32,651 bases of DNA. Origin: a virus. The notes under the pieces were generated by a model. That model was not told where the DNA came from. It saw nothing but the letters and a program-made list of their open reading frames with translations, and did not search any database. Each line of letters starts with the position of its first letter. The stretch's first letter is position 1. The DNA is taken from positions 1-32,651 of the IMG/VR virus record IMGVR_UViG_3300009034_000145; one strand, written 5' to 3'. The position numbers and the translations under genes are program-made. Below, one piece after another: positions 1 to 32,651 of this stretch.

Positions 1-24
1 GAGGTGAAAGACATCAAGGGGTAG
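1..24 (+). CDS. Possible C-terminal end of an upstream gene (partial)
   Basis: Frame 1 is open from the window edge and ends in TAG at 22-24, giving E-V-K-D-I-K-G. It is followed within 10 bases by a hairpin and T-run, which is what the end of a gene would look like. Seven codons cannot identify a product, and another frame is also open for a short distance (stop near 42), so the reading frame itself is uncertain. Confidence 0.25.
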   Translation, partial: EVKDIKG

Positions 25-31
25 CTAGGCG

Positions 32-64
32 GTTGATCCGTTGATCCGAGGAATCAACTTTTTT
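32..64 (+). terminator. Hairpin plus T6, intrinsic-terminator-like
   Basis: Positions 40-45 (GTTGAT) pair with 53-58 (ATCAAC), with possible extra C-G pairs inside, and six T follow directly at 59-64. The left arm sits in a direct repeat, GTTGATCCG at 32-40 and again at 40-48, so the right arm could pair with either copy. It would separate an upstream transcription unit from the protease gene starting at 94. Confidence 0.55.
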
Positions 65-93
65 ACCCTTGCTGTCCACTAAAAGGTGATTAT

Positions 94-1101
94 ATGATAA
101 GGAATGTGAAGAGGAAGTATGAGAAGTATCTTTTACGGTTAGGTAATGTTGTGTCTGTTGGAATAGGTTGGAAGACTACAGCAGGTGTAAAGACAAGAGC
201 AGAGTCAATAGTTGTAGGTGTTACGAGGAAGTTACCTGTAAGTGAACTGAGACAATCGGATGTAGTACCATTGAAATTAGATGGTGTTATGACTGATGTA
301 GTTGAGGTTGGTATTATAAGTATACCAACAGCTATAGCTGATAGGAAGGAGAGAGTTAGACCTCTGAAGGGTGGTTATTCGATTGGGAATGTGAAGATAA
401 CTGCAGGGACACTTGGATGTATGGTGTTGAGAGATGATCAGAGGTTTATATTAAGTAATGCTCATGTACTGACACCGGATCCTATGAAGGAGGAGTTGGT
501 TCCAAGTGAGATATTACAACCAGGACCATATGATGGTGGTACGTTGGAAAAAGATTTAGTAGGACATGTTACTGAAGCCGAAGTAATTAGACCGATTGGA
601 ATTCCTGAATGTCCAATAACGACTGGGATTGTAGGGACGCTTAATAGGTTATATGAGACGTTTGGGAGAAAGACGAGATTCGTTGCATTGTTGGAGGAAG
701 TTGTGAATAAAATAGATGCTGCGATTGCATTAGCAACAGAACCAATAATACCGGATGTTGAGGGCATAGGTCCGCCAAGTAGACTATATGATGGTGCTTT
801 AATGGGAAAGCCTGTTATTAAGTCAGGTCGAACGACTGGTATAACTAATGGAATTATAAGTGCTGTTGATGTAATAGCTGATGTGAATTATGGCGGGATT
901 AAGTTCGCGAGACTTGAGGAGCAAATAATGATTGAGTCAACAGAGGTTTTTAGTCAAGGTGGGGATAGTGGATCAGTTATATTCGAGGCTGGTGGTAGTC
1001 GTAAGCTATGTGGATTGTTATTTGCAGGTAATGAAGATGGTACAATGACGTATGCGAATGATATTTATAATGTGTTTGATAGATTCAAGATTCACTTATG
1101 A
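94..1101 (+). CDS. Trypsin-like (S1-fold) serine protease
   Basis: A 335-residue protein with the catalytic triad of chymotrypsin-fold proteases in the right order: His124 in SNAHVL, Asp208 in NKIDAAIA and Ser292 in GGDSGS. A block near residues 243-252 (KSGRTTGITNG) resembles the segment ahead of the catalytic Ser in Nal1-like and other viral S1-type proteases. There is no signal peptide or membrane segment, so it should act in the cytoplasm or on assembling virions. The start is ATG at 94, preceded by AAAGGTGAT at 80-88. The first 90 residues are a non-catalytic N-terminal domain. The substrate is unknown; processing of a virion protein or cleavage of a host factor are both possible. It lies directly after a terminator-like hairpin and heads the + strand block. 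Confidence 0.8.
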   Translation: MIRNVKRKYEKYLLRLGNVVSVGIGWKTTAGVKTRAESIVVGVTRKLPVSELRQSDVVPLKLDGVMTDVVEVGIISIPTAIADRKERVRPLKGGYSIGNVKITAGTLGCMVLRDDQRFILSNAHVLTPDPMKEELVPSEILQPGPYDGGTLEKDLVGHVTEAEVIRPIGIPECPITTGIVGTLNRLYETFGRKTRFVALLEEVVNKIDAAIALATEPIIPDVEGIGPPSRLYDGALMGKPVIKSGRTTGITNGIISAVDVIADVNYGGIKFARLEEQIMIESTEVFSQGGDSGSVIFEAGGSRKLCGLLFAGNEDGTMTYANDIYNVFDRFKIHL

Positions 1102-1147
1102 TAGAGGATGTGTAAAGCTGATCGGTTCAATACAATAAGGCGATATG

Positions 1148-1237
1148 ATGACAGTTCAATTACTTGACTGTACACATTGTAAGAAGGCACTTAGGAGTGA
1201 TATGGATGTTAGATACAATATGGGAGTTTATAACTGA
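1148..1237 (+). CDS. Possible 29-residue CxxC mini-protein
   Basis: An ATG at 1148 opens 29 codons containing a C-T-H-C pair and ends at 1237. A weak AAGG lies upstream (1137-1140). It fills the gap between the protease and the next membrane protein, but overlaps the start of that gene by 32 bases and has only one CxxC. It is mentioned because this virus carries many mini-proteins with CxxC motifs further on; it could be fortuitous. Confidence 0.25.
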   Translation: MTVQLLDCTHCKKALRSDMDVRYNMGVYN

Positions 1238-1505
1238 TTTTGGTAGAGGTATAGGATTAGCAATATTCTTTGGAGTCTTAGGACTGCTTGGATTCTTATA
1301 CGAAACATGGTATCAAACGAATTACTTGTATGCTTATGGAATTACTATAGAGCATCTGAGGACAATGAACTTTTGGTGGCTATTAATGGAGGAAGGTCCA
1401 TTATTAGGTGCATGGTTAATTTTTGTGGTACCATGGATATCGTTTCCACTAATGGTGTTCCTACCTGCAATATTCGGATTTGTCTTAGGAGTGTGGTGGG
1501 ATTGA
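1206..1505 (+). CDS. Small membrane protein, unknown function
   Basis: A 99-residue hydrophobic protein with about three predicted membrane segments: a Gly/Leu/Phe stretch near residues 15-33, a Trp/Leu-rich stretch near 57-75 and a Phe/Val stretch near 78-96. The frame is open further upstream, to a TTG at 1164, but ATG 1206 is preferred because AGGAG lies at 1193-1197, eight bases before it. The end overlaps the next small gene through TTGA at 1502-1505, so the two are probably translationally coupled. No family is recognised. With the membrane protein at 1635 it forms a membrane-protein pair; superinfection exclusion, holin-like or envelope-modifying roles are all possible and none is supported by a motif. 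Confidence 0.6.
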   Translation: MLDTIWEFITDFGRGIGLAIFFGVLGLLGFLYETWYQTNYLYAYGITIEHLRTMNFWWLLMEEGPLLGAWLIFVVPWISFPLMVFLPAIFGFVLGVWWD

Positions 1506-1645
1506 AGAGAGAGTTAGAAATGCAGGCTAATATAATAGCGAAAGATATAAACACAACTGTGATGAATGGTAGTTATAAAACTGCATTAGTCAAGATTAAG
1601 ATGTTAACGCCATTACTGGAGGAATTAATTAAACATGATGGATAG
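1502..1645 (+). CDS. 47-residue helical protein, unknown
   Basis: A short open frame between two membrane-protein genes. TTG 1502 overlaps the preceding stop as TTGA, and AGGAG lies at 1487-1491; ATG 1520 is an alternative start giving 41 residues. The product is charged and helical, rich in Leu, Ile and Lys (ends EELIKHDG), without Cys or membrane segments. Its stop at 1645 overlaps the next start at 1635. The same frame is open far upstream inside the neighbouring gene, which is a shadow. No homology recognised. Confidence 0.45.
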   Translation: MKRELEMQANIIAKDINTTVMNGSYKTALVKIKMLTPLLEELIKHDG

Positions 1646-2078
1646 TGAAGAATTTACAGTTGCATTTATTACGATGGTACTCCTTGGTGTGATTTCTGTC
1701 GGGTTGTTTGATATGGTAATGTTGGTACCAGAGGTAAGTGCAATGTTATATTTCAATCCTGCATTTTACACGGAGTGTTTGACGTATATTGTGATGACAT
1801 ATATAATTATTGATGCCTCAAATGTAGAGGCTGGATTGATAATAATGTGGGTACTTCTCGTGGGTCTATTAGTCGGGGAAGTTGTCTACTGGACAGTAAC
1901 AACTGATCCTTGGATGATAGAGTATTTTGGTATTCAGTGGTTATTCCATATCTATTTATTCCATCCGTACACTTCGGCGTTTGCATTGTCGTTGTTTGTA
2001 TCGACATTAACTGGTGCCGTTATACATATGAATAATGGGAGTGATTATTATACCATTGTTGGTAATGACAAACGTTAA
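1635..2078 (+). CDS. Four-helix membrane protein, unknown function
   Basis: A 147-residue protein with about four hydrophobic segments, near residues 9-30, 47-62, 66-87 and 113-130, a short acidic N-terminus (MMDSEE) and a polar C-terminal tail. ATG 1635 and ATG 1638 are both possible starts; GGAGG at 1618-1622 lies 12-15 bases upstream, which is long. The gene overlaps the 47-residue gene before it and the sulfotransferase-like gene after it, so the whole stretch 1206-4403 reads as one tightly packed operon. No domain is recognised. Its place ahead of the sulfur-type genes would fit a membrane partner, but that is only position. Confidence 0.6.
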   Translation: MMDSEEFTVAFITMVLLGVISVGLFDMVMLVPEVSAMLYFNPAFYTECLTYIVMTYIIIDASNVEAGLIIMWVLLVGLLVGEVVYWTVTTDPWMIEYFGIQWLFHIYLFHPYTSAFALSLFVSTLTGAVIHMNNGSDYYTIVGNDKR

Positions 2079-3003
2079 GGGATTATTTATTATTGATGAA
2101 GTATTCAATAATCTACTTGGTCAATGGCCGGTAGCTAATAATCTCGGACGAGGCTTCGGAGTGGATGTAAATGAAGACAATGGTCATGTTTTTGTTGGCA
2201 CTGACAAACGTGTCATTGAGTTTACTCGCTCGGGCAAAAAGGTATGGGAGTTTACATATACACCATTTGTGGATATGCATAGTGTTCAGTTTACGAATGC
2301 TGGTACAATACTTGTCGCTGAGGCTAATTGTGACACTGCGTTCGAAATCAACAAACAAAAAGGTATAGTGTGGAAATGGTGGGTTAGAGATCATTTCGAA
2401 CCACCAGAGTGGTATGATGAGCAAATAGAGATTAGTCTTTCAGGTGTATCGCATTCTAGACGCTGGACGCATATGAATAATGCTTATAGGTTACCTAACG
2501 GTGATACGTTGATTACCATACATACATGGAGTGGATATCGTACTCCAAAACGGTATGGTGAGGTATTGAGAGTCAATCCATCTGGTATTGTTAAATGGCA
2601 GTGGGGTAAAGATGTCCTTAAAGGTGCACATGCAGTTAGGCCTTATAAGGATGGGTATCTTATTTGTGATACATTGAATTCTAAGATACGGTATGTGACG
2701 GAGAAAGACGGAGAGGTTACCCATATTGATTTGGTTCGTGGAAATATGGAGTATCAGGTTAGATGTATAGAACTTACGGGCAATGCATTGTTTATGTCAA
2801 CGACTACGGAGTATAAGATCTTTGGTATTCTTTTAGATGATCTCAGTACTGAACTGGATTGGGAACGTATGTGGATATGGAAGATGCCAAGAATGTGTAG
2901 GCCTTATGGGTTGAAGTGGGTGAAGGAATGGAATACTGATTATACTGAGGAAGAGCAGAGGGTTGTTAGAAAACAGATGAAGGAGTTGGGATATATTGAC
3001 TAA
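2065..3003 (+). CDS. Arylsulfotransferase-like beta-propeller protein
   Basis: A 312-residue protein built from repeated short strands of the type G-x-V/I-L-x-x-D/N...G-K-x-V-W-x-W, as in beta-propellers of the arylsulfotransferase (ASST) superfamily. Blocks seen include GKKVWEF, MHSVQFTNAGTILVAE, GIVWKWW, WTHMNNAYRLPNGDTLIT and GIVKWQWG. The His in HMNNA and the His in DMHS lie in propeller positions where ASST-family proteins carry catalytic or structural His; I cannot confirm catalysis. No signal peptide. ATG 2065 is preferred to ATG 2035, which would add ten hydrophobic residues lying inside the previous gene. The end overlaps the next gene by eight bases. Cytoplasmic sulfate transfer or a non-catalytic propeller scaffold are both possible. 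Confidence 0.6.
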   Translation: MTNVKGLFIIDEVFNNLLGQWPVANNLGRGFGVDVNEDNGHVFVGTDKRVIEFTRSGKKVWEFTYTPFVDMHSVQFTNAGTILVAEANCDTAFEINKQKGIVWKWWVRDHFEPPEWYDEQIEISLSGVSHSRRWTHMNNAYRLPNGDTLITIHTWSGYRTPKRYGEVLRVNPSGIVKWQWGKDVLKGAHAVRPYKDGYLICDTLNSKIRYVTEKDGEVTHIDLVRGNMEYQVRCIELTGNALFMSTTTEYKIFGILLDDLSTELDWERMWIWKMPRMCRPYGLKWVKEWNTDYTEEEQRVVRKQMKELGYID

Positions 3004-3628
3004 GGCTAGGATAATTATATGTCTCGAGAGTATGGATTATGATTTTCTGATGTCATGTAATGTACCGAATATTAAGGCATTAGATCCACACCCAGCTAAG
3101 TCGTGGGGTGGACATACGAGAGCATCTGTTCCTGCATTACTGGCTGGATTGATGCCAAAGTGTACTGTGAAGGGATGTACAAAGCATGGCTATTTTAGAT
3201 CTGGTCCTATGGAATTAGCAAGTTTCCATAAGGAAGGTGCATTATTTTTATATATACCAAACGGATGGATTTTGGAGTTAATTGATCATTATGTGAACTC
3301 TATTCAAAGAAAGCGGTTGATGTATTGGATAAATCATTTGAAGGATCAGCCCACAAAACAAATGGTTAAGGCCCTCCAAATGAATTTAATGGGACGTAGG
3401 GAGTATCTTGCATATCTCCACGTTATGGAAACACACTCTCCATTCTTCCCAAGTAATCCTAAGTCTGAGAATAGAAGGAAGGATGCGTTGGAGGAAGTAG
3501 ATAAGATGATTGAGCCATTGTTGTTTGGATATCCTGAGGCTCAAGTTATTGTTACATCTGACCATGGGTTAAAACATAATGAATGGAATGAAGGTGCATT
3601 TGATGTCTTTATTGCGACTAATAGGTAA
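2996..3628 (+). CDS. Alkaline phosphatase/sulfatase-superfamily protein
   Basis: A 210-residue protein with the main signatures of the alkaline phosphatase superfamily: an N-terminal strand ending in an acidic residue (IICLES), a nucleophile-type loop HTRASVPALLAGL, HVMETHSPFF as in sulfatases, and the C-terminal metal-binding TSDHGL near residues 189-194. The Cys/Ser-x-Pro-x-Arg motif matured to formylglycine in true sulfatases is absent; Thr or Ser in the loop may be the nucleophile, as in phosphodiesterases and phosphoglycerol transferases. It is shorter than typical sulfatases (about 400-500 residues), so it is a minimal version. Start TTG 2996 overlaps the preceding stop and has AAGGAG about ten bases upstream. 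Substrate unknown. Confidence 0.6.
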   Translation: MTKARIIICLESMDYDFLMSCNVPNIKALDPHPAKSWGGHTRASVPALLAGLMPKCTVKGCTKHGYFRSGPMELASFHKEGALFLYIPNGWILELIDHYVNSIQRKRLMYWINHLKDQPTKQMVKALQMNLMGRREYLAYLHVMETHSPFFPSNPKSENRRKDALEEVDKMIEPLLFGYPEAQVIVTSDHGLKHNEWNEGAFDVFIATNR

Positions 3629-4403
3629 AACTAGGTCTATTATCAATTTTGTGAAGAACAAGTTTGATGATAATGAGATTGGTATATTTTGGAGTGGAGG
3701 GAAGGACTCTACTGCTATGTTACATTTGATTGGAGAGACATGTGGGGAGATACCATGGCAGGTAGTGTATGTAAATACTGGTTATCACTTTCGGGAAACA
3801 CATAACTTTATTAGTAAGCTAAGCGATACATGGCAATTTGATGTCTGTCATATCTTGGCTGAATCACCTCGTACACCTAATAATTCTACTGTGAAGGAAT
3901 GTTGTTATTCAAGAAAGACATATCCGATAAAAGCTACAATTGAGGAGTTTGAATTTAAAGGTGTATTTGTTGCTATACGTAGGGACGAGCATGGTGTAAG
4001 AAATAAGGAGAGATTTATTTCTCCAAGGGATCAAGGTCTTAAATGGAACATCAAGGAGCAAGACACTGAGCTGTCCGGATGGAATATCTACTATGCAGAT
4101 TATGGTGATCAATGTCATCATTTTAGGATACATCCATTGTTACATTGGAATGAAGTAGATGTATGGAATTACATTAGGGACTTTGAGATACCTGTGAATC
4201 AGTTGTATTTTTCGAAGAACGGTAAGAGATATAGGTCGTTAGGATGTAAGACTTGTACGGTTCCTATAGAGAGTAATGCAGTCACTATTGATGATATGAT
4301 TAAAGAGATTAAATCTGACCGTTGGGGTGAAAGAGACGGTAGGTGGAGTAAAAAAGATATGACAATTATTTATGAGCATATGAGAGCATTAGGATATTTC
4401 TGA
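3603..4403 (+). CDS. CysD-like PP-loop ATPase (ATP sulfurylase small-subunit family)
   Basis: A 266-residue protein of the adenosine-sulfate PP-loop family. The ATP loop is SGGKDS near residue 30. The stretches IRRDEHGVRNKER, HPLLHWNEVDVWNYI, LYFSKNGKRYRSLGC, ESNA.TID and ER.GR ending in GYF follow the order seen in CysD, the sulfate adenylyltransferase subunit that makes APS from ATP and sulfate. Unlike CysD, it has a Cys-Cys pair (KECCYSRK) and a CxxC (GCKTCT), the layout used for a 4Fe-4S cluster in APS reductases; the C-terminal ECGLH-type catalytic Cys of those reductases is missing. ATG 3603 has AGGTG at 3592-3596 and overlaps the previous gene. No CysN partner is in the window. Sulfate activation or another nucleotidyl transfer are the main options. 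Confidence 0.72.
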   Translation: MSLLRLIGKTRSIINFVKNKFDDNEIGIFWSGGKDSTAMLHLIGETCGEIPWQVVYVNTGYHFRETHNFISKLSDTWQFDVCHILAESPRTPNNSTVKECCYSRKTYPIKATIEEFEFKGVFVAIRRDEHGVRNKERFISPRDQGLKWNIKEQDTELSGWNIYYADYGDQCHHFRIHPLLHWNEVDVWNYIRDFEIPVNQLYFSKNGKRYRSLGCKTCTVPIESNAVTIDDMIKEIKSDRWGERDGRWSKKDMTIIYEHMRALGYF

Positions 4404-4412
4404 GGTGATAGA

Positions 4413-4655
4413 ATGAGTAAGAAAGAAGAGGTAAGGTTTTTATCTGATGGAACAGTAGTGTTGCCTGATGGATCAGGATTCTTTGTTGCAGGAATATACA
4501 CACGTAAGGATGGTATTCGATATTGGATACGATGGCTTAAGATGAAATTTTGGAGTATCTTTGGAAAGAAATGTGTATGTGGATATCGAGGGGCTATTAA
4601 GTGGAATCCGTACAATAAAGCCGTATTATGCCATAATTGTGGTAAACAGTATTAG
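4413..4655 (+). CDS. 80-residue zinc-ribbon protein
   Basis: ATG 4413 is preceded by a textbook GAGGTGAT at 4402-4409. The N-terminal half is a strand-rich piece (LSDGTVVLPDGSGFFVAG); a basic aromatic helix follows (RYWIRWLKMKFWSIFGKK), and the C-terminus has C-V-C-G near residue 55 and C-H-N-C-G near 74, a likely zinc ribbon. It opens a run of tiny Cys-rich genes. The basic helix could contact nucleic acid or membrane. No family is recognised. Confidence 0.65.
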   Translation: MSKKEEVRFLSDGTVVLPDGSGFFVAGIYTRKDGIRYWIRWLKMKFWSIFGKKCVCGYRGAIKWNPYNKAVLCHNCGKQY

Positions 4656-4666
4656 GAGGATTGAAT

Positions 4667-4828
4667 ATGAGTCATATGATGGGTATATATTTGTACCAAT
4701 GTGGAAATTGTAAGGAAATTAAGACATTCAATTATGATATCGGATCAGGTCAACCGTGTGGAATGTTATACTGTACTGGTACGTTAAATTTGAAACTTAA
4801 GATAGAACATCCCCAGGGGGTGACATGA
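4667..4828 (+). CDS. 53-residue zinc-ribbon mini-protein
   Basis: ATG 4667 is preceded by TTAGGAGGATTGAAT, a strong ribosome binding site. The product has a C-x2-C pair (QCGNCKE) near residues 12-15 and a C-x4-C pair (PCGMLYC) near 31-36, four ligands for one zinc. The stop TGA at 4826-4828 overlaps the next start at 4825. The spacing of the two Cys pairs and the ribosome binding site argue that it is a real gene despite its size. Confidence 0.65.
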   Translation: MSHMMGIYLYQCGNCKEIKTFNYDIGSGQPCGMLYCTGTLNLKLKIEHPQGVT

Positions 4829-5160
4829 TGAGTGAAAGATCAAAAAGTCTAGACGAACTTAATACAGAAAGAATTGCAAAATTGGAACAACAGGTAAAGG
4901 ATCTTCAAGGTGGTACTACAGTGGAGAATTTCAACCATACTATGGGGAAAGTGAAAACAAGAGTTACTAATACAGAGAGTGATATCGCTATCTTGAAGAG
5001 AGATTATAAGGCCTTACTAGATAAGATTGCAAACATCAAACGAGCTACAGGACTCACAGGAATTGCAAGAGCAGTTCCTAAGAAGGAGGTAACCTTACCA
5101 AAACCTGAGGTGAAGCCAAGTGGAGGAAGTAGAGTGCCCAAATTGCCAGACAAAATTTGA
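4825..5160 (+). CDS. Coiled-coil protein with basic/Pro-rich tail
   Basis: A 111-residue protein with a long heptad-like helix from about residue 8 to 75 (LNTERIAKLEQQVKDLQ; later DIAILKRDYKALLDKIANIK) and a low-complexity Lys/Pro tail (KKEVTLPKPEVKP). AGGGGGTGA at 4815-4823 precedes ATG 4825 and ATG 4828; the second has the more usual spacing. It has no Cys, unlike its neighbours. The last 41 bases overlap the next mini-gene. An oligomerising or scaffold role is plausible from composition only. Confidence 0.6.
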   Translation: MMSERSKSLDELNTERIAKLEQQVKDLQGGTTVENFNHTMGKVKTRVTNTESDIAILKRDYKALLDKIANIKRATGLTGIARAVPKKEVTLPKPEVKPSGGSRVPKLPDKI

Positions 5161-5230
5161 AGCGAATCCAAATAGGATAACTACATGTCCGAACTGTGGG
5201 AATCAGTGGTGTGAGAATTGTGACGGATAA
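5120..5230 (+). CDS. 36-residue double CPNC zinc mini-protein
   Basis: GTG 5120 is preceded by GAGGTGA at 5107-5113, six bases away. The product carries E-C-P-N-C-Q near residues 6-9, T-C-P-N-C-G near 23-26 and W-C-E-N-C near 31-34: two CPNC knuckles forming one zinc ribbon plus a spare CxxC. It overlaps the coiled-coil gene in another frame and the next gene by 11 bases. The ribosome binding site and the repeated CPNC make chance unlikely. Confidence 0.6.
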   Translation: MEEVECPNCQTKFEANPNRITTCPNCGNQWCENCDG

Positions 5231-5465
5231 ATGTTGTGAAGTTTGTACTAAGTTAGCTGAACAGACTGCAGCAACCAACATGGCTCTTGGTATATGGGCG
5301 AGGTTTAGAGTAGTCGCCGATAATAAGAAAGCAGGATATTATAAGCATCGTGATTTTCTAGTTCATGATTCTTGCTTCTCTAAGTTTAAAGAGATATATG
5401 GTAAGATAGCAGTTAGACTACTACAAATCAAGGAGGAAGGATCTTATGGAAAACATTACTCGTAA
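5220..5465 (+). CDS. Cys-rich small protein, paralog 1
   Basis: An 81-residue protein starting at GTG 5220, chosen by alignment with the next gene, whose product begins MKCCEAC. Both share C-C-E-x-C-x-K-L-A-E, then L-G-x-W-A, V-x-D-N, a Tyr, L-V-H-x-S-C and F-x-x-I, ending in a basic I-K segment. The two N-terminal Cys and the later H-x-x-C would make one zinc site. GTG 5196 and GTG 5211 are alternative starts. Function unknown; it could be a treble-clef or zinc-ribbon fold, which are common in viral adaptor and anti-host proteins. Confidence 0.65.
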   Translation: MTDKCCEVCTKLAEQTAATNMALGIWARFRVVADNKKAGYYKHRDFLVHDSCFSKFKEIYGKIAVRLLQIKEEGSYGKHYS

Positions 5466-5476
5466 GGGGTGGTATT

Positions 5477-5698
5477 ATGAAGTGTTGTGAAGCGTGTGCT
5501 AAGTTGGCTGAGAGTGTTGCTAATCGTAATGCGGTGTTAGGTCAGTGGGCTAATGTAAGTACAGTTAAGGATAATGAAGAAGCAAAATATGAGAGTGTTG
5601 GAAGCTACTTAGTACATGAATCTTGTCTTGAGGGATTTAGAAGAATACATATGGATACTGTACATAGGATAATAACTATTAAGGTGAAAGGATCATGA
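5477..5698 (+). CDS. Cys-rich small protein, paralog 2
   Basis: A 73-residue protein, ATG 5477, with AAGGGGTGG just upstream. It aligns end to end with the preceding gene: CCEAC near residues 3-7, LGQWA near 21-25, KDN near 31-33 and LVHESC near 45-50. The pair is therefore a tandem duplication that has diverged. The conserved C-x2-C and H-x2-C positions suggest zinc binding. Its stop overlaps the next start (ATGA at 5695-5698). Confidence 0.7.
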   Translation: MKCCEACAKLAESVANRNAVLGQWANVSTVKDNEEAKYESVGSYLVHESCLEGFRRIHMDTVHRIITIKVKGS

Positions 5699-5814
5699 TA
5701 TATAATGCTCCGATATATAAGAGATGTCCACATTGTGGTAAGTTTATACATCCAGATCAGTATGATGCTCATATAAATGCACATATGATAGAGGATGCAA
5801 AACGTAAGGGGTGA
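5695..5814 (+). CDS. 39-residue C2H2 zinc-finger mini-protein
   Basis: ATG 5695 overlaps the previous stop, with AAGGTGAAAGG immediately upstream. The product has C11-P-H-C14 and H26-x3-H30, that is C-x2-C-x11-H-x3-H, close to a classical C2H2 finger (usually x12), with almost nothing else. Single-finger proteins of this size occur in archaeal viruses and plasmids and often bind DNA; here binding is inference. Confidence 0.65.
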   Translation: MIYNAPIYKRCPHCGKFIHPDQYDAHINAHMIEDAKRKG

Positions 5815-5818
5815 TAAA

Positions 5819-5974
5819 TTGAGTGCCTATGTCAGCTATTGGATTAATATGACTTGTGAAGATAATTCCACGAATATACCACCGATATGTGCATGTTGTG
5901 GAACACCTATATATGGTAGTAGGAGTAAGTGGATAGATGGGCTTCAATATCATATAGACTGTGATGGTTGTTAA
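5819..5974 (+). CDS. 51-residue Cys-rich mini-protein
   Basis: TTG 5819 is preceded by AAGGGGTGAT with three bases of spacing. Cys occur at T-C-E near residue 13, in I-C-A-C-C-G near 24-27, and in D-C-D-G-C at the end (48-51). The CxC-C and CxxC groups with an intervening His (YHIDC) can ligand zinc. It fits tightly between two neighbours without overlap. No family recognised. Confidence 0.6.
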   Translation: MSAYVSYWINMTCEDNSTNIPPICACCGTPIYGSRSKWIDGLQYHIDCDGC

Positions 5975-5986
5975 GAGGTGATTGTG

Positions 5987-6211
5987 ATGACTGGTGTAAA
6001 AAAATCGATTGGCATGGATTATCTACCTGACATTAAATGTCATTGTGGTGGAAAATTATTACCAATAATCTTCAAGATATTAGAGGGAGAAAGACGTGAT
6101 GATATGCTCCTTATAGCAGATATTGTTTGGAAATGTAGTAAATGTAAGACGATTATAGGTAGGGAAGAGTCCTATGCGAAAACTAAGACGTCGAAGAAAA
6201 ACCCCACGTAA
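5987..6211 (+). CDS. 74-residue zinc-ribbon protein
   Basis: ATG 5987 is set by GAGGTGAT at 5975-5982; the frame is open to GTG 5978, which lies inside that site. Cys pairs are C-H-C-G near residue 20 and C-S-K-C near 51, separated by a strand-helix segment, and the tail is Lys/Thr-rich (KTKTSKKNPT). The layout resembles small archaeal zinc-ribbon proteins. The end overlaps the next gene by 38 bases. Confidence 0.6.
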   Translation: MTGVKKSIGMDYLPDIKCHCGGKLLPIIFKILEGERRDDMLLIADIVWKCSKCKTIIGREESYAKTKTSKKNPT

Positions 6212-6380
6212 AGCAGGTTGGGAGACATTTACGGCTTTTCAGAAGAGATGTTCGTGGAGGCAGTTTTATAATACCTGTACGAATGTAGATGCCTGCCATA
6301 TGATTTGTCGTATGACAAATTGTCCGGTATATACTAAAGAACGGAGGTGGATAAATGGTGAAGTTAACAGCCCACGTTGA
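6174..6380 (+). CDS. Basic Cys-rich protein, 68 residues
   Basis: ATG 6174 has AGGGAAGAG just upstream. The N-terminus is strongly basic (MRKLRRRRKTPRK), followed by five Cys in a CSW...NTCT...DACHMIC...TNC arrangement between residues 26 and 50. A basic arm plus a Cys cluster suggests nucleic-acid binding. Its 3' end overlaps the next small gene by 26 bases. No family recognised. Confidence 0.5.
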   Translation: MRKLRRRRKTPRKAGWETFTAFQKRCSWRQFYNTCTNVDACHMICRMTNCPVYTKERRWINGEVNSPR

Positions 6381-6513
6381 ATTTAGAGATATCGGTATGG
6401 ATAAATTAGAGTCACTACTCACTAAATTACATGGACATATATTTCATATGAAAGTAGGACGATTAGGTTCTAAAACCTACACTGGAATAGTGACAAGTAT
6501 AACTGTCGAATAG
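6355..6513 (+). CDS. 52-residue small protein, unknown
   Basis: ATG 6355 is preceded by ACGGAGGTGG, an excellent ribosome binding site. The product has no Cys, ends the run of Cys-rich mini-genes and looks like a small alpha/beta protein (strand KLTAHVEF, helix MDKLESLLTKLHG, strands IFHMKVG and TYTGIVTSITVE). It stops eight bases before the queT start. Function unknown. Confidence 0.55.
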   Translation: MVKLTAHVEFRDIGMDKLESLLTKLHGHIFHMKVGRLGSKTYTGIVTSITVE

Positions 6514-6521
6514 GTGGTGAC

Positions 6522-7052
6522 ATGACAGAAGTTAGAAGATCTGTACAAATAGCTGAGATTGGGATATTTGCGGCACTCTATGCAGTGTTGACTTGGTTCT
6601 TGGCTCCGATTAGTTATATGGCGATACAGTTTAGGATGTCGGAGGTATTGAAGTCAGTGGTAATTAAACGGAGGCATATAATATTGGCCTTCGTGTTTGG
6701 TGTTGCATTGAGTAATGCATTTAGTCCATATGCGGGTATTTGGGAGTTTATCTGGATGCCATTCATCAATCTGATTGGTGGCTTCGTATGTTGGGTAATT
6801 GGATCGAGATTTGCATACTATGTAAATATTAGTGAAGGACGAGCGTATAATATAACAGCGATATTTGCTTGTGCAGTGTACGGTGTAATCATTGCAGGTG
6901 GAGTAGCAATTATGTTGGACTTCGTATTGGGTATACCATTTATGGTATTGATTGGACCATTAGTGATCAGTGAAGTAGTGTTGTTAATAGCTTCGGCCTT
7001 GATTGTCTTACCCTTAGTAGATAAACTACCAACTTGGAGGGAGATGATTTAA
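6522..7052 (+). CDS. queT: QueT-family transporter (queuosine-precursor ECF S-component type)
   Basis: A 176-residue membrane protein with about five to six hydrophobic helices. The N-terminal IAEIGIFAALYAVLTWFLAP followed by QFRMSEVLK is characteristic of the QueT family, where A-I-Q-F-R-x-S-E is the best-conserved block; a buried GIWEF segment follows near residue 70. QueT proteins are predicted substrate-binding components of ECF transporters for queuosine or preQ precursors. It lies directly ahead of queC, supporting the assignment. The start ATG 6522 follows AGGTGGTGAC. No ECF ATPase or T-component is in the window, so host energising subunits would be needed. Its stop lies inside a hairpin described separately. 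Confidence 0.8.
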   Translation: MTEVRRSVQIAEIGIFAALYAVLTWFLAPISYMAIQFRMSEVLKSVVIKRRHIILAFVFGVALSNAFSPYAGIWEFIWMPFINLIGGFVCWVIGSRFAYYVNISEGRAYNITAIFACAVYGVIIAGGVAIMLDFVLGIPFMVLIGPLVISEVVLLIASALIVLPLVDKLPTWREMI

Positions 7053-7067
7053 CTCCCTCCCTTTTTT
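7036..7067 (+). terminator. Hairpin plus T6 at the queT/queC boundary
   Basis: GGAGGGAG at 7036-7043 pairs perfectly with CTCCCTCC at 7053-7060, with a nine-base loop containing the queT stop, and C-TTTTTT follows. This is a clear intrinsic-terminator shape inside a two-gene set that would otherwise be co-transcribed, so it may terminate partially or protect the 3' end of the queT message. Confidence 0.7.
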
Positions 7068-7084
7068 ATTATGGAGTGATGATG

Positions 7085-7813
7085 ATGAGTAATAATAGAA
7101 GAGTAGTAATATTATGGAGTGGTGGAATTGATTCTACTACCTTAGTATGGTGGGCAAAAAAGAAAGGAATGGATGTTCGTACTCTGACTATTTATTATGG
7201 TCAGAAACATACTAAGGAAACTTCCTTCGTAGCGAAGCTTACAGAGAAATTTAGGATTGATAATAAGACTGTGGATTTAGGAGCAATCCAGCCTCTTATT
7301 GATTATGGTGCACTAACTGGTACTGCTAATGTACCACAAGGTACGTATGATGAGAAGACCCAAAGAGTTACTATTGTTCCAAATAGGAATATGATATTAT
7401 TAGCCATTGCCGCTGGGTATGCTATAACATTGGGATCGTCGGTTATATTATATGCGGCTCACAGGAATGATCGTAGTATATATCCAGATTGTAGACCAGT
7501 GTTTGTTAATGCCATGAATGCTGCAATAGAAGCGGGGAATGTTTGGAGTCCCGTGGAGATATGGGCTCCTTTTATTGATTATTCGAAGACTGAGATTGTA
7601 ACGTTAGGTTTGAAATTAGATGTTCCATATGAGGATACTTGGAGTTGTTATGAAGGTGGAAGGAAGCCTTGTGGTAAATGTGGGACTTGTTTGGAGAGAA
7701 CGGAAGCCTTTATGAACAATGTGGCTAATGACCCAGCATTGAACCCCAAGGATTGGATTAAGTTTATGGGGTATTATAAGGATGCCAGAATTAGTGACGG
7801 TAACAAAACATAG
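7085..7813 (+). CDS. queC: QueC, 7-cyano-7-deazaguanine (preQ0) synthase
   Basis: A 242-residue PP-loop ATPase that converts 7-carboxy-7-deazaguanine, ammonia and ATP to preQ0. The ATP loop SGGIDS is at residues 12-17, VPNRNM at 98-103, YPDCRP at 133-138, and the zinc site is complete (C188, C196, C199, C202 in C-x7-C-G-x-C-x2-C). Length and motifs match functional QueC. ATG 7085 is chosen because GGAGTGAT (7073-7080) lies four bases upstream; two ATGs just before it (7079, 7082) overlap the ribosome binding site. In viruses, QueC feeds 7-deazaguanine modification of DNA. QueD, QueE, FolE and DpdA are not in this window, so precursors may be imported or made by genes outside it. Confidence 0.92.
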   Translation: MSNNRRVVILWSGGIDSTTLVWWAKKKGMDVRTLTIYYGQKHTKETSFVAKLTEKFRIDNKTVDLGAIQPLIDYGALTGTANVPQGTYDEKTQRVTIVPNRNMILLAIAAGYAITLGSSVILYAAHRNDRSIYPDCRPVFVNAMNAAIEAGNVWSPVEIWAPFIDYSKTEIVTLGLKLDVPYEDTWSCYEGGRKPCGKCGTCLERTEAFMNNVANDPALNPKDWIKFMGYYKDARISDGNKT

Positions 7814-8072
7814 TTTGATAAAATTGATCGAAGAGTATAATGATCACACATTAGGTAATGCTGTCACTACTAAGTCCTTCGCATGGTACTTAAAGAAGAA
7901 ACAGATAATCTTACCTTCACAGAAGTTAAGGTTTGTTCACGAATGTTTGAAGAAATTGGAGAAGTGGGGTATAATCACTCCTATTAATAGAAGACAGTAT
8001 GTATGGGGGATTAAACCAAAATGGAAACGACCGAAGAAAGATTTAATATTATCACTTCTGCGACAACAGTAG
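7782..8072 (+). CDS. Small winged-helix-like protein
   Basis: A 96-residue basic protein overlapping the end of queC and the start of the polymerase gene. The pattern of three helices and a hairpin (TTKSFAWYLKKK; LRFVHECLKKLEKWGIITPINRRQYVWGI) is that of a winged helix, usually DNA-binding. ATG 7782 is the longest start; GTG 7794 has AAGGATG about nine bases upstream and is an alternative. Placed directly before PolB, it may regulate or assist replication; this is inference from position. Confidence 0.55.
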   Translation: MPELVTVTKHSLIKLIEEYNDHTLGNAVTTKSFAWYLKKKQIILPSQKLRFVHECLKKLEKWGIITPINRRQYVWGIKPKWKRPKKDLILSLLRQQ

Positions 8073-10375
8073 ATAAGAAGACAACCTATGATTGGTTGTT
8101 CCTTAGGAATGAGAAGGGAAGAAAGGTTCTAAGGATTACTGGTAGGAAGTCGTATTTTTATGTGGAAGGTGATGGAGCATATAAGTCTTTATTTGGTCAG
8201 AGTTTGAAGAGATTGGTTTATAATAACCCAGGTGGGGTCTTAACGAATAGAAAGGATTATAATAGACATTATGAGGCTAATATTGAACATCATATGAGAA
8301 TAAGGATAGACGAGGATTTAAAGTATGGTGTGAAGTTAATTGGTGATAGGATTGAATCTTGTGAGCCAATAGATGTATTACCAACTATGTTTTTCATAGA
8401 CCTGGAGGTAGAATCTCCCCCAGAGATTTTTCCGCTACCAAGGAAGGCAGATTACCCAATAGTGAATATTGGAACTATTCATGGCAATAAGGCTGTGATG
8501 TATGCGTTAGAAGGTAGTGAAGAAGGTAGGCATCAAGGGGTTAGAGGGAAGAATGTAGAGGTTATAGTTTTTAATGATGAAAGGAATATGTTGGAGTATT
8601 TCTTGGAATATTTTATAGAATGTGATCCAGATGAGATTACAGGCTGGCATGCTGAAGGGTTTGATGTTTTATATTTATTGAGGAGAATGCAGAAGTTAGG
8701 AGTACCTTATAGGAGAATATCTCCTATTGGGAAAGTTAGGTTTAAATTGATTAAAGATCAACTGAGGGTCAATATTCTCGGTAGGGTTATATTGGATACT
8801 CTCTCAGCGTTTCAGAAGATACATAGTCCATTTCATGGACGACTACCGAGTTATAGGTTATCGTATGTACATGCTTATTTATTCAAACATGATGAGCGAG
8901 AGGATTTTGGTGATAGGATTAAATATTTGAGAGATAATGAGAAGTATGAACAAGTTGCAGATTATTGTACGCAGGATGTTGTTGATACGTTAGAGATATT
9001 TGAAGAAGTAGACGTGATGAGGTATTTTGAGAATATTAGGAAGATTGTAGGCTGTAGGGTGGAGGATATACTTTCTAATAAGAGAGTAGTTGATGTATTA
9101 TCTTTAAGACAGGCTAAGGAAGATAATGTGGTATTACCGAGTGTGAGTTATACCACTGCTGTTGAGAAAGTCTTGGGAGGTAAGGTATTAGAACCTACAG
9201 TAGGATTACACAGATATGTTGCTGTTTATGACCTGAAGGCGTTGTATCCAGCTATTATTATGGCTAAGAATATTTCTCCAGAGATGATATTACCAGATAG
9301 GACTTTTAGGAAAGATGAAGTTGGGTTTATTCCTAAGATTATGAAGAAGCTTATTGTTGTAAGGCAGGCTGTTCAGACAGAAATGAAAAAGCATAAACCT
9401 AAGAGTGATGTCTGGAATAAGTTGTATGCAGAACAGTTTGCGTTAAAGTTCTTAGTGAATTCAATTTATGGTGTGTTAGGTCATGAGTCATACAGATTGT
9501 ATGATCCTAGAGTGGCTAATGCAATTACTCTAGAGGGTAGGACTTTAGTTTTGAAGTTGAGAGATTTATGTGAGGAAAAAGGATTTGTAGTATTGTATGG
9601 AGATACAGATTCTATATTCGTTGCTGTGAATACAGCAGAAGAAGCAGTTTATTTGGAAGTAGAGATTAATAAGTTCCTAGCGGTTTATTCTAAGGAGTTA
9701 GGAGCTGAATATCCGATGATTGTAGAGTTTGAGAAGTATTACAAGACCTTAGTTTTTAAGAAAAAAGTGAAGAGAACGAAAAGGCGGGCTAAACGAGCTA
9801 TTGCTGGAGCTAAGAAGATTTATAGTGGATATATGTTGTTACGAAGTGGTAAGTCAGTGGATCCTGAAAGAGCATTGGATGTTGTTGGAGCTAAGAAGTC
9901 AAGTACGGCATTATTGACTCAGAAGGTATTAGAAGGTGTACAGAGGGCAATATTAATTGAAGAGGATGTAAAAAAGGCTTTGGATATTGTAAAGGAAGCT
10001 TGGGATAATTTTGAAGACTATCCATTAGAGGAGATTGGGATACCTAGAAGTATAAGGGCTACGAGAGAGGATTATAAGGCTCCTTCATTGCATTTTAGAA
10101 GTTCTGAATATATGATGGTCAATTATGGGTGGTTGTTTAGACAGGATGAGAGTCCTAAGTTATTGTATGTCAAGAAGGTTCCTGAGGGTATGCCACATAC
10201 TAAGGCTATTACATTTCAAAGTAGTCATAAGATACCCGAGGGCTTTGAAGTTGATTGGGCTGTTATGAGAGAGAAAGTTATTAGGTCTACTGTTGAGACT
10301 ATTATTGAAGCCACTGGGTTTGATTGGACATCAATCTTCCACGGTGGTAGGCAAGCAACATTAATGGAATATTGA
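8021..10375 (+). CDS. polB: Family B DNA polymerase with 3'-5' exonuclease
   Basis: A 784-residue replicative polymerase. Exonuclease motifs are all present: Exo I F-I-D-L-E near residue 127, Exo II GWHAEGFD near 210, Exo III YCTQD near 315. Polymerase motifs: A YDLKALYPAII (catalytic Asp near 404), B KFLVNSIYG near 480, C YGDTDS near 527 with two catalytic Asp, and KKIYSGY of the thumb near 605. Length fits archaeal and archaeal-virus PolB. ATG 8021 has GGGGGAT about eight bases upstream and overlaps the preceding gene by 52 bases. It is probably the viral replicase. A 7-deazaguanine-modified template, if present, would have to be accepted by this enzyme. Confidence 0.95.
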   Translation: METTEERFNIITSATTVDKKTTYDWLFLRNEKGRKVLRITGRKSYFYVEGDGAYKSLFGQSLKRLVYNNPGGVLTNRKDYNRHYEANIEHHMRIRIDEDLKYGVKLIGDRIESCEPIDVLPTMFFIDLEVESPPEIFPLPRKADYPIVNIGTIHGNKAVMYALEGSEEGRHQGVRGKNVEVIVFNDERNMLEYFLEYFIECDPDEITGWHAEGFDVLYLLRRMQKLGVPYRRISPIGKVRFKLIKDQLRVNILGRVILDTLSAFQKIHSPFHGRLPSYRLSYVHAYLFKHDEREDFGDRIKYLRDNEKYEQVADYCTQDVVDTLEIFEEVDVMRYFENIRKIVGCRVEDILSNKRVVDVLSLRQAKEDNVVLPSVSYTTAVEKVLGGKVLEPTVGLHRYVAVYDLKALYPAIIMAKNISPEMILPDRTFRKDEVGFIPKIMKKLIVVRQAVQTEMKKHKPKSDVWNKLYAEQFALKFLVNSIYGVLGHESYRLYDPRVANAITLEGRTLVLKLRDLCEEKGFVVLYGDTDSIFVAVNTAEEAVYLEVEINKFLAVYSKELGAEYPMIVEFEKYYKTLVFKKKVKRTKRRAKRAIAGAKKIYSGYMLLRSGKSVDPERALDVVGAKKSSTALLTQKVLEGVQRAILIEEDVKKALDIVKEAWDNFEDYPLEEIGIPRSIRATREDYKAPSLHFRSSEYMMVNYGWLFRQDESPKLLYVKKVPEGMPHTKAITFQSSHKIPEGFEVDWAVMREKVIRSTVETIIEATGFDWTSIFHGGRQATLMEY

Positions 10376-10385
10376 GGTGATAGGG

Positions 10386-10859
10386 ATGGGTAAAGTACAA
10401 GGTGTGTTTATTCCGATATTTCATGGTGATAAGAAGGTCGGAGAAGTACATATCAGGAGACGTATGTGGAGTTTACATGTAAGCCTTAGAGTACTACCAG
10501 ATTATGCAATGCAGGGTACTATCATGGATGTAAAGGATGAGGATGCTAAGAGAATGGTTAAGTATATTAGGAGAATGGAAGCACTTATTAAATTAGAACA
10601 AAAATGGAAGAAACAAAAAGAGTTGGAAGGCAAAACCGATTATACAGGGAAAGTGTTCCGTGAGGAGTACCAAGCCAAACCCACATATGAGCCTGGATTT
10701 GCAGTGATTAAATGTGCATGTGGATATGTAACAGGTGTTAATATAGGTGAAGTAATTAAATGTTCTATGTGTGGGAATACAGGGTTGAATGATATATTAT
10801 TATTGTCGGTGAGACCAGATGTCGATAAGTCTAAGAAAATCAATGTTGATAACATTTGA
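10386..10859 (+). CDS. Zinc-ribbon protein of the replication block
   Basis: A 157-residue protein, ATG 10386 set by GAGGTGA with the usual spacing; the frame extends to GTG 10377 inside that site. The N-terminal 60 residues are strand-rich and could be a small barrel (VQGVFIPIFHGDKKVGEVHI). A Lys-rich helix follows (EALIKLEQKWKKQKE), then a C-terminal ribbon with C-A-C-G near 110 and C-S-M-C-G near 127. Lying between PolB and the nuclease, a single-strand-binding or accessory role is possible; I do not recognise a family. Confidence 0.6.
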   Translation: MGKVQGVFIPIFHGDKKVGEVHIRRRMWSLHVSLRVLPDYAMQGTIMDVKDEDAKRMVKYIRRMEALIKLEQKWKKQKELEGKTDYTGKVFREEYQAKPTYEPGFAVIKCACGYVTGVNIGEVIKCSMCGNTGLNDILLLSVRPDVDKSKKINVDNI

Positions 10860-11601
10860 TATATGTCAGAAAATGTTTGAGGCAACCTGGCTACATAAGA
10901 AGAAATCTTTGGCGTGGCCGAGACAAAGAGAAGGCACATTGGTACATGAGTTTAGTCATCAGTTCTTTAAGAAACTGGATACGGATAAGCTCCTAGCCGA
11001 AGGTAAGGAGTATATCATGAGCTTTGCAAATGGTGATTGGGAAACTCCTAGATTAGCCGAGCTTATTAGGAAGTTCTGTAAGGTTGAAGCTATTAGGTGG
11101 AATGCATTACAGAAGAAGACTGATCCATTAGAGTTCTACTTACCCTACGCGACAGAGGTAAGAATTAGTGTACCTAGTAAGTTGATTGAGGGTACAATAG
11201 ATAGGATACATTTGTTGGAGAACGGGAAACTTGCTGCGTTTGAGATTAAATCAGGGTTTTATTGGAACAAGAGGACATTAAGGAGAGAGCTGGCTTTCTA
11301 TGCTAATCTCCTGAATGAATACATATCTATTGTAAGGGAGGGCAATCCTGGATTTATGTTGGCTCGAACTAATCCTAAGATTGAATGGATTGGGGCTTGG
11401 AATATCGAGCTGGAGACTTGGTTTGTTGAGAAGATTCATACACTCACTTGGAAGGCATTATGGAGGGCAATGGATAGGGTGAGAGAAGCAGTGAGGACAA
11501 GGACTTTTAAGAGGAGAGTCAGTGGAATGTGTATGAGGTGTCCCATAGCAGACGAGTGTCTATTCGAGGAACATTGTGTGACATCTAAGGAGGTGGGGTA
11601 G
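10819..11601 (+). CDS. Cas4/RecB-like PD-(D/E)XK nuclease with Fe-S cluster
   Basis: A 260-residue nuclease. Active-site residues line up as H43 (VHEF), D128 (GTIDRI), E142-x-K144 (FEIKSG) and a helix with Y161. One Cys near the N-terminus (C16 in FDICQKMF) and three near the C-terminus (C238-x2-C241-x5-C247) match the 4Fe-4S ligand set of Cas4 and AddB/RecB-type nucleases; C253 is extra. ATG 10819 is supported by GGTGA at 10808-10812; ATG 10843 is an alternative. No cas1 or CRISPR is near, so this is a replication or recombination nuclease as in many archaeal viruses, probably processing DNA ends. Confidence 0.85.
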   Translation: MSISLRKSMLITFDICQKMFEATWLHKKKSLAWPRQREGTLVHEFSHQFFKKLDTDKLLAEGKEYIMSFANGDWETPRLAELIRKFCKVEAIRWNALQKKTDPLEFYLPYATEVRISVPSKLIEGTIDRIHLLENGKLAAFEIKSGFYWNKRTLRRELAFYANLLNEYISIVREGNPGFMLARTNPKIEWIGAWNIELETWFVEKIHTLTWKALWRAMDRVREAVRTRTFKRRVSGMCMRCPIADECLFEEHCVTSKEVG

Positions 11602-11604
11602 AAA

Positions 11605-11751
11605 ATGTTTAACGAAGAGGAAGTCGCCTTTATGTTTGTACATTTGAAGTTACTGCAGGGAAAAATAAAGAATCAGTTTAATGATTATGAGAATAAGATA
11701 TTAAGTGATATCCTAGAGAAACTTGAGAAATATAAACGGGGTGAAATATGA
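11605..11751 (+). CDS. 48-residue helical protein, unknown
   Basis: ATG 11605 is preceded by GGAGGTGGGG. The product is almost entirely helical and charged (NEEEVAFMFVHLKLLQGKIKN... LEKLEKYKRGE), suggesting a short coiled-coil. The stop TGA at 11749-11751 overlaps the next start as ATGA. Too small for the usual gene cut-off but well placed. No function inferred. Confidence 0.6.
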   Translation: MFNEEEVAFMFVHLKLLQGKIKNQFNDYENKILSDILEKLEKYKRGEI

Positions 11752-12158
11752 TGAAAATTGTAGTATGTGGTTCGTTTGGAGACATAGATTCGTTTTTAGG
11801 ATATGTTGCACATTTAGTACGTCAAGGACATGAGGTGTATCCCAGTGTTATGCATATAGAACAGTCTAAGCAGATAATTATGTCACAACATATAGAGAAG
11901 AAGGATAGTTATAGTGAGTTAGGAACTGTTTCGGAACTTAGAGCAACTATGATGAAGAAGTATTTTAAGAAGATTAAGGAATGTGATATGGTACATGTCT
12001 ACAATAGAAAGTTTGGAAAGGAGCACATTGGACTAGGAGCTGCTATGGAGATTGGTTATGCTTATGCACTTGGGAAGAAAGTAGAGTTTGTGATTAAGCC
12101 AAGTGATGGTAATGTAGCATCAATGAAGTTATTAGTTGACAGAGGTGAATTTGTTTGA
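11748..12158 (+). CDS. Nucleoside 2-deoxyribosyltransferase-like protein
   Basis: A 136-residue Rossmann-type protein with VVCGSFGD near the N-terminus and CDMVHVYNRK...GLGAAMEIGYAYALGKKV near residues 79-112, the signature of the nucleoside deoxyribosyltransferase / DNPH1 family; Glu101 in A-M-E-I-G would be the catalytic nucleophile. Such enzymes cleave or exchange bases on (deoxy)nucleosides or 5'-monophosphates. Starts ATG 11748 and ATG 11751 are both possible after GGGGTGA. In viruses with modified bases, a member of this family could destroy unwanted nucleotides or recycle bases; here that is inference. Confidence 0.7.
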   Translation: MMKIVVCGSFGDIDSFLGYVAHLVRQGHEVYPSVMHIEQSKQIIMSQHIEKKDSYSELGTVSELRATMMKKYFKKIKECDMVHVYNRKFGKEHIGLGAAMEIGYAYALGKKVEFVIKPSDGNVASMKLLVDRGEFV

Positions 12159-12808
12159 TAATTGTTGATACAAGAGAACCTATGAAGATAGATAATGTGT
12201 TAAGAAGATTGAAGATACCATTTAGAAGGCAGACATTAACTTATGGAGATTATAAGATCGGTGAGTTGATTATCGAGAGAAAGACCTGTGGAGATTTTAT
12301 AGGATCCATTATGAGCAATAGACTTGATGATCAAATGTACAAGTTAAGTCAGTTCGATTATCCATGGTTGGTTATCATTGGAGATTTCGATGCAGTAATA
12401 AGGGGATTTAAGAAAAGAGGACAGAAGTTAAACCCAGCCATTGTAGGCGGAGCTATTGGTAGTATAATGGTTAGATATCCTACAATACACTTTGGATGGT
12501 TCCAACATGATAGACAAATGTTGTATATTATGAATAAAGCAGGAACTAAAATGGGTGAAGGGAAATATGGTATACCAAGGAGATCGAATATTATATATAG
12601 GGGTAATAAACAAGTAGGAGCTTTGAGCAATATATTGAGAATGTCGCCAAATATTAGTAGAGCATTGTTATCGCGATTTGGAACAATAAGGGAGCTATCG
12701 AAGGCTACTGCTCTTGAATTAGAGAGAGTGTCTGGTATAGGACCTATTAAGGCAAGAGAGATCAAAGAGAGAATAAGTATAATATGGAATGGTGTGTCGA
12801 AAATATGA
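12155..12808 (+). CDS. XPF/ERCC4-type structure-specific nuclease with HhH
   Basis: A 217-residue nuclease. The ERCC4 catalytic set is intact: D5 in VDTRE, G-D at 31-32, E-R-K at 41-43 and D47, that is G-D-x8-E-R-K-x3-D. The C-terminal third has tandem helix-hairpin-helix motifs (SRALLSRFG...LERVSGIGPIKAREI) that bind flap or branched DNA. It corresponds to the nuclease-HhH part of archaeal XPF/Hef without the helicase. TTG 12155 overlaps the previous stop, with GAGGTGA about eight bases upstream. It probably cleaves branched replication or recombination intermediates. Confidence 0.88.
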   Translation: MIIVDTREPMKIDNVLRRLKIPFRRQTLTYGDYKIGELIIERKTCGDFIGSIMSNRLDDQMYKLSQFDYPWLVIIGDFDAVIRGFKKRGQKLNPAIVGGAIGSIMVRYPTIHFGWFQHDRQMLYIMNKAGTKMGEGKYGIPRRSNIIYRGNKQVGALSNILRMSPNISRALLSRFGTIRELSKATALELERVSGIGPIKAREIKERISIIWNGVSKI

Positions 12809-13953
12809 CATTATATGATATTATATTGAATACATTGGAATCAAGGAAGATTGCTAAGGTACAAATGTATGCACCGTATTATGTTTGTTCAGCTATGGCA
12901 CACTTATTTAACATTAAGAACAAAACTGAACCCGTGTATTATGAGGCAGGCAGAATACCAGATATGAGGATACATATCATGTTCGTAGCACCTCCAGGGT
13001 TTAGTAAGAGCTTTTGGTTAGAGCAATTCTTAAGAGGTAATAGATCAATATTTGGTACTACAAGCATACAATGTGCTTTTGAAGGAACTATGACAGAAGC
13101 AGCATGGACTGGCACAATCAGGTTTATGGACGAAAATAAAGAACCAGTCATTAGACCAGGTGCAGCGCATGAATTCCAAACAGCAATACTAGGTATTGAG
13201 GAATTTTCAGCGTTAACGAACATGATGAAGAGTCAGCATTCTAAGTTATTGGATAATGCATTGTTGACTAGTTTAGACTCAGGATGGTTATTCAAACGTC
13301 TCGCGGCAGGACCAATAAGATATATCACGCATATTACACTTCATACAGGAACACAACCTGCAAGATTTGATCTGTCAAGTGGTTTAGGGAGAAGGTTTAT
13401 GTTTCTGTTATTTAATCCGTCGAAAGGTGAAATGGATGAAATTAAACTTGCTAGACGACGGAGTCAAAATATATTAGGTGATTCAGCAGCATTAAGTGAG
13501 ATTAGACAGAGAGTGCGGTATATTCAAGATTCAATAAAGAGGATACAGACTGTTGTGTTTGATAGATCAATACAAAAAGCATTTGATACATTGCCTATGC
13601 CGCATTATGAGGAACCTTTGTATGAGAGGTTGTTTTTGGGTTATACATTGGCTACGCAGGATTTTAATGAACATGTAGTTGTTAAAACTGATACTGAGTC
13701 AATGAGACTACTCACTCAAGTAGTTAAATGGAGAAGGCAGGTTAAGAGAGGTAGTGAAGTTTCACAAGTTGCCAGTATAATTAATGAAGCTGGTGGAGTA
13801 ATGACGATTCGTCAATTCAGAGAGAAAATGTTAGATTTCGGTGTGGATTGGCAAGGTAGTACAGAACTGATGAATCAATTACAAAGAATGAGAGTTGTTA
13901 TAGTATCAAAAGGCGAGATAAGGCTATGGAGGCGAAGAACCAGTGGTAAATGA
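12805..13953 (+). CDS. MCM-like AAA+ ATPase, divergent
   Basis: A 382-residue protein. Residues 62-69, A-P-P-G-F-S-K-S, match the MCM Walker A style (GDPGxAKS) but lack the first Gly; residues 127-133, A-I-L-G-I-E-E, followed by F-S-A-L, match the MCM Walker B region. T-x-T-Q-P near 181-185 is a sensor-1 candidate, and GLGRRF at 193-198 an arginine finger. The C-terminal 60 residues are a winged helix. The MCM N-terminal DNA-binding domain is missing, so it is about half the length of a cellular MCM. ATG 12805 overlaps the previous stop as ATGA; ATG 12784 is an alternative. Probably the replicative helicase or its loader. Confidence 0.65.
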   Translation: MTLYDIILNTLESRKIAKVQMYAPYYVCSAMAHLFNIKNKTEPVYYEAGRIPDMRIHIMFVAPPGFSKSFWLEQFLRGNRSIFGTTSIQCAFEGTMTEAAWTGTIRFMDENKEPVIRPGAAHEFQTAILGIEEFSALTNMMKSQHSKLLDNALLTSLDSGWLFKRLAAGPIRYITHITLHTGTQPARFDLSSGLGRRFMFLLFNPSKGEMDEIKLARRRSQNILGDSAALSEIRQRVRYIQDSIKRIQTVVFDRSIQKAFDTLPMPHYEEPLYERLFLGYTLATQDFNEHVVVKTDTESMRLLTQVVKWRRQVKRGSEVSQVASIINEAGGVMTIRQFREKMLDFGVDWQGSTELMNQLQRMRVVIVSKGEIRLWRRRTSGK

Positions 13954-14428
13954 TAAGCAACAAACAACTGTGTATTTAAGTAAAAGGTTAATTGATATTG
14001 TAAAGGCTAAGGGAATAAACCTTAGTAGGGTTGTTAATGATGTATTGGATTCGATGTTTGCTGCAGAAAGAAGTACTAGACATTTGACACTCGACGTTCT
14101 TTCTGGACGAATGTCAGATATCGATTTACAGATACATGAGGCACAATTAGATGTTGATAGACTAAACTTGAGAATTAACGAATTACATACACAGCGTAGG
14201 ACACTTGGGTTCTCGTCAGAGAAACTAAAGGATGAAATTGCTCAGATTGAACGAAGTAAGAAAGTTGCTAAGATATTGAGTGAGATCAATACAATTATCA
14301 AAGACGTTGGATACACTATGGATGCATGGGACAAGATCGTAAAATATCAACAGGAACTCGGTGAGCTAGAACATCCTATTGATGAGAATTGGTTGAGAAT
14401 GCATATTAGAAGGTTACAGATGTATTGA
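13943..14428 (+). CDS. Ribbon-helix-helix plus coiled-coil protein
   Basis: A 161-residue protein. Residues 8-40 (TTVYLSKRLIDIVKAKGINLSR then VVNDVLDSMF) look like a ribbon-helix-helix DNA-binding domain as in CcdA/CopG-type regulators. Residues 60-130 form a long helix with heptads (IDLQIHEAQLDVDRLNLRIN, then EKLKDEIAQIERSKK), so it should be an oligomer. GTG 13943 follows GGAGGCGA and overlaps the end of the helicase-like gene. A transcription or segregation role is likely; no toxin partner is seen next to it. Confidence 0.6.
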   Translation: MVNDKQQTTVYLSKRLIDIVKAKGINLSRVVNDVLDSMFAAERSTRHLTLDVLSGRMSDIDLQIHEAQLDVDRLNLRINELHTQRRTLGFSSEKLKDEIAQIERSKKVAKILSEINTIIKDVGYTMDAWDKIVKYQQELGELEHPIDENWLRMHIRRLQMY

Positions 14429-14437
14429 GGTGATATA

Positions 14438-14647
14438 ATGGATGAAGAAGAATTTCAGAAAATACCTACACCACATAAGAGATGGTGGAGGAGTACAAAA
14501 TTAGAGGCAAAGTATGATATAAGAGATTACGAACAACAGATAGCCCAGAAACATGGTGCTATACACACTGCAGTTATTAGGGAGCTTGTGGAAAAAGGTC
14601 TTGCTAAGGTTACAATATATTCAAAAAGTAAACACTTAGAGAGGTGA
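14438..14647 (+). CDS. 69-residue protein, unknown
   Basis: ATG 14438 has GAGGTGATATA directly upstream. The product starts acidic (MDEEEF), then is basic and helical (KRWWRSTKLEAKYDIRDYEQ and HTAVIRELVEKGLAKV). The second half resembles a single helix-turn-helix, but the evidence is weak. Not recognised. Confidence 0.5.
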   Translation: MDEEEFQKIPTPHKRWWRSTKLEAKYDIRDYEQQIAQKHGAIHTAVIRELVEKGLAKVTIYSKSKHLER

Positions 14648-14654
14648 TCTTGAA

Positions 14655-14930
14655 ATGCCAAGAATAGAATTTGCAAGTGCAATGCAGTTTAGTATATGGA
14701 GAAAGGAACGAACCAAACCAGAGAGACACGACATGTATGTGACCGCCGCCAGTGAGTTTATTATGGTACCCAGAAAATCAACAGACCCCATATTGTATGG
14801 ATATTTCCCTGGTAGCGATACACTCCGTGACGATTTAATAAAGGAACTAGAGGCTGCTGGGTATATGGTCTTCATAATAGAGAAATTTGCATGGAGTGCA
14901 GCGTTCCCGTTAAAGACTGTAGGGAGGTGA
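14655..14930 (+). CDS. 91-residue alpha/beta protein, unknown
   Basis: ATG 14655 has GAGGTGAT seven bases upstream. Composition is that of a compact alpha/beta protein (DMYVTAASEFIMVP, ILYGYFPG, DLIKELEAAGYMVFIIEKF). No metal ligands, membrane segments or recognised motif. Spacing on both sides is short, as in one operon. Confidence 0.5.
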   Translation: MPRIEFASAMQFSIWRKERTKPERHDMYVTAASEFIMVPRKSTDPILYGYFPGSDTLRDDLIKELEAAGYMVFIIEKFAWSAAFPLKTVGR

Positions 14931-14934
14931 TAAG

Positions 14935-15204
14935 TTGGAGAAATTTAAAAAGATTGCGGAAATTCCTGGTAAGATAGTTGAGGCAGGTAAGACAGTTGTA
15001 AAGAAGTTTGTTAACCTATTTGCATTCACAGAACATATAAAAGGATACTGGGAGAAGTCTCTTTGCGCGTATGGTAATCATCCGTGGATTGAGGCCGATG
15101 ACTATGCCATAAAGCAGTTTAAGGGATTATACCCTGACAAGGAATTAACAGCGGTATGTCCAGTTTGTGGTGCAGCGAAATGCGGTGAGGAGGTGATTAA
15201 GTAA
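14935..15204 (+). CDS. 89-residue protein with C-terminal zinc ribbon
   Basis: TTG 14935 follows GAGGTGATAAG. The N-terminal 40 residues form an amphipathic basic helix (FKKIAEIPGKIVEAGKTVVK); the rest has C near residue 44, then C-P-V-C-G near 80 and a Cys near 85 before the end. Overlaps the next start as TAATG. It is a further member of the Cys-rich small-protein set of this virus, but away from the main cluster. Function unknown. Confidence 0.55.
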   Translation: MEKFKKIAEIPGKIVEAGKTVVKKFVNLFAFTEHIKGYWEKSLCAYGNHPWIEADDYAIKQFKGLYPDKELTAVCPVCGAAKCGEEVIK

Positions 15205-15539
15205 TGTCAGCTCCTAATGAGATAACAGGCTTTTCGGACAACGAATATGATGCGGTATTAGAAATGGCGAAGACCATTCAACGAAGCAGAAATGTGTCGT
15301 ATGGTGATGCATGGAAGACAATGGACTTCGAACAGATAATGAGTATAGTAGAAGTCAAGGTGAAGAGAGTTATTAAACTCGAACAACAGATAGCATTCGC
15401 TAAGACAGAGGATGTGAAACCAAAGAATTTGTATAGGGTACAAGTAGACAATGCGTTGGATTTAATAAACTATTTCGCGTTTCTAGTCGCAAATCTAGTT
15501 AGAAAAAGAGGTATACCTAAAGACAAGGGAGAAGAGTAG
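15204..15539 (+). CDS. Nmad1/DUF1599-like protein
   Basis: A 111-residue helical protein. The blocks N-V-S-Y-G-D-A-W-K near residue 34, I-V-E-V-K-V-K-R-V-I-K near 50 and V-D-N-A-L-D-L-I-N-Y near 81 follow the family called DUF1599 or nucleotide modification associated domain 1 (Nmad1), usually written K-N-x-D-Y-G-D-A-W...K-x-x-R...D-x-x-x-D-L-x-N-Y. The family is known mostly from phages and hypermodification gene sets; its reaction is not settled. Here it is the last gene before the convergent terminator and sits in a genome with queC and queT, consistent with a base-modification link. ATG 15204. Confidence 0.68.
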   Translation: MSAPNEITGFSDNEYDAVLEMAKTIQRSRNVSYGDAWKTMDFEQIMSIVEVKVKRVIKLEQQIAFAKTEDVKPKNLYRVQVDNALDLINYFAFLVANLVRKRGIPKDKGEE

Positions 15540-15589
15540 TTTTTCTTTTTCCTTCTCCTCTTTTTTGTTCTTTTTTTTGTTTTTGTTTC
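15528..15589 (+). terminator. Convergence-point terminator, hairpin plus long T-rich tract
   Basis: GGAGAAG at 15528-15534 (inside the last codons of the Nmad1-like gene) can pair with CTTCTCC at 15552-15558 over a 17-base loop. T-rich DNA runs from 15540 to 15589, with runs of 5, 6, 8 and 5 T interrupted by single C or G. The repeated T-runs alone would serve as an archaeal-type terminator. It ends the whole + strand block. The remaining gap to 15650 holds no gene and no clear - strand T-run. Confidence 0.75.
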
Positions 15590-15650
15590 TAAAAGTTTCA
15601 TCCTTACAATATTAACGGCAGTGCATCCTGTTCCTTTTGGTCACTTTTCC

Positions 15651-18600
15651 CTATATCTCTGGGGGTTCGTTAGATATTGCTCTAAACGTAGCCTGCCAGT
15701 TGATTATCCCAGCATGCCGTTCTCTCTCAAAGACTCTCTCTAAAACACCACGCATAACATCTCTATTGGTACGCAAATAGAGTATCTTTTTTCTTTCCTG
15801 CCAATACCATAACAACATCATGTTAGTATCCGCGTTACTTCCAAATAATCTACCTTGTATCATGAATGACCTAGATTTAGTCCCATAAGGTTCAATTCTT
15901 TCTACACCATCCAGTGTTGCCGTCCTAACACTAAACTTTGTCACGACACTATCTGCTCTCTCCATACCTATATCCTTACTATGAGCAAACTCAGGTTGAT
16001 CAGTTAACGTATACAAATCATCTTCCTGTACAAAGTCAGTTCTGAATGAGAATGCACCACCACCACTATGATATGGAACAATAAGATGATTACCACCTGG
16101 TTTTAGCACAGGTTGTTCAGAAAATGATCCATATAACTCTGAAGTATCCAACCAACATTCAATATAGAAATCATGTAACGCTGCATATGAACCAGATGTC
16201 ACTGTTTCTTCATTACGAACTCGTAAATATAATTTACGAGTACCAGCCCAGTTATCCAAACCATAGTAGTACTTTGTAATGTTATCTTCGGTATTAGCCC
16301 ATGAGATCACATTAGTAAAATTAGCAGTCGTACCGTCTGACGAAAGTGCCAAAGTCATATCAGCATCAACTTGTAACACTTCTGACTTAGATACAATTCG
16401 TCCACCTATCAGTGGGAATCCGAGATCAAACTCGTAAATAATCTTACTGTTATTATACGCAAGCCTCATATAGGGATCACTAGCGAAACCATAAAATGCT
16501 ATCTTCCCGGCCCCATCCGGTGAGACACCCGGACTGTAAAAGATGGCATCTGACATTCCCTCATACGTAAAGAAATTCGCTTTATATGTATATTTAGCCC
16601 TACCATTCGGATAGAATGTATATTTCCCACCAGTCAGCATCCTAATATTATCCATAACCAATGTCTTGTTCGTCGGCGTGCTTTTCAGCTTTAACTCTGG
16701 ATGTTCTGCATATGTCGTGTAGAACATCAAGTCACCTGTAGTTGCAGCCCATACAGTTCCATTATACCAAATACGAGAACCATTACCATACTGATCAGTA
16801 GACATAAACCTTATTGATCTATAATTAACATTATCTAAAGCACCCGTTCGGCTCAATGTAATCGCATACGTAGCAGTAGTATCCATATCAACATTCTCTA
16901 AATTTACATGCAACCAATAATTATTACTACCCACCGCACGGTTCCAATTAGCATTACCAAATCTCCTAAAAGCCAACGGATTACCGGTTGGCAACCCACC
17001 AGATGTAGCAAACAACCTAATATCTACACTATCTGTTGGAGTACCATAATTCTGTCCCGGATTAATTATGATACTTCTCAAATCGGGCTTATGCAATATA
17101 AACGTTTGACCTATTTGCTCCCCATTCGTTGTTGTTCTCCCAAATGCACCATTAGTATCATGTTGCCATTGAGCTTGATCAACATGCTCAGAACCTATTC
17201 CCACAACTTTACACGTTGGTGCTATACAAGCCGCACGTGAACCTTTAAAGTATAATCCATCCAAGTAGATTATAGTCGTATTTGCATCTGTAGAGAGCCA
17301 CTCAAATCTAATATGATTTACCTCAGCCCAGTCAGGTGATCCTCCACTAGTCCAACCAGTTGAACCAGTACCTACCGGTACAATCACCTTATTCCATTTA
17401 TTAGCTACTATCCCAGTTATTGTACGCTCTCTGTAATTTGCACTACCAAGTGAAGTCAACCTAACTTTGAAATCCTCAGAGGAATTTTGATACACCCAAA
17501 ATATGAGACTACTATGAGAACTAAGATCCATCTCAAGATTACCATAAACATCGTCTTGTATATCGTAGCGACCGTACTCGACAAGCGACTGTAACGAAAC
17601 CGTTCGAGTGATTTTGATGCTGTAATCTCCGACAACAACTTGCTCTCGAGATAACCCAGTACTACAGTTAGCATTACTTACCCATAATTTCTTCATATAA
17701 TCAAGTGCACTATCTTGCACATAATTCTCAGTCCACTCATCTCTACCAGTAGGAATATCACCAGTCTTATCAGTTAATATTAAGTTCTCATTGTCTTTGA
17801 ATGTCGGAATATACTCAATTTCCACCCAATCAATAGTGTATATCCGACCTGCTCCAGGAGTCCAGGTCCTAAATCTAATATCTCCGTCTTGAAATTCATC
17901 ATCAACAGCACTAAGTACCTCTACACCATCCTGATACACCTTAATACTATTTCCCCTTACATCAATCACCCATTCATAATAAGTACCCACTACTACATTC
18001 ACAGATGTATTAGAGTCCAAAACAGTTTCGGACCCACCAACCACTCTCGATAATCTAATCTCAGTAGGCGAACCTGTTGTTCTAATACCAAACTCATAAT
18101 GGTTATTATGATCCACACGTCTAAAATAAGTATACGTATAAGTATCTGCATGATCCAGTTTACATCTTTGACGTATTCTAAAATCAACAGGGAAACTTCC
18201 AATAAGAGGAGTTGCCTCTTCATTATTAGCATCTAGAACTAGTGTTCCAGAGCTTACAGCAGGCGCACCATTCGTTGATGCCCAATTGAAAGCACCGCTA
18301 CCATCACTTTCATAATTGAAACGATCTGCAAATATTGTAAGTGGTATAACCTGAAAATCATCCCAATAGACATAACCCGCTGCATGATAGAACAACGGCT
18401 TAAATACAATCCTACCGATCTCTTTAGTTGTTGTAGTGGTATGATAGGTCACAAACCGTTTCCATTCAGTTGTTACCGGAGTCGTAGTCAGTGATATAGC
18501 ATTTGGTGAAGCACTAGCAGTATTGGTGCCATCTGTGTAGTGAAAATCTGCGTTCAGTCTGACATAACCAGTACCGTCTGGAGAACTAGCATTGACTAAT

Positions 18601-18905
18601 TTGTACCAACCAACGATCATCCACTTAACACATCGTCTATACATATCACCAATAGGTACCCTACATTCAAGTAAACTAGACGCATCACCAATACCTCCAT
18701 ACATCTCACAAGCATATTTACCCGAATGCACATGCTTACGCGTAATCCTTACATTACCACCGACTGATAAAGTAGATAGCCATCTACCAGCATTATGTAA
18801 TGAACTAGCATAATCATCTGGATCTAATGATCCAGTCTCAAACCCACCATTAGGTAATAAATTTGGCATAACAGTCTTATACACACCCTGTACATAACTA
18901 CTCAT
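15651..18905 (-). CDS. Large multidomain receptor-binding/tail fibre protein
   Basis: About 1,084 residues, chosen from the third of three consecutive ATGs because GAGGG lies six bases upstream of it; the longest form starts at 18911. Domains in order: N-terminal carbohydrate-binding-like jelly roll (LLPNGGFE, to about 195), LamG-like domain (about 196-365), a galactose-binding-like domain (about 385-550), a QTF-type domain (about 600-745), further beta-rich segments and a C-terminal block with WYWQERKKILYLRT. Almost all beta, Thr/Ser/Asn-rich, low Cys. The last gene of the virion operon, it overlaps the gene before it by eight bases. Most likely it sits at the tail tip and binds host surface sugars. 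Confidence 0.75.
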   Translation of the reverse strand: MSSYVQGVYKTVMPNLLPNGGFETGSLDPDDYASSLHNAGRWLSTLSVGGNVRITRKHVHSGKYACEMYGGIGDASSLLECRVPIGDMYRRCVKWMIVGWYKLVNASSPDGTGYVRLNADFHYTDGTNTASASPNAISLTTTPVTTEWKRFVTYHTTTTTKEIGRIVFKPLFYHAAGYVYWDDFQVIPLTIFADRFNYESDGSGAFNWASTNGAPAVSSGTLVLDANNEEATPLIGSFPVDFRIRQRCKLDHADTYTYTYFRRVDHNNHYEFGIRTTGSPTEIRLSRVVGGSETVLDSNTSVNVVVGTYYEWVIDVRGNSIKVYQDGVEVLSAVDDEFQDGDIRFRTWTPGAGRIYTIDWVEIEYIPTFKDNENLILTDKTGDIPTGRDEWTENYVQDSALDYMKKLWVSNANCSTGLSREQVVVGDYSIKITRTVSLQSLVEYGRYDIQDDVYGNLEMDLSSHSSLIFWVYQNSSEDFKVRLTSLGSANYRERTITGIVANKWNKVIVPVGTGSTGWTSGGSPDWAEVNHIRFEWLSTDANTTIIYLDGLYFKGSRAACIAPTCKVVGIGSEHVDQAQWQHDTNGAFGRTTTNGEQIGQTFILHKPDLRSIIINPGQNYGTPTDSVDIRLFATSGGLPTGNPLAFRRFGNANWNRAVGSNNYWLHVNLENVDMDTTATYAITLSRTGALDNVNYRSIRFMSTDQYGNGSRIWYNGTVWAATTGDLMFYTTYAEHPELKLKSTPTNKTLVMDNIRMLTGGKYTFYPNGRAKYTYKANFFTYEGMSDAIFYSPGVSPDGAGKIAFYGFASDPYMRLAYNNSKIIYEFDLGFPLIGGRIVSKSEVLQVDADMTLALSSDGTTANFTNVISWANTEDNITKYYYGLDNWAGTRKLYLRVRNEETVTSGSYAALHDFYIECWLDTSELYGSFSEQPVLKPGGNHLIVPYHSGGGAFSFRTDFVQEDDLYTLTDQPEFAHSKDIGMERADSVVTKFSVRTATLDGVERIEPYGTKSRSFMIQGRLFGSNADTNMMLLWYWQERKKILYLRTNRDVMRGVLERVFERERHAGIINWQATFRAISNEPPEI

Positions 18906-21699
18906 CATCATCCCTCGTACTGGTAACTTCTCTTAACCTTGCCCTAAATTTGACATCCTCAATTCTGCCACTTTGATGTTGGGGTTGGAATAAATCAACC
19001 ACACATTTTATCACATGCCTACCAGTCATTACATACACTGGCTTCTTCGAACTAGCCCAATCACCGTATTTATCCTTATCCTTTAAAAAGGTCTGTGCAG
19101 CCAATACACCATCAACACTGATTTGTCTGGCCTCAAAACCCCTAATAACTATATAATCATCCCTATCCAAAATAGTCTGCCTACTAGCCAACATACGTCT
19201 ATTAATATCAAACTTCGTATCAACACACATTACTTCCGGAACGTCTGGATGCTCTCCTAGATACACAGCTTTTTGTTGTTGTTTGGAAATATCTATATGT
19301 TCCAATTGAGCTGACCAACCATCAGTTTGTGGGACAAGATCATTACTCGTGCCTATTAACATAGGAACACTATTTAGCCCCAAAGAAGGACATCTAATCA
19401 ATGCATCAAACTTTAACCCAGTATATCTAACCCAACCTGCATGTACCTCACTCTCTGTATCTGCTGCTGAATTCAATTCAACCTTAATATACACAACATT
19501 CGAATCAATATCATCAATCTCAAGAACTTTACCATTGGCCTCACTTCTAAAGTCCTGATTACTTCCAGACCCATTTACACTTAATAATAGCGTCCACGTA
19601 TAATTATCAACACTATAATACACCTTAAACCTACCAGATGCAACTTCATTACTTGATATATATCCACCAACATTCAAGTCTATCTTACCAAACTTCCACC
19701 CAGCAGGTAATCTAAACTCACTCACATAACTTGCAGTCGAACCAATTGTAGTATTATCAGACCATCCAACAGTATACCAAACATCCTTATTAGTCCCAAC
19801 CCATGGTTTCCTCGGACTATACCCATAATAATACGGATACCCACTAGTATCTATAATCGACCACCATAATGGATCACAATCACCAATGGCTTCAGTATAC
19901 AACCTACTATCATATAAATACCTACCATGACCGGTTGGCTCAATAGTAATTGTAGTTCCAGGCACTACCCTACTAGCTTCTAATCTCTTCCATGAAGTCT
20001 GATTCTCCAGCACTACATCAGACTCTCTATCATAATGAAGTTTAAAGTACATATCGTAAGTTGTATTATACCACGTACCGTTATCATATCTCCATAATAT
20101 CCCATCATCATACGGGCCAGGATTTTGAGTCCTTACTTTCCTATAATGAGAATCATTCTCAGTAGTATTACTTAATACAATTGCATACATAGTCCCAGGA
20201 GTCAACTCTACCCCCAAATTCACATATATCGCGGCATCAGGTTGTGCTTCAAGACGATCCCATATTTCATACGGAATTATAGTTCTCGCTAATTTCCAAT
20301 TTGTATACGGTTGATTAGACCCATCCACTGGAGTAACATCAATCCTTATATCAGTCGTTGGAGTACCAAAATCAGCTCCGGGCATAATAGTCAAACCTCT
20401 CAACCGTGAACTTTGTGCAGTAAATGTTTGTCCAAGTCTTTGATAATTACCAGTAGCCGTAGTACCAAATTGTGTTTCAATATTCTCCGAAATATTAGCC
20501 TGATCTACAATCTCAACAATAGGATTACCAGTAACATCAACTTTAGGAGCCGAAGCTAATAAATTCGTTCCAGTTCTAGTAATTGTAGCAGTATCATATT
20601 GAAATGCAGGAGTATAAGGCTCCACAGCAACCCAATTCCAATACATAGTATTAGAAGTAACCTGCACACGACCCACCCTAACAGAACCTCTATAAGTCTT
20701 CGTAATCTTCGTACTTGTAGCTATAAGTTCACTATTGAAATAAAATGAAGAAGTATTCCCATACACATGTATCTCAAATGGATATCCAACACCATATGTT
20801 ATGGCAGTTGGCAATGCAGTCCAACTAATCACATCACCATCCTGATCAACCAACTTATATTGGTCTGTCGAGGAATTAATATGCCACCTATAATATATAG
20901 TCCCTGCACTATTACACCTAAATGTAAATGTAGCCTCATTATCACCAGTAACAAACTGCATTGTTCCGCTCAGTATGTAATCTCTCCACTCAAACGACTC
21001 TGGATATAATGTTGGGTCTAATCTAGCTTCAGCAGTTCCACCCAACATTGTCATTGTTCCGTTACCTATTGCTGCAACTCTCACAATATCATCTACTTCA
21101 TCCCATTGAGATGGAGGATAACTACCACCTGATTTTTCGTTCATAAAATTATCAAAAAACATCTGACGTGGACTCAAAACCAAATCATCAATCCAAGCTT
21201 CGCCAATCCTCGTTGACGTACTTGTATGAGTAACATAAACCCTAATATAATTTATTACCTTAGCATTTGTAGAATAATCAGCCTCATCATACGTCCAACC
21301 TTGAGCCTTTTCATTTCCAGGAGCAAAATCTAATATACACTGATTACCTGAATTAGTCCCATCAATGTAATAAAATATACAATAAATCTGTACAGTCCCA
21401 CTAGAACCACGTTGTATGGATTTTGCCCAAGCACTCAATCTCCATTTATCCATTCTTGCATATTTCAGTGTTGGATATATATCCTGATGTATGGTTGTAC
21501 TGACCTCAGAAGGATAAACATTCACATAAAGACTTTTACTCCCAATACGTGATTGATCACCAACAATCTCAGCCTTACCTGAGTCTTGTACCCAAGGACA
21601 ATTATCCTCATTTAACCCATAATCCTCAAACCCAGGATCCTTAATCAAATTAGGCATAGCCATTATACTAGGCTGAATTGTATGTGTTTGGCTAACCAA
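18898..21699 (-). CDS. Large multidomain tail/adhesin protein
   Basis: A 933-residue beta-rich protein. It opens with LIKDPGFEDYG, a carbohydrate-binding-like domain (to about 185), then a LamG-like domain (about 186-370), a QTF domain shared with the next gene (about 410-555), an F5/8 type C-like discoidin fold near 640-780, and a C-terminal domain with KDKYGDWASSKKPVYVMTG. TTG 21699 overlaps the stop of the radical SAM gene, with AAGGAGG about 12 bases upstream; ATG 21663 is an alternative. It and the next protein are mosaic paralogs built from the same modules. Probable role is adhesion to the host envelope as part of the tail tip. Confidence 0.72.
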   Translation of the reverse strand: MVSQTHTIQPSIMAMPNLIKDPGFEDYGLNEDNCPWVQDSGKAEIVGDQSRIGSKSLYVNVYPSEVSTTIHQDIYPTLKYARMDKWRLSAWAKSIQRGSSGTVQIYCIFYYIDGTNSGNQCILDFAPGNEKAQGWTYDEADYSTNAKVINYIRVYVTHTSTSTRIGEAWIDDLVLSPRQMFFDNFMNEKSGGSYPPSQWDEVDDIVRVAAIGNGTMTMLGGTAEARLDPTLYPESFEWRDYILSGTMQFVTGDNEATFTFRCNSAGTIYYRWHINSSTDQYKLVDQDGDVISWTALPTAITYGVGYPFEIHVYGNTSSFYFNSELIATSTKITKTYRGSVRVGRVQVTSNTMYWNWVAVEPYTPAFQYDTATITRTGTNLLASAPKVDVTGNPIVEIVDQANISENIETQFGTTATGNYQRLGQTFTAQSSRLRGLTIMPGADFGTPTTDIRIDVTPVDGSNQPYTNWKLARTIIPYEIWDRLEAQPDAAIYVNLGVELTPGTMYAIVLSNTTENDSHYRKVRTQNPGPYDDGILWRYDNGTWYNTTYDMYFKLHYDRESDVVLENQTSWKRLEASRVVPGTTITIEPTGHGRYLYDSRLYTEAIGDCDPLWWSIIDTSGYPYYYGYSPRKPWVGTNKDVWYTVGWSDNTTIGSTASYVSEFRLPAGWKFGKIDLNVGGYISSNEVASGRFKVYYSVDNYTWTLLLSVNGSGSNQDFRSEANGKVLEIDDIDSNVVYIKVELNSAADTESEVHAGWVRYTGLKFDALIRCPSLGLNSVPMLIGTSNDLVPQTDGWSAQLEHIDISKQQQKAVYLGEHPDVPEVMCVDTKFDINRRMLASRQTILDRDDYIVIRGFEARQISVDGVLAAQTFLKDKDKYGDWASSKKPVYVMTGRHVIKCVVDLFQPQHQSGRIEDVKFRARLREVTSTRDDDE

Positions 21700-22729
21700 T
21701 CCTCATAACCTCCTTGGAGATTTGATATCGTATCTGTTCAAACGTACAGTAGTCTTCTGGAATTTCAGTAAGGGATTTCCCACCAGACCGTAAGTGACAA
21801 ACCTTATAACATCCCCCACAAGGATACACCAAACAGTTATAACACTGTTCATGATCTAGACCTCTCCAAAACTCAACTTTGTTTTTGTCTACTCCAGTCT
21901 CAACATGACCTATCCTAAACTCTGGTTGTATCAGACGATGACAAGGATAAATAAACCCATCTAAACCTACGGCAGTCGAACCTTGACAGGCTCCACAGGT
22001 CCAGCGAGAACGAGTATGCCTTGGCATCTTTTTCTGCAACCGAGTTATGGTCTTATCAACAAAAACTATCGATATATCATTTTCTTTTGCCCAGTACGCG
22101 GCCTTACGATATTGTCTTTCCAATTCCTTAAAATCATTAATTGTGTAAGTCCTATAGCTATCAACAACTTTATTAAACGCAATACTCTCAAACCCAATCT
22201 TCACAGCCTCCTTAACACTATCAACCAAATATGGGATAGCTTCAGGGCTAACCGCCATTGCACAGCGTAAATTCAAGAGATGATAAACACGCATGAGGTT
22301 GATAGTCCTCGCAACTAACGGATAACTTTCCCTTCCATTCCACATTGGTCGCATGTAATTTTGGACGAACGGAACCCCATCAAACGAGACTAGGGCGCCA
22401 AAATCATTTTCTGCAAAATACTTGACCCGCTCGACATTCCAAGGAGTCCCGTTCGTTGTAACACCAGCACGTACGATCCTTCCCCTTTCACGTTCTTCAA
22501 GTACCCTCTTAAATGTATGTTTGACGAGATGCCAGGAGAGCATTGGTTCGGTACCAAACAAAGATACACTACATTTACCGGAGGCTTGGCCGAAGAACCA
22601 ATCGAGCGTGGAATCTAGTAGCCCCACTGACATCTCATCTTTACCTTTATCCTGTAGGAAACAATACCTACATTTCATATTACACTTATCATTAATATGT
22701 AACACTACGCTGGAAAATTCTATCGACAA
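21692..22729 (-). CDS. Radical SAM/SPASM peptide-maturase-like enzyme
   Basis: A 345-residue enzyme. The radical SAM cluster motif is C16-x3-C20-x2-C23 (CNMKCRYCF), with the SAM-binding G-T-E-P at 59-62 and T-T-N-G-T at 91-95. The C-terminal SPASM domain has C245, C248, C263 (ending D-G-F-I-Y-P-C-H), then C296-x2-C299-x4-C304-x2-C307-x3-C311 and C328, enough for two auxiliary 4Fe-4S clusters. SPASM enzymes modify ribosomal peptides or protein side chains (thioether or C-C links, formylglycine); it is not QueE, which has no SPASM domain and a short, different core. TTG 22729 follows GGGGTGG by five bases. It lies inside the virion operon, overlapping genes on both sides, so its target is probably a virion protein. 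Confidence 0.9.
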   Translation of the reverse strand: MSIEFSSVVLHINDKCNMKCRYCFLQDKGKDEMSVGLLDSTLDWFFGQASGKCSVSLFGTEPMLSWHLVKHTFKRVLEERERGRIVRAGVTTNGTPWNVERVKYFAENDFGALVSFDGVPFVQNYMRPMWNGRESYPLVARTINLMRVYHLLNLRCAMAVSPEAIPYLVDSVKEAVKIGFESIAFNKVVDSYRTYTINDFKELERQYRKAAYWAKENDISIVFVDKTITRLQKKMPRHTRSRWTCGACQGSTAVGLDGFIYPCHRLIQPEFRIGHVETGVDKNKVEFWRGLDHEQCYNCLVYPCGGCYKVCHLRSGGKSLTEIPEDYCTFEQIRYQISKEVMRIG

Positions 22730-23051
22730 GTAACCACCCCGCAGCTCCTAGTATGCCTCCAAATCCACCTAATGATAGATAAGCCCACCAATACGTTGTA
22801 AGTGCATACGTATGACCCAAGAGAATAAAATGCCAATAAAAATCACCACACACCCCAATGAACAGTAATATTATCGGATACCAAAGACTTATATCAGCCT
22901 CACGTACCATCATACATACAAACATAATCATTAGAGGCTCAACAATAATATTCAACTGTGACATCCCAATCACATAATTGTTATGAAAGGCCCACATAGC
23001 CATCTCTATCATACCAAGTGTCTCTAACATAAACCTAACTCTAATATTCAT
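22692..23051 (-). CDS. Small membrane protein between hub and radical SAM genes
   Basis: A 119-residue protein with three to four hydrophobic segments, rich in Met, Trp and Ile (LNIIVEPLMIMFVCMM; LWYPIILLFIGVCGDFYWHF; LGGFGGILGAAGWLLV). The start ATG at 23051 is set by GAGGGTGGTGAT, which is itself the end of the hub coding region; the frame is open to 23072. It overlaps the hub gene by 11 bases and the radical SAM gene by 38 bases, so the three are translationally coupled. Holin-like, or a membrane anchor for the modification step; no family recognised. Confidence 0.6.
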   Translation of the reverse strand: MNIRVRFMLETLGMIEMAMWAFHNNYVIGMSQLNIIVEPLMIMFVCMMVREADISLWYPIILLFIGVCGDFYWHFILLGHTYALTTYWWAYLSLGGFGGILGAAGWLLVDRIFQRSVTY

Positions 23052-24810
23052 GCACATCACCACCCTCTTCACATGTCTGACAATTCAACGTCTCGCAACT
23101 CACCTGATTAGCTGTCTCGCAATACTTCTCACATCCAGTCTGACATGCACATATATCACAATCAGTTTGACCAGCTGCAACTTCACAACTCACCTGACAT
23201 GTAGAGGTCTCACAAGCCGTTGGACAATCAACCAATAACTTAAACTCCGACCTAATCTCCTCAATATTTCCTCCCTTAGCCCATAATAATCTCAGATCAT
23301 ACCCTGCACTTGCAACTACATCACTTAAATCTGGCTCTTCCTTACCCAGAGACACAATAGTCCTGAATGACCTAAAATCATGCTTAACCTGCTTTACTCT
23401 CATCCTAAATAACTGAAAGCCATTCCAACACTTTATCACATCTCCAGGATTGATATTGAAATTCAACCTATTCACAGTAACCGTTACATACTTATGTTCA
23501 TCCTTATAATGATCCAACAATGCATTAGCTAGATTAGTTGCCTTTATAGAAGCCTGATTTGTCAAATCCATAATTGGTAAATTTCTCAATCCATGTCTTG
23601 CAATACTTGTACAATCCTTAACATCCGCAGCCACTCTTCCAGTCACAACAGCTATTCCATCAAACCATACATGTGATCCAGAGTTTTGATTATCCGTTGG
23701 CTTAACCGAAATTATTATATATTTCCAATCGCTCCAACTACAAGTCCCGTATGTACTGAAACTAGATAGGGGTAGATCAATAAGATGCCATGTATTGGAA
23801 GCCCCATTAAGGATATAATATTTATACTTGTAATCTGTATCCCATGTCTTAACAAAAAAGACGTCTATTGAATTTAATTCTGAACCTCCACCGTTATCAG
23901 GTAGGAAATCAGATCTAATCCAAAATCTTATCCTTTCGTGATTTGACAAATCCCTCGTTATAGGTTGTGATGCACTGCCTAGTACTCCTCCAGCTCGTTC
24001 ACCCTCGACTATAGGTCCATTGGTACATTGGACAGAATGTATCCCAACAATACTCGGATCATTTACCTGCTGTATACTTGTTGTTTGATCCCATATAGTC
24101 CACCAGTCTGTAATATCATTCTCCGTCCAAGCATCCCCATCTGAAGGTATAGGTTGGTTGATTGACCCATAAATCAATATTCTATTATAAATCTCCCTTG
24201 CACTTCTCTTATATGAATAATCAGTTAAATCATTCTTCTCCAACACGACCTTCGATGGTCTACTATATCGCGGGAAAAAATTCAGATCCTTATTCTCATC
24301 AACGTAGAAATCATACCCAAATTGTCCACTACTATCCTTTGCTAGTCTCGCAGCCATCTGTACTGCCTCGAATAACGTTTTGCCTCTGAGGAACCATCGT
24401 GATGCTGTTTCCGCTGAATTTATTACATTAGCATATGTCAAATTATCCTGATAGACATCAAGTAGCCTTTTAACAATCTCATGTGCTTTAAGTGTATCTA
24501 TCGAGATATAATCAATCTGCTTCCCCTGTAACAAGTACCCATAATCTCGTCCAGTAAATCTTATTTCATTAGGAGTAATTATCTTTTCCTCTATAACCCC
24601 TGCAGTGATCAAGGTCTCTATATTACCATTTACCTCATACAATTTAACATCAGTCATATTGAATATCTCTGCATACTCTCTCGTTCTTGGCAATGAGAAA
24701 GTAAAACTCCCCGATGCACTATTAATAGATCTTGTTACATCAAAATCCTCTACATAAGCAATTCTAGGACCCTTACCTCTCCATTCTAAATCTACCCTAT
24801 AATATGTCAT
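23041..24810 (-). CDS. Baseplate hub-like tail protein with inserted adhesin domain and Cys-rich tail
   Basis: A 589-residue protein directly after the tape measure. Residues 1-215 and about 400-500 resemble phage hub proteins of the gp27/XkdQ type (DVTRSINSASGSFTFSLP early, FNINPGDVIKCW and FRTIVSLGKEEPDL late). Residues about 221-390 are an inserted galactose-binding-like domain, also present in the last gene of the operon. The final 61 residues are Cys-rich with 12 Cys between 529 and 580. ATG 24810 overlaps the tape-measure stop as ATGA. Expected at the tail tip, forming the ring the tube ends on. The Cys-rich tail is odd for a tail hub and is treated separately. Confidence 0.72.
   Translation of the reverse strand: MTYYRVDLEWRGKGPRIAYVEDFDVTRSINSASGSFTFSLPRTREYAEIFNMTDVKLYEVNGNIETLITAGVIEEKIITPNEIRFTGRDYGYLLQGKQIDYISIDTLKAHEIVKRLLDVYQDNLTYANVINSAETASRWFLRGKTLFEAVQMAARLAKDSSGQFGYDFYVDENKDLNFFPRYSRPSKVVLEKNDLTDYSYKRSAREIYNRILIYGSINQPIPSDGDAWTENDITDWWTIWDQTTSIQQVNDPSIVGIHSVQCTNGPIVEGERAGGVLGSASQPITRDLSNHERIRFWIRSDFLPDNGGGSELNSIDVFFVKTWDTDYKYKYYILNGASNTWHLIDLPLSSFSTYGTCSWSDWKYIIISVKPTDNQNSGSHVWFDGIAVVTGRVAADVKDCTSIARHGLRNLPIMDLTNQASIKATNLANALLDHYKDEHKYVTVTVNRLNFNINPGDVIKCWNGFQLFRMRVKQVKHDFRSFRTIVSLGKEEPDLSDVVASAGYDLRLLWAKGGNIEEIRSEFKLLVDCPTACETSTCQVSCEVAAGQTDCDICACQTGCEKYCETANQVSCETLNCQTCEEGGDVHEY
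23044..23226 (-). other. Cys-rich, SCIFF-like C-terminal segment of the hub protein
   Basis: Codes for the last 61 residues of the hub: Cys at 529, 533, 538, 542, 551, 554, 556, 560, 564, 572, 577 and 580. The pattern repeats as A-C-E-T-S-T-C-Q-V-S-C-E, C-Q-T-G-C-E-K-Y-C-E-T-A and C-E-T-L-N-C-Q-T-C-E. It resembles SCIFF/ranthipeptide precursors (CxxCQxxCxxxC with Thr, Ser, Gln and Asn between), which are matured by SPASM radical SAM enzymes to thioethers. The rest of the protein has only three other Cys, so the enrichment is local. A metal-binding or disulfide knot is the alternative. Confidence 0.6.
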
Positions 24811-27158
24811 CTAAATGGCAACCCCTTAGTCCTTAGTTCCTCCGCAATGGCTGCAGCTATGTCACTCCCAGTTTTTCTTGGATCAGATACACTACCCTGT
24901 ACGGTAACATTAATTACCATTGAGGTACCCCTCGGCCATTCTGGGGAACCTCCTTCTTGTTGACCTGCTATCCATTCTGCTCCTGGTCCACCAACAGTCG
25001 TCAATCTACCTCCTGTTGCAACATCCACCTCTTCCATTTGTTTGGCCCAATCAACATCCCTACCTTGTAGTGCGGCCACCCAATCCATGGCAATTCTACC
25101 TGCTACTCCACCAACTAATGCTCCTGCTCCAGCTGCTCCAATAGCTAATGCTGCAGATGCTGCAGTACCCATTCCAGCTAATCCACCAACAGCTACTCCT
25201 AACTCAGCTTCTAATGCACCAGCAGTAACAACACCTGCTCCTCCTAAACTTCCACCCAATGCACCAAATGCAGCAGTTGCAGCTCCCATTAACGGAGCAG
25301 CTGCTCCAATAGTAGCCATAGCTGCACCAATAGCCTGTAATGCCATACCTAGTCCCAACAACAATGGAGTTAACTTAACTAATTCTGCTAACAATCTCCC
25401 GAATGCCTCTGCACCACCCATAGCAGTAACCATTTCCTGGAATGCTTCAGCTAATGATATAACAGCTGGTATGACACTTTCAATAAATGATGTAGCAAGA
25501 TCCTTTAGGAATTTCTGAAATTCAGGATCCTCTAATAATTCCTTTAAGTTCCCTATACCATCCTCAATAGCAGGCAACAACGCTGATCCAATCTCAACAG
25601 CTACCATATCAATTAAATTCATTAAATCCGCAATTCTATCATTAAACGTTCTCATCTGCATATTCGCAACATCTTCAGCAGTTCCACCAACATCTTCAAG
25701 TGAACCCCTGATATTCTCAAACTCTTTATCCCATGCTATTAGTATATTCAATACCCATTCAGACTGATTTCCAAACAGATCCTGTATAAGCAATTGCTTC
25801 TCCAGATCAGTACTATATCCCTGAACCCTCTCTCGGAGTTGATCTAAGATATAACTAAAATCTGCAAAGTTCCCAGAAGCATCATAGATTGATATACCCA
25901 TATCCCAACTTTTATCAATCAGTCTTGAAAAGAACTCATCTAACCTCCTTCCAGCAGTCGAAACATTCATTCCCTGTCTCTGTAACATAACCATCATAGC
26001 TATAACTTCTTCAGCTGTCAAACCAAACTTCATAGCTTTTTGTGAGGCATAAGCAAATCCTGTGCTGAGCTCACTCATCGATGCACCTGTTAGATAATTA
26101 GCCTTAGTCAATAGATCCGCAATATATGCAGCATCTGTCATCTCTAAATTAAACTGATGCATTGCATTCAATAAAATATTCGAAGCTTCTGCAGCCTCAA
26201 TAGTATTAGCCTTTGCAAACATCATCACTATATTTAGATACTCCAAACTCTCTGCAGTATCAATCCCTTGCATCTCTAATTGCAACGCAGCTTTAGCAGC
26301 ATCTCCTAACCTAATATTCCACTCATCAGCCAATTGTAAGATATTCTCACTTACCTGTCCAAATGCCTGATCAAGATTATCAGCATACCTACCACTCAAA
26401 TCCATCGCAATGTTAAGATTCATCATGGCTTGTTGGAAGTCAGCCGCTCTATCCACAATCTGCTTTATTACACCAATAATTATCCCAGAAATAGCAAGTA
26501 ACCTAAAACCCATACGCTCCATAGTCCTACCCAGATATGCAATCCTAAACCCAGCTTTCTCAACAGCTCTACCATAATCTTGTATTTTAGTCCGACCTTT
26601 TCGTAGTGCCTCCATATTTTCATCGCGTATTTTCTTTAACCTATATTCCTCTTTAATCTCTTCTTTTATTGACTCTGTCAACAATTGAGTTTGAACTCTC
26701 ATCTGCTCTATAAATTCTCCCCTAGCAGCCCTACCCAATTCTCTATATGCCCAAGCTAACTCATACGATGCTTTTGTTCCTGCCACCATTGTTGTCGATG
26801 CAGTACCCACATACTTATGAACATCTTCCTTTATAGAAGCAAGCGAATTAGCTATTTGTTCTCGCATCATCATAATTGCTTGACCTTGAGACTCCAATTG
26901 GGTCTTTACAGCCTGTGGAATTTGTACTGAGATAGTTGTACCTACTGCATCATAAAGTTTTATCATGCCTTCGACTTCGGTTTTTACCGTCTTAACAAAT
27001 TCTTTAAAGGAATCTCCCATAGCTTTCGTAGTATTCTTTACGCGAGTAGCAAGTTTTTTCATTTGCTTAATCATAGGGTCAACTACTGCACTTACATGCA
27101 ACCCTATTTTGGCTGTACTTTCCCACTCGCCTAATTCTTTTGGTGATAAACCTGGCAT
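24807..27158 (-). CDS. Tape measure protein
   Basis: A 783-residue protein. Coiled-coil rich N-terminus (1-190), then a TP901-1-type tape measure core (about 225-430; FQQAMMNLNIAMDLSG, NILLNAMHQFNL, GASMSELSTGFAYASQ, AGRRLDEFFSRLID). The Ala/Gly-rich hydrophobic region near 605-705 is as in tape measures that cross membranes. It follows the tail chaperone genes, precedes the hub, and starts with ATG immediately after the previous stop. By the usual rule of about 0.15 nm per residue it would give a tail of roughly 115 nm; that is an estimate only. Ends with a Val-rich segment (GTSMVINVTVQGSVSDPRK) like many siphovirus tape measures. Confidence 0.88.
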   Translation of the reverse strand: MPGLSPKELGEWESTAKIGLHVSAVVDPMIKQMKKLATRVKNTTKAMGDSFKEFVKTVKTEVEGMIKLYDAVGTTISVQIPQAVKTQLESQGQAIMMMREQIANSLASIKEDVHKYVGTASTTMVAGTKASYELAWAYRELGRAARGEFIEQMRVQTQLLTESIKEEIKEEYRLKKIRDENMEALRKGRTKIQDYGRAVEKAGFRIAYLGRTMERMGFRLLAISGIIIGVIKQIVDRAADFQQAMMNLNIAMDLSGRYADNLDQAFGQVSENILQLADEWNIRLGDAAKAALQLEMQGIDTAESLEYLNIVMMFAKANTIEAAEASNILLNAMHQFNLEMTDAAYIADLLTKANYLTGASMSELSTGFAYASQKAMKFGLTAEEVIAMMVMLQRQGMNVSTAGRRLDEFFSRLIDKSWDMGISIYDASGNFADFSYILDQLRERVQGYSTDLEKQLLIQDLFGNQSEWVLNILIAWDKEFENIRGSLEDVGGTAEDVANMQMRTFNDRIADLMNLIDMVAVEIGSALLPAIEDGIGNLKELLEDPEFQKFLKDLATSFIESVIPAVISLAEAFQEMVTAMGGAEAFGRLLAELVKLTPLLLGLGMALQAIGAAMATIGAAAPLMGAATAAFGALGGSLGGAGVVTAGALEAELGVAVGGLAGMGTAASAALAIGAAGAGALVGGVAGRIAMDWVAALQGRDVDWAKQMEEVDVATGGRLTTVGGPGAEWIAGQQEGGSPEWPRGTSMVINVTVQGSVSDPRKTGSDIAAAIAEELRTKGLPFR

Positions 27159-27404
27159 TTAATGCAACCCCAATATTGATTTATATGGTCTTAATTTCCT
27201 ACCTGTCTTAATAGATTCCCCTACTGTTTGTGCATACCCACCACCCTGTTGAGCGGTAACTCCCTTTGGTTTGACCTGTAATTGCCGTAGGATTTCTGCA
27301 TCTAATAAAAGACAAGAAGCCGGATCTTGTTTTGGATCCATACCTAAAATCTCACTTGGTCGTTGGCCTAGGCTTAGGCCCACCCGCCCCGCTAGGCTTG
27401 ACAC
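27159..27404 (-). CDS. Tail assembly chaperone extension (out-of-frame, GT-like)
   Basis: An 81-codon frame from GTG 27404, without a ribosome binding site, overlapping the end of the chaperone gene in the +1 (or -2) frame and ending at the tape measure start. A product from GTG would lack initiation signals, so it is most simply made as a fusion with the upstream chaperone by ribosomal frameshifting, as in many siphophages (G/GT arrangement). Contains GLSLGQRPSEILGMDPKQDP and Gln-rich QQGGGYAQ. The open frame reaches back to 27425, just after an in-frame TAA. Confidence 0.6.
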   Translation of the reverse strand: MSSLAGRVGLSLGQRPSEILGMDPKQDPASCLLLDAEILRQLQVKPKGVTAQQGGGYAQTVGESIKTGRKLRPYKSILGLH

Positions 27405-27425
27405 CGGGGCTTGTGCGAAACGACT
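27352..27425 (-). promoter_or_regulatory. Candidate programmed frameshift region
   Basis: The chaperone frame and its extension are both open here. On the - strand the region is GC-rich, in contrast to the surrounding AT-rich DNA: AGC-CCC-GGT at 27411-27403 allows a +1 slip of Pro-tRNA at CCC-G, and AGC-GGG-GCG-GGT-GGG at 27393-27379 is a G-run of the kind used for -2 slips. Inverted GGCCTAAGCCTAGGCC elements near 27363-27380 could add structure. The direction needed is +1 or -2, not the common -1. Confidence 0.45.
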
Positions 27426-27771
27426 TTAGTTTCTCCAAGTCAAGTTCGGTTAGTTTACTCCAACTCAATGTTTCGTTATTTATTGCAATGACATCCATCG
27501 GATCGACATCATTGAATGCTAACTCATCCTCTTTAGGATGTGCATTGTCTACTACTTTAGGATCCACAGAGCATGCACATACAACTAACTTCATTGCATT
27601 ATACTCTCTTTCACTAACCCCTGGTTGTTCTTTTGGCTTGTTTGATACGGCTAATGTAGACAATTGTATAAATACATCCATGGGTATTTTTCTTATGGTC
27701 CACATAGCTCCACTAGGTACTTCAAACTCCTTAAACCTACCCTTCTTATATTCAGCTGCCCTATTTGACAT
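27352..27771 (-). CDS. Tail assembly chaperone (G-like)
   Basis: A 139-residue protein starting at ATG 27771 with a strong GAGGAGGTGG upstream. It sits between the tail tube and tape measure genes, where tail assembly chaperones are always found. Mixed alpha/beta N-terminus (FKEFEVPSGAMWTIRKIPMD), central helices, and a C-terminus rich in Pro and Gly (TSPGVKPSGAGGPKPRPTTK) in an unusually GC-rich stretch. Its stop at 27352 lies 52 bases inside the overlapping frame, allowing a longer fusion. Confidence 0.7.
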   Translation of the reverse strand: MSNRAAEYKKGRFKEFEVPSGAMWTIRKIPMDVFIQLSTLAVSNKPKEQPGVSEREYNAMKLVVCACSVDPKVVDNAHPKEDELAFNDVDPMDVIAINNETLSWSKLTELDLEKLKSFRTSPGVKPSGAGGPKPRPTTK

Positions 27772-27806
27772 TTCAGTACCACCTCCTCTATGGTGGTGGT
27801 TTCAAC

Positions 27807-28784
27807 CTATTCCGGAATATCTGTCTCGTCGTTCCAAATATCTATCTCTATGATATCTGTCCCTGTAGGCCCAAGTACTGCTCTCCATTCAACTGGTTGG
27901 ACGATTCGATCTCTAGTTCTTAACGGTACGCCTGTCGCTGCGAATATAACTTTTGGAATGTTTATATCCATTTTATATGGAAAACCCACACCTGCATCAA
28001 CAGTTGATTCAAATGCCACTTGCATCTGATATGCCTCTAACGGCACAGTTGGTGTCAATGCATCAGTTGTTCCAAGAACTCTCTGATATTGAGTTGAATC
28101 ATCGAATGAAAAGTCCGCTGTACCACTTACAGTTCTATTCTGAGGATATAGTCCCTTCAAAAACCGACTACCTAGTCTTGTAACATCTGGAACTAGGTTA
28201 TTCTCTATAGTCAATCTAAATGCCTCTAAAGTTGTAATAGCACCAGCCTCAATTTCTGTTGTCCCAGCTTGATGGAACACAAATGGAGGTTGATCTCCAT
28301 ATGCTGGTGAAGTCCCAGTTGTAGTAGTTACAATTTCCTCTTTGTTACAAATCAGATCTGCAGTACCCTTTACGATATCATTCATCGCGGCTTCAATCGT
28401 CAGTCTATTCACACCAATTCCTATAAGTTTCCTCCACTGTATACTGTCATCACAAATCTCTGCCTTGAGACTTGGAACTGTATCCGCAGCACGTATCTCA
28501 TGCCTATACGCAGTCGTTGTACCTTCTATATTAGGTGTACTCTCTCCCAATACTGCCTTAAGCAATAATGGTATATCTAACGGATCCACTGGGAATGCAA
28601 TAGACCCACCTAGATCAAACCTTCCACCTACATGCATATGTACATCACGTGCTCTAGTTCCCTGTATATATATAGGATTCTGATTTGGCCGAATATCCTC
28701 ACTCTCTACGTTGATGAATTTTACCGGTGCAGTCCATGCTTCCGCAAAGGCTGCTTCTTCGTCAAATCCAATATATCTTGCCAT
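27807..28784 (-). CDS. Major tail tube protein
   Basis: A 325-residue beta-rich protein, ATG 28784 after GAGGTGAAATAA, following the terminator gene stop (TAAATG). It begins MARYIGFDEEAAFAEAW, a common start for tube proteins of the gpV-like fold that contact ring neighbours, then has two similar halves (FDLGGSIAFPVDPLDIPLLL near 55 and RTVSGTADFSFDDSTQYQRV near 215). Two tube folds in one chain would form a trimer-of-pseudohexamer ring, as in some siphoviruses; that is inference. Placed between tail terminator and chaperones, as expected. Confidence 0.75.
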   Translation of the reverse strand: MARYIGFDEEAAFAEAWTAPVKFINVESEDIRPNQNPIYIQGTRARDVHMHVGGRFDLGGSIAFPVDPLDIPLLLKAVLGESTPNIEGTTTAYRHEIRAADTVPSLKAEICDDSIQWRKLIGIGVNRLTIEAAMNDIVKGTADLICNKEEIVTTTTGTSPAYGDQPPFVFHQAGTTEIEAGAITTLEAFRLTIENNLVPDVTRLGSRFLKGLYPQNRTVSGTADFSFDDSTQYQRVLGTTDALTPTVPLEAYQMQVAFESTVDAGVGFPYKMDINIPKVIFAATGVPLRTRDRIVQPVEWRAVLGPTGTDIIEIDIWNDETDIPE

Positions 28785-29498
28785 TTATTTCACCTCTAAT
28801 CTAGCATGCATTTTTATAACATATCTCCACTCCAGACCTTCTGTACGTTCAAAATAACCCGGAGTGAGTTCGTCAATTTCAGTTGTCTGAACCGTTCCAT
28901 TTAATGAACGGTCAGCAACCAACACATCATAAACCTTAGCAATCAAGTCTGTAGATTCTCGTATTCCTAATTGCACGTCATTATTTTTACCATGTACTGC
29001 TATTCTAAATTTAGCAAATACAGTATCACCATAAATATTCCTAATCTCTATAGTTGTAGGACTTCCCATAACATATGCCGAAGGCCATTGTGTAATAGGT
29101 ACCTTCGGACTATAACTCACATACTTCAAATCCCCAGACACTACAAGAGGATCCAACTTACCCTTAATAGCCTCCAAGGCTTCTGTAAATCTCCCAAACA
29201 ACTTCCAGCTCTGAGTAATCGTCAATGTACTAGCCATATCCAATTGATGTCCACCATCAGCATTTGATGCTACATAATGACCATCAGTCGTTGCAAAAGC
29301 TGCAACACCAATTAGGGCTCCTAATATCTCAGTCCGATACGTAGTACCTGAAATAAACCTTAATACCCAAGACTTGCCATTGATCGAGAAAAGTACCTCA
29401 CCAGGTGAATTAGACACATCACATTGGATGACATAATACTCCTCAGTCCCACCCGATGTAGGAGTTACCGATTGATTACTAATCACTGGTACAGCCAT
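28785..29498 (-). CDS. Tail terminator-like protein with N-terminal Ig-like domain
   Basis: A 237-residue protein, ATG 29498 after AGGAAGTGATATA. Residues 1-85 look like an Ig-like sandwich with PVISNQSVTPTSGGTEEYYV and GEVLFSINGKSWVLRF; residues 95-237 resemble tail terminator (gpU-type) folds: a helix SWKLFGRFTEALEAIKG, then VFAKFRIAVHGKN, a helix, and the last strand RYVIKMHARLEV. It is placed between the gp10-like protein and the tube, where the terminator is expected. The Ig-like addition on a terminator is unusual. Confidence 0.6.
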   Translation of the reverse strand: MAVPVISNQSVTPTSGGTEEYYVIQCDVSNSPGEVLFSINGKSWVLRFISGTTYRTEILGALIGVAAFATTDGHYVASNADGGHQLDMASTLTITQSWKLFGRFTEALEAIKGKLDPLVVSGDLKYVSYSPKVPITQWPSAYVMGSPTTIEIRNIYGDTVFAKFRIAVHGKNNDVQLGIRESTDLIAKVYDVLVADRSLNGTVQTTEIDELTPGYFERTEGLEWRYVIKMHARLEVK

Positions 29499-29502
29499 TA
29501 TA

Positions 29503-30045
29503 TCACTTCCTAAACACAGACTCTATCAAATTTAATATCTCTTCTCTTGCTCTCTTCATCATAGCTTGTTTGGCTTTACCCATCCATTCATATTTCTTCT
29601 TAACCTGATGTGTTCCAAAATCTTCTCTTGGAACTTCCATTCTCTTCTTAACTGCAGGATAACCTTTCCTACCCTTCTTCCCCGGAGCAAGTTTTACCCA
29701 TTTCGTTATCGTAGGCTTTTTTAATCTCTTCCCAATCTTAGGTACGAACCTACCAGGTGTCTGTCTTGACCCACCATGAAGTACCCTTGCATATGGTGCA
29801 TCTGATGTAAGAAACACATTGTCGCCTTCTACCACATATCTTAGAGATTTGTGAAATCCTCCAGTCTTCCCGGATGGTACTACTTCCTTAGCCCTTGCGA
29901 CACCCGCCTGACCAATCCTTTCCAATATTTGTGGTATCTTTGCTCTCACACCTTCAAATCTTCTAGCTAATTCATTAAAGGTATACTTATAAGTTATCTC
30001 TACACCATCTTCAAATGTACGTCCTTTATCAGCCAAACTATCCAC
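29503..30045 (-). CDS. HK97 gp10-like head-tail joining protein
   Basis: A 180-residue protein. SGKTGGFHKSLRY...VFLTSDAPYARVLHGGSRQTPGRF near residues 58-99 is the HK97 gp10 signature (T-G-x-L-x-x-S and A-P-Y-A-x-x-x-x-x-G). The C-terminal half is very basic. The frame opens at GTG 30045, but TTG 30036 has GGAGTGGAT immediately upstream and is a likely alternative. It lies next to the connector gene with an eight-base overlap, as is typical for the neck region. Confidence 0.78.
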   Translation of the reverse strand: MDSLADKGRTFEDGVEITYKYTFNELARRFEGVRAKIPQILERIGQAGVARAKEVVPSGKTGGFHKSLRYVVEGDNVFLTSDAPYARVLHGGSRQTPGRFVPKIGKRLKKPTITKWVKLAPGKKGRKGYPAVKKRMEVPREDFGTHQVKKKYEWMGKAKQAMMKRAREEILNLIESVFRK

Positions 30046-30403
30046 TCCAATCTTTTAACTTCGAGACTGGAGATGCTGCAGCAGGAGTACCCTTCCAACG
30101 TGATTTGGAAATTGACTCTAGCGTCCGCTCAGCTTTATCTCTCAGTATTGCTATATGTGTTACTGCATTCTCTGGATAGGTACCCTGATCCCTCTCAACC
30201 ATGGTAATATAACTAGTATACGCCTCAAGAGTTGCCCAGTCCTTAATACAGGCCTCTAACAAATCTATTGGTGCATTACTATCAGCCTTTCTCTGTACAT
30301 ATGCAGCAGCACTCTTAATACCTTCCGAAATGGTATCATCCGGGATTTGCTCAATCCCTATATTATTAAGCCTATCCCGAATCATTTGTATTGTCACTGC
30401 CAT
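30038..30403 (-). CDS. Head-tail connector (gp6-like) protein
   Basis: A 121-residue, mostly helical protein, ATG 30403 after AAGGGATAGAC. MIRDRLNNIGIEQIPDDTISEGIKSA, then a helix with LLEACIKDWATLEAYTSYI, resembles gp6-type connectors that begin with a helical bundle and an I-P-D turn. Its place directly before the gp10-like gene supports this. No catalytic motif. Confidence 0.65.
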   Translation of the reverse strand: MAVTIQMIRDRLNNIGIEQIPDDTISEGIKSAAAYVQRKADSNAPIDLLEACIKDWATLEAYTSYITMVERDQGTYPENAVTHIAILRDKAERTLESISKSRWKGTPAAASPVSKLKDWSG

Positions 30404-30405
30404 GT

Positions 30406-30762
30406 CTATCCCTTCTGCCAGCCAACTAGGAACCCTAATCCTAATCCACCAAGTAGTGGTAATACTATCATAGCATTTACCATTGCTGCAAACGCATTAA
30501 TGATAAAGCTTGGATTAGCTGTCAGCCATCCTGAGGTTTTCCCAAAGATACTCCCAACTATGGCTCCTAAATCAAACCCAGCATAAAGCATTAGAGCTCC
30601 GGTTGCAATAAGTAATACCAACCCAATGGTCATAAAAGCCCTAACTAGTTTTCTCATCATAAAACCTGAGAAGAATCCCATACCTACACTTAGTATTGGA
30701 ATTCCCCATATCACTGGATTTGCTGCTATCCATCCTACAATTGACCCTATTATTTCTTGCAT
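30406..30762 (-). CDS. Membrane protein in virion operon (118 aa)
   Basis: Start ATG 30762 after GAGGTGAGTTAG. Three to four hydrophobic segments: IIGSIVGWIAANPVIWGIPI, SVGMGFFSGFMM, AFMTIGLVLLIATGALMLYA and INAFAAMVNAMIVLPLLGGL. Repeats of a W-x-x-A-N-P motif occur near residues 12-16 and 78-83 (WIAANP, WLTANP), hinting at an internal duplication. Lies between two virion gene sets. It could be a component of the particle, a holin, or a membrane anchor; nothing in the sequence decides. Confidence 0.6.
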   Translation of the reverse strand: MQEIIGSIVGWIAANPVIWGIPILSVGMGFFSGFMMRKLVRAFMTIGLVLLIATGALMLYAGFDLGAIVGSIFGKTSGWLTANPSFIINAFAAMVNAMIVLPLLGGLGLGFLVGWQKG

Positions 30763-30772
30763 CTAACTCACC

Positions 30773-31273
30773 TCATGGTTTCTTTTCTGGTGGTGGTGGA
30801 GGAGGAGCTCCTTTAGGTTGTTCTGGAACTATACCTTGCGCTCTTAATGCCATTTCTTCAAGTCTCTTGTATTTGGTTTCGAATTCCTCTTGCATCTTTG
30901 CTAATCTAACATCGTACTCAGACTTTGACATCCCAAATTTTCTCTCTTTTAGTTTCCATGCACCATAATCAACAACCATATGTGCTATTTCCTCAAAGAA
31001 ATATCCAGTACCAAAAGCAACTATTAATGCCCAATTCCAATAAAAGTCTGGGAATATAAACAATTGCCATGTTCGGGAGAGTATCTCTCCGCCAATAACA
31101 AACACACATACAAATATCCCAAAATACTTATAGTCAAAGTCCTTCAACGAACCCTTCTTCTTTTTAAACCAATATGGATAGGCCATCCTGAGTGTTTGTC
31201 CTAATAGTAATCCCAACATAATCATCCATGTAGTAAATGGTATTCTTGTCCACCAAAACGGATCTTGCATCAT
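30773..31273 (-). CDS. Membrane protein with coiled-coil and Pro tail (166 aa)
   Basis: ATG 31273 (or 31270) after GAGGTGATAT. Three hydrophobic segments (TTWMIMLGLLLGQTL; YFGIFVCVFVIGGEIL; WALIVAFGTGYFFEEIAHMV), then a charged helix (SEYDVRLAKMQEEFETKYKR) and a final run of six Pro with basic ends. The tail is likely cytoplasmic. The gene lies between two other membrane-protein genes, within the head-tail gene order. Function not recognised. Confidence 0.6.
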   Translation of the reverse strand: MMQDPFWWTRIPFTTWMIMLGLLLGQTLRMAYPYWFKKKKGSLKDFDYKYFGIFVCVFVIGGEILSRTWQLFIFPDFYWNWALIVAFGTGYFFEEIAHMVVDYGAWKLKERKFGMSKSEYDVRLAKMQEEFETKYKRLEEMALRAQGIVPEQPKGAPPPPPPEKKP

Positions 31274-31283
31274 ATATCACCTC

Positions 31284-31862
31284 TTAATATCCTGGTATGA
31301 ATCGAACTATAAATTCTCTTAATAACTCAAAGATCAGTACTAAATCAAACGGGAGTTGGATACCCATCATACCTAGTAACCAAACTAATGTTCCCGCAAA
31401 TAATGTGAAGAACCCCGTGACTATTGCTATAAATGCTACTAGAGACCATCCGAAAAGTTTTCCAATAAACGCTGCAAGAACCCACAATGGATGAGGATCC
31501 TTTTTCTCCAACTGCTCAGTAATTGTTTCTGCTAAACTTTTAACCTTCTTCCCAACAAATTCTTGGATCTTTCCTGCAACGGCTGCAAACATTTGTTCTT
31601 TCTCAATCTGTTGCAGAAGTCTTCTCAGTTGTCTCGGCCTTCTCTTAAATTTATTTAAGATCTTAAAGAGGAGGGTTTGTCCTTCTTGAAGATTGGCCAC
31701 TTCCCAACCAGCTAACACTACAAATTCTGATCTCTCTGTCTCAGACATACCCGCGCCCTTTTGCATTAAGTAGTTTAATCTTTCTCTATTCACCTCATAC
31801 GGAAGTTTAATAACTTCACCGAGTAGCTCCAACTGCTTTTGTTCTTCTGTGGCCTCGCTCAT
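31284..31862 (-). CDS. Membrane protein with long soluble N-terminus (192 aa)
   Basis: ATG 31862 after GAGGTGATTCT. Residues 1-115 are charged helices (ERLNYLMQKGAGMSETERSE; RRPRQLRRLLQQIEKEQ); residues 125-180 hold two hydrophobic helices (LFGWSLVAFIAIVTGFFTLF; LVWLLGMMGIQLPFDLVLIF). The first of three consecutive membrane-protein genes. A soluble arm on a C-terminal anchor suits a protein that contacts capsid or DNA from the membrane. No family recognised. Confidence 0.6.
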   Translation of the reverse strand: MSEATEEQKQLELLGEVIKLPYEVNRERLNYLMQKGAGMSETERSEFVVLAGWEVANLQEGQTLLFKILNKFKRRPRQLRRLLQQIEKEQMFAAVAGKIQEFVGKKVKSLAETITEQLEKKDPHPLWVLAAFIGKLFGWSLVAFIAIVTGFFTLFAGTLVWLLGMMGIQLPFDLVLIFELLREFIVRFIPGY

Positions 31863-31872
31863 AGAATCACCT

Positions 31873-32586
31873 CTAAAGCTTTACAATATCTTCGTCTGAG
31901 GTTACAACCAAGTTGTCAACCCATAAATCAACGGCAGTAGCAGTCTTAGCTTCCACACCCACAAGTAATTCAGTATATGGGTCTGCAGCATTTGCCGCTG
32001 TTTGAAATTGTATTCCCTTTAGACGTATAACTTGGTTATCGGATATTAATATTCCATAATACCTTTCGTTTAAATCTGCAGACAACTTAAATGCATGCCA
32101 AACAGGAACTACACCTACATTTAATAGCTGTGCACCTCCAACAACATCAACAAATACACCAGCTGTGTTTAGGTACTGCCACTTTTCATTTGTCTCTCCA
32201 AGATATTTCACGGCACTTATATGTACATTTGTCCCATCAAACTGTTTTAGTTGTATCAATATCTCAGTAATATTTGCTGATAGAGCATCACTTGCCCACC
32301 AGAATTCTACGCCAATTTTTTGGCTTCCTTGTGGTCCTAAACCCCATGCCCTAGAGGCCTGTGCAACATCATCAGCAGCACCAGCAGTTGTTAATTTAAG
32401 ACTCTGTTTACCCATAAACGCAAGATCTGTACCTGCCGCAATTGTTCCATCAACTGTTGTCCATCTAGCAGTTATAGTTGTACCGTCCTCCATATCATCC
32501 TTAAATAATATCCTTCCCGACGGATCGATCCTATGAAACTTATCTATATCAAATAATATTCTTCTCATCGCATCTGATAATCTCAT
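31873..32586 (-). CDS. LamG-like virion protein
   Basis: A 237-residue beta-rich protein. ATG 32586 is preferred because AGGAG lies nine bases upstream; the frame opens at TTG 32595, which overlaps that site. The segment ILFKDDMEDGTTITARWTTV through VDLWVDNLVV is a concanavalin/LamG-like fold common in virion decoration proteins. First gene of the visible operon; it follows a terminator-like hairpin and probably a capsid gene outside the window. It could be a capsid decoration or head fibre protein that binds sugars. Confidence 0.6.
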   Translation of the reverse strand: MRLSDAMRRILFDIDKFHRIDPSGRILFKDDMEDGTTITARWTTVDGTIAAGTDLAFMGKQSLKLTTAGAADDVAQASRAWGLGPQGSQKIGVEFWWASDALSANITEILIQLKQFDGTNVHISAVKYLGETNEKWQYLNTAGVFVDVVGGAQLLNVGVVPVWHAFKLSADLNERYYGILISDNQVIRLKGIQFQTAANAADPYTELLVGVEAKTATAVDLWVDNLVVTSDEDIVKL

Positions 32587-32605
32587 GGTTGACAACTCCT
32601 AATAT

Positions 32606-32632
32606 AAAAAATAGGGGAGAAAAATCCCCTAT
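32606..32632 (-). terminator. Hairpin plus T-run upstream of the virion block (- strand)
   Basis: On the - strand, ATAGGGGA (32632-32625) pairs perfectly with TCCCCTAT (32618-32611) over a six-base loop, followed by T5 (T6 counting the last stem base). It lies 20 bases upstream of the start of the LamG-like gene. This is where a partial terminator after a strongly expressed capsid gene would be found. No room is left for a separate promoter between it and the gene, so read-through must supply the operon. Confidence 0.7.
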
Positions 32633-32651
32633 GGACTTAATTTCGCATCGA

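Follow-up and report, generated by a model that had tools for sequence, protein, structure and literature searches.

A cysteine-rich tail on a predicted viral tail hub and a neighbouring radical SAM/SPASM enzyme: a candidate case of virion-protein modification

What might a radical SAM/SPASM enzyme be doing in the tail operon of a virus, close to a structural protein that ends in a dense array of cysteines? The question is raised by the window, i.e. the whole stretch of DNA that was analysed, an IMG/VR virus fragment of ∼32.7 kb (32,651 nucleotides) with its tail operon on the minus strand. To our knowledge, the substrates of radical SAM enzymes that cross-link cysteines are peptides and a few enzymes, and we know of no virus particle in which the chemistry of covalent, SPASM-made Cys knots or rods is found. 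We consider it likely that the hub protein of this virus is built with a C-terminal Cys/Glu/Gln array and is modified by the SPASM enzyme of the same operon, most plausibly through ranthipeptide-type thioethers. The pairing of such enzymes with Cys arrays across viruses is well supported by the sequence comparisons below; the action of the enzyme on the hub tail, the type of bond and the benefit to the virus are what we infer.

The tail operon and the hub protein

The operon runs from the tape measure gene through the hub, a 126-aa hydrophobic ORF and the radical SAM/SPASM enzyme to two large ORFs (Table 1), with overlaps of 4 to 38 nt between neighbouring genes. The tape measure gene (24807–27158) overlaps the start of the hub gene, the 126-aa ORF overlaps the hub end by 32 nt (23041–23072) and the enzyme start by 38 nt (22692–22729), and the enzyme gene overlaps the following gene (18898–21699) by 8 nt. 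The first-pass annotation had placed the SPASM gene in the operon of the hub with overlapping frames; this holds for the gene chain but not for the hub and enzyme as a pair, because the 126-aa ORF separates them. That ORF has no match in Pfam, NCBIfam or PHROG. The 933-aa ORF has no family match in Pfam or PHROG, and a large ORF is found in the same place in the relative G063 described below; the two large ORFs after the enzyme are probably fibre genes.

Table 1. Features of the tail operon in the window
Feature	Position	Strand	Basis
Tail protein homologue, upstream in the tail operon	27807..28784	(-)	phrog_290 2.8e-30; homologue in G063
Tape measure protein, immediately upstream of the hub gene	24807..27158	(-)	PF10145 5.5e-31, TIGR01760, phrog_1533
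Tail hub, 589 aa	23041..24810	(-)	phrog_400, AF2 and Foldseek
Hub Cys array, proposed substrate segment	23071..23226	(-)	residues 529-580, 12 Cys
Small hydrophobic ORF, 126 aa, membrane-protein-like	22692..23072	(-)	two strong hydropathy peaks
Radical SAM/SPASM enzyme of 345 aa, putative hub-tail maturase	21692..22729	(-)	PF04055, NF047865
Large ORF after the enzyme, 933 aa, putative tail/fibre protein	18898..21699	(-)	position only
Large ORF, 1086 aa, putative fibre protein	15651..18911	(-)	LamG/ConA-like PF13385 3e-5, below cut-off

In a PHROG search, residues 19–236 of the hub matched phrog_400 (tail) with an E value of 3e-14. An AF2 model built with five sequences was poor (pLDDT 43) and was replaced by one built with 40 sequences, in which the core (residues 1–217 and 391–493) has a pLDDT of ∼90 and is interrupted by a low-confidence, β-rich inserted domain (residues ∼218–390); a helical linker and the Cys-rich tail follow, and residues 518–589 have no confident structure. 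According to Foldseek, the model is most similar to the tail of Haloferax tailed virus 1 (HFTV1; 9h4p, E = 8.6e-17), with further matches to Mu gp44 (1wru), T4 gp27 (1k28), MuSo2, contractile injection systems and VgrG. By this model the product of 23041–24810 has a tail-hub fold of the gp27/Mu gp44 type, and it lies directly after the tape measure; Mu gp44, T4 gp27, the HFTV1 hub and VgrG resemble it in both fold and position.

The 12 cysteines in 52 residues reported for the hub end in the first-pass annotation were confirmed, and the array stops nine residues before the C-terminus. Given 1.2% Cys in the ORFs of the window, the probability of at least 12 Cys in 52 residues is ∼1.5e-12 per placement; none of the other ORFs of the window holds a comparable Cys array or a short Cys-rich precursor. 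Glu or Gln directly follows nine of the 12 cysteines, and these two residues make up 27% of the remainder of the tail. With spacings of 1–8, the array is less regular than those of its relatives. It forms the C-terminal part of a structural protein of 589 aa, in contrast to ranthipeptide precursors, which are short and consist of leader and core.

Elsewhere in the window, a QueC gene (7-cyano-7-deazaguanine synthase; 6522–7813, +; over cut-off) adjoins the gene for a membrane protein that resembles QueT on visual inspection, and a deazaguanine modification of the viral DNA is possible for this pair. An ORF at 94–1101 (+) with a GDSGS motif has, by eye only, the look of a trypsin-like serine protease. 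At ∼15500 the gene blocks converge and the GC skew flips sharply, with replication genes on the plus strand and tail genes on the minus strand.

The radical SAM/SPASM enzyme

The enzyme has the CX3CX2C motif (CNMKCRYC, residues 16–23) and all seven SPASM cysteines (245, 263, 296, 299, 304, 307 and 328), as expected of a radical SAM/SPASM protein. Its top NCBIfam model is PapB (NF047865; 178 bits, cut-off of 340 not reached), which outscores the nif11, SCIFF and QhpD-type maturase models; the SCIFF maturase model TIGR03974 gives 100 bits (cut-off of 425 not reached) and the QhpD model TIGR03906 gives 98 bits (cut-off 453). Sulfatase maturases, CXXX-repeat, cyclophane and other models also match below their cut-offs. 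By strict cut-offs the enzyme thus belongs to no named maturase family, and it resembles the thioether-forming group most closely; because it scores under every such cut-off, the bond type cannot be read from the sequence. A reading as an anaerobic sulfatase maturase was rejected, since the [CS]xPxR sulfatase-type motif is absent from all of the ORFs of the window.

Using a profile of a four-sequence alignment, the top solved structure was the SCIFF maturase CteB (5wgg), with an E value of 7e-61. The alignment starts at residue 98 of CteB, past its RRE domain, and the window enzyme begins at the SAM barrel and therefore lacks an RRE. No leader, separate RRE or RRE-like neighbour of the enzyme was recognised in the window. 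The SCIFF precursors among the cellular matches share the CxxxC [QE] style, with cores (GGCGECQTSCQSACKTSCTVGNQ) of the CQxxCQ type, and together with the PapB and CteB matches they support the likeness to ranthipeptide/SCIFF systems that had been proposed for this locus.

Enzymes and cysteine arrays across viruses

Judging from gene content, the IMG/VR record 3300009034_000043 (G063; loci L247, L254 and L415) is a true relative of the window virus, sharing PolB, an MCM-like ATPase, an ERCC4-type nuclease, a PAPS-reductase-like gene, the tape measure, the tail protein, the hub and the enzyme (37% identical). In place of one hub gene it has two, which correspond to the halves of the window hub; both products carry a CxxxC tail homologous to the window tail, and the gene order is tape measure, the two Cys-tailed halves, enzyme. 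No Cys arrays beyond these two hub tails were found in the 58.5-kb G063 contig.

The hub family was scanned with a hub alignment as the query, blind to the Cys tail, which gave 68 viral loci with hub homologues. Just one of these, G063 (L415), has a hub with a Cys tail, and it alone has an enzyme of this type beside the hub; the remaining hub ORFs have at most three Cys per 50 aa. As many of the 68 loci are short, a missing enzyme is weaker evidence than a missing tail. A distant, weakly matching radical SAM gene lies on the other strand at L443, and at L423 the contig ends with a 62-aa ORF that is rich in Cys and probably spurious. In relatives found via PolB, the hubs likewise lack Cys tails and an enzyme of this type is absent. 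Single-sequence scans of viral and genome contigs with the hub and the enzyme gave no relatives, tblastn of the hub against cultured phages gave no match, and the Cys tail alone as a query gave chance matches only.

The scan from the enzyme side used four enzyme sequences, was blind to neighbouring Cys arrays and gave 78 viral loci. An array neighbour, defined as a protein with 10 or more Cys per 50 residues that is encoded no more than 5 kb away, is present at 46 of the 78 loci and in 32 of 61 clusters (60% identity), compared with one of 79 control viral PolB loci, where it is a spurious 62-aa ORF. The clusters differ from the control with a Fisher p of 1.4e-13, a value that is indicative because virus types were not matched in the PolB control. 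As three of the four queries came from array loci, a few of the top matches are not independent. The pairing of hub tail and enzyme that the first-pass annotation had put forward is thus supported from both families. It had also named relatives that carry the enzyme without a Cys-rich virion protein as evidence against the idea: an array is lacking within 5 kb at 32 of the 78 loci, some of which are short fragments (L274 and L283), but at none of the eight rows in the enzyme clade of the window.

Among 90 enzymes placed in a tree, that of the window groups with the G063 enzyme (99/84), next with three further rows (100/95) and then within the eight-row set (98/86), all rows of which have Cys-array neighbours. 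The array-less loci sit elsewhere in the tree, and the SCIFF maturases fall outside the viral groups. The eight-row clade includes two Bathyarchaeota genome contigs (L335 and L372), possibly proviruses, with Cys-array ORFs directly upstream of the enzymes; at L335 these ORFs follow a tail-fibre-like gene. These rows hint at archaeal hosts for the window virus, which is probably a tailed virus of archaea.

Different arrays (CxC, as in CTCTCTC, CNYxCTCxCNY and similar) accompany radical SAM/SPASM genes at L262, L265, L269–L272, L275–L278, L280, L287 and L299–L302, and the enzymes of these loci largely form their own clades. At L238:7131–12980, four consecutive radical SAM genes surround the gene for a 199-aa protein whose C[QE]xx tail is short.

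Where the array carriers have recognisable domains, they are mostly virion proteins, with several of the domain matches below curated cut-offs: the hub halves (L247), P2 gpI/TIGR02242-type tail proteins (L249, L253 and L244), a PHROG 52 tail protein (L314), a decoration protein resembling Hoc (L241) and, at L239, a virion structural match. Domains could not be recognised in many other carriers. A DNA search for five consecutive C[QE]xx units serves as an illustration only and was kept out of the statistics because the scan itself selects for C[QE]. It gave ∼16 contigs with clear array ORFs, 14 of which have a PapB-profile match; the two array contigs without one (G054 and G062) end inside the array gene. 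Many other matches were dismissed as simple nucleotide repeats with no plausible ORF and no enzyme, and two contigs (L128 and L169), whose CExN-type repeat ORFs are of doubtful coding status, have no enzyme.

The CxxxC steps (n = 260) of arrays from the enzyme scan, which were not selected for C[QE], have Glu directly after Cys in 49% of cases and Gln in 30%. In a homologous pair whose carriers are 65% identical, all 52 of 52 cysteines are kept and 42 of 42 Glu/Gln residues stay Glu or Gln, while positions +2/+3 are kept at 45%. A closer pair has a dN of 0.046 and a dS of ∼2 (near saturation), and its arrays differ in length by whole four-residue units. As the Cys and the adjacent Glu/Gln are kept and their neighbours drift, selection acts on these residues; such purifying selection is seen in same-style arrays of other viruses, not in the window's own. 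The viral array types CxC, CxxC and C[ST]GxC follow no Glu/Gln rule.

Arrays are also found in cultured phages. Erwinia phage phiEaH2 (NC_019929; L484:6081–6871 and 8040–10281) has two radical SAM genes that are immediately preceded by two ORFs with CxxxC arrays, next to a virion structural gene; by simple ORF calling the array ORFs are 127 and 155 aa long, they are annotated as much shorter hypotheticals, and their style differs (CxxxC with Ser/Thr/Gly). In Campylobacter phage CP220 (NC_027997; L483:16848–17216), a 123-aa hypothetical protein whose CxxC array has 17 Cys in 50 aa is encoded ∼7 kb from a radical SAM gene.

Proposed modification, alternatives and meaning

Several known systems come close. 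PapA/PapB (freyrasin), the closest by NCBIfam model, likewise pairs a SPASM enzyme with a multi-Cys substrate that has acidic residues near its cysteines. PapA, however, is a short precursor whose motifs are Cys-X3-Asp/Glu (PMC9413430); here the proposed substrate is the end of a 589-aa hub, with a CxxxC array in which Glu/Gln directly follows Cys. SCIFF CteA/CteB resembles the window in the structure match and the CQxxCQ core style, but CteB has an N-terminal RRE and the window enzyme does not. QhpD makes Cys-Asp and Cys-Glu thioethers with a SPASM enzyme in a protein subunit, the quinohemoprotein amine dehydrogenase γ subunit, rather than in a secreted peptide (PMC8326336); its substrate is a metabolic enzyme, whereas the substrate proposed here is a virion protein. 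The other hub-homologue loci that were checked have neither a Cys-rich hub tail nor a maturase beside the hub. The first-pass annotation knew of no tail hub that acts as a RiPP-type substrate, and our search of the open literature (subscription papers and preprints lay outside it) agrees, giving no description of virion proteins as SPASM/RiPP-type substrates. The kind of enzyme is thus known, and the virion substrate class and the viral breadth appear to be new.

Under the proposed mechanism, the hub would be synthesised with its C-terminal array unstructured; the enzyme, expressed alongside, would recognise the hub or the array without an RRE, and the array would be cross-linked before or during tail assembly. 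Glu and Gln both have a Cγ next to a carbonyl. The acceptor carbons of ranthipeptides lie beside an acid, amide or hydroxyl group (PMC8326336), and PapB joins Cys to Asp/Glu at variable distance, accepting Cys-Xn-Asp with n of 0–6 (PMC9413430). As the Cγ of Glu/Gln fits these acceptors, intramolecular thioethers from the Cys sulphur to a side-chain carbon beside a carbonyl (Glu/Gln Cγ) would be the simplest arrangement. The floppy tail could then become a compact, redox-stable knot at the distal tail tip. Candidate benefits are stability, host entry, a membrane-active tip and protection under reducing conditions, in which disulphides fail; thioethers would have the advantage over disulphides in anoxic, reducing habitats.

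The Cys tail might instead be held by disulphides or by metal or Fe–S, with the radical SAM gene being an auxiliary gene of anaerobic viruses that has nothing to do with the Cys tail and sits in the tail operon by chance. Cys arrays could chelate metal, and viruses of methanogens and methanotrophs have, like the window virus and G063, cysH together with Cys-rich tail proteins, there tail spikes; the study attributes these to disulphides or membrane disruption and notes radical SAM genes separately, in the section consulted without a link to the tail cysteines (PMC9723712). We nevertheless regard this reading as unlikely, since the co-occurrence of enzyme and array is far above the control and exclusive within the hub family, the enzyme adjoins arrays in unrelated tail genes, and neither disulphides nor metal sites need a strict Glu/Gln after Cys. 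The PAPS-reductase/CysD-like gene at 3579–4403 (+), also found in G063, might supply cysteine for the hub tail, as viral cysH is tied to Cys-rich tail proteins in that study (PMC9723712).

That the enzyme modifies the arrays by other chemistry (epimerisation, C–C or C–N links, conversion of Cys to formylglycine, or decarboxylation) is quite unlikely in our view. SPASM chemistry is varied, as the sub-cut-off matches to sulfatase maturase, CXXX-repeat and cyclophane models illustrate, and the array types without a Glu/Gln rule would be consistent with it; the nearest families by score and structure (PapB, SCIFF/CteB and QhpD) nevertheless form Cys thioethers, and the missing [CS]xPxR motif speaks against a formylglycine-type product. 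A substrate elsewhere, be it a host protein, a small peptide or another virion protein, would make the hub tail incidental. As the record is a ∼32.7-kb fragment, such a substrate could lie outside it, and viral radical SAM loci without arrays do exist; against this, the hub tails are again the sole arrays in the longer G063 contig and the window itself offers neither a second array nor a short Cys-rich precursor, and we consider this reading very improbable.

Thioether cross-linking of the hub tail by its operon neighbour may also be one instance of something wider. A general and repeatedly acquired virion maturation in tailed viruses of anaerobic hosts, archaeal ones included, is an idea that in our judgement could go either way: Cys arrays of several spacings on tail-tip, baseplate or decoration proteins (hub halves, gpI-type and Hoc-like) would be cross-linked by SPASM enzymes into covalent knots or rods. 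Because cultured phiEaH2 has an enzyme adjacent to arrays, the idea can be tested on real virions. The comparisons suggest that many viruses with enzyme and Cys-array pairs chemically modify parts of their own particles. If this is true, virion structural proteins would be a new class of substrate and radical-made thioethers would join the known means of covalent virion reinforcement; long, highly cross-linked natural substrates would become available for peptide engineering, and a function would be at hand for many radical SAM genes that have been recorded from viruses of anoxic environments.
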